Source: Xenorhabdus griffiniae
GTDB taxonomy: Bacteria > Pseudomonadota > Gammaproteobacteria > Enterobacterales > Enterobacteriaceae
Reading direction: 5' to 3'
Length of the DNA: 64,000 nucleotides
Assembly: GCF_001028135.1 (NCBI RefSeq)
Contig: NZ_LDNM01000004.1
Span: forward strand, 1-64,000
Shown here: in pieces, positions 1 through 64,000 of the stretch
Layout of the letters: every line of letters starts with the position of its first letter
Position numbering within the stretch: position 1 is the first letter of the stretch
Notes under the pieces: generated by a model
What the model was told of the DNA's origin: nothing
Seen by the model: only the letters and a program-made list of their open reading frames with translations
Databases searched by the model: none
Program-made: the position numbers and the translations under genes

Positions 1-81
1 CCTGACAACACCGAAGGTGTTTTGGGGATTTGAGAGGGTTTCAGAATAAAAAACAGCTTGTTCGGGATTGAAGACAGAATT
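1..81 (+). other. 23S-5S rRNA spacer
   Basis: The stretch before the 5S gene resembles the E. coli spacer that follows the 23S 3' end (a caacaccgaagg-type segment, equivalent to caacgccgaagc). The first few bases are probably the last bases of 23S rRNA, so the window opens inside an rRNA operon read on the plus strand. The exact 23S end cannot be fixed from this fragment. Confidence 0.7.
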
Positions 82-201
82 TGTCTGGCGGTAATAGCGC
101 GGTGGGACCACCTGACCCCATGCCGAACTCAGCAGTGAAACGCCGTAGCGCCGATGGTAGTGTGGGGTCTCCCCATGTGAGAGTAGGACACTGCCAGACA
201 T
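82..201 (+). rRNA. rrf: 5S ribosomal RNA
   Basis: This 120-nt segment aligns almost base for base with E. coli 5S rRNA. The internal cctgaccccatgccgaac block, the cgccgtagcgccgatggtag block and the ggggtctccccatg helix are all present. The two ends, tgtctggc and gccagaca, pair as the terminal helix. It is the last gene of an rRNA operon and is followed by a strong terminator. Confidence 0.97.
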
Positions 202-213
202 TCATTTAGTCAG

Positions 214-243
214 AAAAGCCATCCGTCACCGGATGGCTTTTTT
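214..243 (+). terminator. rRNA operon terminator
   Basis: An aaagccatccg / cggatggcttt stem with a short tcac loop is followed by a T run. It lies 13 nt after the 5S gene. It also faces the end of actP on the other strand, so it may act in both directions. Confidence 0.9.
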
Positions 244-277
244 GCGTTTAGGAAAAACCGAAATAATTAACCATAAG

Positions 278-1927
278 TTAATGCACTTTTCCTTGTTCCA
301 TACCAATACCCGTTTGTGAACGAATAAACTGACTGCGAAACATTTCCCTTTCCTGCATTCCTTGTGCCGAAGTATCGGTAATCGAAGATAACCATGCTCC
401 GATAAATGCGATAAACATGGAAAACAGAGCTGGATATTCATAAGGATAAATTGGCTTCTCATGACCAAGAATGCTAACCCAGATCGTAGGGCCTAGAATC
501 ATTAATACAACTGCTGTCAGTAACCCCAACCATCCGCCAACTAACGCTCCGCGTGTAGTCAGCTTGCTCCAGTACATAGACAATAAAATAATAGGGAAAT
601 TACAACTTGCGGCAATGGAGAAAGCCAAACCGACCATAAAGGCAATGTTTTGTTTTTCGAATAAAATACCCAAGCTAATGGCAACCACTCCCAGAATAAC
701 GACGGTAATTTTGGAGACTTTTAGCTCATCTCGCTCATTAGCTTTTCCCCGTTTAATCACATTTGCATAGAGATCATGGGATACTGCGGAAGCACCTGCT
801 AATGTTAACCCGGCTACTACAGCTAAAATAGTGGCAAAAGCAACAGCAGAGATAAAACCAAGGAAAAAATCACCGCCAACGGCATTTGCCAGATGGACAG
901 CAGCCATATTTGTACCACCAATTAATGCGCCAGTTGTGTCTTTGAAAGAAGGATTGGCGCTGACCAATAGAATTGCACCAAATCCGATAATAAACGTCAG
1001 GATATAAAAATAGCCGATAAAGCCTGTTGCATAGAAAACACTTTTACGGGCTTCTTTAGCATCACTGACGGTAAAAAACCGCATGACAATATGGGGCAAT
1101 CCTGCAGTACCGAACATCAATGCCAATCCTAAAGAGAGTGCAGAGATAGGATCTGATACCAATCCGCCAGGACTCATAATGGCAGGCCCAAGGGAATGTA
1201 CCGCAATGGCTTCTTTAAACAGGGTATGAAAATTGAAATTAACTACTTTCATGACCATCAAAGCCATGAATGTTGCTCCTGCCAGCAACAGAATTGCTTT
1301 AATAATCTGAACCCATGTTGTCGCCAGCATTCCACCAAATAAGACATAAAGCACCATCAAAATACCGACCAAGACAACAGCGACGTAATAATTTAATCCG
1401 AATAGTAACTCGATCAGTTTTCCGGCTCCGACCATCTGAGCTATTAGATATAGCGCAACAACAACTAACGAACCCATTGCGGATAAGGTACGGATGGGAC
1501 GTTGCTTCAGCCGATAAGAAGCGACATCCGCAAAGGTGTAACGCCCCAAATTTCTTAATCTTTCGGCAATGAGGAATAGAATTATTGGCCAGCCAACGAG
1601 AAAGCCAATGGAATAGATCAACCCATCATAGCCAGAGGTATAAACTAACGCTGAAATTCCCAGAAACGAGGCGGCTGACATATAGTCACCTGCTATTGCC
1701 ATCCCATTCTGGAAACCAGTAATACGTCCGCCAGCGGTATAGTAATCTGAACGTGAAATAGTCCGCTTTGAAGCCCAGTAAGTAATACCAAGCGTTAACC
1801 CGACGAATAACAGGAACATGATAATTGCCTGAATATTCAACGGTTGTTTTTCTACATTACCTGAAATGGTATTTGCTTGAGCCAAGATAGGGAAGAGGAA
1901 AGAAAATAGTAATACGATTTTTTTCAT
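278..1927 (-). CDS. actP: Acetate/glycolate cation symporter ActP
   Basis: This 549-residue protein has the same length as E. coli ActP, a sodium:solute symporter family permease for acetate and glycolate in the inner membrane. It begins with a cleavable-looking signal peptide ([10 protein letters not shown]... ending AQA). About 13 hydrophobic segments follow, including the [20 protein letters not shown] stretch typical of the family near residues 70-90. Its start overlaps the yjcH stop by 4 bp (ATGA), so the two are translationally coupled. It is the last gene of acs-yjcH-actP: uptake placed with activation of acetate. Confidence 0.96.
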
Positions 1928-2235
1928 TTTCTCACCTCGTTGAGAATAGTTGACGTCAGACGATCAAATTCACTATTCGCCCTGATTACATAAATTCCGG
2001 TCAGTATGAAAGATATGAAAATAATCCCAACTCCTACAGGAATTCCCCGTGTCATACTGGTGTTTTCATGAAGTGGTGTCCCAAGCCATTCAGGAGCAAA
2101 AGCAATAAGGAAAATAAAACTAACATAAAGCACTAACATAATGATGGATAACTGCCAGGCAAAACGCCCTCGCTTCTTAACTAACTCCTTAAAGCGGGGA
2201 TTATTTTCAATCTCTTGATAAATGCCGTCACTCAT
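1924..2235 (-). CDS. yjcH: DUF485 inner-membrane protein YjcH
   Basis: This 103-residue protein has two predicted membrane helices (about residues 25-47 and 64-85), with [13 protein letters not shown] just before the first helix, as in the DUF485 family. Genes of this family nearly always lie between acs and actP. A role as partner of the acetate permease is inferred from context and not proven. An AGGAGAT ribosome site precedes the ATG. It overlaps actP by 4 bp and follows acs after about 140 bp. Confidence 0.93.
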
Positions 2236-2374
2236 TGGAGTATCTCCTGTTGATTTTAAACGTCACACCTTAAGCCCACCATATCCGAGGGAATTTGACT
2301 ATTAGTCAGGTCCCTGTACGGCTCGGCACTTTTGGTGATGCGTTATCAGGCCGCCTTACGACGGCGCATATGTT
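2236..2374. other. acs-yjcH intergenic region with REP-like hairpin
   Basis: This 139-bp gap inside the acs operon contains a GC-rich segment (gcgttatcaggccgcc followed by gacggcgc, about 2340-2367) that recalls enterobacterial REP elements. The stem is short and imperfect. It may stabilise or separate the acs message. The assignment is weak. Confidence 0.3.
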
Positions 2375-4330
2375 TTACGACATATTGATGGATTGCTTTT
2401 CTTCCAGCAGTTTTTCAACAACGCCCGGATCGGCCAGCGTGGAGGTATCTCCTAAGTTACTGGTATCACCAGAAGCAATCTTGCGCAAAATACGCCGCAT
2501 AATTTTCCCGGAACGTGTTTTGGGCAGAGAGTCTGTCCAATGAAGGATATCAGGTGTTGCAATTGGACCGATTTCTTTACGAACCCAATCTCTGACCTCG
2601 GTATACAATTCAGGGGAAGGCTCTTCACCATGAACTAGCGTGACGTAGGCGTAAATAGCTTGTCCTTTGATATGATGAGGGATACCAACAACAGCAGCTT
2701 CAGCGATTTTTGGGTATGCAACTAAGGCTGATTCAATTTCTGCGGTTCCCAAACGATGGCCTGAAATATTCAGAACATCATCAACACGGCCAGTGATCCA
2801 GTAATAGCCATCTTCATCACGTCGAGCGCCATCGCCACTGAAATACATTCCCTTGAAAGTGGAAAAATAAGTCTGTTCAAAACGCTCGTGATCGCCATAC
2901 AAAGTTCGTGCCTGTGCTGGCCAGGAATCCGTGATAACCAGGTTGCCTTCACTCACACCCGCTAAAATTTCACCGGAATTATCAACCAGGGCCGGACTAA
3001 TACCAAAAAATGGCAGAGTGGCGGAGCCTGCTTTGAGATCGGTAGCGCCTGGTAGCGGTGTGATCATGAATCCACCGGTTTCGGTTTGCCACCATGTATC
3101 TACGATAGGACATTTACTGTTGCCTATTTTTTTGTAGTACCATTCCCATGCTTCTGGGTTAATGGGTTCGCCCACAGAACCCATAATGCGCAATGACGTA
3201 CGCTTAGTTCCTTCTATGGCTTTATCACCTTCGGCCATCAATGCCCTGATGGCGGTTGGCGCAGTATAAAGAATATTCACTTTATGCTTATCAACCACCT
3301 GACAAAGACGGTTAACATCGGGATAGTTGGGGACACCTTCAAACATTAGCGTCGTGGCACCACAAGACAAAGGTCCATATAGCAGGTAGCTATGCCCTGT
3401 TACCCAGCCTATGTCGGCTGTACACCAGTAAATCTCCCCCGGTCGATAATCAAACGTGTATTTAAACGTTAAAGACGCGTAGACTAAATAACCGCCAGTC
3501 GTATGCAGGACACCTTTAGGTTTACCTGTAGAGCCTGAAGTATAAAGAATGAATAATGGATCTTCGGCACCTATTTCTTCAGCAGGACACTCAGCACTCA
3601 CACTCTCGGTCAGTTCATGCCACCATAAATCACGATTGTCATTCCAGTTTTTGGTATTTCCGGTACGTCTGAAAACAACCACATTAGTGACACTAGTCAC
3701 GTCAGAATGGTTCAGAGCCTCATCGACATTTTTTTTCAATGGGATTGTGCGGCCCGCTCGCAAGCCTTCATCTGCGGTAACCACGAGTTTAGCGTTGGAA
3801 TCGATAACTCGGCCCGCGATGGCATCAGGAGAGAAACCACCAAAAATGACGGAATGGATCGCTCCGATACGGGCACAGGCCAACATTGCGACGGCGGCTT
3901 CTGGCACCATTGGCATATAGATAGCAACAACATCGCCTTTTTTGATCTCCAGCTTTTTCAACACATTAGCAAATTGGCAGACGTCATGATGTAATTCTCG
4001 ATAGGTAACATGGCGGGATTCTGCGGGATTATCTCCTTCCCATATAATGGCGGTTTGATCACCTCGCTCTTGCAAATGGCGATCAAGACAGTTGGCACTT
4101 AAGTTCAGGGTGCCATCTTCAAACCAACGGATGCTGATATGCCCAGGATCGAAAGAGGTATTTTTGACCTTGGTGTAAGGCTTAATCCAGTCAACTACTT
4201 TACCTTTTTCACCCCAGAAGCCCTCTGGGTCTTGCAATGACCTTTGATAGTCATGTAGGTACTGTTGCTTGCTTATCAGGGCTGTATCTGCAATATCAGC
4301 AGGAATAAGATGCTTGATTATTTGAGTCAT
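2375..4330 (-). CDS. acs: Acetyl-CoA synthetase (AMP-forming)
   Basis: Acs activates acetate with ATP and CoA through acetyl-AMP. The 651-residue product is one residue shorter than the E. coli enzyme and alignable throughout. It has the adenylation P-loop [11 protein letters not shown] near residue 265, the [10 protein letters not shown] motif, the [10 protein letters not shown] hinge and the C-terminal [11 protein letters not shown] whose Lys is the known acetylation switch. The start was set at the ATG at 4330 (MTQIIKH...), which has an AAGGAGAT site. An upstream in-frame start would add six unmatched residues. It is the first gene of acs-yjcH-actP. Catabolite control is known in relatives; no certain CRP site was identified here. 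Confidence 0.97.
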
Positions 4331-4711
4331 ATTTTTATCTCCTTGCAATTGTTAATACTATGTCAAAACAAGGTTAACTAAAGTATGAGAAGAGTTTTTG
4401 TTTCTTTTTTGCGCGGAAGATCACGCAATAAAGAGAATGAATTTTATGGAATGATCATTTAATGCTGTAGATATTAAGCAATACTAAGTAATGAGTTTAT
4501 TATTTTTATTGGATTTATATTCTGTTATTTAAGTTTATTATTGATATTTTTATCTATGAGGAGGCATGAAACGTGAATGTATAAAGAAAACCATAGTAAT
4601 AACATGGAATTGATAATCATTTTCATTATTGTTCAATTCACTATAATAATCATGTTGTTCACAAGGTGTGAACTTTATATATTCTAAATTCTAAACAACT
4701 GGAGATATGAT
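4331..4711. other. acs/sodA divergent promoter region
   Basis: This 381-bp AT-rich intergenic region separates two divergent genes and carries no ORF of note. It holds the Fur-box-like sequence listed separately and must contain the promoters for both genes. No other element could be assigned. Confidence 0.7.
4612..4630 (+). promoter_or_regulatory. Fur-box-like site upstream of sodA
   Basis: The 19 bases gataatcattttcattatt match the iron-box layout GATAAT-GATAAT-CATTATC at most positions. They lie about 82 bp before the sodA start. sodA is a known Fur target in E. coli, so iron repression is likely. Binding is inferred. Confidence 0.65.
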
Positions 4712-5338
4712 ATGAGCCATTCATTGCCTTCTCTACCTTACTCCTATGATGCGCTAGAGCCTCATTTCGATAAACAAACGATGGAAATTCACTATACTAA
4801 ACACCATCAGACGTATGTTACTAACACGAATACTGCTCTGGAAACCTTCCCGGAATTAAGCAAACTTGATATTGATGATCTCATTCAGCAGCTTGATAAA
4901 ATTCCAGCCGATAAACGCACTTTTATTCGCAACAATGCAGGTGGTCACTCAAACCATAGCCTGTTTTGGCAGGGTTTAAAATTAGGTACAGTCTTGGATG
5001 GTGCCTTGAAAACCGCGATTGAGCGTGATTTTGGCAGTATCGACAGTTTCAAGGAAAAATTTGAACAAGCGGCAGCAACTCGCTTTGGTTCTGGCTGGGC
5101 TTGGTTGGTACTGAAAGAAGATGGCAAACTTGCAGTTGTTTCAACAGCCAATCAGGATAGCCCACTGATGGGTGAAGAAATAGCCGGTGCTTCTGGTTAC
5201 CCGATTGTGGGTCTGGATGTATGGGAACATGCTTATTACCTGAAATATCAGAATCGCCGCCCTGATTACATCAAAGCATTTTGGCATGTAGTCAACTGGG
5301 ATGAAGCGGCAAAACGTTACGAAGAAAAAACGAAATAA
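4712..5338 (+). CDS. sodA: Superoxide dismutase (Mn type)
   Basis: This 208-residue cytoplasmic enzyme dismutates superoxide. The metal ligands are visible as the first His of HYTKHH, the His of [10 protein letters not shown], and Asp and His of DVWEHAYY. The Gly in NAGGHSNH and the Gln in [10 protein letters not shown] are the Mn-type discriminators; Fe-type enzymes carry Gln at the first place. It has a CTGGAGAT ribosome site, a Fur-like site upstream and a terminator downstream, so it is monocistronic. Confidence 0.96.
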
Positions 5339-5361
5339 TCTTTCAATTATTTTTTCACAAG

Positions 5362-5392
5362 AATGCTGGTCATCGCTGTGACCAGCATTTTT
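5362..5392 (+). terminator. sodA terminator
   Basis: An aatgctggtca / tgaccagcatt stem with a 4-base loop runs into a T-rich tail, 23 bp after the sodA stop. Confidence 0.88.
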
Positions 5393-5467
5393 ATTGCCTG
5401 TAATCTTGGCTATTATGCCAGGATAATACGTGTTCATCTTCACCAGCTCATTGAGAGGGAATAAAGA

Positions 5468-6139
5468 ATGTATTATCCACAAATATATAGAGGCAAAATA
5501 TCATCGTCAGAAACACTGGATTTCAGTGCGATCAATAAACTGGTGGTGAATGGTCGTTTACAGCTAACCTCTCTTGGGTTAGAAGGCGATGAACAAGCGG
5601 AAACTCGTTTTCATGGTGGCGCTGATCGTGCACTTTGCCATTATCCAAGAGAACATTACCTATTTTGGAAAAGGCAATTTCCTGAATTGATGGAATTATT
5701 TGTCTCTCCCTTGTTTGGTGAGAATATATCCACAGAAGGAATGACAGAAGATAATGTCTATATTGGTGATATTTTCCAATGGGATGAAGCTCTGATTCAA
5801 GTAACTCAACCACGCTCTCCTTGTTATAAACTCAATTTTATTACAAATATCAGTGAGTTTGCTGCGATAATGCAAAATAATGGGCGCTGTGGCTGGTTAT
5901 ATCGTGTTATCTCTCCGGGTTTGGTTAATGCTGGTGAACCGATAAAACTGTTAAGCCGTAATAGCGATGTTTCTGTTAAGGAAGCCATTTCCATTGCTTT
6001 TCATAATCCATTTGATGAAGAGCTGTTTCGGCGTTTAATGGGGGCAGCTGGGCTGTCTGCCAGTTGGAATCTAACGATGCAAAAGCGCATATTGCATGGA
6101 AAAATCGAGGATTTTAATCGTCGTTTATTGGGTCATTAA
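5468..6139 (+). CDS. yiiM: MOSC-domain protein YiiM
   Basis: This 223-residue protein matches E. coli YiiM (224 aa) along its length. YiiM is a molybdenum-cofactor protein reported to reduce N-hydroxylated base analogues. The MOSC core shows LGLEGDEQAE, VHGG-type FHGGADRALCHYPREHY, FGENISTEGMTEDNVYIGDIF and the PRSPCYKL segment with the cofactor-binding Cys. The C-terminal KIEDFNRRL element is also kept. It has its own gap and terminator and is single-gene. Confidence 0.93.
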   Translation: MYYPQIYRGKISSSETLDFSAINKLVVNGRLQLTSLGLEGDEQAETRFHGGADRALCHYPREHYLFWKRQFPELMELFVSPLFGENISTEGMTEDNVYIGDIFQWDEALIQVTQPRSPCYKLNFITNISEFAAIMQNNGRCGWLYRVISPGLVNAGEPIKLLSRNSDVSVKEAISIAFHNPFDEELFRRLMGAAGLSASWNLTMQKRILHGKIEDFNRRLLGH

Positions 6140-6149
6140 GGAATCTATA

Positions 6150-6182
6150 TGCCAAAGGGGGAGAATGGGATCCCCTTTGGCA
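6150..6182. terminator. Bidirectional terminator between yiiM and trpS
   Basis: A tgccaaagggg / cccctttggca perfect stem sits between two convergent genes. It can serve yiiM on the plus strand and the trpS operon on the minus strand. Confidence 0.8.
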
Positions 6183-6200
6183 TTCATCTAAGGTCAGCTG

Positions 6201-7235
6201 TTACGGATGAGCAATCAAACCTACCGCTTCATAGACTTTATCCAGGGTTGCCTGGGCACGAGCCTGAGCCTTTGCCGCACCTTCTGCCATGATTTGGTTA
6301 AGTAAGGCTTCATCGTTACGGAAATGATGGAAACGTTCCTGTAAGCCTGTCAGCATTTCACTGACAGCCTCTGCGACGGCTCCTTTCAAATGGCCGTACA
6401 TTTTACCGGTAAACTCGGCTTCTAATTCAGGAATAGTTTTACCTGTTACACCCGCGAGGATATCCAGTAAGTTGGAAACGCCGGGTTTGTTTTCCTGATC
6501 ATAACGTACGCAAGGTGGCTCATCAGAATCGGTAACCGCACGTTTAATTTTCTTGACGACGGATTTAGGATCTTCCAGCAGGGCAATGACGTTATTGCGG
6601 TTATCATCCGACTTCGACATTTTCTTGCTCGGATCTTGCAATGACATTACGCGTGCGCCACCTGTCGGAATGAATGGCTCTGGAACAGTGAAAATATCGC
6701 CGTATAAAGCGTTAAACCGCAGCGCCAAATCACGGGTTAATTCAAGGTGTTGCTTTTGGTCAATACCCACAGGGATCTGATTAGCCTGATAAAGCAAAAT
6801 ATCAGCAGCCATTAGAACCGGATAATCAAACAGGCCGGCATTGATATTTTCTGCATGACGGGCTGATTTATCCTTGAACTGGGTCATGCGGCTAAGTTCA
6901 CCGAAATAAGTGTAGCAGTTCAGCACCCAGCTTAACTGGGAATGTTGTGGAACATGTGACTGAACGAAGATGGTGCTTTTCTTTGGATCAATACCACAGG
7001 CAAGGTAAAGTGCCAGCGTATCCAGCGTGCGTTTTTTCAGTTCATTGGGATCTTGACGCACAGTAATGGCATGCTGGTTAACGATGCAATAGATGCAATC
7101 GTATTCATCTTGCATTTTAACCCACTGACGTAACGCCCCCATATAGTTACCGATGGTCAATTCACCGGAGGGTTGTGCGCCGCTGAATACAATAGGTTTT
7201 TGGGAGTTTGGTTTTATTGCAGTGGGTTCATTCAT
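6201..7235 (-). CDS. trpS: Tryptophanyl-tRNA synthetase
   Basis: This class I synthetase charges tRNA-Trp. The HIGH-type signature is [12 protein letters not shown] (TIGN at residues 27-30) and the KMSKS loop is [10 protein letters not shown] near residue 205. The 344 residues include about ten more at the N-terminus than the E. coli protein. That start has an AGGA site nine bases upstream, so it was kept. It is the last gene of a minus-strand run damX-dam-rpe-gph-trpS, starting 4 bp after gph. Confidence 0.97.
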
Positions 7236-7239
7236 TTTA

Positions 7240-7962
7240 TTAAGCTTCCTGTATTTTCAGACTGGATAACGGGTTCAAAGTGGATAGTCCAATAATTGGG
7301 AGTAAATCCGAAAAATGGTCCAATACATAATTTGGGTGGCTTGATGCTATCGACTCGCCATAGTTATATCCATAGGTTAAGCCAATACACGGGCAACCAG
7401 CGGCTTGTGCCGCCAAAATATCATTACGGGAATCACCAACAACAAGCAATTCTTCTTTATGCAAACCAAACATACCCATTGTTAGATAGAGTGGTGCGGG
7501 ATGAGGCTTTTTCTCTTTAACATCGTCACCACCCAGTACTAATGAAAAATATTCACTGATACCTAATGATTCCAGCAATGGAGCAATAAAAGGGGTGGGT
7601 TTGTTCGTAACAATCGCCATCGGCAAATGGTGTTTTGCCAGTTCTGCCAAGGTCTCTTTTACCTGGGGAAACAGTTGGCTGCCTGTGGTTACACTGGTTT
7701 CATAAAATGCATCAAACAGCTTGCGTGTTTCACTATGCAATTTGGCAGACAGTTCTGCTCCAGCCCATTTTAATGCGCGTTCAACCATGACATCAGCACC
7801 ATTGCCTATCCAGACGGTGACGTGTTCTTTGCCCGCAGCGGGTAAGCCTTTGGCCATCAGAGCCTGATCCAAAGCATCAGCCAGACCGCCGGCACTGTCC
7901 ACCAGTGTGCCATCCAAATCAAATGCAATGGCACGAATTCCTTTTACGACGTCATTTTTCAT
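7240..7962 (-). CDS. gph: Phosphoglycolate phosphatase
   Basis: This 240-residue HAD-family hydrolase removes phosphate from 2-phosphoglycolate, a product of DNA 3'-end repair. Motif I is [10 protein letters not shown] (residues 14-23), motif II lies around AIVTNKP and motif III/IV is [16 protein letters not shown]. The start codon overlaps the rpe stop by one base (TAATG), showing coupling. The placement between rpe and trpS is the standard enterobacterial order. Confidence 0.95.
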
Positions 7963-8636
7963 TATGCTACCTTCGATAATTCGCGGCGCATCTCATCAAT
8001 AACTGCTTTATAATCTGGCTGACTGAAAATAGCAGAGCCGGCAACGAACATATCTGCGCCAGCTTGAGCCGCCTCAGCAATATTATTGGGTTTGATACCC
8101 CCATCAACTTCAAGACGGATATCGTATCCGCTGTCATCAATGATTTTGCGTACCTGATGCAATTTTTTCAGTGTTTCAGGAATAAAAGACTGACCACCGA
8201 AACCTGGGTTAACAGACATCAACAGAATCACATCCAACTTATCTAATACATAATCAAGATAGCTAAGCGGGGTTGCTGGGTTGAAGACCAAACCCGCTTT
8301 GCAGCCATGTTCCTTGATAAGTTGCAGTGTGCGATCGACATGCTCACTCGCTTCGGGATGGAAAGTAATATAGGTTGCACCCGCCTTGGCAAAATCAGGA
8401 ATAATGCGATCAACCGGTTTTACCATTAGGTGAACATCAATGGGCGCAGTAATGCCATAGTCGCGCAGTGCCTGGCAGACCATTGAACCAATCGTCAAAT
8501 TTGGCACGTAATGGTTATCCATAACATCAAAGTGCACAACATCAGCGCCTGCTGCCAGAACCTTAGCGGTATCTTCACCTAATCGGGCAAAATCTGCGGA
8601 TAGAATGGATGGGGCAATCAGAAAGTCTTTCTTCAT
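7962..8636 (-). CDS. rpe: Ribulose-phosphate 3-epimerase
   Basis: This TIM-barrel enzyme of the pentose phosphate pathway interconverts ribulose 5-phosphate and xylulose 5-phosphate. The product is 224 residues from the ATG at 8636 ([16 protein letters not shown]). A longer reading from a TTG at 8651 adds five residues. The ATG is preferred because GGAGA lies about nine bases upstream and the E. coli protein starts there. Active-site segments [24 protein letters not shown] and EVDGGI are intact. Confidence 0.96.
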
Positions 8637-8694
8637 TGTTATCTTCTCCAATTCATTGTTTTATCCCCATTATTTCAGGGGCTGGGAACCTTAA

Positions 8695-9513
8695 TCACTT
8701 CTGGCAGTATAACGCCAAAAGTTCATCAACTTTACTGCGGGCAAGAATATTTCTGCTGATTGTCCGGCGGGCTTTAACAATGTAAAGGGAAGCCTGATGA
8801 TACCATTCTCGTGTCATCGGTGTGTCATGGTTAGATATGAGCACCGGAATGTCTTTTTGAGACGAGATATAATAGGCGATATGTGCTAGCTTTTCCTGAT
8901 CGAGAAGGTTAAAGCTATTTGTATGGTAGGCGGTAAAATTGGCCGTAGCCGAAAGCGGGGCATACGGAGGATCACAATAAACCACCGAACCCGTTGAAGC
9001 ATTATTCAATGCTATTTCGTAATGTTGGCAGATGAACGTTGCCTTTTGGGACTTTTCAGCAAACCAGTAAAGCTCATTTTCAGGAAAATAAGGCTTTTTA
9101 TAGCGGCCAAAAGGAACGTTAAATTCACCTCGTGAATTATAGCGACAAAGGCCGTTATAGCAGTGGCGATTCAGGTAAAGAAACAGCATACTGCGGCGAA
9201 AGGGATCATTGCTTTTGTTAAACTCTTCTCGCAGGCGATAGAAGTTTTCGGCAGTGTTGAACTCCGATGAAAATAATGGACGGACATGACTAATAAATTC
9301 ATCCGCACGAGATTTTACGGCATTGTACAGATTGATCAGATCGTTATTGATATCTGACAAAATGTAAAAATCATAATCGGTATTGAGAAATACCGAGCCT
9401 GCGCCAACAAATGGCTCAATCAAGCAATCGCCCTCTGGTAGATAATGTTTAATATCATCTACTAAGGGGTATTTTCCACCGGCCCATTTTAAGAAAGCGC
9501 GTTTTTTTTTCAT
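8695..9513 (-). CDS. dam: DNA adenine methyltransferase (GATC)
   Basis: Dam methylates adenine in GATC and directs mismatch repair, SeqA binding and gene control. The 272-residue protein has the AdoMet motif FLKWAGGKYPLVDDI at the N-terminus, FVGAGSVFLN, and the catalytic DPPY in VVYCDPPYAPLS. The ATG is followed by nine A residues (AAA AAA AAA), a potential slippage tract. It lies downstream of damX in the conserved aroK-aroB-damX-dam order. Confidence 0.96.
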   Translation of the reverse strand: MKKKRAFLKWAGGKYPLVDDIKHYLPEGDCLIEPFVGAGSVFLNTDYDFYILSDINNDLINLYNAVKSRADEFISHVRPLFSSEFNTAENFYRLREEFNKSNDPFRRSMLFLYLNRHCYNGLCRYNSRGEFNVPFGRYKKPYFPENELYWFAEKSQKATFICQHYEIALNNASTGSVVYCDPPYAPLSATANFTAYHTNSFNLLDQEKLAHIAYYISSQKDIPVLISNHDTPMTREWYHQASLYIVKARRTISRNILARSKVDELLALYCQK

Positions 9514-9598
9514 GCCGTCAAATTAGTTATTCAATAATTTCAGAGCCGCAGATTGTACTCTGTTTAGGACAGCATATCAGCGCCTAATCAAAATAGTT

Positions 9599-10549
9599 TT
9601 ATTTTTTCAGATCTTGCTGAACTTGTTGTAGTTTTCTGACCCAAGGCTTTTTAGCCTGAACTTCAGCAGGCAGTGAGGAAATGGCCCTTTTAGCATCAGA
9701 AACAGAACGATAACTACCGTGGATCAAGATAAACCATGTTTTTCCATCGCGTTTAGTTTCATAAACCTTGTAATTTATAATGTTATTTTTTTCCGCGAAG
9801 GCGCTTAAGGTATCAGAACGGCCGGCACTACTCAATTGTAGTGTGAATCGATTTGCGGGTGCTTTCAGCAAATCACCCCCAGCATCGGCGACGCTCTTTT
9901 TATTGGCCTGATATTGACCAGCTGCTTTGGCGTGATTGTCTTCTTTGGCCTTATTCTCTATTTTGGGTGGCGTAACCTTCTCTGGTTTGCTTGGCTCAAC
10001 AGGTGATGTTACCGTTGGTTTAGTGGGTTTGGCCTGCGGTTGTGTCAGATTGTTTTGCACAGAATGATTAATGGTGCTTTGTTGTTGATTTAAAGCATCA
10101 GTAATATCACCGGGTAACTCTATGCGCTGGTTGTAGCCACCCGTCCCAGTTTCGGCAGGAAGATCTTTACTTGGCGTACTATTAATTGGTGGTGGACTGA
10201 TTTCACGTGCGCCATGAGTTGTTGGTTCTGACGGGTTTTCTTGCTCGCTGTCAGGGAAATTGGTCGAAAGTGAAGAAGAACCAGAACCAGAAAGGTTAAT
10301 ACTCTTTTCCGAGGCATTGTGCTGTGATTGCTGTTTTTCATGCTCAGTGGGTGATTTCAATGCGGAGCTGATAGCAATAATCAGAAGCAAAAGTACCAGA
10401 ATACCAACACCAATCATTATTTGTTGGCGGGATATTGCGAGCTTAGGTTGATTGAACTGGCTTCTGGAGCGCTGAAGATTGCGATCAGAAGTATCAGGCT
10501 TTAATTCACTTTCTGTTTTTTGTTTGTTTTCTGATTTTAATTCGTCCAC
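9599..10549 (-). CDS. damX: Cell-division SPOR protein DamX
   Basis: DamX is a bitopic septal protein that binds denuded peptidoglycan. The sequence has a short charged cytoplasmic head, one membrane helix (IMIGVGILVLLLLIIAIS), a long Pro/Ser/Lys-rich periplasmic linker and a C-terminal SPOR domain (about the last 80 residues, from NRFTLQLSSAG). The start was set at a GTG (10549) that has GGGAGG just upstream and gives MDELKS..., like the E. coli start MDEFKP. At 316 residues it is about 110 shorter than E. coli DamX, mostly in the cytoplasmic head and linker. Confidence 0.93.
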   Translation of the reverse strand: MDELKSENKQKTESELKPDTSDRNLQRSRSQFNQPKLAISRQQIMIGVGILVLLLLIIAISSALKSPTEHEKQQSQHNASEKSINLSGSGSSSLSTNFPDSEQENPSEPTTHGAREISPPPINSTPSKDLPAETGTGGYNQRIELPGDITDALNQQQSTINHSVQNNLTQPQAKPTKPTVTSPVEPSKPEKVTPPKIENKAKEDNHAKAAGQYQANKKSVADAGGDLLKAPANRFTLQLSSAGRSDTLSAFAEKNNIINYKVYETKRDGKTWFILIHGSYRSVSDAKRAISSLPAEVQAKKPWVRKLQQVQQDLKK

Positions 10550-10579
10550 ATGCCCTCCCAACAGAGATAGTTCTGCCAA

Positions 10580-10809
10580 TTGTTATTGAAGAGGTTTGGC
10601 AGTCTGACCTAACTAAAACCGATGATGCTTTATTTGATAATCTAGCTATTGTATAGCATAACAGCTAGAGGATAATTCATCATTCAGCTTTTATTATCAG
10701 CGCAAATTTTGCCATATCCAGAAATTCCCTTCATCTTCCCAATTTCAGCCTGGCAGTAAAATTCACTGCCAGAGCAATAAGTTGGGATTAATTAGAGAGT
10801 ATCAAGTAT
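10580..10809. other. aroB-damX intergenic region with hairpin
   Basis: This 230-bp gap inside the operon has no gene. A cctggcag / ctgccag inverted repeat (about 10749-10773) lies about 35 bp after the aroB stop on the minus strand. It has no good T run, so it may be an RNA processing or attenuation structure. Confidence 0.4.
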
Positions 10810-11907
10810 CTAACGAGGGGATGGCTGAGATAGACGAACGGCATCCAATATAACTTCTTTCCCAATATCAGAACGAAGTTTTGCTTCCCCAATCGCGGTT
10901 GGCAGTACCAGATGCAGTTTTCCGGCAGAAACTTTTTTGTCACGCATCATATGAGGTAGATAGGCATCAGGGGACATTGCTTCAGGGCCATTGACAGGTA
11001 ATTCTGCTCGTTCCAGCAAGCGGATGATCCGTTGGGTGTCCTGTTTTGAGAAGGTGCCGACAAGTTCAGATGCTCTGGCCGCCATCACCATACCCGCCGC
11101 AACAGCATGACCATGCAGCCAGACGCCATAACCCATTTCAGCCTCAATCGCATGTCCAAAGGTATGACCGAGGTTTAACAGTGCCCGCATTCCACTGCGT
11201 TCTTGTTCATCAGCCGCAACAACCAACGCTTTGAGTTCGCAGCAACGACGGATGCAATAAGCCATTACCTGACTGTCGAGAGCCAGTAATTTCTCAATAT
11301 TCTCTTCAAGCCAGCGAAAGAATTCGCCATCCAGAATAATGCCATATTTAATCACTTCAGCCAGACCTGAATGTAACTCTTGAGCCGGTAATGTTTTCAG
11401 GCAATTGAGATCGACAATAACCGAAGTGGGCTGGTAGAAAGCGCCTATCATGTTTTTGCCGAGGGGGTGGTTGACTCCTGTTTTTCCACCGACGGAAGAG
11501 TCAACCTGAGAGAGCAGTGTGGTGGGTACTTGGATAAAACGAACACCGCGTTGATAGCTAGCTGCGGCAAACCCCGTCATATCACCGATTACACCACCAC
11601 CAAGGGCGATAAGCGTTGTGTCACGGCCATGATTCTTTTCCAGCAAGGCGGAAAAAATGTCATTGAGCACAAAAAGTGATTTGTGCTGTTCACCGTCAGG
11701 CAAGATAACTTCATTTACCCGAAGATCCATTCTCTGCAATGTGGATTTCACCTGTTCGAGATACAGGGGAGCAAGCGTCTCATTGGTCACTATCATGACC
11801 TGTTGACCCGCTTGCAGGGGCTTGAATGCCTCACTGTCAGAAAATAGCCCTTCGGCTATGGTAATTGGATAGCTTCTTTCACCTAACGTAACAGTCACTT
11901 GTTCCAT
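10810..11907 (-). CDS. aroB: 3-dehydroquinate synthase
   Basis: AroB is the second enzyme of the shikimate pathway and uses NAD and a divalent metal to convert DAHP to 3-dehydroquinate. The 365-residue protein shows the nucleotide-binding [14 protein letters not shown], the phosphate-binding [19 protein letters not shown] and metal ligands in [21 protein letters not shown] and [11 protein letters not shown]. It follows aroK by 45 bp on the same strand. Confidence 0.97.
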
Positions 11908-11952
11908 ATCAGCTTTCGCCTTATCGTTTGCCGCTGTGCGGACTCGCTATAA

Positions 11953-12474
11953 TCAGTTTTTTTCCAGTAGTTCAATGATTTGGTTAGCGACGACTTTGGC
12001 GCTTTGCTCATCTGTGCGAATAGTCACGTCAGCAATTTCCTCATAAAGAGGATTGCGCTCATCAGCCAAATTCTCTAAAACTTCGCGTGCTGGTGCATCA
12101 ACTTGAAGTAAAGGGCGTTTTTTATCGCGCTGGGTACGAGCCAACTGTTTTTCGATGGTTGTTTCTAAATAGACGACCACACCACGGGCAGACAGGCGAT
12201 TGCGGGTTTCTTTTGATTTAACAGAACCCCCTCCAGTAGCCAATACGATGCCTTGTTTTTCAGTCAGTTCGTTTATTATTTTTTCTTCGCGATCGCGGAA
12301 GCCTTCTTCGCCTTCCACATCAAATACCCAGCCCACGTCAGCTCCGGTACGTCGCTCAATTTCTTGATCAGAGTCGTAAAACTCCATATTGAGTTGCTGA
12401 GCTAACTGACGACCAATAGTGCTTTTGCCGGCACCCATAGGCCCAACCAGAAAGATATTGCGTTTCTCTGCCAT
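11953..12474 (-). CDS. aroK: Shikimate kinase I
   Basis: AroK phosphorylates shikimate with ATP. At 173 residues it has the E. coli length. The Walker A is [11 protein letters not shown] (residues 11-21), the DSDQEIERR segment binds shikimate, [10 protein letters not shown] and ATGGGSV follow, and the lid region has RDKKRPLL. It is the first gene of aroK-aroB-damX-dam-rpe-gph-trpS. Confidence 0.97.
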
Positions 12475-12917
12475 GTTTTTGGTATTACTAAGACTGTTTG
12501 TTAATGATAACCCGCCCCGCCAATCAGATTAGCCACGGGACCTAAACTGAAACCTCATGAGTGATAATGTGAGATCAGATATGAAAATTATCTCAGCACA
12601 TCAGCCTGTATTGCAACTATATAAATTTCGCACGAACTCAAACATCGGGTTCATGCTTTTGCTGGCCAATTGAGAGCCTATTGTATCTACCTTCCATCCT
12701 ACAACTTGCTGTTTTGCTGCAATTTGCCATCTATTGGGTATAAGCTCTTGCTTGCGATATTAGATCTGCTCACTCAATTAGTTAATCCTTGTATGCTAAA
12801 TTACTCTCAGCGTCAAATCCATAAACAGGCCAGACCAAGAAAAACGGTAGGTGTTTTGACAGAAAAAACACAATTACGTTATTAATTGATTGATTTTTAT
12901 ATTATATTTTTCATTGG
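12475..12917. other. hofQ-aroK intergenic region
   Basis: This 443-bp gap carries the aroK promoter and the end of the hof operon. One plus-strand reading frame of 71 codons (12670-12885) has no recognisable content or ribosome site. A gtgtttt / aaaacac inverted repeat lies near 12850-12871, 47 bp or more downstream of the hofQ stop. Nothing else was recognised. Confidence 0.6.
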
Positions 12918-13976
12918 TTAAATATCGGTCAGTTGAGGCGTGATAAAAATGACGAGTTCCCGGCGGCTATGTTGCTCTCCTTTTTGGTTAAATAATGCCC
13001 CCAATAGGGGAAGATCTGATAAATAAGGAACTTTTTGTAAACTTGCGGTTTTTTTCTGTTGAAAGATCCCTCCGAGAATCAAGGTCTCCCCATTTTTAAT
13101 TGTAACGTGGGTTATTATCTCTTGTTTATCGATGGACAAATTTTCATTTCCGCCTTGGTTGATGGGAAAACCGGGGGCATTCTGACTAATTTTCAGCGCG
13201 AGCCGGATTTTTCCCTGCCTTAAAATATGGGGCGTAACTTCCATGCCCAATACCGCCTCTTTAAATTGAACGGTAGTTTTGTCCTTGTCCTGAACAATAT
13301 AGGGAATATCAGAACCTTGCTTGATACTGGCTGTTTGCTGGTGTGAAGCGGTTAGTCGTGGGCTGGCAATGATATCAAGCTGGTTTTCCTGCTCTAGTGC
13401 ACTGAGTTCCAGCTCGAGTAAGTTTGCATGAATGCGGGCGGTATTCAGTACCAACCGATGGCGCTGGTTGCCTGCGGGTTGATGAAGATTTAAGCGGTTT
13501 AGGCCTATTGATTGATTATGCGGATCGGCGTTTATTCCCCAGTGGATCCCCAATTCATGCAGTGCTTCCTGACTGCTGGTAACAATATGGGCAGTGATCT
13601 GTACTTGTTGCTGTGGGGTATCGACTTCTTTCAGCCAGTTTTTAATACGAGTAATGGCATCAAATTTATCTTCCAGGATCAGACTGTTGGTTAAGGGATC
13701 ATGTTCAACTTTTCCCCATTTTGTCAGTAGCGCAGGATGATTTTGCTGTAATTGTTCTGCCACTTGCCCTGCATCGGCGTATTGCAAAGTAATAGCCTGA
13801 TACTCGATCTCTTGTTCTTGCTCATTTTGCTCTGCCGGAGAAAAGTCAGTTGCATTCTCTATTATTGGAGGCTGGAACGGATCTCTTATTGGCATTTCAG
13901 AATTGGGTTCTTCTCCGGTAAAACCGAATAGGGGAAATAAGAGACAGATTAGGAGAATCAAAGGATGGCGGTTCAT
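12918..13976 (-). CDS. hofQ: Secretin HofQ with HofP-like N-terminus (fusion)
   Basis: Secretins form outer-membrane rings; HofQ/PilQ proteins act in DNA uptake and type IV pilus-like systems. Residues from about 60 onward match E. coli HofQ: ITLQYADAG, ELSALEQENQLDIIASPRL, SIKQGSDIPY, FKEAVLGMEVTP, GETLILGGIF and a C-terminal RRELVIFITPQL. The N-terminal STN domain of E. coli HofQ (about 412 aa) is absent. In its place is a signal peptide followed by RDPFQPP, the hallmark start of HofP/PilP. The 352-residue gene therefore looks like hofP and hofQ joined by an in-frame deletion. It overlaps hofO by 4 bp. Confidence 0.85.
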   Translation of the reverse strand: MNRHPLILLICLLFPLFGFTGEEPNSEMPIRDPFQPPIIENATDFSPAEQNEQEQEIEYQAITLQYADAGQVAEQLQQNHPALLTKWGKVEHDPLTNSLILEDKFDAITRIKNWLKEVDTPQQQVQITAHIVTSSQEALHELGIHWGINADPHNQSIGLNRLNLHQPAGNQRHRLVLNTARIHANLLELELSALEQENQLDIIASPRLTASHQQTASIKQGSDIPYIVQDKDKTTVQFKEAVLGMEVTPHILRQGKIRLALKISQNAPGFPINQGGNENLSIDKQEIITHVTIKNGETLILGGIFQQKKTASLQKVPYLSDLPLLGALFNQKGEQHSRRELVIFITPQLTDI

Positions 13977-14527
13977 GATTTCTCCTTATCTGAAAAAGCG
14001 GTGTCTGAAAAAACCATGTGAACCGTTAGGTTATCATCGGCAGGTGTAATTGTGATGTGCTTAATTAATAACGGGGGCTGCAATTTTTGAATTTCATTCA
14101 AGAAATGGAGAAATTGGCCGTAATTTAGCGACAGCATGATATGCCAGAAAACGTGTTCGTTTTCTTTGTGGATTTGCCATTCCATTAGCTGACTACCGGA
14201 GTGGGTTAGTGGTATATGCAGTCGTTTGAGTATGGTCGTATTATTTTTTGAGGATGAAAGATGGCCGTCTGGGGTAAGGCTTGTGGCCATATGCTGGATC
14301 TGCTGTTGCGTTTCAGGCAGAGATGGCAGCTCAGCAAGCTTCTGCCGGGATAGCACCACATTGTGTTGCTGCTGCTTAATATTGCTCTGTAGGGTATGAA
14401 TTTCATACCGATTTTTCTGCCAGACTAAAAAGTAGAACCCTAACAGCAGTGAGATGATGAGCAATTGTTGCAAGACAAGCTGTTGCCAGACAGGCCGATA
14501 AAACCATTCAAGATAATTATTTCTCAT
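13973..14527 (-). CDS. hofO: HofO-like (PilO-type) inner-membrane protein
   Basis: This 184-residue protein has one N-terminal membrane helix (about residues 16-35, QQLLIISLLLGFYFLVW), then a coiled-coil region rich in Gln and a compact periplasmic domain. This is the PilO plan. Position between hofN and hofQ supports the name; sequence identity to the E. coli protein is low. It overlaps both neighbours, showing translational coupling. Confidence 0.75.
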   Translation of the reverse strand: MRNNYLEWFYRPVWQQLVLQQLLIISLLLGFYFLVWQKNRYEIHTLQSNIKQQQHNVVLSRQKLAELPSLPETQQQIQHMATSLTPDGHLSSSKNNTTILKRLHIPLTHSGSQLMEWQIHKENEHVFWHIMLSLNYGQFLHFLNEIQKLQPPLLIKHITITPADDNLTVHMVFSDTAFSDKEKS

Positions 14528-15068
14528 CGGACTCTCCCGTCAACCAATTGGCATCAATGGTAAAAACCTTGAAATGATCTTCTGTCGTGGTCATTTTCCT
14601 CAGCTGCACATTGATAAGCGAAGTATCGTCAGTCAGGTTATCCAACAAATTGGAGATATCGGTATAGTTTTGACTGCGGGCGGTAAAAATTAATTGCCCA
14701 CTGTCGTCACTAAATTCAGTCAGCCAACTGTTCTCTGGTAACACATTGGGGAGTTGACGAAAGAGTTGTAAATAACGTTGATTCTGTTCCATGAATATGC
14801 GTTTTTTCCGTAATCGTTGTGACAATTGTTGGTGCTGTTGCACGGCGTGGTCTGTTGCGCTGATAGTTTGTTGTAATTGAGCCAATGAGTGAGTCATTTC
14901 CGTTAATTGTCCGCGATATTGTCTAATCTGGTTTGTTTGTAGCGTAGAAATAAACACGAATACAGCTGTCCACAACGTCAGTTGTAAGCAAAGTAGTACT
15001 CCCCATATTTGGCACTGGCGTTTCAGCCTATTCTGCCGCCAGGGTAAGAAATTGACTTGATACATCAT
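14517..15068 (-). CDS. hofN: HofN-like (PilN-type) inner-membrane protein
   Basis: This 183-residue protein begins MYQVNFLPWRQNRLKRQ, the cytoplasmic NLLPWR-type motif by which PilN proteins contact PilM. A membrane helix (about residues 22-42), a coiled coil and a ferredoxin-like periplasmic domain follow. It overlaps hofM by 4 bp and hofO by 11 bp. Confidence 0.82.
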   Translation of the reverse strand: MMYQVNFLPWRQNRLKRQCQIWGVLLCLQLTLWTAVFVFISTLQTNQIRQYRGQLTEMTHSLAQLQQTISATDHAVQQHQQLSQRLRKKRIFMEQNQRYLQLFRQLPNVLPENSWLTEFSDDSGQLIFTARSQNYTDISNLLDNLTDDTSLINVQLRKMTTTEDHFKVFTIDANWLTGESDEK

Positions 15069-15913
15069 TGATCACTCGGCCTGAGCGCTAAACCAGCGGC
15101 AATAATGAACGCATTCGTTTTATCTGGCAGCGGGGGATGATAATGACGGAACGCCATTAAGAGTTGCCAAATATTGGCTGATTTTGTTGATACTGATATC
15201 GCTTTTACTGATGTCGATTGCTCTTCATCGCTGTAATAAATTGCATAATCTTCTGTTTCTGACGTGATGGGGAGCTGGTTGATGATCTGCGCCAGATGGG
15301 AATCCGGTTGTGAAGATATCAGGCCATAACCGAAAGGTCGGTTGGCAGGAGCTACCCATAGCCAGTGTGTTATACGTTTGTGAAGCAGCCAACTGGCGTC
15401 AGGCACTCCCGCAAATTTGGCGACATAACGCAATGCACAGAGGGCAATATCAATAACATCAAGGGATAAATTGATCTCCGCGAATAAATTCAGCCAGCGG
15501 TTGAGATCTTTTTGACGGGTTGCACTAATGCAAATCTGCTGACCATGAACACGATAATCCAACGCCAGGTCACTGGCAGGAAATTGTTTTTCAGCATTGG
15601 CGTGCACAAACCAGCCGAGTTCCGGCTCCTGCAAGGCAGTATGGTCAGGCAAGGCGATCTGGCGCTGTAAGGTTTGCTGAACAGGGAGGGCTAATCTTAG
15701 GCTAAGATTCTTAGGTAGTCTTTTTCGCCATTGCATTAAAATGTGGCGTAATTTTTCAGGATCTTGTAGCCGTCCTCCTGAAATAATCTCGCTGGATAAG
15801 TGATATTGCCAGCAATGCCGAAGTTGCCAACCGTCACGGCGTTTAATAGCGGCAAGAGCACGAATGTAATGATCCTGGATATCCAATCCGATATACCATT
15901 TAGGTGGATACAT
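15065..15913 (-). CDS. hofM: HofM-like (PilM-type) actin-fold protein
   Basis: This 282-residue soluble protein starts with YIGLDIQDHYIRALA, the phosphate-1 strand of an actin-like (PilM) fold. LPVQQTLQRQIALPD and FPASDLALDYRV are typical of the family. It is the first gene of hofMNO-Q, with a GGAGA ribosome site, and is divergent from mrcA. In E. coli the operon supports use of DNA as a nutrient; the role here is inferred. Confidence 0.83.
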   Translation of the reverse strand: MYPPKWYIGLDIQDHYIRALAAIKRRDGWQLRHCWQYHLSSEIISGGRLQDPEKLRHILMQWRKRLPKNLSLRLALPVQQTLQRQIALPDHTALQEPELGWFVHANAEKQFPASDLALDYRVHGQQICISATRQKDLNRWLNLFAEINLSLDVIDIALCALRYVAKFAGVPDASWLLHKRITHWLWVAPANRPFGYGLISSQPDSHLAQIINQLPITSETEDYAIYYSDEEQSTSVKAISVSTKSANIWQLLMAFRHYHPPLPDKTNAFIIAAGLALRPSDQ

Positions 15914-16020
15914 AGAGAGATCTCCTTATCTACTATCAACGAAAACATCAAATTAATGAAAACCTAATGAGACATGAAAAGGGGATTGGTAAAGGTGATA
16001 TCTATAGTGTTGTACAGCCC

Positions 16021-16062
16021 TTATACTAATTCCTTTATACTAAGTCTTTTATACTACGTACT
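16021..16062. repeat. Three 14-bp tandem repeats in hofM/mrcA promoter region
   Basis: Three back-to-back 14-bp units start at 16021, 16035 and 16049. Each begins ttatacta and differs in the last six bases. Each unit carries TATACT, a good -10 hexamer, about 45-85 bp before the mrcA start. This may be a repeated promoter element or a slippage-derived duplication. Confidence 0.75.
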
Positions 16063-16107
16063 GATCGTTTATAAACTGCCCGATTAACATGGCGTGAGAA
16101 ATTTCAG

Positions 16108-18642
16108 GTGAAGTTCATAAAGTATTTTTTGATCCTTATTGTTGTTTGCATTTTATTGGGAGTTGTCTCGATTTTTGGTTTGTACAAATATATCGAGCCA
16201 CAGCTTCCTGATGTTGCGACACTAAAGGATGTCCGGTTACAAACACCGATGCAGGTGTTCAGTGCTGATGGCGAATTAATAGCCCAATATGGTGAAAAAC
16301 GCCGTTTACCCCTTACCTTGTCAGAAATACCTCCCCTAATGGAGAAAGCCTTTATTGCCACGGAAGATAACCGTTTTTATGAACACCACGGTGTTGATCC
16401 CATCGGGGTTATCCGCGCTGTTTCTGTGGTAATCACTTCCGGCCATGCTTCCCAAGGGGCGAGTACCATCACTCAGCAGCTTGCGAGAAACTTTTTTCTT
16501 AGCCGAGAGAAGACATTGATACGTAAAGCGAAAGAGGCATTTTTGGCGATTAAGATCGAGCAATTATTAACTAAGGATGAAATCCTGGAGTTGTATCTCA
16601 ACAAGATCTATCTCGGCTATCGTGCTTATGGTGTTGGCGCTGCGGCTCATGTTTATTTTGGTAAAAACGTCAACGAGTTGACATTAAGTGAGATGGCGAT
16701 GATTGCCGGTTTGCCGAAAGCACCTTCAACATTTAACCCACTTTATTCTTATGATCGCGCGATCAGTCGCCGCAATGTGGTACTGGGCAGGATGCTGGAA
16801 GAGGGATATATCACCCGGCGTCAGTATGAGGAAGCCAGAGAAGAAAAATTGGTTGCCCGTTATCACGCTCCACAAATTGTTTTTTCTGCGTCTTATCTGA
16901 CTGAAATGGCTCGTCAGGAAATGATCAATCGATATGGTGAAGAAAATGCCTATACAGAGGGTTATAAGGTCTATACCACGATCACGCGTAAATCCCAGTT
17001 AGCGGCTGTGAACGCGGTTCGTTCCAATGTGATTGACTATGATGTCCGTCACGGTTACCGAGGCCCTCAAGAAGTGTTATGGAAAGCCAATCAGCCGGCA
17101 TGGAGCCAAACGCAGATTATCGATAAGCTGAAAACCTTACCTAAATATGGCCCTCTGGTGCCAGCCATTGTGACGAAATCCAGCGCTAACCAGGCACAAG
17201 TGATGCGGGTGGATGGCAACAACGTTGAGTTGACAATGGCAGGCGTGCGCTGGGCACGTCCATTTAAAACCGACAGCTTACAAGGTGCTGTACCACATAG
17301 TGTCAATGAAGTTATTCGGGCAGGCGAACAAATTTGGATCAGAAAAGTCAATGATACTTGGTGGTTGGCTCAACTTCCCGAAGTTAATGCAGCGCTGGTT
17401 TCCATCAATCCGATGAATGGTGCAATAGAAGCGTTGGTCGGTGGATTTGATTTTGAATTGAGTAAATTTAACCGTGTGACACAATCGTTGCGTCAGGTCG
17501 GTTCCAATATCAAGCCATTCCTGTATACCGCCGCAATGGACAAAGGGTTGACGTTGGCTTCATTGATGAATGATGCGCCAATCAGCCGTTGGGATGCCGG
17601 AGCCGGGACGGATTGGCGTCCGAAAAACTCACCACCGAATTACGATGGGCCAATTCGTTTGCGTCAGGGGTTGGGACAATCCAAAAACGTAGTGATGGTT
17701 CGAGCCATGCGTGCGATGGGGGTTGATTATGCTGCGGATTACTTGAAGCGCTTTGGCTTACCGGGTGAAAACGTTGTACGCACAGAATCTTTGGCTCTGG
17801 GTTCCCCTTCATTTACTCCGCTACAGTTAGTACGCGGTTATGCCGTGATGGCAAACGGTGGTTACCTGGTTGATCCTTACTTCATCAGCAAGATTGAAAA
17901 TGATGAAGGGAAAGTGCTGTTTGAAGCGAAACCTAAAATTGCTTGTCCTCAATGTGAAAACATTCCGGTGATTTATGGTGAAACAGCACGTTCTATCGAA
18001 TTATCTGAAGATTCCATTGAGAACGTGGCGCATTCTGAGGTTCCGCAAAATCCAGATTTACTGCCTCAACCGGAGTTAGAGAGCGTATCGGGAAATGTTA
18101 ATGTGGATGATCAACAGTATGCCCCTCACGTGATCAGTACACCGCTGGCGTTCCTTATTCATGATGCCTTAAAGACGAATATCTTTGGTGAGCCGGGTTG
18201 GATGGGAACGGGCTGGCGTGCTGCCCGTGATTTGAAGCGCCGTGATATTGGTGGCAAAACCGGGACAACCAACAGCTCAAAAGATGCGTGGTTCTCTGGT
18301 TATGGCCCGGATAGGGTGGCAACAGCCTGGATTGGCTTTGATGAACATAGCCGAAGTTTGGGACGTACTCCGGTATTAAAAGGGGAAGGTGGCGCGAAAA
18401 CGGCTCAACCAATTTGGGATGATTTTATGAAAGTGGCGTTGGCAGGCGTTCCAGATAAAGCCATGGAACCCCCTGCCGGCATTGTTTCTGTCACAATTGA
18501 TCGGGCAACGGGCAAGCTGGCTAACGGTAGTAACAATACCCGTAAAGAGTATTTCATTGATGGCACTCAGCCGACGGAATATGCTGTACCCGATGTGGGT
18601 ACGACAATCACTGAAAATGGTGAAAGCCGTGAATTATTCTGA
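16108..18642 (+). CDS. mrcA: Penicillin-binding protein 1A
   Basis: This bifunctional peptidoglycan synthase has 844 residues. A cytoplasmic stub and one membrane helix (residues 5-25) come first, then the glycosyltransferase domain with catalytic Glu in ATEDNRFYEHHG and the motif GASTITQQLARN. The transpeptidase domain has the SXXK motif in QVGSNIKPF and the KTG motif in IGGKTGTTNSSKDAW. An OB-like domain lies between. The start is a GTG at 16108, giving MKFIKYF as in E. coli. It is divergent from hofM, the usual arrangement. Confidence 0.97.
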   Translation: MKFIKYFLILIVVCILLGVVSIFGLYKYIEPQLPDVATLKDVRLQTPMQVFSADGELIAQYGEKRRLPLTLSEIPPLMEKAFIATEDNRFYEHHGVDPIGVIRAVSVVITSGHASQGASTITQQLARNFFLSREKTLIRKAKEAFLAIKIEQLLTKDEILELYLNKIYLGYRAYGVGAAAHVYFGKNVNELTLSEMAMIAGLPKAPSTFNPLYSYDRAISRRNVVLGRMLEEGYITRRQYEEAREEKLVARYHAPQIVFSASYLTEMARQEMINRYGEENAYTEGYKVYTTITRKSQLAAVNAVRSNVIDYDVRHGYRGPQEVLWKANQPAWSQTQIIDKLKTLPKYGPLVPAIVTKSSANQAQVMRVDGNNVELTMAGVRWARPFKTDSLQGAVPHSVNEVIRAGEQIWIRKVNDTWWLAQLPEVNAALVSINPMNGAIEALVGGFDFELSKFNRVTQSLRQVGSNIKPFLYTAAMDKGLTLASLMNDAPISRWDAGAGTDWRPKNSPPNYDGPIRLRQGLGQSKNVVMVRAMRAMGVDYAADYLKRFGLPGENVVRTESLALGSPSFTPLQLVRGYAVMANGGYLVDPYFISKIENDEGKVLFEAKPKIACPQCENIPVIYGETARSIELSEDSIENVAHSEVPQNPDLLPQPELESVSGNVNVDDQQYAPHVISTPLAFLIHDALKTNIFGEPGWMGTGWRAARDLKRRDIGGKTGTTNSSKDAWFSGYGPDRVATAWIGFDEHSRSLGRTPVLKGEGGAKTAQPIWDDFMKVALAGVPDKAMEPPAGIVSVTIDRATGKLANGSNNTRKEYFIDGTQPTEYAVPDVGTTITENGESRELF

Positions 18643-18681
18643 TTGATCTGTCTGTAACCAACATAACGGAAATGGAAGATA

Positions 18682-18716
18682 AAAAGACCTTGCCGGAGAA
18701 CTGGCGAGGCCTTTTG
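18682..18716 (+). terminator. mrcA terminator
   Basis: An aagaccttgcc / ggcgaggcctt stem with one mismatch is followed by ttttgtt, about 40 bp after mrcA. Confidence 0.8.
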
Positions 18717-18971
18717 TTATTTACTGGGGAAGATATGATTATGATGCGAATTAATTTTGAAGGTGTAGTTAATTTGTTTATTTATTATTTTTAATAAGCT
18801 GAGTTATTTTTCATAAATATTATTAAAATTATTACACGCATCAAATTAAACCTTACTCTGTTTAGGTGTTTGTTCTTTATCTCCGTATTTCACTTAAAAC
18901 GAGTATAAAATTGGTATTGGGATATCAATTGCATACCCGTTTTTAAAGAATGCATTAATTAATGTTTCCTA
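18717..18971. other. mrcA-nudE convergent gap
   Basis: This is a very AT-rich stretch between convergent genes. No gene or clear element was seen beyond the mrcA terminator just before it. Confidence 0.6.
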
Positions 18972-19523
18972 TTATTTTTTTGCTTGCAGGTATCGTTGAG
19001 CAAAAAATAGGGCGCTGACATTTCTGGCTTCGTTGAAATCGGGATGCTCCAATAGTGACATCATGTCAGAGATTGGCCAGCGTTTCTGCACGAGTGGTTC
19101 GGGTTCATCGCCTTTCAGACATTCTGGGTAAAGATCATGAGCAATCATGATATTCATCTTGCTGGAAAAGTAGGACGGTGCCACCGTCAATTTCGTCAAC
19201 AATTCCAGTTTTCCTGCACCGAAACCAATTTCTTCCTTCAATTCACGATTGGCGGCTTCCAAAATACTTTCGCCAGCATCAATGGCACCTTTTGGAAAAC
19301 CTAATTCATATTGTTCGATGCCAACGGCATATTCGTGAATCAGAATTAATTCATCCCCGATAATTGGAATAATTAGAACTGCTTCACTATTTGCGGGTTT
19401 CATTCGTTCATAAACGCGTTTTACACCATTGCTGAATTCAAGATCAACTGATTGAATATTGAATAAACGAGAGTGGGCAACGTCATTTATATTCAGTATC
19501 TTAGGTTTTTTTAGATCAATCAT
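18972..19523 (-). CDS. nudE: ADP compounds hydrolase NudE (Nudix)
   Basis: NudE hydrolyses ADP-ribose, Ap3A and NADH. The 183 residues contain a perfect Nudix box, starting at GAIDAGES and ending RELKEEIGFG (about residues 81-103). VDLEFSNGVKRVYERMKP at the N-terminus and DFNEARNVSALF near the C-terminus match E. coli NudE. It lies in the standard place between mrcA and igaA. Confidence 0.95.
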   Translation of the reverse strand: MIDLKKPKILNINDVAHSRLFNIQSVDLEFSNGVKRVYERMKPANSEAVLIIPIIGDELILIHEYAVGIEQYELGFPKGAIDAGESILEAANRELKEEIGFGAGKLELLTKLTVAPSYFSSKMNIMIAHDLYPECLKGDEPEPLVQKRWPISDMMSLLEHPDFNEARNVSALFFAQRYLQAKK

Positions 19524-19882
19524 GTTCTCCCCTGATGGCTGTCATATACTGGATAATTGAAAATAATAATGCGCCAAGTAACTTAAATATTACTGTATTT
19601 TTAAAGTGTTGTGATGAAATGGTTATGCATTCAAGCTTTGCTTTAATATGGCGGATTATGTTAGTAAATGATAGCGATTATCGCTTGAATGTATTTTTGT
19701 TGCTATCTTACTCATTCTTGCAAAAAGACGTTAGTTTATGGAAAGGTATGAGAAAAATTATATAACCTTTTGTAAATAAAATTAAAAATAGAAGAGAAAA
19801 ATAGGAATAACCTGATTATGGGTGTTCCATGAAGTTGTTATTCTGCTGATCTCTGTACTGCTGTTATGAGCATGGGGAAAAA
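19524..19882. other. nudE/igaA divergent promoter region
   Basis: This 359-bp AT-rich region separates divergent genes. A 76-codon plus-strand frame (19535-19765) ends well before igaA and shows no family features, so it was not called. Promoters for both genes must lie here. Confidence 0.55.
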
Positions 19883-21988
19883 ATGAGCTTATTGGTCATT
19901 ATATTGGCTATTTTTATCATTAGCCTGATTATAATGGCTTCCTTTCTGATTTTCAGATGGAGGCGGCTTGGTAACGCGTGTTATCTACAGTCAATGACTA
20001 AAACTGCCAGCCGTAAACTGGGTACTGATGAATACCAAGCTATAGAATCTTACTTGCGAAATGCCCGTCTTCTGATGAAACCGAATAGTAGACACAGGGC
20101 TGATCATCCGGTACTACCTGTTAAACATGCTGATGTCTATACCATCACACATCCTATTAGCCGTTTTTCTGCTGCAACGGATGGAGAGCACTATTGGCGC
20201 TATTATCTTGGTGAGACAGAAATACATCTGCCTGTGTTGTTTGAGCCATTTATCAAGCAGCGGAATACGATTGAGATTGTTCGAACTTCATCAATACCGC
20301 TAGTCATCGCGGTTAATGGTCACTTTTTGCAAGATCATCAGCAAGATTTGCTCATCACGCGAGTAACGGCAAAAACCGAACATGCTTCCATTCAAAAAAA
20401 TGGCAATTCGAGTGCTAAATTACTGCATATCCGCAAGGAGACGTTAGAAGAATATCGTTTGCGAAAACCAACGGGCATTCAGGGAAGCATCCTGATGTGT
20501 GTTGGTTTATCACTGTGGTTTGTGGCTCTTTTTGTGCCCATTCCGATGTTGCCGTGGTTAATGCTGGTGGCGTTTTTGTTTCTTCTGGGCAGTTTTTGGT
20601 CACATTTTCGATTTCCATCCGGTCGAAAATTAGCCGATATCCATTGTTTCAATGGCATTCCGAAACGATGGGGAATATTTAGCGAATTTGAGCCGGAGCA
20701 AAGAAAGAATATCTCTCTGGGCGGCATTGATCTGGTTTATCCCGTACATTGGGAGCCTTATATTTCCCATGATCTTGATCAGAATACCGATATTGACATT
20801 TATACCAACTGCCATGTTGTGCGGCAGGGGCGCTATCTCTCTTTGCATGAAGAAGAGAAGCACTACCCTTATCAGCGTAGTAGAAAGAATGTGATGTTGG
20901 TGGCTTTCTCTGTATTTGTCATGCTGTTGCTTTACTTTTACCAGCCGGTGAACTTATCCATGCAGCTTAGTTTTGCCTGGTTATATGGTAGTAATACCAA
21001 GGTCATTACCCGCTTTCATGAGCTACAAAATATGCCGTTGAAGGAAGGGGATGTATTAAAGGTCAAAGGTGTTGGGATGTGCTATGTTCCCCCCAATATC
21101 ATGCCCGAAGCGAATATTACAATATTCGCCCCATTTGATTGTGTGGGTATCTATTGGAATAGTGAAATTCCATTACCTATGCTGGAATCTGACGTTGTCG
21201 AAAGTGCTTCAGCGCTGATTACAGCAGTTAGTGAGCAATTACATCCAGTTGAACGTAAAAGTAATCCTGGCCTGAATGCAGCCATTGCCAAATCGGGCAT
21301 GGCCTTGCTCGACAATTTTTCACAAATCATTTTGAAAACACAAAAGTTGTGCCAAAACGATGCTGATTGTGACCGTTTGAAAAATGCATTGGTCAATTTG
21401 GGAAATGCCAAAAGTTGGGACAAGTTGTTAAAAGCCGCAGAAAGCGGCAAGCTGGACGGAACTAAGGTATTGCTGCGTTCTGTCAGTGCCGATGCGTTGG
21501 AAAAACTGGTTGATTCAACTACTGCATCATTTATCTATCGCGAGATCGATAGAATGATCATTCTTATAAACAGCCCATCTCCGGGAGGCGTTTTATTGCT
21601 GAGTGATGAGGGAAAAACTTTAGTTGAATACCCGATGCGAACACACTACATATACGAACACTCAGCGTTAGATCGGTGGCGGGAATTACAGGGGCTTTTA
21701 GAACTGTTGATGAAGACACCATTTGAAACCGAGGGGATTGTGACAAAATTGTCAGAAGATCCGAATGGGACTCGCCATATCATGCTGCATCGTGAACCAG
21801 ATTCCACGTCGATTATTCGTTATCTGGGAAGTTGTCTGCTGCTGGCGATTTTGCTGGTAACGTTGATCATCAACGTCATATTGATTATCAAGAAAAAGCA
21901 GAAGAACCGACGACGTCCTCAACAAATCACCCAATACTATAATAACTGTTTTAATGAGAGAAATATCCATGCAGAATTCAGACACTGA
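19883..21988 (+). CDS. igaA: IgaA, repressor of the Rcs phosphorelay
   Basis: IgaA (YrfF/UmoB) is an inner-membrane protein that holds the Rcs envelope-stress system off by contacting RcsD. The 701 residues (E. coli 711) carry an N-terminal helix (3-23), two central hydrophobic regions (about 205-245 and 338-358), a large periplasmic domain with paired Cys (LCQNDADCDRL) and a C-terminal helix followed by a basic tail. The Proteus homologue UmoB controls swarming. It overlaps hslR by 20 bp. Confidence 0.93.
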   Translation: MSLLVIILAIFIISLIIMASFLIFRWRRLGNACYLQSMTKTASRKLGTDEYQAIESYLRNARLLMKPNSRHRADHPVLPVKHADVYTITHPISRFSAATDGEHYWRYYLGETEIHLPVLFEPFIKQRNTIEIVRTSSIPLVIAVNGHFLQDHQQDLLITRVTAKTEHASIQKNGNSSAKLLHIRKETLEEYRLRKPTGIQGSILMCVGLSLWFVALFVPIPMLPWLMLVAFLFLLGSFWSHFRFPSGRKLADIHCFNGIPKRWGIFSEFEPEQRKNISLGGIDLVYPVHWEPYISHDLDQNTDIDIYTNCHVVRQGRYLSLHEEEKHYPYQRSRKNVMLVAFSVFVMLLLYFYQPVNLSMQLSFAWLYGSNTKVITRFHELQNMPLKEGDVLKVKGVGMCYVPPNIMPEANITIFAPFDCVGIYWNSEIPLPMLESDVVESASALITAVSEQLHPVERKSNPGLNAAIAKSGMALLDNFSQIILKTQKLCQNDADCDRLKNALVNLGNAKSWDKLLKAAESGKLDGTKVLLRSVSADALEKLVDSTTASFIYREIDRMIILINSPSPGGVLLLSDEGKTLVEYPMRTHYIYEHSALDRWRELQGLLELLMKTPFETEGIVTKLSEDPNGTRHIMLHREPDSTSIIRYLGSCLLLAILLVTLIINVILIIKKKQKNRRRPQQITQYYNNCFNERNIHAEFRH

Positions 21989-22373
21989 TCAGGTTGTTCG
22001 CCTTGATAAATGGCTGTGGGCTGCCCGTTTTTATAAAACCCGTTCCATCGCACGTGAAATGATTGAAGGGGGAAAAGTCCATTATAATGGGCAACGGAGT
22101 AAGCCGGGTAAACTGGTTGAGTTGAATGCAGAGATTAAACTGCGTCAGGGAAACGATGAAAAAACGGTGATCATCTTGGCATTGTGCAGTCACAGACGGA
22201 GTGCTACCGAAGCCCAGCAACTTTATCAGGAAACGGCAGAGAGCATTATCAATCGGGAAAAAACGGCATTAGCGCGTAAAATGAATGCGCTCACGATGCC
22301 GCATCCCGATCGCCGTCCAGACAAAAAAGAACGGCGTACACTAATAAAATTCAAGAACGCAAAACTATCATGA
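21969..22373 (+). CDS. hslR: Ribosome-associated heat shock protein Hsp15
   Basis: This 134-residue S4-domain RNA-binding protein rescues 50S subunits that carry a stalled peptidyl-tRNA. The S4 core is VRLDKWLWAARFYKTR to GGKVHYNGQRSKPGK, followed by KMNALTMPHPDRRPDKKERR. The ATG at 21969 was chosen because a purine-rich site lies upstream and the E. coli protein starts near here. An ATG five codons earlier has no ribosome site. It overlaps the end of igaA. Confidence 0.95.
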   Translation: MQNSDTDQVVRLDKWLWAARFYKTRSIAREMIEGGKVHYNGQRSKPGKLVELNAEIKLRQGNDEKTVIILALCSHRRSATEAQQLYQETAESIINREKTALARKMNALTMPHPDRRPDKKERRTLIKFKNAKLS

Positions 22374-22470
22374 GTCGGAAGATACTTAATCGATTTTAAG
22401 CTGCACCTAATAAAAACAGGCAACTTGAAAGACGAAGGAGACAACCGTTTCAGTGAAATGAGAGAGATTT

Positions 22471-23343
22471 ATGACCAAGCATGACCAATTACACCGCTTT
22501 TTATTTGCAAGCCACTCTGTCAGGGGGGAACTTGTTTCCGTTAGTGAAACTTACCAACGGATGCTGGAAAATCATCATTTCCCTCAACCGATACAGCAGC
22601 TATTGGGTGAATTGTTGGTCGCAACCAGCCTGTTAACCGCTACCTTGAAATTCAGCGGGGATATCACGGTACAGATCCAGGGGGATGGGCCGGTCAAACT
22701 GGCGGTGATTAATGGTAACAACCGACAACAGATGCGTGGCACGGCTCGCATTGATGGTGAAGTGAATGCCGCAAGTAGCCTGCGCGATATGATCGGCAAT
22801 GGTTATATGGTCATCACGGTGACACCAACAGAAGGTGAGCGTTATCAGGGCGTTGTGGCGCTGGAAGGCAATACGTTGGCAGAGTGCCTGGATGCGTATT
22901 TCAAACAGTCAGAGCAGTTACCAACGCGTCTGTTTATCCGTACAGGGATGCAGGATGGAAAAATAGCAGCCGGTGGCATGTTATTGCAAATCTTGCCCGG
23001 GGCGCAGGAAAGTAGCGAAGACATGCTTGACCACTTGGTGCAACTGACTGCAACCATTAAGGGAGAAGAGTTGTTTACGCTGGATGCGAAAGAGATTTTG
23101 CATCGCCTTTATCATGAAGAAGATGTCACGCTATATGAACCTCAGCAAGTGGAATTCCGTTGCACCTGCTCCCAGCAACGTTGTGCTGATACCCTGGTGA
23201 CATTATCGGAAGCCGATCTACAGGAAATTTTGCACAACGATGGCAAAATTGACATGCAATGTGAATTTTGCGGCATGCATTATGTTTTCGACGAAAAAGA
23301 TATCAACGCAATAAAAGCGGCAAAAACAGAGCGGTTGCACTAA
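22471..23343 (+). CDS. hslO: Redox-regulated chaperone Hsp33
   Basis: Hsp33 is a holdase activated by oxidation. The 290-residue protein ends with the zinc-binding redox switch: CTC near residue 231 and CEFC near residue 265, the CXC-X(n)-CXXC signature. The N-terminal core includes [19 protein letters not shown] and [15 protein letters not shown]. It lies about 100 bp after hslR in the conserved igaA-hslR-hslO order. Confidence 0.97.
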
Positions 23344-23353
23344 TTAGGTATCA

Positions 23354-23380
23354 TAGGGCGTTATATACGCCCTTTTTATT
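23354..23380 (+). terminator. hslO terminator
   Basis: An agggcg / cgccct stem with a ttatata loop is followed by ttttatt, 10 bp after the stop codon. Confidence 0.85.
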
Positions 23381-23530
23381 ACGAATGATTCAGCCATTCC
23401 GTGTTCTGTGTCTCATATAAACTTAAAAAAAGTAATGTGATTTCAATTTTTTGATAAAAATCGCTGTTAATTAGTCATAATTATTTATTATCCCCTACAG
23501 AGATAAAGTATAACCGACCAGGAGCAACAA

Positions 23531-25150
23531 ATGAGCGTTACAGGCATTACTGAGCAGGAACTTGCGGTTTATGGTATTCACGGTGTTAGTGAAATTGTTT
23601 ATAACCCAAGTTATGAACTGTTATTCTCTGAAGAAACTCAACCCACGCTACAAGGGTATGAGCGTGGCATATTGACTAACCTCGGTGCTGTCGCAGTAGA
23701 CACAGGTATTTTCACGGGGCGTTCTCCGAAAGATAAATATATTGTTCGCGATGATGTTACCCGCGACACAGTATGGTGGGCTGATCAGGGCAAAGGCAAG
23801 AACGATAATAAACCGCTCAGTCAGGAAACCTGGTCTCATCTAAAAGGTTTGGTTACTCAGCAGCTTTCAGGCAAACGTTTGTTTGTGGTTGATGCTTTTT
23901 GTGGAGCCAATACGGATACGCGCCTGAAAGTGCGTTTTATTACTGAAGTGGCGTGGCAGGCACATTTTGTGAAAAATATGTTTATCCGCCCGTCAGACGA
24001 AGAATTAGTTGATTTCACACCTGATTTTATTGTGATGAACGGTGCTAAATGCACCAACCCACAATGGAAAGAGCAGGGGCTGAATTCTGAAAACTTTGTT
24101 GCTTTTAACCTGACCGAGCGTATGCAGTTAATCGGGGGGACTTGGTACGGTGGTGAAATGAAAAAAGGGATGTTCTCAATGATGAACTACCTGCTACCAC
24201 TAAAAGGTATTGCCTCGATGCACTGTTCCGCCAACGTGGGTGAAGCGGGAGATGTCGCTATTTTCTTCGGTCTTTCTGGAACAGGGAAAACCACGCTTTC
24301 CACTGATCCGAAACGTAAGTTAATCGGTGATGATGAACATGGCTGGGACGATGACGGCGTGTTTAACTTTGAAGGTGGTTGCTACGCGAAAACCATCCAT
24401 TTATCCAAAGAGGCTGAACCGGATATTTATCACGCCATTCGCCGTGATGCCCTGCTGGAAAATGTCACTGTACTGGCGGATGGTACGGTTGATTTCAATG
24501 ATGGCTCCAAAACAGAAAATACCCGTGTTTCTTATCCGATTTACCATATTGAAAATATCGTTAAACCAAGCTCAAAAGCAGGACATGCGACCAAGGTTAT
24601 TTTCCTGACCGCAGATGCTTTCGGTGTATTGCCTCCGGTTTCCCGCTTAACCCCAGAACAAACCCAATATCATTTTCTGTCTGGCTTCACGGCAAAATTG
24701 GCAGGAACAGAACGTGGTGTGACAGAACCAACACCTACTTTCTCTGCTTGCTTTGGAGCGGCATTCTTGTCACTGCATCCGACACAATATGCGGAAGTTC
24801 TGGTTAAGCGTATGCAGTTATCGGGCGCGAAAGCTTATCTGGTCAATACTGGCTGGAATGGCACGGGTAAACGTATCTCCATCAAAGATACCCGTGCCAT
24901 TATTGACGCGATCCTCAATGGTGACATTGAAGATGCGGATACCCTTCAATTGCCGATTTTTGATTTGGCCATACCAACGACATTGCCGGGTGTAGATACC
25001 CACATTTTGGACCCACGCAATACCTATGCCGATAAATCTGAATGGGATGTGAAGGCAAAAGATCTGGCCGAGCGTTTTATCGATAATTTTGACAAATATA
25101 CTGATACGGCTGCGGGTGCTGCATTGGTAAAAGCAGGCCCTAAGCTGTAG
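23531..25150 (+). CDS. pckA: Phosphoenolpyruvate carboxykinase (ATP)
   Basis: PckA converts oxaloacetate and ATP to phosphoenolpyruvate, the first step of gluconeogenesis. The 539 residues (E. coli 540) contain the P-loop [11 protein letters not shown] near residue 247, [24 protein letters not shown], and [14 protein letters not shown]. With Acs and glutamate dehydrogenase also present, growth on acetate and amino acids is supported. It is monocistronic with its own terminator. Confidence 0.98.
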
Positions 25151-25170
25151 TGTAATTTTAAGTTTTCTAT

Positions 25171-25206
25171 GAAAGAACTCTATTCAGTTGGGTAGAGTTC
25201 TTTTTC
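25171..25206 (+). terminator. pckA terminator
   Basis: An aaagaactct / agagttcttt stem is followed by a T run. It separates pckA from the convergent yhhW. Confidence 0.88.
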
Positions 25207-25217
25207 AATATTCAACA

Positions 25218-25913
25218 TCAATTGGAGGGTAAGTCAAACAGTAGGATCTCACTTTCTTGATTTGCAGTTAGCCGAAGTTGGGATTCATCCCAAATAGCAA
25301 TACCATCGCTGGTGGTAGCCCGGGTTCCATTGATTATCACTTCACCACGAACCACCTGGATCCAGACATTTCGTGTTTTCTCCATGTTATATTCATCCTC
25401 TTTGCCATTTTTTAATGCCCAACGCCATAATGTCATATCCTGAAAAACTTTCAGGGAGCCAGCACGGGCATCAGGAGAAAGAATTAATTGGCGACCTTCT
25501 GTAGTATCAAAACGGTGTTGTTCATAACGGGGAGTGAGTCCTGTTTTTTCCGGTATGATCCAGATCTGGTAGAGATGCAGTTGGCTATCATGCTGTGGGT
25601 TATATTCTGAGTGGCGGATGCCTGTCCCTGCACTCATAATCTGGAACTCTCCCTCAGACACTTGCCCTTTGTTACCCATACTGTCTTGATGTTCCACCGT
25701 TCCAGACAGCACATAGGTCAATATTTCCATATCCTTGTGAGGATGCATGCCGAATCCCTGACCCGCGTCAATCACATCTTCATTAATGACCCTGAGTGCA
25801 GAAAATCCCATGAAATTGGCATCATAATAGTTGGCGAATGAAAAAGTATGCCAACTGTCCAGCCAACCGTGATTGGCATGACCCCGTTCTGAAGCTTGGC
25901 GTAAGTAGATCAT
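25218..25913 (-). CDS. yhhW: Pirin-family protein YhhW (quercetin dioxygenase-like)
   Basis: This 231-residue bicupin has the same length as E. coli YhhW, which oxidises quercetin in vitro. Metal ligands are visible in GMHPHKDMEILTYV, GTVEHQDSMG and GIRHSEYNP. The start at the ATG at 25913 (MIYLRQASERGHANHGW) matches E. coli and has a GAGGG site; a longer frame upstream encodes unrelated hydrophobic residues. In E. coli yhhW lies beside yhhX and ryhB; here yhhX is absent and ryhB directly precedes it. Confidence 0.95.
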   Translation of the reverse strand: MIYLRQASERGHANHGWLDSWHTFSFANYYDANFMGFSALRVINEDVIDAGQGFGMHPHKDMEILTYVLSGTVEHQDSMGNKGQVSEGEFQIMSAGTGIRHSEYNPQHDSQLHLYQIWIIPEKTGLTPRYEQHRFDTTEGRQLILSPDARAGSLKVFQDMTLWRWALKNGKEDEYNMEKTRNVWIQVVRGEVIINGTRATTSDGIAIWDESQLRLTANQESEILLFDLPSN

Positions 25914-26030
25914 TACAAAATCCCTCAAATTTTTTTTGTAGTCTAGTTGAAGGAATGAAATAGAAAAGACGGGAAATTTAACCTTAAATTTCAAAATATT
26001 TGAATAAAAATAAGGCAATGACAAGACGAA

Positions 26031-26133
26031 AAAAAAAGCCAACATAAAGTTGGCTTATAAAAGTAAACACTGGAAGCAATGTGAGCAATGTCGTACTTTC
26101 ACATGGACCCTGAAGGTGGTGCACTGAAAGTGC
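26031..26133 (-). ncRNA. ryhB: RyhB iron-stress small RNA
   Basis: On the minus strand the core cgacattgctcacattgc is identical to the pairing region of E. coli RyhB, the Fur-repressed sRNA that shuts off iron-using proteins such as SodB with Hfq. The flanking gaaag...ttccagt bases also agree. It begins with a small hairpin (gcact-ttc-agtgc) and ends with aagccaac / gttggctt and nine T residues. A Fur box and promoter sit just upstream, and yhhW follows as in E. coli. The 5' end is estimated from the -10 element. Confidence 0.94.
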
Positions 26134-26135
26134 TA

Positions 26136-26160
26136 ATAATGATAATCGTTCTCAATATCA
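26136..26160 (-). promoter_or_regulatory. Fur box and promoter of ryhB
   Basis: Read on the minus strand, tgagaacgattatcatt is a near-perfect iron box. It overlaps a -10 (tatcat). A -35 (tttaca) lies about 18 bp further upstream near 26163-26168. The arrangement predicts repression by Fur-Fe and derepression under iron starvation. Confidence 0.85.
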
Positions 26161-26241
26161 TTTGTAAAGTGTTTTTTTAAACAAATTTCAAATTTGAGAT
26201 ACTGTTTAAAATGCGATTTTTGACACATATCAGTTGTATGA

Positions 26242-27168
26242 TTACCCCTCCAATTCCATCTGATAGAGATGTTGAGTACCCATATCATGAAATTGATAGG
26301 GCGTTAATTGGTAGCCTCGTAGCCACAGCAAAAACCATCCATCATGTGTGTCCGGGCAAAGCCCGGCGAAGCGAAACCCACCTTTTTTCAGCAATGAGTA
26401 CAACCTCAGCGCTTCTTCACATGCAGGCAGTTTCAAATAGATTAATTGTCCAGAGGGAAGATCGATGACCTCCGATAAAAAGTCAGCCTGAACTTTGTAT
26501 AGTGTGATTTCCAAACGTCTACCCGATTTTTTGATGGTAATAGGCTCAGAAAGAATAGAGTGCCGATACACTGATGGTTCACTTTGGGATGATTCGCCAA
26601 CATATTGGCTGATTTGAGTGACCCAGCCTTGCCAGGGTCGGGGCCAGTTCAGCTTAGGTAATGGCAATGATTTAAACGGCAAAATACCCTGAATGATACT
26701 TTCGGGTTCTGGCAAACCAAATGGCGAATCAACATAATCCAGCATCAGCGCCGTAGAATAAAACCCCAAATTTTGGGCGATGTACTGGCTTTTAGGGTGT
26801 GAACATACCTGTTTCATCGTCAATAAATTATAGCCTTGCTCTTTCGCATAGCCGCATAAATAATTGCCCAGAGACTTAGCCACACCATGACCTTGAAAAT
26901 CGGAACACACCGCAATAAGTGCCAGCTCTGCCTGATTTTTCTGTACCGTATCTTTAACCAGAGACGCATGACCGATGAGCAGGCCTTGATGGAATGCCAG
27001 GGCAGAATACCATTGCCCTGTAGACTGGTAGTCATTGATGAGCTTTGGTAGATAAATGTCAGGATAGACATACGAATCGCCGTAAACCTCACGGAATAAT
27101 TGGCTGATCTTTTTATCATCTCCTGGCTGATAGCTGCGGATTTGAAGAGTGGATTGTAAGATAGTCAT
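26242..27168 (-). CDS. GNAT-family acetyltransferase, fourth gene of Lux-like operon
   Basis: The first half of this 308-residue protein is a GNAT domain: IRSYQPGDDKKISQLF, then motif A with the acyl-CoA-binding QGHGVAKSLGNYL near residue 95 and SQYIAQNLGFYST. The second half (about 170 residues) was not recognised, although it ends like a second, degenerate GNAT fold (LPACEEALRLYSLLKKGGFRFAGLCPD). The ATG at 27168 has an AAGG site; an in-frame TTG three codons earlier is less likely. It starts 11 bp after the previous gene. The substrate is unknown; an amine or alcohol made by the upstream enzymes is one possibility (inference). Confidence 0.75.
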   Translation of the reverse strand: MTILQSTLQIRSYQPGDDKKISQLFREVYGDSYVYPDIYLPKLINDYQSTGQWYSALAFHQGLLIGHASLVKDTVQKNQAELALIAVCSDFQGHGVAKSLGNYLCGYAKEQGYNLLTMKQVCSHPKSQYIAQNLGFYSTALMLDYVDSPFGLPEPESIIQGILPFKSLPLPKLNWPRPWQGWVTQISQYVGESSQSEPSVYRHSILSEPITIKKSGRRLEITLYKVQADFLSEVIDLPSGQLIYLKLPACEEALRLYSLLKKGGFRFAGLCPDTHDGWFLLWLRGYQLTPYQFHDMGTQHLYQMELEG

Positions 27169-27179
27169 TGATTTCAACC

Positions 27180-28424
27180 TTAGCTATAACGACGTAGATC
27201 CACAACTCGCTGCAATTTTCCTGATCGTGGGTGCGTAGACATGCTATCAATATTGGTTTGCACGATCTCCAGCATATTCTGGTGTATACAAGCTTCTTCT
27301 AAACCCGGAAATGCGGCCATAACCCGATGGCGTATTCTGTCGATATCTACAGTTTGCAGACTTGCTACCAACAACCGAATTTGATCTTGTCCTTCTTTCT
27401 GGCTTAGCTCCAATTGCCAGGCCAAAAGCTCTGTTTGTTGTGATAACTGTGTCGTTAAGTCGTCAGGGAATAACGATAGGGTGCCAAATCGTATACGATA
27501 GCCTTGATTAGCACGTCCTTGCAGGGCAAATTTACGGCTTGGCTGTTCTGGCTCGCACCAGCAAGCCATATCACCAGTAGGATAGCGGATCACAGGCATA
27601 AGTTGTCGTTGCAGGTTAGTAACAACTAATAAGCCACGTTTCCCTGGCACAGTAATGGGCTGGTGAGTGATTTCATCGACAATTTCGATAATCGTTTCGT
27701 CAGAAAATACGCGATGCTCTCCCTGTTTACAATCGGGATCAGCAAAGCCAATCAAACCCGCATCGACACTGGCACAACCGATGGAGCCTAAACGGGCGCA
27801 AGGAAATGCTTGTCTTATCATCGTGAGCTGTGAATCAAATATGCTTTCGCCCCCGTAAAGAATGGTCTCCACCATTGGCAATGTTTGTTCCATCTCTTTC
27901 AGATAGTGAGCTAAACGGATTAACTGCACCGGGACGCCGGCCAGCACATTAATGTTGTGAAGGCGGATATTGTTAATCAGTAATTCATCCTCAACCTTAC
28001 AGGTGAAAGGAAATTCCAATATCGGGATTGGTGAATTCGATAATGCGCCGTGGATAAATATAAAGCTGGTATAAAGATCGCCAGCAAAAAACAGGTTAGC
28101 CACCCGATCCCCGGCTTTTAATTGGCGGGCAATGCCTTGACCAAAGGAATAAATGAAGGCTTTCCATTCTTGTTGACTGAAAACCGATAAACGCCCTTCG
28201 CTGGTTGAGCCACCTGTTTTAAACACATGACCGCCTTCCAGCGGGGCAGTCAGCACCGGCCATGCCGGTAAGTCATTTGAATGTGCCCAATAATGGTTAG
28301 GCTCCACGAGAGGTAAATCTTCCAAAACCCAATTGTCGGGAATGGACTGATAGAGTTCTCGGTAATAAGCAGAATGCTCGCGTGTATGATGGAGCAAATC
28401 AGTCAATGTCGTTTTGGTCATCAT
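27180..28424 (-). CDS. PaaK-like AMP-dependent acyl-CoA ligase/adenylating enzyme
   Basis: This 414-residue protein belongs to the phenylacetate-CoA ligase/coenzyme F390 synthetase branch of the adenylate-forming enzymes. The P-loop is KTGGSTSEGR (about residues 69-78), LYGGESIF and GSIGCASVDAGLIG occupy the places of the A4/A5 motifs, and MPVIRYPTGDMACW is the conserved YRTGD-like motif. The C-terminal subdomain is short. The start was set at the first ATG (28424); an in-frame TTG directly abuts the previous stop codon. It is the third gene of the operon. Substrate unknown. Confidence 0.8.
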   Translation of the reverse strand: MMTKTTLTDLLHHTREHSAYYRELYQSIPDNWVLEDLPLVEPNHYWAHSNDLPAWPVLTAPLEGGHVFKTGGSTSEGRLSVFSQQEWKAFIYSFGQGIARQLKAGDRVANLFFAGDLYTSFIFIHGALSNSPIPILEFPFTCKVEDELLINNIRLHNINVLAGVPVQLIRLAHYLKEMEQTLPMVETILYGGESIFDSQLTMIRQAFPCARLGSIGCASVDAGLIGFADPDCKQGEHRVFSDETIIEIVDEITHQPITVPGKRGLLVVTNLQRQLMPVIRYPTGDMACWCEPEQPSRKFALQGRANQGYRIRFGTLSLFPDDLTTQLSQQTELLAWQLELSQKEGQDQIRLLVASLQTVDIDRIRHRVMAAFPGLEEACIHQNMLEIVQTNIDSMSTHPRSGKLQRVVDLRRYS

Positions 28425-28439
28425 CTTAATTTTACTCAA

Positions 28440-30875
28440 TTAATATTTACGCAAGTCGATGAATAATGGTGTTTTCCCACTATGTTCATTGCGGTGAAAC
28501 TCAGTACTTGACATGGAAATAACATCTAAATTCAGCAGGTTTCCTTCAACAACTTCGGCAATTTTGGGATCTTTTAATAAATTTTGGTGCACAGTGAGGG
28601 GATCGGTATGTTCAACCAATAGCTGAATGCTATCAACGCCATTATTGTTATGGTTGATTATCCATTGCACGGGTAATGCCAATTGTTCAGACAAATCAGC
28701 AAGATTGAAAAAAATACTGCCTATACGTAACAGGGAACCGTGGCGTTCTTTAAGTCGGAAACGTGGTGAAGTCAGGCCACAACAACAAGGTTGATTAATC
28801 CAGCAGCCGAGATCGCCTAAATTGTAGCGTTGGACGGGTTGGGCTTCACGGTGGCGGGAAGTGAATATCAGACGACCTGTTTCACCCTCTGCCACGGGTT
28901 GATCATTCTCTATATTGAGAATTTCCAGCCATTGAGTATCAGCCATTAAATGGAAAACGCCATCCTCGCTGGCTGCGCACGCATGACCCATTGGCCCCGC
29001 ATCGACTGAACCGTAAATTGTTGAACGTATCAGGGTAACGCCAAAATTGGTCAGGAAATTTCGCTGGTTTATATTGAGGGGTTCGCCCCCCAGTAATAGC
29101 TTACGAATGCCGCCATATTGACGTAGTTTGGTTTCTTCATTTAGAAATAGCCGATGTATCGTGCTTGGCATACCCACCAGCGTATTAATGCGTTGATGTA
29201 CGATAAAATCAGCGATTTCACTAAAGTCATTATCAGTAGGGCCACCCATTGGATATTGTGCCACGCCCAATTTATCCAGGATGGTGAAGAAGCTCATCAT
29301 GCCACCGTATAACTTCCCGCCATACAACAGGTTCATGACGCGATCGGTTGCAGATTCAAGCCCTGAGGCGAATACGCCATCGGCTGCGGCCTGCATCTGC
29401 CTGTGGTAATCATGGTAGCTATAAGCCGCCAACTTAGGCGTACCACTGCTGCCACCACTGCGGAAAAACAGGCGTGCCTTATCGTTAGGAACCCGCGCCT
29501 GAAAATCTGCCTTATTCATGACAGGCAGATTTTCTAATCCGCGTGGACGTGGTGGAGGGACATCAAGATGGGCACAACCTGCCATTAAATCAGGCGCAAG
29601 GCTGACAGAGACCCGCTTGGTAAGGCGCGATAGTGCGTAGACGCCATCGTGTGGTTCACCACTATAACCATCATGCATCTGTCCCGCCGGTGTGATTCGG
29701 CTGACGCCCGCAGCAAACAGGGTATGACTCATTTCGGTGATATGCGCTTGACGGGTAATCAAAGCACAGCTTTGTAGATAGTGACGCCAGGGCAGCAAAA
29801 TAGAACACAAATGCTGACGGGGTGCAGGGCGTATCTGCAATGTGCGGAACAAAGGAGATGCGGCTAATTCTTTTTCGTGTCGCCATATCACTCGCCAGCC
29901 GTCGGCTTGCCATATTTCACCGCGAACCTGTGTAAACGCAAAATCGAGTTGTTGGAAAGCCGTTTGCGTCGTAATTTCAGCTGCTTCCTGAATATCCGGT
30001 TTCAGGGCTGGATGCAATCCGGTACGGCGTTGTAAAGCGGCCGCCATTCGTTGCCCGATATGGTGTAAAACCTCAGGTTCATCGCTATCGACCAGCAAAC
30101 ATTGCGGACTGGAACAGGCTTGTTGGTCATAACGACAGATATCATCAGCTAATGCATCCAATTGGGTATCATCGGCGGCGTCAGGGCTTAACCAGGCAAT
30201 GCTGATACGGTGCCCCCAATCTATCCAGCGGCAACCGGGGGGGAGTTGAGCACGAATGGAGGTCAGGGAAGAATCGTTGCCCCAGGCAGAAACCGCATCC
30301 GCCTGACTGAACAACTCTGTCAATTGTGTTACGGGCACAGGCAATACTGCGACCCGATCAACTAAATCACCTGAAATATCCTGGGATAAAAATTCTGCCA
30401 GCAGTTGAGCACTAAACCCGTTATCGCTGCTGCTTGGACGTAACCAGTTAATATTCCCCACCAGCAAACTCTCTATGACGGCCATAAAGGGCAAAAGTTC
30501 AGCATTGGAAGGCGTAATATGGACGACCAAGCCTAATGGTTTCCAGGTCTCATATCGGTTCTGGTTATAATCGAATCGACGCAGTGAAAAAGCATTTTGC
30601 CCCAGTTCCCGCTCCAGTTTGGCTTCCAGCGCTTCACGTTGGCAAAAAGCGATAAGCGATCTCTGTGTCTGAGCATCAAACAAGGGATGTTCACTCAGAT
30701 TGACAAGATATTCGGCAAAGCGTTGTGCGCAATCCAGAACTTGCTCAGAAGTATGGGGACGTGCCAGAAGATCAGGTAAACGCTCACGTAATTGCGCGAT
30801 TTTTTGTTCTGCCAATTGTTTTGAAGAAATCGGATTATTCATGGTTTTTACAGAAACAGTATTTACGGAAGACAT
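28440..30875 (-). CDS. LuxC-like acyl reductase fused to PaaK-like adenylation domain
   Basis: The 811-residue protein has two enzymes in one chain. Residues about 30-420 resemble LuxC, the NADPH-dependent reductase of the bacterial luciferase fatty-acid reductase complex: RYETWKPLGLVVHITPSNA, AWGNDSS and the nucleophile region DQQACSSPQC with Cys254. Residues about 440-811 are a PaaK-like adenylating domain with P-loop RSGGSSGTPKLAAYS near 470 and LLLGGEPLN, TIYGSVDAGPMGH and QRYNLGDLG. It starts 1 bp after the upstream luxE-like gene. The expected chemistry is activation of a carboxylic acid and reduction to an aldehyde; the substrate is unknown. Confidence 0.85.
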   Translation of the reverse strand: MSSVNTVSVKTMNNPISSKQLAEQKIAQLRERLPDLLARPHTSEQVLDCAQRFAEYLVNLSEHPLFDAQTQRSLIAFCQREALEAKLERELGQNAFSLRRFDYNQNRYETWKPLGLVVHITPSNAELLPFMAVIESLLVGNINWLRPSSSDNGFSAQLLAEFLSQDISGDLVDRVAVLPVPVTQLTELFSQADAVSAWGNDSSLTSIRAQLPPGCRWIDWGHRISIAWLSPDAADDTQLDALADDICRYDQQACSSPQCLLVDSDEPEVLHHIGQRMAAALQRRTGLHPALKPDIQEAAEITTQTAFQQLDFAFTQVRGEIWQADGWRVIWRHEKELAASPLFRTLQIRPAPRQHLCSILLPWRHYLQSCALITRQAHITEMSHTLFAAGVSRITPAGQMHDGYSGEPHDGVYALSRLTKRVSVSLAPDLMAGCAHLDVPPPRPRGLENLPVMNKADFQARVPNDKARLFFRSGGSSGTPKLAAYSYHDYHRQMQAAADGVFASGLESATDRVMNLLYGGKLYGGMMSFFTILDKLGVAQYPMGGPTDNDFSEIADFIVHQRINTLVGMPSTIHRLFLNEETKLRQYGGIRKLLLGGEPLNINQRNFLTNFGVTLIRSTIYGSVDAGPMGHACAASEDGVFHLMADTQWLEILNIENDQPVAEGETGRLIFTSRHREAQPVQRYNLGDLGCWINQPCCCGLTSPRFRLKERHGSLLRIGSIFFNLADLSEQLALPVQWIINHNNNGVDSIQLLVEHTDPLTVHQNLLKDPKIAEVVEGNLLNLDVISMSSTEFHRNEHSGKTPLFIDLRKY

Positions 30876-30876
30876 A

Positions 30877-32019
30877 TCAAGATCTCTTAATCAATTCTGA
30901 AGCGGCAATCGCACAACTCCGGTTTTTGCTAGTGCCAGCGCGGCCAAGCAGTTCAAACCAATCTGTTTTAAGCTCACAACCACAGCTTTCACCGGAATGC
31001 AGTACAGCCAGGTCGCTGGTAACAATGCTGTGGGCTGGGCAGGAAGTGATATAAGGGGATGTAAGATGCAGAAAACCCGGTTCCCCATAAGGTTGGCAGG
31101 TCAAGTTAGTGGTATGGCGCACATAGGCACGGGCATAGACTGGAACATGGAAATGATGGTGAGAACATTCAACATAAGGGACCGGGTGTTCAACCGAACC
31201 ATAACCATCACGACAGCGAATATCAGGGATACCCAATTGTTCGGTTATCCGTTGATAGAGTTCTTTTTTAGGAATGGATTTATCGGCATGGGTTTTCCAG
31301 CCTCCGCCGAGGAAAACCAGCGATTCAGGATGTAATTTCAGTGCGGGTAGTCCCATCTGTTCCATTCTTTGCAGGGTGAACCACAAAAAGGCAGGAAAGC
31401 CGAAAATCCGCACGGGCAATCCTTCTTGGGCAAATTGCTGGAGTGCCGTAATAGTACCGAAGGGATCAAATTCATTACCTTGTCCGTTATGGCGCAAAGC
31501 ATAATAAGCCCGATTTACCGGCGCATATTTACACAGGAATTGATCGGTGTAGGCGGTGCCCAGAGTGACGGCACCAGCGGGTTCATAGCTCAGCAGCAGG
31601 TAATTACAGGGTTGATCAGGCGTATTCCAGCCATAATAGTCAAAAATACAGTCCACCATATGCTGGGCAGCCGCAATACTGACAGCGTCATAGCGCATAC
31701 GGCTTTTTTGTCCGGTGGTTCCAGAGGAAGTCAGTTCCAGCGCATCGTGTGCACTGTCGCTGAGTATTAGGTTATGTTTGAAATAATTGGCAAATAGCAA
31801 AGGCAGATCTGACCAATCATCCAGAGTCATTATTGCCTTTTTATCCAAGCCATGCTCTGTCAGCCACTGCTTGTAACCAGGGGTATGTTCGCAATGATAT
31901 AGCGTCAGTTCATACATGGCGTTATTAAATAACGCATCATATTCGGCACAAGCACGGTAAGGATGTGTGATAGCACACAGTGCTTTGACGTGAGGTAAGT
32001 TTTGCATATCAGCACTCAT
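30877..32019 (-). CDS. LuxE-like acyl-protein synthetase
   Basis: This 380-residue protein resembles LuxE, which adenylates a fatty acid, takes the acyl group on a Cys near its C-terminus and hands it to LuxC. The P-loop ELTSSGTTGQKS is at residues 95-106, and VFLGGGWK and RDGYGSVEHPVPYVEC follow. A Cys 12 residues from the end (NRSCAIAASEL) sits where LuxE carries its acylated Cys, so the enzyme is plausibly active. It is the first gene of a four-gene operon. No luxA, luxB or luxD is present nearby. Confidence 0.85.
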   Translation of the reverse strand: MSADMQNLPHVKALCAITHPYRACAEYDALFNNAMYELTLYHCEHTPGYKQWLTEHGLDKKAIMTLDDWSDLPLLFANYFKHNLILSDSAHDALELTSSGTTGQKSRMRYDAVSIAAAQHMVDCIFDYYGWNTPDQPCNYLLLSYEPAGAVTLGTAYTDQFLCKYAPVNRAYYALRHNGQGNEFDPFGTITALQQFAQEGLPVRIFGFPAFLWFTLQRMEQMGLPALKLHPESLVFLGGGWKTHADKSIPKKELYQRITEQLGIPDIRCRDGYGSVEHPVPYVECSHHHFHVPVYARAYVRHTTNLTCQPYGEPGFLHLTSPYITSCPAHSIVTSDLAVLHSGESCGCELKTDWFELLGRAGTSKNRSCAIAASELIKRS

Positions 32020-32656
32020 TCTTCAGTAACAGCTATAAATAATTATTAATTAAACATATAGATAAACTAATTTTTTATTCTTAGGTTGGGTGTAATTATT
32101 TTTGATAGGTGTTATTAATATAATAAATAAGGCGCCTATTTAAATTTAATCTTTAGACGTTGTTGGAAGATGATGCGTTGGTTTCTGAAAATATGTAAAT
32201 TTTATGAAAAACAGCTGGTTATTGATAGTAAGCAGGTGTTTTTTATCGTTACGTCAGCCCTGTGTTTGCGGAGCACATTATTTCAAACCAAATGATAACA
32301 ATCAAATTGTTTTTATAATGTTATGTCTTATTTTGTGTTTAATGCAATCATTGTTTGATATATCAGTTCCATTATTTAGTATTATATGATGATTGGTTTA
32401 AGTTTAGTTTATTTAAATGGGTGAATTATTTGAAGGTAAATATTTATTTAAAGAGAAAGTCCGAATAAAAATTAAATATTACCTTTAACCATTTGTTTTA
32501 AAACAGTTAATTATTTATTTGTGCCCGGTGTATTAAATTTTCGCTCACATCAAGGGATATTTGTTTTTTTATCCAGTGATTTGCATTAATCAAGTTCCGT
32601 TTGATGAGCGGAACTTGCTGCCATGTAAGAACAATAATAATTCAAATCGCTTTTAA
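32020..32656. other. AT-rich leader of the Lux-like operon
   Basis: These 637 bp between the operon start and the end of yhiN are strikingly AT-rich. A 61-codon plus-strand frame (32204-32389) has no recognisable content. The region must hold the operon promoter. Its composition would suit H-NS binding, which is inference. A perfect hairpin at 32591-32617 is listed separately. Confidence 0.55.
32591..32617 (-). terminator. Hairpin downstream of yhiN
   Basis: A perfect 9-bp stem caagttccg / cggaacttg encloses a 9-base loop, about 40 bp after the yhiN stop. No T run follows on the minus strand, so it may be an mRNA-end stabiliser and not a simple intrinsic terminator. Confidence 0.5.
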
Positions 32657-33857
32657 TTATCTCTCCACAACCACCAATGCCTGCGCACAAGCCCACGCCG
32701 AACTCCATGCCCACTGGAAGTTATACCCACCAAGCCAACCGGTTATATCGACCACTTCACCAATAAAGTACAACCCTTTCACCTTATGGGCTTCCATCGT
32801 TTTTGATGACAACTCGTGAGTATCCACGCCGCCAAGAGTCACTTCTGCTGTACGATAACCTTCCGTACTATTGGGTTGCACCGGCCAGCATTGCAGGGTT
32901 GTGATTAGCGCTTTTTGCTGTGCGCCATTAAGTTGTTTCAAAGACAGTTCCGGCAATTGCCCCAGGGACTGTAAACATTCCACCAGACGTTTGGGCAGTA
33001 ATTTAGCCAGCGTGTTTTTCAAACTCTGATTGGGATGAAATTCCCGTTCCTTATCCAGAAAACTCCCGAAATCTGTATCAGGAAGTAAGTTAATACTCAC
33101 ATACTCACCTGGCTGCCAATAGCTGGAAATCTGTAAAATAGCCGGGCCGGAAAGACCGCGATGGGTGAACAGAATATTTTCCCTGAATACGGTGCCATCT
33201 TTTGCGGTCACAACAGAGGAAACCGAGACACCGGAAAGGGTTTGAAGTTGTTCCTGTAGTGGTTTATGCAGGGTAAAGGGAACTAATGCTGCACGTGTAG
33301 GCAGGATGTTGAGTCCAAATTGTTCCGCGATACGGTAACCCAAAGGAGAGGCTCCCAAGCCCGGCATGGACAAACCCCCGGATGCCACAACAAGTGAGTG
33401 GGCGCTTACCTTTCTTCCTGCCGCCGTAATGACAAAACCCTGCGTTTTCTTCTCGACATGAGTCACTTCACTGCGCAATTGAATCGTTACCTGTCCTCTT
33501 TCACACTCTTTTAAAAGCAGGTCTATGATTTGTTGGGCTGAGTCGTCGCAGAAAAGCTGCCCCAATGTTTTTTCGTGGTAAGGGATACCCATAACGTTGT
33601 ACAAGAGCAATAAAATCCCACTGGGTATAGCGAGCAAGTGCTGACTTACAAAAATGGGGATTGGCAGAAAGGTATGCTGCTGGTTCGGTATACATGTTGG
33701 TGAAATTGCAGCGCCCGCCACCGGACATCAAAATCTTGCGACCTGCTTTTTTGCCATTATCCAGTACCAGAACGTTTAACCCAGCCTGTCCTGCTTGTGC
33801 AGCACAGAATAAGCCGGCAGCGCCAGCACCAATAATCACTACATCAAATTTTTCCAT
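32657..33857 (-). pseudogene. yhiN: Frameshifted flavoprotein YhiN (HI0933 family)
   Basis: Two overlapping frames together match the 400-residue FAD-dependent E. coli YhiN. The first gives VVIIGAGAAGLFCA (dinucleotide-binding), GRKILMSGGGRCNFTN and then LVQRYG. The rest continues in another frame from GIPYHEKTLGQLFCDDSAQQI to GGYNFQWAWSSAWA at the end. One extra G in the GGG at 33588-33590 explains the break. Everything else is well conserved, so this is either a recent mutation or a sequence error. It is divergent from pitA, as expected. Confidence 0.88.
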
Positions 33858-34164
33858 TCATTTGTCTCATTTGTCTCTTTTGGCCGAGTTAATTGTGGGA
33901 ATTCACTGCATTGTGAGGGTTCTGTTCACGAACTACGGAGAAAAATAGGCATTTGGTTTAACTTTCTGCGGTAAAAAGTTATTTTTCATCAAAAAAATAT
34001 CAAAATATTAAAATTAAATAACCATTTGATATTATTAATAAATGCAAGAATTTTTATGTCATTTGACCATCATTAAATCAAAAAAAGGTCATATTTCTCT
34101 TTTCCCGCTACCATTTGTCACTGATAATGCGCGCGTTCATGTCCTACTAACTGGCTTAACGTTT
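33858..34164. other. yhiN/pitA divergent promoter region
   Basis: This 307-bp AT-rich region separates divergent genes. The pitA frame stays open through part of it, but that part encodes nothing like PitA. No specific operator was recognised. Confidence 0.55.
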
Positions 34165-35655
34165 ATGCTACATCTGTTTACTGGCCTGGAATTTTATACC
34201 GGCCTTATGTTAGTGCTTGCTCTGTTGTTTGTGCTTTTCTATGAAGCCATCAATGGGTTTCATGATACCGCAAACGCAGTAGCAACTGTTATTTATACCC
34301 GGGCAATGCGTTCACAGCTTGCTGTTGTGATGGCAGGGGTTTTTAACTTTTTGGGTGTTCTCCTTGGTGGGTTAAGTGTCGCTTATGCGATTGTGCATCT
34401 ACTACCTACTGATCTTCTGCTAAATGTCAGTTCAGCTCACGGTTTGGCTATGGTTTTTTCCATGCTGCTGGCGGCGATCATCTGGAATTTAGGGACGTGG
34501 TATTTCGGTATTCCTGCATCCAGTTCCCATACGTTGATTGGTTCTATTATCGGCATCGGCCTGACTAATGCGATAGTGACCCGTTCTTCAGTGGTTGATG
34601 CGTTGAATATTCCGAAGATGATACAGATTTTCATGTCCTTGATCCTGTCTCCTCTTGTTGGCCTGATCATTGCCGGAGCGATGGTGTTTTTACTGCGTCG
34701 TTATTGGAGTGGTACAAAAAAACGTCGCCGTATCCATATGACGCCTGTTGAGCGTGAAAAACAGGATGGCAAACGTAAACCCCCATTCTGGACACGTACT
34801 GCCCTGATCCTCTCGGCTGTTGGTGTGAGTTTCTCCCACGGAGCGAATGATGGTCAGAAAGGTATCGGTTTGATTATGCTGGTTCTGATTGGTGTCGCGC
34901 CTGCGGGGTTTGTCGTCAATATGAATTCAACCAGTTATGATATTGCTCGCACTCGTGATGCCGTTGTCCACTTGCAGCAGTATTATGGGCAGCATACTCC
35001 AGCGCTGACTCATGCGATTGAACTAAATCCAGCCGCTTCTTCTGTTGAAGATCAACGCGATCTGACGTTCCATTGCGATAGCTCACGCGCATTAGTGGTG
35101 CTGAATAAGGCTGAAAGCATGTTGGCGAGTACTCAAAACTTCAACGAGTTAACGCCGGATCAACGTAACAGTATGCGCCGTATGTTGATGTGCGCTGCTG
35201 ATACAACCAACGTTGTGGCTAAGCTGCCAGAAACCAGCCTTGAAGATGCACGTTTCCTGAATAAGCTGCGTAAAGATTTGCTCAGTACGGTGGAATATGC
35301 GCCATTATGGATCATTGTTGCCGTGGCTCTTGCCCTGTCTTTAGGCACAATGGTGGGCTGGAAACGTGTTGCTGTGACTATCGGTGAGAAGATTGGCAAA
35401 AAAGGCATGACTTACGCCCAGGGTGTTTCTGCACAGGTGACTGCTGCGGTTTCTATTGGTGTAGCCAGCTATACGGGTATGCCGGTATCCACGACACAAG
35501 TGCTTTCTTCTGCGGTAGCGGGGACGATGTTGGTTGATGGTGGTGGTGTGCAGAGTAAGACCATCAAGAATATCATGTTGGCGTGGGTTTTGACGTTGCC
35601 GATTTCCATTGCATTGTCGGGCTTACTGTATTGGATCGCCCTGAAACTGATCTAA
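34165..35655 (+). CDS. pitA: Low-affinity inorganic phosphate transporter PitA
   Basis: PitA imports metal-phosphate complexes with protons. The 496-residue product (E. coli 499) has the duplicated family signatures [19 protein letters not shown] near the N-terminus and [12 protein letters not shown] in the centre, about ten membrane helices and a large central loop. The start was set at 34165 ([10 protein letters not shown]), matching the E. coli N-terminus. An ATG 41 codons earlier would add an unmatched extension. The ribosome site at 34165 is weak. Confidence 0.95.
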
Positions 35656-35667
35656 TCACATCTTAGA

Positions 35668-35706
35668 AAAAAGGGTTGGTTGTTATTGTCAGCCAACCCT
35701 TTTTTA
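35668..35706 (+). terminator. pitA terminator
   Basis: An aaagggttggttg / cagccaacccttt stem with T run follows the pitA stop by about 15 bp. Confidence 0.88.
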
Positions 35707-35724
35707 TTTTTTAGTAGATAAAAA

Positions 35725-35979
35725 AAGACTCGATGCTTCAGCATGGGTACCCAAAGTGGTAATCCTTGATAAAAATGGTGCCAATAAAACCGCACTGGAT
35801 GAATTAAGCCAGAGAAAGCCAAAAGATAAGGCCATCCGGAAAAATAAGTATCTCAATAAAATGATTGAACAGGAGCGTTGCAACGTCAAACACGTTCCAT
35901 GCTGAGGTATAAAAATTTCAGGCAGGCTCAGACTGTGTTAGCCAGCGTTGAACGGGTCAGTATGTTGCGCAAAGGGTAA
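35725..35979 (+). mobile_element. IS6-family transposase relic
   Basis: The plus strand encodes PKVVILDKNGANKTALDEL and KNKYLNKMIEQERCNVKHV up to a TGA, then after a frame change MLRYKNFRQAQTVLASVE and SMLRKG. These are the last third of an IS6-family DDE transposase (VDKNGAN, KYLNNIIEQDH, MLGFK and KKGQ regions). The N-terminal two thirds are missing, the frame is broken and the DHR residues have changed to ERC, so it is inactive. It lies directly after the pitA terminator, where uspB would be expected. Confidence 0.85.
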
Positions 35980-36073
35980 TATCCGTAAGAGCTGGGACGT
36001 CCGATTTCACCAGACACTTTTTTCTATCAATGAATGGCATGATAATTAATCAATACACTTGCGATCGAGCTCT

Positions 36074-36085
36074 CTCTGTTAATGC
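36074..36085. repeat. Left arm of 12-bp inverted repeat flanking LysR-MFS segment
   Basis: The bases ctctgttaatgc recur as their exact complement at 38306-38317. The two copies enclose only the LysR gene and the broken MFS gene. The right copy lies inside a hairpin that resembles an IS6-type end. Confidence 0.55.
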
Positions 36086-36095
36086 GAAGGAACCC

Positions 36096-36995
36096 TTAAA
36101 ATTTAGGATTTATCCATTCGTAAGTTAAGTGTTCAATAAAGCTTCTTACCCTTTGAGGAATCGGTTCCCTACGAGCTCTGATTATACTTATCATTGTTTC
36201 TTTTTCTTTCCAATCTGGCAGAACTCTAACCAATTTACCTGTGGCTATCTCATCTTTTACATCCCATTTTTCCCTCAGCGCTATACCTAATCCAGCAAGA
36301 CACCATGCTTTTATGGCATGGCTGTTATCGCTACGTAAATTTCCTGAAACAGTAATTTCAATTTGCTCTTTTGCTTTATTTAATGACCATGTGTGTTGAA
36401 AAAGACCAGGGTAAGAGAATAGAAGACAGTTGTGGTTTTTGAGTTCATTAGGATGTGATATAGTCCCGCCTTGCATATATTTTGGTGAAGCAACTAAAAT
36501 ACGTTCACTAACTGCGAGTGGTGTAGCTATTAACTGTGAGTCAGCCAACTGGCCAAAACGTATAGCAAGATCTAATTTATTGCTGTATATATCGATTATC
36601 CGATCAGTCAACTGTAAATCGAAATTGACTCTGGGATATTTATCTATAAATGAAGTGATTTCTTTGGTGATATATTTCTCCCCAAATGCGACTGGCGCTG
36701 TTATTTTAATGTTTCCTTCCAAATTATTATTTCCTTTATTATCTATGGTATAGATGTTTTCTAAAAGTGATAAAGCTGTACGCACATATTTCGCAATAGC
36801 TGTTCCCTCATCGGTAATTTTTATCATTCGGGTATTTCGTTCGAACAAACTGACATTTAAGGCAGCTTCCAGTCGTGCTATCTGCTTACTGACGCTTGAA
36901 GGCGTTTTATTCATTATTCGTGCAGCAGCTGAAAAACTATTAGAGTCTATCACAGTTAAAAAAGTCACAAGATCATCAAGGTTACTGAGAGCCAT
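36096..36995 (-). CDS. LysR-family transcriptional regulator
   Basis: This 299-residue protein has the LysR winged helix-turn-helix at residues 5-63 (FSAAARIMNKTPSSVSKQI; ALNVSLFERNTRMIKITDEG) and a periplasmic-binding-like co-inducer domain (NIKITAPVAFGEKYI; RFGQLADSQLIA). It is most like the DsdC/YafC-type subgroup that often sits beside an exporter. It is divergent from the MFS gene, 137 bp away, which is the usual regulator-target pair. Ligand unknown. It lies inside the segment next to the IS6 relic, so it is probably acquired. Confidence 0.85.
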   Translation of the reverse strand: MALSNLDDLVTFLTVIDSNSFSAAARIMNKTPSSVSKQIARLEAALNVSLFERNTRMIKITDEGTAIAKYVRTALSLLENIYTIDNKGNNNLEGNIKITAPVAFGEKYITKEITSFIDKYPRVNFDLQLTDRIIDIYSNKLDLAIRFGQLADSQLIATPLAVSERILVASPKYMQGGTISHPNELKNHNCLLFSYPGLFQHTWSLNKAKEQIEITVSGNLRSDNSHAIKAWCLAGLGIALREKWDVKDEIATGKLVRVLPDWKEKETMISIIRARREPIPQRVRSFIEHLTYEWINPKF

Positions 36996-37132
36996 AGAGT
37001 TGTTCTATTTTGGAAAAAGAGATAGTCCATTTTATCTTTTTAGGATTATATATCAATGCATTTAAACTACTACTCATTCTGTTGACCAAGAAATTGATTA
37101 CCCTAGTAATTATTTTTAATAAGGTAATAATT

Positions 37133-38288
37133 ATGCCTCTTGCTATATACGCATTAACGGTTGGCGCTTTTGGAATTGGCGTAACTGAGTTTGTTATTAT
37201 GGGATTATTAATAGAAGTCAGTACTGATTTAGGTATTTCTATACCTGCCGCAGGGTTACTGATATCAGGATATGCTTTAGGTGTTGTTATTGGAGCACCA
37301 TTTTTAACAAGCTTGATGAATAATTGGCCTCGCAAGCGTGTATTATTAGTGCTTATGGTAATTTTTATATGTGGTAATGCAGCATGTGCCTTAGCTCCAA
37401 ATTATGAGTTACTAATGGCAGCACGTATATTGACTGCTTTTACTCATGGCACTTTTTTTGGGATTGGTTCTGTAGTTGCAACTAACCTGGTTCTTGCCGA
37501 AAAGCGTTCATCTGCTATTGCTGCTATGTTTACAGGGCTTACGGTTGCTAACATCGCTGGTGTTCCTTTTGGTACTTGGCTTGGTCAGTATTTAGGATGG
37601 AGGGCAACTTTTTGGGCTATAACTATTATCGGTATTATTTGTTTAGCTATTATTGCCATGTTCATACCTTACTGAAAGTAAACCATCTGATAGCAGTAAT
37701 TGGCGTAATGACTTGAAATCAATGGCAAAAAAACCTGTCATATTTGGATTATTATCTACTACTTTAGGTTATGCCGGTTTTTTTGCTGTATTCACATTTA
37801 TTTCTCCAATATTAACTCAAATCAGTGGCTTTGAACTATCAGAGATATCGCCTATTTTGCTATTATTTGGAGTTGGTTTAGTCATAGGAAATATTGCCGG
37901 TGGACGGCTAGCAGATAAGAAGATTTTACCTACCTTGATTTGGACAATTGCTCTATTAGGTTCAACATTAATAATCATGACGTGGGCTATGAATTATAAA
38001 GCAACAGCTTTGATTTTTACTGTCTTACTTGGCATAACCGCATTTTCTACAGTTTCACCATTGCAGACTTGGATATTAAAAAATGCTGAAGGAGCCGGAC
38101 AAAGTCTTGCTTCCAGTCTAAATATAGCCGCCTTTAACTTAGGGAATGCCATAGGGGCATGGATAGCCGGTATTATTATAGAGTATGGGCCTAGTTTATC
38201 ATACATTTCTGTATTTGCCTCTTTATTAACATTCTCTGCAATCGGCGTAATTTATATAAGTATCAATTTGGCACATAAAGACAACTGA
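37133..38288 (+). pseudogene. Frameshifted MFS efflux transporter (AraJ/NepI-like)
   Basis: Two frames together form one 12-helix drug:proton antiporter-type MFS protein of about 385 residues. The first part (from MPLAIYALTVGAFGIGVTEF, with an AAGG site) holds helices 1-6, including GYALGVVIGAPF and the ARILTAFTHGTFFGIG region. It stops in frame at 37672-37674. The second half continues in another frame with YLTESKPSDSSNW and helices 7-12. A single indel near 37665-37672 explains the break. The second frame could give a separate half-protein, but function is doubtful. Confidence 0.85.
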
Positions 38289-38296
38289 GGATAATC

Positions 38297-38322
38297 GGCT
38301 CTGTTGCATTAACAGAGCCCCT
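38297..38322 (+). repeat. Hairpin with IS6-like end, downstream of MFS gene
   Basis: The sequence ggctctgttgcattaacagagcc is a near-perfect hairpin (ggctctgtt / aacagagcc). It can act as the terminator of the MFS gene. Its first 12 bases (ggctctgttgca) resemble the terminal repeats of IS6-family elements, which suggests a leftover IS end. Confidence 0.55.
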
Positions 38323-38424
38323 TTCTCTATCAATTGTTTGTATAAATGATTAACCGTCACACGAACTTTCTTTGGTAATGAGACATAATCTAGAACGTGG
38401 TGAAAATAAACGATTACTACTGGT

Positions 38425-39127
38425 TTAACAGTGGAGTTTCATTTCATTGTAGTGCACGACGATTTTTGCATCTTTTGCGACATAGTAATTAGGAACCGAG
38501 TAGGCAATGGTCGCAAAATAAATTTTGCCGCGATTTTTAAAATCTGCAATTGCGATATATCCAATAACACCCGATGCCATTCTGCTTCCTGAGGTTTTGC
38601 ATCATCCTTTTTGTAGTACACTGCCACAGTATTACCATGGAATGGTTCAGTAGCTGCTACATAACTGAAGATGTCGTTACCTATCCGACCAACATCCATA
38701 TCACCATTGCCTTTAAAACCGGTTTTTTCAAACTGAGTGAGTTCGTCTGTACCTATCAATACTCGCCGCCAGTCACGAGTTTCATCATCGAAATACACAC
38801 CCTTATCAGAGGCTAGTACCACTGAGTCACGGGAAGAGCCATGTATCAACCCCGTTTTCTTTTCTGCGCCATGAATCATACGGAATGTACTATCGTCGAT
38901 GACTGTCATATGCCATTCTTTTGCATTCAACACATCATCCGGCTGGGTAAATAACACAATTGGCAGGACTGCACTGGATTTTCGTACCAATACAACTCTC
39001 CCAATGTCAAACCATAGCCAAAGCGATCGGTTTTTCCATCTAGGTTTAAATCTGTTGCCTCTAACCAATAACCATCACGTAAATTTTTCGCTACGACTTC
39101 TTTAGATCGGGGGGATGTAAAATTCAT
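38425..39127 (-). pseudogene. Decayed FG-GAP/VCBS-repeat-like gene
   Basis: Three frames must be joined to read one protein of about 230 residues. The first gives LRDGYWLEATDLNLDGKTD and GLTLGELYWYEN, with a DLNLDGKTD calcium-binding-type loop of FG-GAP/VCBS blades. The second, after a break near 38978, gives AVLPIVLFTQPDDV and GFKGNGDMDVGRIGNDIFSY. The third, after a break near 38580-38630, gives GVIGYIAIADFKNRGKIYF and ends at 38425. Two frameshifts and no signal peptide indicate an inactive remnant. The original function is not recognised. Confidence 0.7.
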
Positions 39128-39144
39128 CGTTTCTCACATTTACG

Positions 39145-39474
39145 TCAGATCATCATCGCTATCAGGCAAAGCAGAACAACGCCACAGAGTATTTCTGTCA
39201 ATATAAATTGTTTCCTCATCCTTTCGCATAACAAGACGACATCAGGGTCGTGATGGTTAAGATAACTTTGTGAATTGATATAACGCACGAGCCGGATCTG
39301 CTTATTAAATTGACCATTAGCTTTAAAAAAACCATTCCCATCAACGGATTGATACAGCATGGGATCTGATTCACGTAAAATTGACAGAAGTACACGGAGC
39401 GAAGAACAGTAGCGCATTATGTTAATAATGCAGATAAGGCAAACTGCCCAAAATAGTGCAATGGTATTGAACAT
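39145..39474 (-). CDS. uspB: Universal stress protein B
   Basis: This 109-residue inner-membrane protein matches E. coli UspB (111 aa): [20 protein letters not shown] at the N-terminal helix, [15 protein letters not shown] in the middle and [20 protein letters not shown] at the C-terminal helix. E. coli UspB is sigma-S dependent and affects ethanol tolerance. It is divergent from uspA, as in E. coli. A strong GGAGG-type site precedes the ATG. Confidence 0.94.
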
Positions 39475-39771
39475 ACTTCCCCCTCCTGATTGTGGCAGTA
39501 AAGGTTGCTAATAACTGCCAGCAAAAGAAGAAACCAATAAGAAACGTTTTGATTTGAATAATAACTATATTGAATCTTAGTTAAAAATACAGTGTCCAGC
39601 AGGTATTATCGTAAGGCATATAATCCGCTATTGTGGCTGGTTTGAAAGTAAAACAATAAGTTGTGATCACAACAACACTCAAAAGACACATTGAGCGGTT
39701 ATAGTATAAACATCGAATCATGGCGTTTAATGTTGCCTATCCATTTAAACGACGTTATGGAAGGAGTTCTT

Positions 39772-40203
39772 ATGGCTTACAAACATATTCTTGTTGCGGT
39801 TGATTTATCCCCGGAAAGCCGGATTTTGGTGGAAAAAGCGGTATCATTGGCGAAACCGTACAATGCCAAAATTTCCCTGATCCATGTTGATGTTAACTAC
39901 TCTGATCTTTATACCGGCCTGATTGATGTAAACCTTGGCGATATGCAGGAGCGTATTGCGGATGAAACGCGTAATTCCCTGAAAGAACTCTCTGCTAGTG
40001 CAGATTATCCCGTTCAGGAAACGTTGAGTGGCAGTGGTGATTTAGGGCAAGTCCTTGTCGATGCGATTAAGCAATACAATATGGATCTGGTGGTATGCGG
40101 CCACCATCAGGATTTTTGGAGTAAGTTGATGTCTTCAGCACGCCAGCTTATTAACACCGTTCATATTGATATGTTGATTGTTCCTTTGCGTGACGAAGAA
40201 TAA
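39772..40203 (+). CDS. uspA: Universal stress protein A
   Basis: This 143-residue cytoplasmic protein is induced on growth arrest and many stresses. It is nearly identical to E. coli UspA ([56 protein letters not shown]). The start was set at 39772, where AAGGAG lies upstream; the longer frame adds 27 unmatched residues. The 297-bp gap to uspB holds the divergent promoters. Confidence 0.97.
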
Positions 40204-40226
40204 TCTTCGGTTGATATTTTATTCCG

Positions 40227-40259
40227 TAAAATCGCCTGCTTATGCAGGCGATTTTTTTA
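40227..40259 (+). terminator. uspA terminator
   Basis: An aaatcgcctgc / gcaggcgattt stem with a ttat loop runs into a long T run. Confidence 0.92.
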
Positions 40260-40460
40260 TCCGCAGAAAAGATAATGAAACTGGTTTAGAAATTGTCAAA
40301 GGTATTTTTGAGAAAATACATAAAAATAGTTGTTGAAATTTAAGCATAGAACAGTGCTATATTCAGAAAGCAAACCGTAACTACCTCACATTTTCGACAA
40401 AAAAATAATATGGAAAATGGCAGGGGGTCATCACATCTGCATGACAAAAAGGAAGCCCGA

Positions 40461-41804
40461 ATGAATGTTTCATTATCTTTAGTTTCGTTTCTCGATTTGG
40501 TTCAATCCCGTAATCAGCATCAACCAGAATACCTACAGGCAGTACGAGAAGTGTTGACTTCTCTCTGGCCTTTTCTGCAACAAAACCCACAATATTGTGA
40601 GCAAGGGTTATTGGAACGTCTGGTGGAGCCGGAAAGAGTTATCCAATTCCGCGTCTGCTGGGTGGATGATCAAGGGAAAGTACAGGTTAACCGCGCATGG
40701 CGGGTTCAGTTCAGCTCAGCTATTGGGCCGTTTAAAGGCGGAATGCGTTTTCACCCTTCTGTTAATCTTTCTATCCTGAAATTTTTAGGTTTTGAGCAGA
40801 CATTGAAGAATGCGTTAACAACGTTGCCGATGGGCGGCGGAAAAGGGGGGGCTGATTTCGATCCCAAAGGGAAAAGCCACGGCGAAATTATGCGATTTTG
40901 TCAGGCATTGATGACAGAACTTTACCGCCATTTGGGACCAGATACCGATGTGCCGGCCGGGGATATTGGCGTAGGCAGCCGTGAAGTTGGGTTTATGGCA
41001 GGTATGATGAAAAAACTGTCGAACAATACGGCGTGCGTTTTTACGGGTAAGGGCCTTTCTTTTGGTGGCAGCCTGATCCGCCCTGAAGCTACCGGATATG
41101 GGCTGGTTTATTTCACCCATGAGATGCTTAAACGTCATGGTATGGAACTTGAAGGCAGGCGAGTATCTGTGTCCGGTGCGGGGAATGTCTCCCAGTATTC
41201 CATTGAAAAATGTATGGAATTGGGGGCGAAAGTCGTCACCGTATCGGATTCAGGCGGGACGGTATTGGATGAAGAGGGTTTTACACCGGAGAAACTGGCT
41301 CATCTTCAAGAGATCAAAAACCAGCGTTACGGCCGTGTGGAAGAGTATGCCAAAGAGCGTGGACTGACTTTCCTTAAAGGCCAGGATCCGTGGTCCATTC
41401 CTGTGGATATAGCCTTGCCTTGTGCGACGCAGAATGAACTGGATTTGGAAGCAGCACAAACATTGATCAAAAATGGTGTGAAAGCGGTTGCGGAAGGCGC
41501 CAATATGCCCGCGACGATTGAGGCTACTACGGCTTTCCTTGATGCAGGCGTTTTGTTTGCACCGGGTAAGGCGGCTAATGCGGGTGGCGTGGCAACTTCG
41601 GGTCTGGAGATGGCACAGAACGCAGCACGCCTGAGTTGGAAAGCGGAAAAAGTGGATATTCGCTTACATCACATCATGCTCGATATCCATCAGGCTTGCG
41701 TAGAATATGGTGGAGAAGAGCAACAAACTAACTACGTACAAGGCGCAAATATCGCTGGCTTTGTCAAAGTGGCGGATGCGATGTTGTCACAAGGCATTAT
41801 TTAG
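40461..41804 (+). CDS. gdhA: NADP-specific glutamate dehydrogenase
   Basis: GdhA aminates 2-oxoglutarate to glutamate. From the ATG at 40461 the product has 447 residues, the same as E. coli; AAGGA precedes it, and 17 upstream in-frame codons are unmatched. It has the catalytic region LPMGGGKGGADFDPKGKS with the active-site Lys, PAGDIGVGSREVGFM and the nucleotide-binding VSVSGAGNVSQYS. In E. coli gdhA lies elsewhere, so its place between uspA and rsmJ is a lineage difference. Confidence 0.97.
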   Translation: MNVSLSLVSFLDLVQSRNQHQPEYLQAVREVLTSLWPFLQQNPQYCEQGLLERLVEPERVIQFRVCWVDDQGKVQVNRAWRVQFSSAIGPFKGGMRFHPSVNLSILKFLGFEQTLKNALTTLPMGGGKGGADFDPKGKSHGEIMRFCQALMTELYRHLGPDTDVPAGDIGVGSREVGFMAGMMKKLSNNTACVFTGKGLSFGGSLIRPEATGYGLVYFTHEMLKRHGMELEGRRVSVSGAGNVSQYSIEKCMELGAKVVTVSDSGGTVLDEEGFTPEKLAHLQEIKNQRYGRVEEYAKERGLTFLKGQDPWSIPVDIALPCATQNELDLEAAQTLIKNGVKAVAEGANMPATIEATTAFLDAGVLFAPGKAANAGGVATSGLEMAQNAARLSWKAEKVDIRLHHIMLDIHQACVEYGGEEQQTNYVQGANIAGFVKVADAMLSQGII

Positions 41805-41846
41805 GAAAGTAATTATTTATAAAATAATTGTGTAGTCAGGCAATTT

Positions 41847-41880
41847 AAAAACCCCAATAGAACATGGGGTTTATTTTTTC
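41847..41880. terminator. gdhA/rsmJ bidirectional terminator
   Basis: An aaaccccaa / tggggttt stem has A and T runs on its two sides and lies between convergent genes. Confidence 0.85.
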
Positions 41881-42623
41881 TAACAAGGATAAATATCGAA
41901 TCGGTGGTTTTTGGTGGTAATGGCAGCGGATGCTTTAACACCTGCCAGTGGTTCTGCATAATCAGGCCGTTTTACCACAACCCGACGTTTTGCCAGCGTT
42001 CTGGCAGGTTCCAGCAAACTATCAGCATCCTCATCCGCCCCGACCAACGATTGGAAAATCCGCATCTCTTTTTTGACCAACGCGCTTTTTTGCTTATGTG
42101 GATACATTGGATCAAGGTAAACCACATCTGGCGGCGGTGTAATATCTGTCAACGCCGTAATGCTTGAGGCATGGATCAGTGTCATGCGTTCTTTCAGCCA
42201 GCTACCAATCTCTTCATCCTGATAGCCACGCTGTAGGCCGTCATCCAACAAAGCGGCTACCAAGGGGTTGCGCTCCAACATCCTGACATGACAGCCGATA
42301 GAAGCCAGTACAAAAGCATCGCGTCCCAACCCGGCGGTGGCATCCACAACATTGGGTAAATACTCTTTCTTGATGCCGACGGCTTTCGCAACGGCTTCGC
42401 CCCGGCCACCACCAAAGCGACGACGGTGTGCCATTGTTCCGCTGACAAAATCGACATAAATCCCGCCCAGCTTAGGCTCATCGCGCTTGCGTAATTCCAA
42501 TCGCTCGGGAGTCAATACTAGTGCCATGACTGAGTCTTCATCGTGGATCAGATCCCAACGTTCAGCCAATAACGACAAGGCGCTGCGATCAGCGCCTTCT
42601 TCACAAATCAAACAAATCTTCAC
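41880..42623 (-). CDS. rsmJ: 16S rRNA m2G1516 methyltransferase RsmJ
   Basis: RsmJ (YhiQ) methylates G1516 of 16S rRNA using AdoMet. The 247-residue protein has [17 protein letters not shown] (AdoMet motif I), [16 protein letters not shown] and the catalytic-type [22 protein letters not shown]. The start is a GTG at 42623, 4 bp after the prlC stop, giving [10 protein letters not shown] like the E. coli MKICLIDETG. The gene follows prlC and is probably cotranscribed with it. Confidence 0.95.
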
Positions 42624-42629
42624 TGGTCA

Positions 42630-44672
42630 TTATCCGCCGATGCCGTAGCTCTTCAGCATGGCATCCAGTTCTGGTTCACGACCACGGAAACGGACAAACA
42701 GGGTCATTGGATCTTCTGAGCCGCCGCGGGTCAAAATATTGTCGAGGAATGACTGACCGGTGGCGCGATTGAAAATTCCCTCTTCCGAGAAGCGGGAATA
42801 GGCATCGGCTGCCAGCACATCCGCCCACAGATAGCTGTAATAACCCGCTGCATAACCACCATTAAAGATATGGCTAAAGGAGTGCGGGAAGCGTCCCCAA
42901 TCAGGTGATGGCGCAACTGCAACCTGTTTTTTCACAGATTGCAGCGTTTCCAGGATTTGCGCTCCTTTGGCGGGATCATATTCCACATGTAAGCGGAAAT
43001 CGAACAGGCCAAACTCAAGCTGGCGCAGAATTTTCATTGCGGCCTGATAGTTTTTGGCTGCCAGCATATTATCCAGCATCTCTTGTGGCAGCGGTTCCTG
43101 CGTTTGATAGTGACCGGAGATAAAGGTTAATGCTTGCGGCTCCCAGCACCAGTTTTCCATAAACTGACTTGGGCACTCTACCGCATCCCACGGCACGCCA
43201 CTGATGCCGGCAACATCCAGGGCTTCAATTTCGGTCAGCATATGGTGCAGGCCATGCCCAAACTCATGGAAGAGTGTTGTCACTTCATCGTGCGTAAACA
43301 GGGCGGGTTGATCACCGACTGGCTTATTGAAGTTACAAGTCAGATAAGCGACTGGGTTTTGCAACTCGCCAGATGCATGACGCATTCTGCCGACATAACT
43401 GTTCATCCATGCGCCACCGCGTTTATGTTCACGGGCGTAAAGATCTAAATAGAAACTGCCGCGCAATACCTGCTGATCATCATACAGGTCAAAGAAACGA
43501 ACATCAGGGTGCCATGTATCGACATCATGGCGCTCTTTGGCGGTGATGCCATAAATGCGGCGAATGACTTCAAACAGTCCTTCCAGCGCCCGTTGTTCCG
43601 GGAAGTAAGGACGCAGTTGTTCATCATCAATGGAGAAGTCATGCTGCTTTTGCTTCTCGCTGTAATAGGCCAGATCCCACGCTTCCAGCCCATCAACACC
43701 GTGGTGAGATTTGGCAAAGTCGGTGAGTGTTTCCAACTCTTCTTGACCTTGTTGATGGGCGCGTTTGGCCAGATCGTTCAGGAAATCGAGCACTTGCTGA
43801 GGTGTTTTGGCCATTTTGGTTGCCAGGGAACTTTCAGCATAGTTCTTGAACCCCAGTAATTGGGCGAGTTCATGACGTAATGCAAGGAGTTCCGCCATCA
43901 TTTCACTGTTATCCCATTTCCCGGCATCTGGCCCTTGATCGGAAGCACGGGTTGTATAGGCGTAATACATTTCTTTGCGCAGTTCACGATTATCGCCATA
44001 GGTCATAACGGGCAGATAACTGGGCATATTGAGTGTCAGCAACCACCCATCCAGCCCTTTGGCTTCGGCGGTGGCCTTGGCTGCGGCTTTGGCACTTTCA
44101 GGCAGACCAGCCAGATCGCTCTCGTCGGTAATCAGCTTGGTCCATCCCATGGTGGCATCCAGCAAATTATTGCCGAACTTTGCACCCAGCTCAGATAAAC
44201 GGGCCGTAATTTCACCGTAACGCTTCTGTTTCTCTTCTGGTAAGCCAATGCCGGTCAATTCAAAATCACGCAAAGTATCTTCAATAACCTTGCGCTGTGG
44301 CTGGGGAAGGGTTTCGAAGGCTTGGCTCTCTTTTAATGATTTATATGCCTGATATAACCCTTTGTGTTGCCCCAACCAGGTATCGAATTCAGAGAGCAGG
44401 GGCAGGCTTTGCTCATAGGCTTCGCGGAGTTCTGGACTATTCTTAACCGCATTCAGATGTTCGACTGGCGACCACATACGGGAAAGCCTGTCTTTCTCTT
44501 CTGAAATGGGTTGGCACAGGTTATCCCAGGTAAAAGCAGTGTTTTCGGATAAAATCTTCTCAATTAACTGGCGGTAATTGGCTAACGTCTCTTTCACAGC
44601 AGGCACGACATGTTTTGGTTCGATTGCAGAGAACTCAGGCAATGCAGAAGATGTCAGTAACGGATTAGTCAT
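42630..44672 (-). CDS. prlC: Oligopeptidase A
   Basis: This M3-family zinc metallopeptidase degrades cleaved signal peptides and other short peptides in the cytoplasm. The zinc motif HEFGH lies in VTTLFHEFGHGLHHM, with a downstream Glu in ENWCWEPQAL. The start at 44672 (MTNPLLTSSALPEF) gives 680 residues, as in E. coli. A frame 33 codons longer has no matching sequence. It is followed by rsmJ in the conserved order. Confidence 0.96.
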   Translation of the reverse strand: MTNPLLTSSALPEFSAIEPKHVVPAVKETLANYRQLIEKILSENTAFTWDNLCQPISEEKDRLSRMWSPVEHLNAVKNSPELREAYEQSLPLLSEFDTWLGQHKGLYQAYKSLKESQAFETLPQPQRKVIEDTLRDFELTGIGLPEEKQKRYGEITARLSELGAKFGNNLLDATMGWTKLITDESDLAGLPESAKAAAKATAEAKGLDGWLLTLNMPSYLPVMTYGDNRELRKEMYYAYTTRASDQGPDAGKWDNSEMMAELLALRHELAQLLGFKNYAESSLATKMAKTPQQVLDFLNDLAKRAHQQGQEELETLTDFAKSHHGVDGLEAWDLAYYSEKQKQHDFSIDDEQLRPYFPEQRALEGLFEVIRRIYGITAKERHDVDTWHPDVRFFDLYDDQQVLRGSFYLDLYAREHKRGGAWMNSYVGRMRHASGELQNPVAYLTCNFNKPVGDQPALFTHDEVTTLFHEFGHGLHHMLTEIEALDVAGISGVPWDAVECPSQFMENWCWEPQALTFISGHYQTQEPLPQEMLDNMLAAKNYQAAMKILRQLEFGLFDFRLHVEYDPAKGAQILETLQSVKKQVAVAPSPDWGRFPHSFSHIFNGGYAAGYYSYLWADVLAADAYSRFSEEGIFNRATGQSFLDNILTRGGSEDPMTLFVRFRGREPELDAMLKSYGIGG

Positions 44673-44853
44673 AATGAGTGCCTTATAGGTATATTTGGGT
44701 ACAGGCTTAAACCAGCCCCGCATCCCAATGGGTTGTTGACGATAGATGGGGATAAGATATCGTGAGTTCAATGCTAATGCCGCACTTTTATGCGAATAAT
44801 TAGGCTCTTTTTCTGTCAGAGATCTGTGATGTCATGGAAACGTTTAGATATTA

Positions 44854-45087
44854 TTGGAGGCGCGCTATAACCCCGTCATTTATCAATTTCTGACACGTTC
44901 TCGTTGGGCGGAAGGTGTTGATCTCGAAGCAGTTCGGTCTGCTATTGAAAACAGCCTGATATTTGGATTGTACAAAGATAAAACCCAAATAGGATTTGCG
45001 AGGCTCGTCACAGATTTTGCGACGTTCGGCTATCTATGTGATGTTTATGTATCGGAAAAGTATCAAAAACAAAAGGACGACAAATAA
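44854..45087 (+). pseudogene. Truncated GNAT acetyltransferase relic
   Basis: The 77 codons encode YQFLTRSRWAEGVDLEAVRS, SLIFGLYKDKTQIGFARLVT and FATFGYLCDVYVSEKYQK, the first two thirds of a small GNAT protein. It ends just before the acyl-CoA-binding QxxGxG motif, so it cannot bind acetyl-CoA. Only a TTG is available as start. The ordinary family length is about 140-150 residues. Confidence 0.7.
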
Positions 45088-45289
45088 ACTCTGCCACTTT
45101 TTTGGTATCTGACCAGTTTTCTACCGTTGGTCGTGCAGATTTATCTGTAACTTGTTTATTAATCTGCCGTTGCAGGTATTTTTTTTTTGGTTTTGGAGAT
45201 AATTGTTGAGAGGGCACTTATGCTTGTGCAAAGGCAGATAATAGTAGACTGATAATCCCCAAATAAGTTAAGTATCTTGAGTAAAACAT
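45008..45289 (-). pseudogene. Small exported protein interrupted by in-frame stop
   Basis: From an ATG at 45289 the frame encodes a clear signal peptide (MFYSRYLTYLGIISLLL, ending SAFAQA) and then TAA at 45218-45220. The same frame continues after the stop with a Lys-rich mature region (SPKPKKKYLQRQINKQ; RPTVENWSDTKKVAEFICRP) to 45008. The tail overlaps the GNAT relic on the other strand, so the original C-terminus is probably lost. The family is not recognised. Confidence 0.6.
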
Positions 45290-45612
45290 AATGGTATACG
45301 CCTTGTTTGAGATTAAAAAATTATGGCATAAATTTTTGGTGGCGCCATTAATATACTGCTATGGTATGCGTTTGGGATTACTTATCGATAAGATTAATGT
45401 TAACAGATATATCGATTAATCTTGTAATTACGGATGGGGTTGTAAAATGTTAAGCAGGATTTAAATAATGTTTTTTGCATCGAATAAGCATGAGGTGTTC
45501 TTATTTTTTTGAAAAAGAAAAGCATACCTCACCTTATTTTTAGTGAGGTATGTTATTTAAAAGATTTTATAAATAATTCAATATGTCAAATGACGATATA
45601 TCAATAAAATTA
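45290..45612. other. AT-rich gap downstream of treC
   Basis: These 323 bp contain no gene. They hold the treC terminator and an agattaat / attaatct inverted repeat (45391-45398 and 45415-45422) of unknown meaning. Confidence 0.55.
45515..45555 (-). terminator. treC terminator
   Basis: On the minus strand an acatacctcac / gtgaggtatgc stem is followed by ttttcttttt. It ends the treB-treC operon. Confidence 0.85.
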
Positions 45613-47274
45613 TCATTTGGATATTAAGTATATTGATTCATAAGGTTTAATTTTAATCTCATGATCTACCGTTGCTGGTGATGAGTAATTGCTCATCAAT
45701 ACCTGCCATTCTGTGCTTACAAGTGAAGTCTCTGGAGACCAGAGTTGAGTTTCATCGCTTAGGTTTGCAATAACCAGCAAGGTTTGATCCTGCCAACGAC
45801 GCAGATAGCACCACAGTGAAGGGTGCTCTGGCAGCAAATCCAGGTAATCACCGTAGGTCAGAATGGGCTGTTGCTTTCTCAATTTAATCAAATTGTGGTA
45901 GCAATAGAAGACGGAATCTTCATCCTGTAATACGGTTTCAGCGTTGATCTCTGAGTAATTACTGCAAGGCGCAATCCACGGCGTTCCGGTGGTAAAACCC
46001 GCGTTTGCTGAATCATTCCACTGCATGGGGGTTCGGCTGTTATCACGGGATTTCTGCGCCAAAATTGCCAGTATATCCTCTGCTTGCATACCTTTCTCAA
46101 TGCGCTCTTGATACATATTCAGGCTCTCGATATCCCGATAATCTTCAATACGCGTAAAGTGAGGGTTTGTCATGCCCAGCTCTTCGCCCTGATAAATATA
46201 AGGCGTACCCTGCATACCATGCAGCACCATCGCCAGCATTTTAGCGGATGTTTTGTGGTGCTGGTGTTCATCCCCGAACCGGGAAACAATGCGCGGTTGA
46301 TCATGGTTACACCAAAAAAGCGCATTCCAGGCTTTTTGGTGCATACCCTGCTGCCAGGTTGAGAAAATCTTTTTCAGTTCAACATAATCTGGTTTTGCCC
46401 GAGTCCATTTTTCTCCATTTGGGTAGTCAACTTTTAGGTGGTGAAAATTAAACGTCATGGACAGCGTCGTTCCGTCCAGAGCAGCATAGCGTTGGCAGCT
46501 CTCAAGGCTGGTGGATGACATTTCACCAACGGTCATTAATCCCTTGGGCTGGAAAACATCACGGCTCATTTCTTGCAGAAACTCATGTATCCGCGGGCCA
46601 TCGGTGTAGAATCGGCGGCCATCGCCGTGATCATCACTAGGATAATCTTGCTGTTTTGATACCAGGTTAATGACATCCAGACGCAAGCCATCAACGCCAC
46701 GATCAGCCCAGAATTCACAGATTTTCTTCAGCTCAGTGCGAACCGGTTCATGCTCCCAATTCAAATCGGCTTGTTCAACCGCAAACAGATGGAGGTAATA
46801 TTGTTGGCTCTCTGTATGCCATTGCCACGCATGACCACCGAATTTGGATTTCCAGTTATTGGGCAGGGAACCTTCAGAACCATCCCGCCAGATATAAAAC
46901 TGGCGGTAGGGGCTGTTAATATCCTGCGCCGCCTGGAACCACGGGTGTTGGGTTGAGGTGTGATTGAAAACCATATCCAAAATAATGCGAATGCCACGGC
47001 GATGGGCATTTTGCACCAAATTATCAAAGTCCTCCATCGAGCCATAATCAGGATTGATGGCACAGTAATCAGCGACGTCATAACCATTATCAACTTGTGG
47101 AGAGGGATAAATTGGCGTGATCCAAATGGCTTCAACGCCAAGTCGCTGTAGATAATCCAGCCGCTGGGTGATCCCGTTGATATCTCCTGTGCCACTACCG
47201 GTACTATCCTGAAAACTTTTGGGATAAATTTGGTAGATAACGCTATCCATCCACCAGGGTTTTTGTTCCGTCAT
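45613..47274 (-). CDS. treC: Trehalose-6-phosphate hydrolase
   Basis: TreC splits trehalose 6-phosphate into glucose and glucose 6-phosphate. The 553-residue protein is a GH13 enzyme with the (beta/alpha)8 motifs MVFNHTSTQHPWFQ, GLRLDVINLVSK (nucleophile Asp), MTVGEMSS (acid-base Glu) and FWCNHDQPRIVSR. It starts 31 bp after treB. Trehalose is the main insect blood sugar, which would suit an insect-associated host; this is only suggestive. Confidence 0.96.
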   Translation of the reverse strand: MTEQKPWWMDSVIYQIYPKSFQDSTGSGTGDINGITQRLDYLQRLGVEAIWITPIYPSPQVDNGYDVADYCAINPDYGSMEDFDNLVQNAHRRGIRIILDMVFNHTSTQHPWFQAAQDINSPYRQFYIWRDGSEGSLPNNWKSKFGGHAWQWHTESQQYYLHLFAVEQADLNWEHEPVRTELKKICEFWADRGVDGLRLDVINLVSKQQDYPSDDHGDGRRFYTDGPRIHEFLQEMSRDVFQPKGLMTVGEMSSTSLESCQRYAALDGTTLSMTFNFHHLKVDYPNGEKWTRAKPDYVELKKIFSTWQQGMHQKAWNALFWCNHDQPRIVSRFGDEHQHHKTSAKMLAMVLHGMQGTPYIYQGEELGMTNPHFTRIEDYRDIESLNMYQERIEKGMQAEDILAILAQKSRDNSRTPMQWNDSANAGFTTGTPWIAPCSNYSEINAETVLQDEDSVFYCYHNLIKLRKQQPILTYGDYLDLLPEHPSLWCYLRRWQDQTLLVIANLSDETQLWSPETSLVSTEWQVLMSNYSSPATVDHEIKIKPYESIYLISK

Positions 47275-47305
47275 AAATAGATACCTATAAAATTAATTGG
47301 CCTGT

Positions 47306-48742
47306 TTATTGGGTAAGATCAGCATTGGGTAAGGTCGCTTTGCGTTCATTTCTACGATAAGCCAGAACGGTCAGCAGGAATGGCACAATAATTGCGACGA
47401 TCATAGCAAGCAGATAAACCATCCAGAACTGCGGCTTGATAGACAGAATTCCCGGTATTCCGCCAACGCCGATACCATTGGCCGTGACATGGTTGAGTCC
47501 ACAAATCAGCCCGGCTATGGCCGCCCCAATCATCGCACAGAACATGGGGTAACGGTATTTCAGGTTGATTCCATACATAGCGGGTTCGGTGACACCCAGA
47601 TAGGCTGAAATCGCCGCAGGAACAGAAATTTCGCGCTCTTTTTGTTTCTTGCTTGCCCAGACAATGCCGACAACGGCAGAACCTTGAGCGATATTAGATA
47701 GCGCAATAATCGGCCAGATAGGGGTGCCTCCGGTGCTTTGGATCATTTGCAGATCGATTGCCAGGGTGGTTTGGTGTACACCGGTGATCACCAGCGGGGC
47801 ATAGAAGAAACCAAACAAGGCGGCTCCAATAGGCGCAAAACTCCCCGTCATTAGACTTTTAACAACCCAGGCAACACCATCACCGATAGCACGTCCGGCA
47901 GGGCCTATCAGGGCATGGGCAAGGAGGACGGCCAGTATCAGAGAAGTCACAGGGACAATCACAAGATAGAGATAGTCTGGGACCCATTTTTTCAGCCGCG
48001 TTTCAATCCACCCCAACGTTAGGCCAGCTAATAGGGAAGGAATAACCTGTGCCTGATAACCGACTTTAGAAATGGTAAACCAGCCGAAATTCCAGACTTC
48101 GGGCGTTTGTTGCCCAAGCAGGTAAGCATTCATCAATTGTGGGGAAACCAGGGTAATGCCGAGAATAATCCCCAGAATGGGTGTTCCGCCCATTTTTCTG
48201 ACGGCAGACCAACAGATACCCACAGGGAGGTAGAAGAATACCGCTTCACCAATTAGCCAGAGAAAATCATAGACACTCTGCCAGACAGGGTAGAGTTGCG
48301 CGAGCGATTTGCCTTCACTAAACGGGATATCGCCGATCAGGTTACGAAAACCGAGGATTAAACCGCCGCTGATCAGGGCTGGGAGTAATGGGAAGAAGAT
48401 CTCAGCAAAATGTGAAATTGCATTTTCATACCATTTCATATTTTGGCGAGCTGCTTGCTTAACCTCTTCTTTATTAACGGATTGTTTCCCCGTGGTTTCA
48501 AGCAGAGCTTTGTAATAGACATCCACATTCGTCCCAATCACAACCTGAAATTGTCCGGCATTAGTGAAGCATCCCTTGACCATTGGTAACTCTTCAATGG
48601 CTTTGGCATCGGCATTTTCTGGTGTATTAAGAACGAATCTGAGGCGGGTGATACAATGACTGACGGAAGCGATATTTTCTTTACCACCAATCAAGGTAAT
48701 AAGATTATCAATATCCTTTTGATTTATTTGTTTTTTCTTCAT
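47306..48742 (-). CDS. treB: Trehalose-specific PTS enzyme IIBC
   Basis: TreB imports and phosphorylates trehalose. The 478 residues comprise an N-terminal EIIB domain with the phospho-Cys in SVSHCITRLRFVL (about residue 29) and a C-terminal EIIC domain of about ten helices (HFAEIFFPLLPALISGGLIL; GVTEPAMYGINL). There is no EIIA domain, so the glucose EIIA (Crr) must serve, as in E. coli. An AAGGAGC site precedes the ATG. The repressor gene treR is not upstream. Confidence 0.96.
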   Translation of the reverse strand: MKKKQINQKDIDNLITLIGGKENIASVSHCITRLRFVLNTPENADAKAIEELPMVKGCFTNAGQFQVVIGTNVDVYYKALLETTGKQSVNKEEVKQAARQNMKWYENAISHFAEIFFPLLPALISGGLILGFRNLIGDIPFSEGKSLAQLYPVWQSVYDFLWLIGEAVFFYLPVGICWSAVRKMGGTPILGIILGITLVSPQLMNAYLLGQQTPEVWNFGWFTISKVGYQAQVIPSLLAGLTLGWIETRLKKWVPDYLYLVIVPVTSLILAVLLAHALIGPAGRAIGDGVAWVVKSLMTGSFAPIGAALFGFFYAPLVITGVHQTTLAIDLQMIQSTGGTPIWPIIALSNIAQGSAVVGIVWASKKQKEREISVPAAISAYLGVTEPAMYGINLKYRYPMFCAMIGAAIAGLICGLNHVTANGIGVGGIPGILSIKPQFWMVYLLAMIVAIIVPFLLTVLAYRRNERKATLPNADLTQ

Positions 48743-49054
48743 GCCTTTGCTCCTTGGTGTGGCAGGAGTGATAAATAATGGAGTTTTGCGATTAACAGAA
48801 TGATTACGCTCGTGATGAGATAATGAATAGACTGAAATAATAGCAGGTTGATCCTAGACAGATTTTTGTATTTTGAATATGAAAAGATGTTTTGTTTGAG
48901 TTTTAGATCACATTTTAGGCCATTGATTTGAAATTAAAGGGTTTTTTATATTCGTGATGCTTATCATTATCGGATTTTTAGTTTTTTTGGTAATTAATAG
49001 ATATGGGTTATGGGTTTATGTTATCGATTGGTAAAATAAAGCAAGATCCATACC
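48743..49054. other. treB upstream region
   Basis: These 312 bp precede treB and contain its promoter. A perfect CRP half-site (agatcaca, 48905-48912) is visible with a poor partner half. No treR gene or clear TreR operator was recognised. Confidence 0.45.
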
Positions 49055-49336
49055 CTATTGAGTCACAACTTGGAGGGATAATTTTAGCTTTATTTTTGAC
49101 CAAAATGAATTAATAAAGGAAGGAATATTTTGATACGGCCATTCACCTGCGGCGTTTTTCATAATCCACTCATAGGTTCCAGCACCCATAATTGTGGCAC
49201 CGATATTTTGATAAAACTCATCATAAGGAGTGGCATCATCACCTGGAGGACAATCATATAACCAACCTAATTCATGGTTTTTAGTAGCAATGTAACCATC
49301 CATTGTAGCGGCGACATAATAGATGAGTTTTGACAT
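49055..49336 (-). pseudogene. Truncated RibD/dihydrofolate-reductase-like gene
   Basis: The 93 residues start [14 protein letters not shown] and include YDEFYQNIGATIMGAGTYEW, the N-terminal half of the RibD C-terminal/DHFR-like family (usually about 180 aa). After WPYQNIPSF the sequence loses similarity and ends, so the NADPH-binding second half is missing. Its ATG has a GAGGAAAT site and lies at the broken end of the CatB fragment. Confidence 0.7.
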
Positions 49337-49581
49337 AGTATTTCCTCATTTTTGTACACTGCCATCATAAAGGCGACACCTGTACCAATGGAACAGAAGC
49401 TGCCGATGATGAGCTTATCGACATGGGTTAAATCAGGTGATAAGTAACGGGCGCATTCGTCAAATGAATGACCGTGATAGTAACCGGAATAGTAACTGAA
49501 ACGGCCAACCTGAATATTGGGATTGGTGACCTGTTCCGCTAATGTTTTGCCCTTAAAGGGGCTATCGAAATAGTTTTTCAT
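49267..49581 (-). pseudogene. Truncated CatB-type xenobiotic acetyltransferase
   Basis: The first 73 residues ([18 protein letters not shown], then [20 protein letters not shown] and [20 protein letters not shown]) match the N-terminus of CatB-type chloramphenicol acetyltransferases (about 210 aa, left-handed beta-helix). The frame then runs into the leader of the DHFR-like fragment, so the catalytic His region and most hexapeptide repeats are gone. It lies just after paaX, where E. coli has paaY. Confidence 0.8.
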
Positions 49582-49592
49582 AGGGTATTGAT

Positions 49593-50519
49593 TTAATTAT
49601 ATAACCCGCCAAAACGTTGGTAATACGCGGCGGTAGGTTGAGGTAATTGGCCAATGGTTGTTTCGCAATGTTCACTGACGTAGCGTGTCGCAGCCAGGCC
49701 AAGGCGCTGATAAATATTGATACACAAATTACGGGCAATTTGCCCTTCCCATTGTACGGGCAGCAATGCATTCGGCAGCAGTGGATCGCGCAGGACGATG
49801 CGGCGATAAAAGTGGATCAGCAGCAGACGCAACTGGAAACAGCGTTCTGGGGTCAGGTCAGCCTCATGGCAATCCCGTAGCAGTGTCATCAACGGACGGA
49901 AGGAAACAATAAATTCGTGATAATGCTGTGATATCTGCTCCAGTGACCAATTGAGAGAGACAAGTTCTTTCAGGCTCTGTTCCGAACGCGGGTAAGGATA
50001 ATCAGCCCGGAAATAGATGACAGAATCGCTGGCGTTGAGTTCGCCCAACAGAGAGGGAATGTCTCTTTGGGAGTGGCTTGGTGCAGCCATCAGGGTACTG
50101 TTAAATTGCGCGAATCCGAGCCAGCCCAGCGCTTTTTTCAGGCGGGTGCGCTCGTTTTTGGTAGTGCCTTCCAGTAGCAGCAGATCCCACTTGCCATCCC
50201 ATTCTGGCTGCTCATAGAGGTAGATTTTATCCTCGGCATGACGAAATTGATGCATTCCCCGTTCGGCGATGCGGTAATAACTGCGTCGCCCGAGTTTTTC
50301 TACTGTGAGCCACCCCTCTTTTTGCAGCCTGAATACGGATGTTCTCACGAAACGGTCACTAAACCCCATCGGTTCCAGCAAGAGGCTCAAACTGCCAAGC
50401 CAGACTTCACCGCCACGGTGACTCAGGGCATCCCCATATAAGGAGATAATCAGCGATGTTCCGCTGACAGGCTGTGCATTGAGAGCGTGTTGGATAAAAT
50501 CATCAAGTTTATGTGCCAT
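49593..50519 (-). CDS. paaX: Phenylacetate catabolon repressor PaaX
   Basis: PaaX represses the paa promoters until phenylacetyl-CoA binds. The 308-residue protein has an N-terminal winged helix ([35 protein letters not shown]) and the large C-terminal PaaX domain ([17 protein letters not shown]). It starts about 145 bp after paaK at the end of the catabolic run, as in E. coli. Confidence 0.94.
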
Positions 50520-50606
50520 AGTTTCTGTGATCTGCTCAAAAGTGTGTCATAACTGTATCGGTAAGCTCAAAGAAAACCCCTCGGAGCAACATACTGTTGG
50601 GAAAAA

Positions 50607-50660
50607 TACCCTTAAAAAGGGTGCCACCGCCGTTTCATAGCATTTAACTTGCGGTGGCAA
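50607..50660 (-). terminator. Hairpins between paaK and paaX
   Basis: On the minus strand, just after paaK, gccaccgc (50651-50658) pairs with gcggtggc (50623-50630). A second small stem, accctt / aagggt (50609-50622), follows. The structure may attenuate or end the catabolic message before paaX. Confidence 0.5.
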
Positions 50661-50664
50661 AAGG

Positions 50665-51984
50665 TTATTCGTGTGGCCGGTTGTCGATCACCCGTACCGC
50701 TTTGCCTTCTGAGCGTGGAATAGCACCACAGTTGACAATGCTGACATCGATGCTGAGTCCTACCGTTGATTTTATATGCTGGCGCAACTGATGACAGAGG
50801 TTGCAACGTTGTTCATGGTTCAGCAGATCGGGTTCTTTTAGTTCAACTTTGACTGTCAGGCAATCATAGTTACTTTCGCGGTTGACTTCCAACTGATAGT
50901 GGGGAGAAAGCGCCTTAAAGCACATGATCTGTTCTTCTATTTGTGATGGAAAGACGTTGATGCCACGAATAATCAGCATGTCATCGGAACGGCCGGTGAT
51001 CCTGTCCATGCGACGCATATTACGCGCCGTACCGGGCAATAAGCGTGTCAGGTCGCGGGTGCGATAGCGGATCACGGGCATGGCTTCTTTGCTTAAGGTA
51101 GTGAGAAGGAGTTCTCCGGTTTCGCCATCTGCCAGGTTATTTAGGTTATCAGGATCAATGACTTCCGGGTAGAAATGATCTTCCCAGATGGTAGAGCCGT
51201 CGGCGTATTCCAGTGATTCCATGGCAACGCCTGGACCCATCACTTCGGACAAGCCATAGATGTCGAGTGCTTTGATACCCATGCGTGTTTCAATTTCAGT
51301 ACGTAAGGTGGTTGTCCACGGTTCTGCGCCAAAAATACCAACACGTAAGGAGCATGTGCTGGCACCCCCACCCATTTGGCGCTCCAGCTCATCCAGTAAA
51401 GTCAGGCAGTAAGAAGGCGTCATCATAATGATGTCAGGCTTGAAATCCACAATCAGTTGCGCTTGTCTGGTGGTGTTACCGCCAGATACCGGAATGACGG
51501 TTGCTCCCAGTCGTTCGGCGCCATAGTGCGCACCCAATCCTCCGGTGAACAGGCCGTAACCGTAGGCGACGTGAACTTTGTCTTTGGCACTTGCCCCGGC
51601 AAATCGCAGGCTGCGGGCGACCAGCTCTGACCAATTATCGATGTCCTGTTGGGTATAACCCACCACCGTTGGGCGTCCCGTTGTGCCGGATGAAGCATGA
51701 ATGCGAACTATCTGTTCCATTGGGACAGCAAAAGCACCAAAAGGATAGTGTTCCCGCAGATCTTGCTTGGTGGTGTAAGGAAATTGGGCGATATCACTAA
51801 GTTGCTTGAAATCACTCGGATGAATACCGGTTGCATCAAATTTGCGGCGGTACATGGGAACGTTGTTATAGGCGTGGTTGAGGGTCCATTTTAACTGGTT
51901 AAATTGCCATGCCTGAATCTCATCACGTGAAGCAAATTCGATAGGATCCAGCGGATTCTTCAGGTTTTGTACGTTGTTGCTCAT
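50665..51984 (-). CDS. paaK: Phenylacetate-CoA ligase
   Basis: PaaK makes phenylacetyl-CoA from phenylacetate, ATP and CoA, the entry step of the pathway. The 439 residues have the P-loop HASSGTTGRPTVVGYT near residue 100, DIYGLSEVMGPGVAME, IRYRTRDLTR and the C-terminal PRSEGKAVRV with a catalytic-type Lys. It follows paaJ by 118 bp. Confidence 0.96.
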   Translation of the reverse strand: MSNNVQNLKNPLDPIEFASRDEIQAWQFNQLKWTLNHAYNNVPMYRRKFDATGIHPSDFKQLSDIAQFPYTTKQDLREHYPFGAFAVPMEQIVRIHASSGTTGRPTVVGYTQQDIDNWSELVARSLRFAGASAKDKVHVAYGYGLFTGGLGAHYGAERLGATVIPVSGGNTTRQAQLIVDFKPDIIMMTPSYCLTLLDELERQMGGGASTCSLRVGIFGAEPWTTTLRTEIETRMGIKALDIYGLSEVMGPGVAMESLEYADGSTIWEDHFYPEVIDPDNLNNLADGETGELLLTTLSKEAMPVIRYRTRDLTRLLPGTARNMRRMDRITGRSDDMLIIRGINVFPSQIEEQIMCFKALSPHYQLEVNRESNYDCLTVKVELKEPDLLNHEQRCNLCHQLRQHIKSTVGLSIDVSIVNCGAIPRSEGKAVRVIDNRPHE

Positions 51985-52102
51985 TGTTGCCTGTCCTTTT
52001 GTTGATTTGTTTGTAACAGGTTATTTTTTATGGTTATTTACTTGCATGTAGTTATGTGCACGTCGTGATACGCAGGTGTTGGTTAAGTCAGGTAAATAGC
52101 GG

Positions 52103-53317
52103 CTATGCAATACGTTCAATAATCATGGCGATGCCTTGCCCGACGCCAATACACATGGTGCATAAGGCGTAACGTCCGGCCCGTCGCTCCAGTTCAAGGG
52201 CAGCTGTCAGCGCAAGGCGGGCACCGCTCATCCCCAGAGGATGCCCCAGTGCAATTGCCCCGCCATTTGGGTTGATGTGTTCTGCGTCATCCGGTAATCC
52301 CAGTTGGCGTATCACCGCCAGTGCTTGTGCAGCGAAAGCCTCATTCAGTTCAATAACATCCATTTGATTCAGGGTTAAGCCGGTGAGTTCCAGTACCTTG
52401 CGAGTCGCAGACAGTGGCCCGATCCCCATGATGCGTGGCTCCACACCACATGTTGCCGTTGCGACAATGCGTGCCCGTGGTGTCAGCCCCCGGCACAAGG
52501 CTGCTGTTTCTGAGGCGATGATCACTGCTGCCGCACCATCATTGACACCGGAAGCGTTACCGGCGGTGATGGTGCCGTCTGCACGGAATGGGGTTTTGAG
52601 CCGTTGTAATTGTTCGAGCGTCGTTTCTGGTCGTGGATGTTCATCCTGTGAAATAACCGTAGCTACGCCTTTTTTATTGGCGGGAGGCAGAGTCACAGGG
52701 ATGATTTCCTCGGCCAGTACGCCACGTTGTTGCGCTCTGGCGACACGTTGCTGGCTGCGCAGGGCGAAGGCATCCTGATCATCGCGGCTAATGTGAAACT
52801 GGGCGGCAATATTTTCTGCCGTTTCTGGCATGGAGTCTGTGCCGAATTGCTGTTGCATCAGGGGGTTAATAAAGCGCCAGCCCAGAGTGGTATCAAAGAT
52901 CTCCGTCTGCCGGCTGAAAGCACTGTCTGCTTTGCCCACCACGAAAGGGGCACGGGTCATCGATTCAACGCCCCCCGCCAATATCAATTGGGCGTCGCCG
53001 GATTTAATACTGCGAGCGGCGAAGGCCAACGCATCAAGGCCTGAGCCACATAACCGATTGACTGTTGTACCAGAAACCGAATTTGGCAATCCCGCTAACA
53101 ATAGCGCCATACGTGCGACGTTGCGATTATCTTCTCCTGCCTGATTGGCGCAGCCGAGGATCACATCATCGATTTGTTGCCAATCCAATGCCGGATAACG
53201 CGTCATCAATGCCCGTAGCGGCAGGGCAGCCAGATCATCAGCCCGCAGGCCGGATAGCGCCCCCCCATAACGGCCGATAGGTGTGCGGATACCATCACAG
53301 ATAAATGCATGGTTCAT
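52103..53317 (-). CDS. paaJ: 3-oxoadipyl-CoA thiolase
   Basis: PaaJ cleaves 3-oxoadipyl-CoA (and the dehydro form) to acetyl-CoA and succinyl-CoA or its analogue. The 404-residue protein has the nucleophile Cys in [13 protein letters not shown] (about residue 90), [19 protein letters not shown] and the second Cys in [10 protein letters not shown]. It begins 2 bp after paaI. Confidence 0.96.
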
Positions 53318-53319
53318 GA

Positions 53320-53784
53320 TTACTCTCCCTGACGGTTTGGCTGGTTTTTTTTCAGCGTATTGTCCGAAATAGGGGGGCTGAGGCGATGGGAGTAACCACG
53401 GAAAAAAGCCACAACGTTGCCGTTCTGGTTGATGATCTCCACGTCGTACAGGCCTGTATTTTTACCTTGATGCCGAACGGAAGCGGTGGCGGTCAGTTGA
53501 TCACCCACTAATGCCGGCCGGATAAAATCAATGCTGCCTCTGGAAGCGACCGCAGCCAGCCCTTCACTGTTACAGGCATAGGCGAAAGCCGTATCCGCCA
53601 GACTGAACAGAATACCACCGTGACAACGGTGATGACCGTTGAGCATGTGAGGCACGATTTTCATACTGAGTCGGGCCAACCCGATATCGATATGTTCAAT
53701 CTGTATTCCCATATTTTGGGCGCAGACATCTTGGGCATAAAGAGTTTCAATGTGATGGCGAGCCGCGTTAACGTTATTTTGCAT
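53320..53784 (-). CDS. paaI: Acyl-CoA thioesterase PaaI
   Basis: PaaI is a hotdog-fold thioesterase thought to release CoA from dead-end phenylacetyl-CoA derivatives. The 154 residues include the family helix HGGILFSLADTAFAYACNS and IDFIRPALVGDQLTATA. The ATG at 53784 was preferred, with AAGGGG six bases upstream. An ATG two codons earlier is too close to that site, and a longer frame runs into paaH. It overlaps the paaH end by 11 bp. Confidence 0.94.
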   Translation of the reverse strand: MQNNVNAARHHIETLYAQDVCAQNMGIQIEHIDIGLARLSMKIVPHMLNGHHRCHGGILFSLADTAFAYACNSEGLAAVASRGSIDFIRPALVGDQLTATASVRHQGKNTGLYDVEIINQNGNVVAFFRGYSHRLSPPISDNTLKKNQPNRQGE

Positions 53785-55387
53785 GGTCATCCCCTTTCTT
53801 GCGTTTTTGAGCCTGTTGGTAGGGGAGTTGGGTATGCCCTGCCGCGAGTTGGCGCAGTAAGGGGGCTGGGCGGTAACGGGGTTCCCCATAAAACTTCTGC
53901 AAGTTTTCCAGCGTACTGAGAATATGTTTCCAACCCAACTGTTCACTCCATGCCAGCGGGCCGATGGGATAATTCACACCGTAGCGCATCGCCAGATCGA
54001 TATCTTCAGCGTTGGCGATACCTTTATTAATGGCATCCAGTGCCTCGTTGCACAGCATGGCAACGGTACGCATGGTTAGCAGGGCGGGATAATCCGGCAG
54101 GAGAATGACCTGCTTACCGAGGGATTGCAGAAAACCGATCACCTTTGCGGTTTGCTGAGGCGTATTCTGGCAAGCAGCACTGAGTGTCATGACAGAAGCC
54201 GATTGGTGATTGGCGGAAAGGTCAAATTGCACCACGGGTGCCCTGACTTCATCGGCAATCTGGGCGCAGGTTCTCCCTTTGGTCAGAATCAAGAGAATGT
54301 CATCAATCTGCAAGGTCGGGGAGTGGAATCGGTCATTTTTGCTTTCTTCGAAGATGATTCCATAGTGCTGTAACTTAGGGTGTTGTAACAGGGCAACAAA
54401 GTGTGGCAATGCCGCCCAATTTCCTGTCGCCTTGATCCGCACTGGCTGTTTTTGTGCTTTGGTGTGTTTCGGTTCTAGTTTGGGTTGCGGCTGGGTCTCT
54501 TTTTTTCCGCCGCTTCCTGTTATGTCATAGGCGTAAAAACCACGACCGCGTTTACGCCCAAGATGATTGGCATCCACCAGCTCTTTTTGTCGCAGTGAAG
54601 GTTGGAAACGGGGATCACAGTGGAAAGCATGAAACAGGGATTCAGTCACGGCGTAATTAATATCATGGCCGATCAAATCCATCAGTTGTAATGGTCCCAT
54701 AGCGAAACCGCCCGATTCTTTGAGAACGGCATCTAATGTGGCGGGAGTCGCAATCTGCTCTTCCAGTGCACGCAGGGTTTCAGCATAGAATGGGCGGGCG
54801 ATGCGATTGACGATAAACCCCGGCGTAGAATGGCAAATTACCGGTTGTTTTTTCCAGCCAGTTACGAAGTTTTTGAGTGTTGCCATGGTTTGGGGGGAAG
54901 TTTCCAGACCCTGCACGATTTCCACCAGCTTCATTAGGGGGGCTGGGTTGAAAAAATGTAGTCCTGCCATGCGCTGTGGCGCAGACAGGACACGGGCAAT
55001 GGCGGTAATCGACAATGATGAAGTATTGCTGGTAAACAGGGTTTGGTGTGAACAAATGGATTCCAGTTGCTGGAAGAGATCCTGTTTAGCTGCCAGTTGT
55101 TCGATAATGGCTTCAATCACCAGCCCACACGGTGCCAACGCCTGTAACGAATTCGCCTGAGTGATGCGTTGTAACAGGGTTTCTGTTGCGCTGGCTTCGG
55201 CTTTGCCTGCTGCGACACGTTGATGCAGGCGGGTGCGTAAACTATCCAGCGCCTGACTGGCTGTTTCGTCGTTGCTGTCAAACAGCAGGACGGAATGCCC
55301 TGCCTGCGCCGCAATCTGGGCAATGCCGATGCCCATTGTTCCCGCACCGATAACGGCTATGGGACCGTGGAGGTGAGGCGTGTTCAT
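53774..55387 (-). CDS. paaH: 3-hydroxyadipyl-CoA dehydrogenase
   Basis: PaaH oxidises 3-hydroxyadipyl-CoA with NAD. It has the Rossmann motif VIGAGTMGIGIAQIAA, FTSNTSSLSITAIA, GLHFFNPAPLMKLVEIV and CHSTPGFIVNRIARP; a second C-terminal domain ends GVNYPIGPLAWSEQLGW. It is 537 residues, against about 475 in E. coli. Part of the excess is a Lys/Gln/Pro-rich linker (GGKKETQPQPKLEPKHTKAQ) near residue 290. The ATG at 55387 has AAGGGG at good spacing; an ATG two codons earlier overlaps the paaG stop. Confidence 0.93.
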   Translation of the reverse strand: MNTPHLHGPIAVIGAGTMGIGIAQIAAQAGHSVLLFDSNDETASQALDSLRTRLHQRVAAGKAEASATETLLQRITQANSLQALAPCGLVIEAIIEQLAAKQDLFQQLESICSHQTLFTSNTSSLSITAIARVLSAPQRMAGLHFFNPAPLMKLVEIVQGLETSPQTMATLKNFVTGWKKQPVICHSTPGFIVNRIARPFYAETLRALEEQIATPATLDAVLKESGGFAMGPLQLMDLIGHDINYAVTESLFHAFHCDPRFQPSLRQKELVDANHLGRKRGRGFYAYDITGSGGKKETQPQPKLEPKHTKAQKQPVRIKATGNWAALPHFVALLQHPKLQHYGIIFEESKNDRFHSPTLQIDDILLILTKGRTCAQIADEVRAPVVQFDLSANHQSASVMTLSAACQNTPQQTAKVIGFLQSLGKQVILLPDYPALLTMRTVAMLCNEALDAINKGIANAEDIDLAMRYGVNYPIGPLAWSEQLGWKHILSTLENLQKFYGEPRYRPAPLLRQLAAGHTQLPYQQAQKRKKGDDHAK

Positions 55388-55389
55388 AA

Positions 55390-56187
55390 TCATTTCCCCT
55401 TGAACATTGGCTGGCGTTTTTCAATGAATGCATTAACGCCTTCACGGAAATCTTCGCTATGCCCGCACCGGCGTTGTAAATCTCGTTCGAGAGCAAGCTG
55501 TTGTTCCAGCGTATTGGTTGCGGTGGCATAGGTGGCTTGCTTGATGCAGCTAAGGGCCAGGGTAGGTTGGGTAGCAAGGTGTCGGGCGAGTTTCTGGGTT
55601 GTATCTTCCAACTCTTCTGGCTCAACAACTTGCCAGATCATTCCCCAATCCAGGGCTTGTTCGGCGCTGATTTTGTCGCCCAACAGCGCCATCCCCATCG
55701 CCCGCGCCTGCCCAATCTTATGAGGCAGGAAGTAGCTACCGCCAGAATCAGGTGTCAGGCCAATACGGCAGAAAGCCTGAATAAAGCTAGCGGTACGGGA
55801 AGCGATAACGATGTCACAGGCCAGAGCAAGGGAGACACCAGCCCCCGCCGCGACACCGTTGACGGCGCAGATAATGGGCTTAGGCAGAGAAGTCATACGC
55901 CGGATTAGCGGGTTGTAGTAGCGTTCAACCGATAGGCCGAGATCAGGGATACCGCCATCAGAGATAACGACATTGCGATCATTTAAATCTTGTCCGGCAC
56001 AGAAGCCGCGTCCGGCTCCGGTGAGCCGGACACAGCGTACGGACTCATCCTGTTCAGCAATATCCATTGCCTGACTTAATTGTTGGTGCAGCTCCTCGTT
56101 AAAACTATTGAGGCATTCTGGACGGTTGAGAGTAATGCTAAGGACACCTGCTTGTATATCAGTCAGTACCGTTGACATGTTTTCCAT
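55390..56187 (-). CDS. paaG: Ring-1,2-epoxyphenylacetyl-CoA isomerase
   Basis: PaaG is a crotonase-fold enzyme that turns the ring epoxide into an oxepin. The 265 residues have GAGRGFCAGQDLNDRNV, VNGVAAGAGVSLALACDIVIA (oxyanion hole) and an active-site Asp in RIGLTPDSGGSYFLP. It starts 3 bp after paaF. An alternative ATG three codons later also has a GGA site. Confidence 0.95.
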   Translation of the reverse strand: MENMSTVLTDIQAGVLSITLNRPECLNSFNEELHQQLSQAMDIAEQDESVRCVRLTGAGRGFCAGQDLNDRNVVISDGGIPDLGLSVERYYNPLIRRMTSLPKPIICAVNGVAAGAGVSLALACDIVIASRTASFIQAFCRIGLTPDSGGSYFLPHKIGQARAMGMALLGDKISAEQALDWGMIWQVVEPEELEDTTQKLARHLATQPTLALSCIKQATYATATNTLEQQLALERDLQRRCGHSEDFREGVNAFIEKRQPMFKGK

Positions 56188-56190
56188 CGA

Positions 56191-56964
56191 TCAGAACCCT
56201 TTAAATGTTGGTTTACGTTTTTCCAAAAAGGCGGAGATGCCTTCCTGACGATCGGTTGTGCCGGCCAACGTAACAAAATGCTGGCGTTCGGCGAGTAGCC
56301 CTTGTGACAGGCTGGTTTCTTGGGCGGACTTGAGGGCTGCTTTGGCCGCCCGCAAGGCCAGAGGGGAAAATTCGCTGATGCGCTGCGCGATCTGCTCTGC
56401 ACGTTCTCGTGTCAGGGCATCAGGGCACACTTCGCTGACCAGCCCCGCGCTCAAGGCGCGATGGGCATCGATAGCTTCGCCGGTCAAGACCATCTGGTAA
56501 GCCAATGCTTTGCCGACGCTGCGGATGAGCCGTTGTGTTCCTCCCGCCCCCGGAATCAGCCCCAATGTGATTTCTGGCAGGCCAAAACGGGCGCTTTCTC
56601 CGCAAATCACCAAATCACAAGCCAATGCCAGTTCGCAGCCAGCGCCAAGTGCGTAGCCATTGACGGCCGCGATCAGGGGCTTGCTGATATTATTTAAACG
56701 TTGCCATAGCTGTGGACGGCGATCCGTCATGGCTGTAGCAACGTTTTGTTGTTGTAGTTCTCTCAGATCGGCACCTGCCGCGAAACAGCGCCCGGCTCCC
56801 GTCATAACAATGGCACCTGTACCGTTATCTGCCTCCGCAAGTTCCAATTGCTGCACGAGCTGTTCCAGACAATCATTACTGAGGGCATTGCGCACTTCTG
56901 GCCGGTTTAGGGTCAATGTGCACACCCTTTGCTGCTGGTGGCATAAAATCCATTCCTGACTCAT
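56191..56964 (-). CDS. paaF: 2,3-dehydroadipyl-CoA hydratase
   Basis: PaaF is a crotonase-fold hydratase of the beta-oxidation part of the pathway. The 257 residues contain GAGRCFAAGADLREL, VNGYALGAGCELALACDLVI and the catalytic Glu pair in LPEITLGLIPGAGGTQRL. It lies 9 bp after paaE and 3 bp before paaG. Confidence 0.95.
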   Translation of the reverse strand: MSQEWILCHQQQRVCTLTLNRPEVRNALSNDCLEQLVQQLELAEADNGTGAIVMTGAGRCFAAGADLRELQQQNVATAMTDRRPQLWQRLNNISKPLIAAVNGYALGAGCELALACDLVICGESARFGLPEITLGLIPGAGGTQRLIRSVGKALAYQMVLTGEAIDAHRALSAGLVSEVCPDALTRERAEQIAQRISEFSPLALRAAKAALKSAQETSLSQGLLAERQHFVTLAGTTDRQEGISAFLEKRKPTFKGF

Positions 56965-56973
56965 GGTGGCTCC

Positions 56974-58062
56974 TCAGACATCAAAATCGACAACGACATC
57001 ATCGCCTTTCGGCCATGACTGGCAGCTCAAGATATAACCGGCAGCCAATTGATCGGGTTCAAGGCTGTAGTTCACCCTCATATCTACTTCGCCGGCTTTA
57101 AGCTGGCATTTACAGGTAGCGCATACTCCGCCTTTGCAGGCGTAGGGCAAATCTGCGCCCTGACGTAATGCGGCATCGAGGATGCTGTCATCGTCGGCGT
57201 TCATGGCAATGTTGAGGATACGGCCATCCAGGTGGATCTCAACGCGGGCTTCACTGCGTTCTGCCAGATTGGCAGGGCGGGAATTTACCGTGGCTTGTCC
57301 GGTATTGAAACGTTCACTATGGATGCGTTCAACCGGTATCCCCGCCTGCTCCAGCGCAGAGTGGGCCTCATCCAACATGGCTTCCGGCCCACAGAGAAAA
57401 GCATGGTCAAATTGGGTAAAATTGAGCAGGGTTTTGCCGATGTGGTTTAGGTGCTCAGTATCAATACGTCCGTTAAACAATGGGCTATCAGTGGTTTCCT
57501 GACTGAATAAGTACAGCACCTGAAAACGGCTCAGGTAGCCATTTTTGAGATCGGCCAGCGCTTCTTTGAACATGGCAGAGCGACTGGTGCGATTGCCATA
57601 AATAAGTGTAAAAGTGCTATTAGGCTCTAATGCCAGCGTACTTTTGATGATCGATAAAATGGGCGTGATACCCGACCCTGCGGCAATAGCCAGATAATGC
57701 CCCAGCTGGTCTGTATTGGGGTGATGGCCAAAATTGCCCTGTGGCTGCATGACTTCCAGCTCATCCCCGACTTTTAATTGTTGGTTGATGAAGGTCGAAA
57801 AACGGCCCTGGTGAATGGCTTTGACACCAATTTGTAATACATCATCCAACGGTGAGCTACAGATAGAGTAGCAGCGGCGTAGTTCTTCGTGATTCACTTT
57901 TGCCTTGAGTGTCAGGTGTTGGCCAGGGTGATAGCAGAACTGTTTTTTCAGTTCAGCGGGAATATGCAGGGTGACGACCACTGCATCCGGCGTTTCCCGT
58001 TCGATGGCAGCAATGCTTAAGCGATGAAAGCCATGTGAGCGTGTTTGATGCAAAGTGGACAT
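56974..58062 (-). CDS. paaE: Phenylacetyl-CoA epoxidase reductase subunit
   Basis: PaaE passes electrons from NADPH to the PaaA di-iron centre. The 362 residues have FAD- and NAD-binding domains (LRRCYSICSSP; AIAAGSGITPILSII; LCGPEAMLDEA) and a C-terminal plant-type [2Fe-2S] domain with ACKGGVCATCKCQ and a fourth Cys in ILSCQSW. The leader carries three tandem repeats, each with an SD-like sequence (58071-58113). Confidence 0.96.
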   Translation of the reverse strand: MSTLHQTRSHGFHRLSIAAIERETPDAVVVTLHIPAELKKQFCYHPGQHLTLKAKVNHEELRRCYSICSSPLDDVLQIGVKAIHQGRFSTFINQQLKVGDELEVMQPQGNFGHHPNTDQLGHYLAIAAGSGITPILSIIKSTLALEPNSTFTLIYGNRTSRSAMFKEALADLKNGYLSRFQVLYLFSQETTDSPLFNGRIDTEHLNHIGKTLLNFTQFDHAFLCGPEAMLDEAHSALEQAGIPVERIHSERFNTGQATVNSRPANLAERSEARVEIHLDGRILNIAMNADDDSILDAALRQGADLPYACKGGVCATCKCQLKAGEVDMRVNYSLEPDQLAAGYILSCQSWPKGDDVVVDFDV

Positions 58063-58070
58063 CTTACGTT

Positions 58071-58113
58071 CCTCGTTAAGTGCGTCCTCGTTAAGTGCAC
58101 CTCGTTAAATGCA
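58071..58113. repeat. Three tandem repeats carrying stop codon and SD between paaD and paaE
   Basis: Three units of 14-15 bp (cctcgttaagtgcgt at 58071, cctcgttaagtgca at 58086, cctcgttaaatgca at 58100) fill the paaD-paaE junction. On the minus strand each reads ttaacgagg. The first copy provides the paaD TAA stop, and the last gives the GAGGA ribosome site for paaE. Confidence 0.85.
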
Positions 58114-58623
58114 TTTGAAATAATCAAAGGGTTCCAGACAATCCCGACAGCGATAGAGGGCTTTGCAGGCCGTGGAACCGAATTCGCTGATTGTTTCTGT
58201 TTTATGACTGCCACAGTACGGGCAGGTAATGGGGACCATATCCGCTGTTTTTTCGCAAGCCAATCCCTGCGGAGGGGCAATACCGGCTGCTCGCAAGCGT
58301 TGTTTGGCATCTGCATTTATCCAGTCGGTCGTCCACGCAGGGTGCAGGCTTACTTCGATATCCACCGGCGCAAAGCCTGCTTGGGCCAGCATTTCCTGAA
58401 TGATTCCGATCAGGTACTCCGTTGCAGGACAGCCGGAATAGGTTGGGGTAAATGTCACCCGCCAGCCGTTTTGTAACGGGGTGACAGCCCGTATCATGCC
58501 AAGATCAGTAATGGAGAGCGCGGGCAGTTCTGGATCGGCAATTTGGTGCAGGCATTGCCAGATTTGATGAATTTCCGGCGGTTGTATCTCTGCATGGAAG
58601 CGAGGGTTACATTGCTGTTCCAT
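58105..58623 (-). CDS. paaD: Epoxidase maturation protein PaaD
   Basis: PaaD is a DUF59/MIP18-type protein thought to help assemble the iron-sulfur or di-iron centres of the epoxidase. Residues about 15-110 form the DUF59 domain (IADPELPALSITDLGMIRAV; TPTYSGCPATEYLI). The C-terminus has a zinc ribbon (CPYCGSHKTE and CRDCLEPF) also seen in other PaaD proteins. A GGAGAAG site precedes the ATG, 27 bp after paaC. Confidence 0.95.
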   Translation of the reverse strand: MEQQCNPRFHAEIQPPEIHQIWQCLHQIADPELPALSITDLGMIRAVTPLQNGWRVTFTPTYSGCPATEYLIGIIQEMLAQAGFAPVDIEVSLHPAWTTDWINADAKQRLRAAGIAPPQGLACEKTADMVPITCPYCGSHKTETISEFGSTACKALYRCRDCLEPFDYFKCI

Positions 58624-58650
58624 GATCTTCTCCTATACCAATCCGTATTG

Positions 58651-59442
58651 TCACCAGTTGCAGTTGGGGTAGGTGCGTTGCAGGTATTGCATTTCTGCCA
58701 ACATGTATCCCAAATGCTCTGTATGCAGCCCTTGTTTTCCGCCATGTCGATAAGGCACCTCTTGTGGCATTGCTAGCGTGGCTTCGGTGAGCGTTTCGTT
58801 GATGATGTGCAACCACGGTTCATGCAGGGTGCGGGGATCAATGGCAATGCCTTCTTCTGCCAGTTGCTGTTCGATTTCGTCGCAATAGAACAGTTCGCCG
58901 GTAAAGCGCCACAGTTGATTTATAGACTGCTGGATTTTTTCGTGGCTCAGTGCTGTTCCATCGCCTAATCTGATCATCCAGCCTCGGCTAAAGCGCAGGT
59001 GATATTCCACTTCCTTCAACGATTTGGCACTGATTGCTGCCAATTGGGGATCACGACTTTGCTCCAGCGCCTGATGCAGCAAAACATGATAGGCATCAAT
59101 AAAAAATTGGCGTACCAAGGTGTCATTAAAGCCACCATTGGGTTGTTCTGCCAGCAACAGATTGCAGAATTCGCGCTCATGACGCGAAAATGCCAGATGA
59201 TCTTCATCCAGCCCTGTTCCTGCAAGGGTGGCGGCATAACTGAGGCAATGGCGTGCCTGGCCCAACAGGTCGAGTCCGATGTTGGACAGGGCAAGGTCAA
59301 TTTCCAGTTCGGGTGCATGTCCACACCATGCGCACAAGCGCTGTGCCAGAATCAGTGGGGTATCTCCCTGACGAAGGACATAGTTGAACAGGGCGTGGTT
59401 TAACAGGGAATGGCGGGGAGATGAAACGCTATGTGTATGCAT
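58651..59442 (-). CDS. paaC: Phenylacetyl-CoA epoxidase structural subunit PaaC
   Basis: PaaC is a ferritin-like subunit that pairs with catalytic PaaA. The 263 residues (about 15 more than E. coli) include LCAWCGHAPELEIDLALSNI, LDLLGQARHCLSYAATL, LRFSRGWMIRLGDGT and HLGYMLAEMQYLQR. It lies 11 bp after paaB. Confidence 0.95.
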   Translation of the reverse strand: MHTHSVSSPRHSLLNHALFNYVLRQGDTPLILAQRLCAWCGHAPELEIDLALSNIGLDLLGQARHCLSYAATLAGTGLDEDHLAFSRHEREFCNLLLAEQPNGGFNDTLVRQFFIDAYHVLLHQALEQSRDPQLAAISAKSLKEVEYHLRFSRGWMIRLGDGTALSHEKIQQSINQLWRFTGELFYCDEIEQQLAEEGIAIDPRTLHEPWLHIINETLTEATLAMPQEVPYRHGGKQGLHTEHLGYMLAEMQYLQRTYPNCNW

Positions 59443-59453
59443 ATTCTCGTCCC

Positions 59454-59741
59454 CTACATATTTTTGATGCCATCAGGAATGGCGTAGAACGTGGGATGAC
59501 GGTAAATTTTGTCCTCCGATGGCTCGAAAAAAGCACCACGATCTTCCGGTTGTGACGCGACCAGATAGATGGATTTCACTACCCAGATGGAGCAGCCTTC
59601 GTTGCGCCGGGTGTAGGCATCGCGTGCGTTTTCCAGTGCCATTTGATCATCTGCCGCGTGGAGGCTGCCGGCGTGACGGTGCGCCAATCCCTGTTTACTG
59701 CGAACAAAGACTTCATACAGTGGCCAATCGGTATCGTTCAT
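59454..59741 (-). CDS. paaB: Phenylacetyl-CoA epoxidase subunit PaaB
   Basis: This 95-residue subunit bridges the epoxidase complex. It matches E. coli PaaB closely (WPLYEVFVRSKQGLAHRH, SLHAADDQMALENARDAYTR, HPTFYAIPDGI). The start at 59741 has a GGGAG site; six upstream in-frame codons are unmatched. Confidence 0.96.
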   Translation of the reverse strand: MNDTDWPLYEVFVRSKQGLAHRHAGSLHAADDQMALENARDAYTRRNEGCSIWVVKSIYLVASQPEDRGAFFEPSEDKIYRHPTFYAIPDGIKNM

Positions 59742-59781
59742 CAGATTTACTCCCTTCAAGGTGGTTCAGTAACGCGAGATA

Positions 59782-60723
59782 CTAAGCGACACGATTTTTG
59801 GCGGCTATTTTCCCGGCGTGAACCGCTGCCGCTTCCCGTACCCAACTTCCGTTTTTCCAGGCCCGGCGTTTGGCTGCCAGCCGTTCGTGGTTGCATAGCC
59901 CTTGTCCTTTCAGCACCTGATAAAATTCATCCCAATTGATTGCACCAAAACGGTAATGGCCTGTTGTTTCATCCCAAGCCAGCTCAGGATCGGGCGCTGT
60001 CATACCCAGGGCTTCCAACTGGGGTACGGTGTTGTCGATGAATTTTTGCCGCAGTTCATCATTACTGAATCGCTTGATTTTCCATGCCATGCTCTGGGCG
60101 CTGTTGGGGGAATCACTGTCATTGGGACCAAACATCATCAATGTCGGCCACCAGAAGCGGTTGATAGAATCTTGTAACATGGCGCGTTGGGCTTCGCTGC
60201 CATTCGCCAGCACGGTTACCGCTTCATAGCCCTGCCGCTGGTGGAAACTTTCCTCCTTGCAGATTTTTACCATCGCACGGGCGTAGGGACCGTAAGAGGC
60301 ACGGCACAAGGCAACCTGATTGACAATTGCCGCACCATCCACCAGCCAGCCAATCACACCAACATCAGCCCAACTGAGGGTGGGATAGTTAAAGATTGAA
60401 GAATATTTCATCTTGCCATCCAACAACTTTTGGTAAATATCCTGACGGGAACAGCCCAATGTTTCAGTGGCGCTGTAGAGATACAGCCCGTGCCCGGCTT
60501 CATCCTGGACTTTCGCCAGCAATATGGTCTTGCGGCGCAGGGTCGGGGCACGGGTGATCCAATTGGCTTCCGGTAACATGCCGACGACTTCCGAGTGTGC
60601 GTGTTGGCCGATTTGGCGTATCAGGGTTTGGCGATAGGCTTCGGGCATCCAATCTTTAGCCTCGATCGAGAGATCGGCCGCTATTTTTGCCTCAAAGCTC
60701 GCCTGACGCGGATCTGTTGTCAT
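59782..60723 (-). CDS. paaA: Phenylacetyl-CoA epoxidase catalytic subunit PaaA
   Basis: PaaA is the di-iron oxygenase that epoxidises the aromatic ring of phenylacetyl-CoA. The 313 residues have the di-iron ligands in [29 protein letters not shown] and [16 protein letters not shown]. The ATG at 60723 ([10 protein letters not shown]) is preceded by GGAG. Longer frames reach into the promoter. It is the first gene of the paaABCDEFGHIJK operon. Confidence 0.97.
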
Positions 60724-60763
60724 GTGCGACTCCATTATGATTCTTATTTTATGAGATAATATA

Positions 60764-60781
60764 TAAAAATGAATCACTTTA
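60764..60781 (-). promoter_or_regulatory. Candidate PaaX operator near paaA
   Basis: On the minus strand taaagtgattcattttta resembles the E. coli PaaX consensus WWTRTGATTCGYGTTWT, with GTGATTC exact. It lies about 40 bp before the paaA start codon, a typical repressor position. Confidence 0.5.
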
Positions 60782-60838
60782 CATAACTGCAAATCTACAA
60801 ACTGATAACAAAAATAGCAAACACAAAAATTGTGTATT

Positions 60839-60854
60839 TGTTGTCCATATCACA
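60839..60854 (+). promoter_or_regulatory. Candidate CRP site for paa promoters
   Basis: The sequence tgttg-N6-tcaca fits the CRP layout TGTGA-N6-TCACA, with one perfect half. It lies centrally between paaA and paaZ, in keeping with known catabolite control of paa genes. Confidence 0.5.
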
Positions 60855-60982
60855 ATATTAATTTTTATTCGTTATAAAACAATTGATTAGTTATTTTTAT
60901 TTAGCGATGGGATAAATATTAACAAGTGATCAGGTGAAAATGTTTGTTTTTTGTTAATTTTATGGGTGGTTTTGTCAATCAT

Positions 60983-60999
60983 ATATGTGATACATAAAT
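60983..60999 (+). promoter_or_regulatory. Candidate PaaX operator near paaZ
   Basis: The bases tatgtgatacat match the first half of the PaaX consensus, with RTGAT exact and the second half poor. They lie about 55-65 bp before the paaZ start. Confidence 0.35.
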
Positions 61000-61051
61000 G
61001 GCCTTTCATTACTTAATGATTGTTTCATGGGTTAAATCGGTGGAGAAAAAA

Positions 61052-63118
61052 ATGCAACAGTTAACGAGTTACATTTGTGGTGCCTGGGTTTATGGGCACG
61101 GTGATCCCAGAACTATTTATCATGCAGTCAGCGGCGAAGCTTTGTATCAGGTCTCTTCAGAAGGTTTGTCCTTGGCAGAAAGTTTAGGCTACGCCCGTGA
61201 AAAAGGCGGAAAGGTGCTGGCTGCGATGACGTTCCAGCAACGGGCGCAGATGATGAAAGCAGTTGCAAAACACCTGCTCGCCAACAAAGAAGCCCTGTAT
61301 GCCATTTCCACAGAAACAGGCGCAACCCGTGCGGATAGCTGGGTGGATATTGAGGGGGGCGTAGCTACTCTGTTCTCCTATGCCGGGTTAGCCGGGCGTG
61401 AATTGCCGGATGATACCCTGTGGCCGGAAGATGAGATGATCCCGCTGTCTAAACAGTCCCAGTTTGTGGCACGCCATGTGCTGACTTCCCGTCCCGGTGT
61501 TGCACTGCATATCAATGCGTTTAACTTTCCGTGTTGGGGGATGCTGGAAAAACTGGCACCGACGTGGATGGCAGGCATGCCAGCGATTATCAAGCCTGCC
61601 ACGGCATCCGCCCAACTGACACAGGCGATGGTGAGCATGATCATCGATAGCGGTCTGGTGCCGGAAGGGGCGTTGCAATTGATCTGCGGTGGCATTGGTG
61701 ATCTGTTTGATCATCTCGATTATCAGGATGCGGTGACGTTTACCGGTTCGGCTAAAACGGGGCAAAAGTTGCGGGTCCATCCTCGGCTGATAGAAAAATC
61801 TATTCCTTTTACGATGGAAGCGGATTCGCTTAACTGCTGCATTTTAGGCGCGGATGTGACACCTGACATGCCAGAATTTGGCGTTTTCATCAAGGAAGTC
61901 GTTCGTGAAATGACGGTAAAAGCCGGCCAGAAATGTACGGCTATCCGGCGTGTTATTGTGCCCGCCAGCCAAATGGAAGCGGTCAAACAAGCACTACTTA
62001 AACGGCTATCTGGCGTGGTAGTTGGTGATCCTGCTTTGCCGGAAGTGCGCATGGGGGCGTTGATTAATCGGGAACAGCGTGATGAGGTGCAGGCGAAGGT
62101 CAACGAATTGCGCAATAGTGGTTGCGAGGTTTTATGTGGTGGTTCACTGGATAAATGGGTGCTGGCAGGCAATAACAACCGTCATGGTGCCTTCTACCCG
62201 CCGACATTGCTCTACTGTGCAGATCCAATGACCAATCAGGTGGTACACGGCACCGAAGCCTTTGGGCCGGTGGCCACGTTAATGGCGTATCAGGATACCG
62301 GGCAGGCGATTGCATTGGCGATGATGGGACAGGGGAGTCTGGCTGGCTCACTGGTGACGGCAGATGAACAGATTGCCGTACAGGTGATCCGGGCGACAGC
62401 CTGTGCGCATGGTCGGATGCTGGTGCTGGATGAAGCGGCGTCTGCGGAGTCCACGGGACACGGCTCCCCGCTGCCCATGCTGGTACATGGTGGCCCAGGG
62501 CGTGCCGGTGGCGGAGAAGAGTTGGGTGGCTTGCGTGCTGTGAAACATTATATGCAGCGTACAGCGATCCAAAGCAGCCCCAGTATGCTGGCCGCGATTG
62601 GCCGTGAGTGGGTTCGTGGCGCGAAAGTGAAAGAAGGGCCGATTCATCCATTCCGCAAGTACTTTGAACAAATTGAAATGGGTGAAAGTTTGCTGACGGC
62701 TCGCCGGACGGTGACGGAAGCGGATATCGTGAATTTCGCTTGTCTGAGTGGCGATCATTTTTACGCCCACGTGGATAAAATTGGCGCGGCTGAATCCTTG
62801 TTTGGCGAGCGTGTGGCACATGGTTATTTTATCGTATCGGCGGCGGCGGGCTTGTTCGTTGATGGTGCGGTAGGGCCGGTACTTGCCAACTACGGTATGG
62901 AAAACCTGCGCTTCATTGAGCCGGTCAAGATTGGCGATACCATTCAGGTTCGTTTGACCTGCAAGAAGAAGATTAAAAAAGTCCAGAAGACGCCAGAAGA
63001 TAAACCACATGGGGTGGTGGTGTGGGATGTTCAGGTGCTGAATCAGGAGCAACAGCCGGTGGCGCTTTATAGCATTCTGACTTTAGTGGAACGGCAGCAA
63101 GGGGATTTTGCGGCTTAG
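61052..63118 (+). CDS. paaZ: Bifunctional oxepin-CoA hydrolase/aldehyde dehydrogenase PaaZ
   Basis: PaaZ opens the oxepin ring and oxidises the resulting aldehyde. The 688 residues (E. coli 681) consist of an ALDH domain to about residue 530, with catalytic Cys in [12 protein letters not shown] and Glu in [10 protein letters not shown], then an MaoC-type hydratase domain with [16 protein letters not shown] near residue 565. The start at 61052 has GGAG seven bases upstream and begins MQQLTSY as in E. coli. It is divergent from paaA. Confidence 0.96.
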
Positions 63119-63149
63119 GAGGCGCGTTGTTGAGTCAAGGGAACAGAAG

Positions 63150-63197
63150 AGCCTGAGGGTATTTGCCAAAGGCAAGGGCAGCGGTAATTCTCAGGCC
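63150..63197. terminator. Possible paaZ/yhfS terminator
   Basis: A gcctgag / ctcaggc outer stem (63151-63157 and 63190-63196) encloses a second small stem (ttgcc / ggcaa) between the two convergent genes. The T run is weak. Confidence 0.45.
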
Positions 63198-63199
63198 GT

Positions 63200-64000
63200 T
63201 TATTTCAACTGACAGCTTTCCCGTAAAATGCGCATAACGGTATCTGCGCCGCTACGGTTGGGATTGATGCGGATCATGCGCTGTTCCAGAGTGGGATCTG
63301 CCTGACGGAAGGTGCCGGAAATACGGTAAAACAGGGGCGGAATTTCAAACTTTGACTCTGCACCTACCGGATAAGGGAGTGCACCGAGTGTATGGGCTGT
63401 GGCGAGTACGCTTTCTGCAATGGGATCGTGAAATTCCACTAATAATACTTTTGATTGTGCATTGGCGAGAAAGGCGTGTTTTACCTGTGGTAACTCCCCT
63501 TGGTTCAGACGGGTCACCAGTTCGTTATTCACTTCTGCTTGCACTGCGTGCATCACTGGCGCGAATACCATACCGCGCAACGCCTCCATAGCCTGATAAC
63601 CTTGTATCTGGCAGCCACCGGAGTACATGCTGTGGCGTAGATTATCAATAATTGCCTGTTTTCCTACAATTAACCCAACGCCTTGTGGTCCCAATAATTT
63701 GAAGCAAGAGAATGTGGAAAGGGTTGCGCCATATTGACAACCGATATGTGCCACTTTCATCGCCGCGTAGTTATCATCGACCAATGAAGGAATGTCATAT
63801 TGATTCAGGGTGCGGATAACCTCTTGCAGGGAATAACGGTCAGACATTTTCTGGCGTGTATGTTGGACAAGACTGGCTGCGGGTTGGTATTGCTCAATGG
63901 CGGCCACAATTTGCTTTGTGTGGTTGAAATCTGCCTGAACGACACGAAGCCCCATTTGTTCAATTGATGCCCGGGTTGTGGGATAAATCGGTGCATTATG
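63200..64000 (-). CDS. yhfS: PLP-dependent aminotransferase-fold protein YhfS (partial)
   Basis: The frame is open to the window edge, so the N-terminal third (about 95 residues) is missing. The visible 266 residues match E. coli YhfS: NAPIYPTTRASIEQMGLRVV, LVQHTRQKMSDRY, VDDNYAAMKVAHIGC, the PLP-Lys region STFSCFKLLGPQGVG, then GALPYPVGAESKFEIPPLFY and MRILRES at the end. YhfS has no established reaction. In E. coli it belongs to the yhfSTUVWX cluster. Confidence 0.92.
   Translation of the reverse strand, partial: HNAPIYPTTRASIEQMGLRVVQADFNHTKQIVAAIEQYQPAASLVQHTRQKMSDRYSLQEVIRTLNQYDIPSLVDDNYAAMKVAHIGCQYGATLSTFSCFKLLGPQGVGLIVGKQAIIDNLRHSMYSGGCQIQGYQAMEALRGMVFAPVMHAVQAEVNNELVTRLNQGELPQVKHAFLANAQSKVLLVEFHDPIAESVLATAHTLGALPYPVGAESKFEIPPLFYRISGTFRQADPTLEQRMIRINPNRSGADTVMRILRESCQLK

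Follow-up and report, generated by a model that had tools for sequence, protein, structure and literature searches.

What would an operon of Lux-like acid-reductase genes make where no luciferase is seen beside it? The question is raised by four genes of Xenorhabdus griffiniae, lying within a window of 64,000 nucleotides (the whole stretch analysed here, positions 1 to 64,000 of contig NZ_LDNM01000004.1). The original prediction, drawn from the letters of the DNA, was that a fatty or aromatic acid is activated, reduced to an aldehyde, carried on toward an amine or alcohol and acetylated, giving an unknown metabolite. We are confident, from sequence comparison, that the operon at 26242-32019 is instead leupABCD, and that its product would be leupeptin (N-acetyl-Leu-Leu-argininal) or a closely analogous peptide aldehyde, assembled without a nonribosomal peptide synthetase (NRPS). 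The locus is genuine and well conserved, and the kind of operon to which it most likely belongs is already described. Leupeptin is a small peptide, widely used as a protease blocker, for which a non-NRPS gene set is known; leupABCD is reportedly the leupeptin (Ac-Leu-Leu-argininal) operon of Gammaproteobacteria. The operon most likely reuses the LuxE-LuxC reductase of bioluminescence for a peptide aldehyde, a reuse that was picked out from the sequence alone.

Genes and catalytic residues

The description of four minus-strand genes in close succession is borne out by the open reading frames together with their internal ATG starts: the gaps are 1, 15 and 11 bases, taking the ATG at 28424 for leupC and that at 27168 for leupD. 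The domain assignments (LuxE, a LuxC-ligase fusion, a stand-alone PaaK-like ligase and a GNAT enzyme) are likewise upheld by Pfam and NCBIfam (Table 1). In leupC the Pfam AMP-binding match (3.5e-4) lies below the Pfam cut-off, but the protein is also matched by four PaaK-type models of NCBIfam (3e-12 to 7.5e-28). The AlphaFold model of LeupB matches both 7xc6_A and PaaK-type chains, and that of LeupD (pLDDT 88) matches GNAT chains. No NRPS condensation or carrier domain was matched by Pfam in the four proteins.

Table 1. Features of the leup operon, in positions of the window
Feature	Position	Strand	Basis
leupA: LuxE-type acyl-protein synthetase, 380 aa	30877..32019	-	Pfam LuxE 3.3e-25
leupB: fusion of a LuxC reductase with a PaaK-like adenylate-forming ligase, 811 aa	28440..30875	-	LuxC 5.2e-125 and AMP-binding 1.8e-10 (Pfam, one chain)
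LuxC reductase domain of LeupB, residues 43-420	29616..30749	-	nucleophile Cys254, motif DQQACSSPQ
PaaK-like ligase domain of LeupB, about residues 445-811	28440..29543	-	Lys801, presumably A10-type
leupC: stand-alone PaaK-like ligase, 419 aa	27180..28439	-	NCBIfam DVU1553-type 7.5e-28; Lys408, presumably A10-type; PDB PaaK-like chains
leupD: GNAT N-acyltransferase with C-terminal extension, 311 aa	26242..27177	-	Pfam Acetyltransf_1 7.6e-9
Intergenic stretch upstream of the operon, presumed promoter region	32020..32656	-	position only; no ORF of at least 80 aa listed

The two cysteines singled out at the start, one in the LuxC active site and one near the C terminus of LuxE, also hold. Cys254 (LuxC) and Cys369 (LuxE) align with the cysteines of the same motifs in the solved LuxC-LuxE complex 7xc6 (the LeupB motif facing DQQACFSTQ of 7xc6_A), and they are kept in 85/85 and 84/85 alignment rows respectively, the remaining row being a gap. 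Lys801 of LeupB and Lys408 of LeupC, which we take to be the A10-type lysines, each stand in 85/85 rows. This alignment left out two loci, one with LeupB in two frames (L033) and one with the GNAT gene in two ORFs (L084).

Link to published leup genes, distribution and phylogeny

The identity of the operon can be anchored in published primers. In one locus (L124), leupA_f and leupB_r both match exactly, the first within the LuxE gene and the second within the LuxC-ligase gene, and they span 1235 bp, which is the published amplicon length. The genes of this locus run MFS, LuxE, LuxC-ligase, PaaK, GNAT, matching the published "transporter and leupABCD" (leupC and leupD being assigned there by gene order only). 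The way to its genus was given by another published primer, core_f, with an exact match in genome G731 and, allowing at most 3 mismatches, matches in 7 of 392 genomes. From the primer matches we infer that the genus is Klebsiella. The window proteins are 66% (LeupA), 51% (LeupB), 49% (LeupC) and 39-40% (LeupD) identical to those of L124. With at most 2 mismatches allowed, leupA_f matches in 5 of 394 genomes of the order, every time with 2. Neither leupA_f nor leupB_r matched exactly in 113 loci from outside the Klebsiella-genus set; no near primer pair was found in seven Enterobacteriaceae leup loci (L114-L120), and a further check of 8 loci gave no good match for the primers. A register test built on published coordinates gave positive scores for leupA_f in 5/6 and for leupB_r in 6/6 loci; this is supportive but weak, the position of leupA_f being taken from the amplicon length and not from the printed 315403, and the exact L124 match supersedes it.

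The window operon has the gene content and order of leup, homology to the genes that bear the leupA and leupB primers, and conserved catalytic residues, and the tally of its chemistry (two peptide bonds, an acetylation and the reduction of one acid) fits leupeptin. The literature, as far as the passages at hand go, points the same way. A MIBiG number for the leupeptin cluster is quoted in PMC10548850; a passage of PMC11212599 ascribes the leupeptin of X. bovienii SS-2004 to AMP-dependent ligases for the amide bonds and a reductase for the aldehyde; and an excerpt of PMC11480411 describes, for K. oxytoca/michiganensis ATCC 8724, a feature matching leupeptin and a leup operon that is activated. 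According to a part of PMC7714073, leupeptin is first made as an acid, with reduction by NADH and ATP afterwards, which fits LuxE plus LuxC. The product called unknown at the outset would therefore be that of an operon type already characterised with a known product.

Co-occurrence of the four genes, a point raised by the original prediction, is wide: they stand in the same order and on the same strand in 80/80 kept loci (the best 80 of 127 confirmed, with LeupB of L033 split in two frames), among them X. bovienii T228 and 7 Photorhabdus, so that the arrangement is not due to chance. A leupB match is present in all 30 Xenorhabdus genomes searched (one copy is cut short); 28 of them carry the window-type allele, with LeupB 74-100% identical, and the remaining 2 the X. 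bovienii type. Two Salmonella plasmids, both typed as conjugative, also carry copies of the operon. As to export, the window operon lacks a nearby copy of the MFS gene that other leup loci carry: the MFS of the Pseudomonas leup locus (the one query used) found no match in positions 20001-40000 of the window, nor in 7/7 Photorhabdus loci. Absence is weak for L004, L020 and L022, where the sequence upstream of LuxE is shorter than 1.4 kb. Since Photorhabdus, a genus reported in the excerpts seen to make leup products, also goes without the MFS, we do not treat this gene as defining leup. The presence of leupB across Xenorhabdus, the two alleles in that genus, the finding of no dedicated MFS exporter beside Xenorhabdus and Photorhabdus operons, and the Salmonella plasmid copies are modest additions to what is known.

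A tree built on the four proteins places the window allele between the X. bovienii/Photorhabdus and Klebsiella types, with support of 99-100 on the three nodes printed; both types stem from groups reported as leupeptin makers, and this bracketing counts for the leupeptin reading. The window type adjoins Chromobacterium/Burkholderia (support 100), separate from the X. bovienii/Photorhabdus clade. The bracketing tree holds 37 selected taxa and was rooted on Streptomyces L083; the other tree was midpoint-rooted, with L083 absent (no GNAT match passing) and L033 and L084 left out of its alignment. The bracketing argument presumes inheritance, yet the topology suggests transfer between genera. LeupB is 58-60% identical between the window and the X. 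bovienii/Photorhabdus clade, and the window differs enough from X. bovienii T228, our stand-in for SS-2004 (LeupB 58%, LeupD 41% identical), that substrate preference could have shifted.

One has to weigh the possibility, which we consider unlikely, that the leupeptin-like operon of the main Xenorhabdus clade makes, by the same chemistry, a peptide aldehyde that differs in its amino acids or its N-acyl group. The separate position of the window type in the tree would agree with this, as would the divergence of LeupD (at 41-43% identity the most diverged of the proteins) and, in the passages at hand, the report of a lysine analogue of leupeptin from K. oxytoca. Against it, the motif regions of the ligases are much alike (YGSVDAGP of LeupB recurs in 12 of the 14 rows shown, L063 and Streptomyces L083 differing), the A10-type lysines are invariant, and the allele is flanked by clades from groups reported as leupeptin makers. 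A bolder version, to which we give a similarly low probability, is that the window-type allele makes its own leupeptin analogue, differing from the leupeptin that X. bovienii and Klebsiella produce and playing a part in the insect or nematode host across the whole genus; were the analogue real, such a role would follow from every Xenorhabdus genome searched keeping a leupB match.

Other uses of LuxE and LuxC homologues

The absence of luxAB and luxD nearby, as originally noted, stands for the neighbourhood: a Pfam scan of 22 other ORFs of the window found no luciferase and no LuxD. The genome has one LuxC match and one LuxE match, and two proteins of the broad luciferase family PF00296, both on other contigs, a family that also matches in E. 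coli and others. LuxD may also be absent from the genome, the family having no match in a search whose control likewise matched nowhere.

Homology to LuxE and LuxC is real, and some of the NCBIfam models that the ligases match, below cut-off, are of aromatic-acid ligases; a lux-like reductase of fatty or aromatic acids, leading to an unknown amine, alcohol or surface modification, nevertheless strikes us as very improbable. The scores fall far short of the equivalog cut-offs (LuxE 75 of 550 bits, LuxC 57 of 750 bits, and the ligases 46.6 and 65.1 of the 646.3 bits of PaaK, TIGR02155), and the operon matches genes that bear the published leup primers. Flagellin glycosylation papers on Aeromonas and Enterobacteriaceae do, in the passages seen, mention LuxC and LuxE, but a flagellin- or O-antigen-type acyl modification module, as in glycosylation islands, is more improbable still, there being no flagellar or sugar-nucleotide gene among the 22 ORFs, and the flanking clusters printed (the four genes and MFS aside) crossing genera only as Xenorhabdus plus one MAG or as sets of 3-4 loci, most of them unannotated. 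Supply of fatty aldehyde to an absent luciferase was considered and dropped, as was aromatic amide or ester synthesis, prompted by BagE/FevW-type matches.

Proposed route and known systems

In the leupeptin reading, LeupD would acetylate leucine, and LeupC and the second half of LeupB, both PaaK-like ligases, would adenylate the growing acid and couple first Leu, then Arg. LeupA would then adenylate the C-terminal carboxyl of Ac-Leu-Leu-Arg with ATP and load it onto its own Cys369, from which the acyl group would pass to Cys254 in the LuxC half of LeupB; reduction by NAD(P)H would free the aldehyde, which would trap serine and cysteine proteases. We infer here both the sequence in which the ligases act and what exactly the window allele takes as substrate. 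The original prediction was right in outline, in that it foresaw acid activation, LuxC-type reduction, joining by the extra adenylate-forming enzymes and acetylation to a small metabolite. It probably erred on the acid, which is most likely a peptide acid (Ac-Leu-Leu-Arg), neither fatty nor aromatic, and on the aldehyde, which would be the end product and not an intermediate toward an amine.

How does this operon compare with known systems? With leupABCD (Li et al. 2020, Angew. Chem. 59:17872) the window shares the same four genes, their order and homologous proteins, whereas its allele forms a clade of its own (LeupB identity is 58% with X. bovienii T228 and 51% with the Klebsiella-genus protein) and has no MFS gene adjoining. 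With LuxC-LuxE of luxCDABE (PDB 7xc6) it would share LuxE-type activation, Cys-to-Cys acyl transfer and LuxC reduction, as the aligned cysteines suggest; here, in contrast, LuxC is fused to a ligase, the bit scores are far under the equivalog cut-offs, no luciferase is seen alongside, and the proposed substrate is a peptide acid. Finally, antipain, MAPI and flavopeptin, in the relevant passages of PMC10548850 and PMC11212599, are products of the same kind, peptide aldehyde protease inhibitors, made by NRPS; the window proteins, unlike these systems, have no matched condensation or carrier domains, and leup would represent a convergent route to the same class of compound.

The four genes and their domains

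The original prediction of four minus-strand open reading frames within 26242-32019 holds at every position, and Pfam and NCBIfam arrive at the assignments that it had made from the sequence, namely a LuxE, a LuxC-adenylase fusion, a second adenylase and a GNAT.

Genes of the leup operon, and the ligase gene of the phenylacetate set, in the window
Feature	Position	Strand	Basis
leupA, LuxE-type protein	30877-32019	minus	ORF call, Pfam and NCBIfam
leupB, LuxC domain fused to adenylate-forming domain	28440-30875	minus	ORF call, Pfam and NCBIfam
leupC, second PaaK-like protein	27180-28439	minus	ORF call, Pfam and NCBIfam
leupD, GNAT	26242-27177	minus	ORF call, Pfam and NCBIfam
PaaK-type ligase with C-terminal domain, phenylacetate gene set	50665-51984		

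In PDB sequence searches the LuxE protein has the solved LuxC-LuxE complex 7xc6 as its top match, and for the LuxC stretch of LeupB this complex is the sole match at E <= 0.001; the Cys residues of both window proteins align with those of the complex. PaaK-type chains and 7xc6_A are among the four best structure matches of the AlphaFold model of the 811-aa LeupB (mean pLDDT 81), and the LeupD model (pLDDT 88) matches GNAT chains across about half its length. The window's genome holds one LuxC match and one LuxE match; its two luciferase-family (PF00296) proteins, C197:25623-26510 and C163:26963-27700, both lie on contigs other than the window's and need not be luciferases, this being a broad family with E. 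coli matches too.

Elsewhere in the window, an HI0933/YhiN-like flavoprotein gene (32657-33857, minus) is in two frames when compared with its intact homologue in locus L003 (residues 1-102 in one, 91-398 in the other), either through a frameshift or through a sequencing error. Phenylacetate catabolism genes (PaaX, PaaK-type ligase, thiolase, 3-hydroxyacyl-CoA dehydrogenase, PaaA/C), apparently unrelated to leup, occupy 49593-63118.

Leupeptin as the expected product

The chemistry of the operon pointed to a product that we take to be leupeptin (Ac-Leu-Leu-argininal), whose synthesis takes a single acetylation, the formation of two amide bonds and the reduction of one acid to an aldehyde. The operon's GNAT, its two PaaK-like ligase units and its LuxE-LuxC pair match this count exactly. 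LeupC and the ligase half of LeupB would between them form the two amide bonds; by analogy with the protein families, the acyl group may pass from the LuxE Cys to the LuxC Cys and the aldehyde would act as the warhead. LuxC Cys254 and the Lys of both ligases are conserved in 85 of the 85 aligned rows, and LuxE Cys369 in 84, the remaining row having a gap. At the Lys position of the P-loop-like motif of LeupC the window has Arg, as do the X. bovienii and Photorhabdus rows shown; since 31 of the 85 rows, these included, share Arg (54 have Lys), it is no mark of a broken enzyme.

The leupeptin identity of this operon type is supported by passages of several papers. These ascribe X. bovienii SS-2004 leupeptin to a pathway that uses separate AMP-dependent ligases plus a reductase and no NRPS (PMC11212599, citing Li et al. 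2020), describe for K. oxytoca ATCC 8724, now K. michiganensis, the leup operon together with a feature matching leupeptin (PMC11480411), give leupABCD and an adjacent transporter with coordinates and primers (PMC8283571), name the cluster as leupeptin of Gammaproteobacteria (PMC10548850), and have leupeptin synthesised as an acid that is then reduced with NADH and ATP (PMC7714073).

Membership was tested by searching for a genome with the published leup primers, and a genus inferred to be Klebsiella was reached through the published core_f primer. In its locus L124, leupA_f and leupB_r both match exactly and span 1235 bp, the published amplicon; L123, the other locus of this genus with a LuxC-ligase gene, has an exact match of neither. 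The first primer lies inside a 378-aa LuxE ORF and the second inside an 802-aa LuxC-ligase ORF, which identifies the LuxE gene as leupA and the fusion as leupB; leupC and leupD follow by order. With a PaaK gene, a GNAT gene and an upstream MFS gene, L124 has the full published layout. LeupA, B, C and D of the window are 66, 51, 49 and 39-40% identical to those of L124, and 74, 58, 58 and 41% identical to those of X. bovienii T228. We conclude that the window feature is real, explained and of an already known kind; the product of the main Xenorhabdus allele would be either leupeptin or an analogue of it.

Distribution and phylogeny

With the LuxC-ligase protein as query, a scan of genome_contigs gave 127 confirmed relatives. 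In all 80 of the best 80 loci, which come from Xenorhabdus, Photorhabdus, Pseudomonas, Rugamonas, Chromobacterium, Burkholderia, Parachitinimonas and two MAGs, the four genes stand together in one order and on one strand, the LuxC-ligase gene of one locus (L033) being split into two frames. The gene set is also present on two Salmonella IncF plasmids, and a Streptomyces plasmid has a rearranged version that includes an MFS gene. Family-wide, 15 of 392 whole genomes match the LuxC-ligase protein (E <= 1e-60), two of them (G614 and G526) over partial length; the genus inferred to be Klebsiella has the gene in 2 of 20 genomes. All 30 Xenorhabdus genomes searched have a leupB match, 28 of the window type (74-100% identity; residues 8-706 only in G614) and two of the X. 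bovienii/Photorhabdus type (58%).

A four-protein tree, built from 37 selected loci and with Streptomyces as the root, places the Xenorhabdus clade of the window with Chromobacterium and Burkholderia (support 100), and this group next joins X. bovienii and Photorhabdus (support 99), the loci of the presumed Klebsiella branching outside both. Because two sets from groups of reported leupeptin makers bracket the window's allele, the same product is favoured for it. The split within Xenorhabdus suggests that one allele was replaced or transferred, and this somewhat weakens the bracketing.

The LuxC-ligase gene of L033 (X. koppenhoeferi, 5682-8079) is interrupted near residue 705, and L106, from G614, is probably of the same species. 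L118 (4546-8481, from G526) has a LuxC-ligase ORF of 481 aa covering residues 18-489 only and a PaaK ORF of 160 aa, as if a deletion had arisen between its two related ligase sequences. On the Salmonella enterica plasmids CP054717.1 and CP053580.1, IncF plasmids typed as conjugative, the operon adjoins recombinase and toxin-antitoxin genes with only a partial MFS match upstream, and in the second (L084) the GNAT match is spread over two ORFs. The plasmid of Streptomyces sp. NBC_00158 (L083, 4761-12202) has the order AraC regulator, ligase, MFS, GNAT, LuxE-type, LuxC-ligase, and is a candidate for a non-NRPS peptide-aldehyde cluster in an actinomycete. In a phage collection, the unannotated record MT835565.1, which comes from human faecal samples, encodes at 11722-12807 a LuxE-type protein of 30% identity.

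The neighbouring transporter gene

With the Pseudomonas MFS protein as the only query, an MFS gene was found just upstream in 46 of 46 Pseudomonas loci, and neither near the operon in the window nor upstream in the seven Photorhabdus loci or the 20 full-length Xenorhabdus relatives; L005 and L018 gave weak matches (23 and 31%), and the sequence of L004 and L022 covers less than 1.4 kb upstream. Export in Xenorhabdus and Photorhabdus would go by another route or be absent. The operons of the window, Photorhabdus and Xenorhabdus differ in this respect from the published leupABCD layout with its adjacent transporter.
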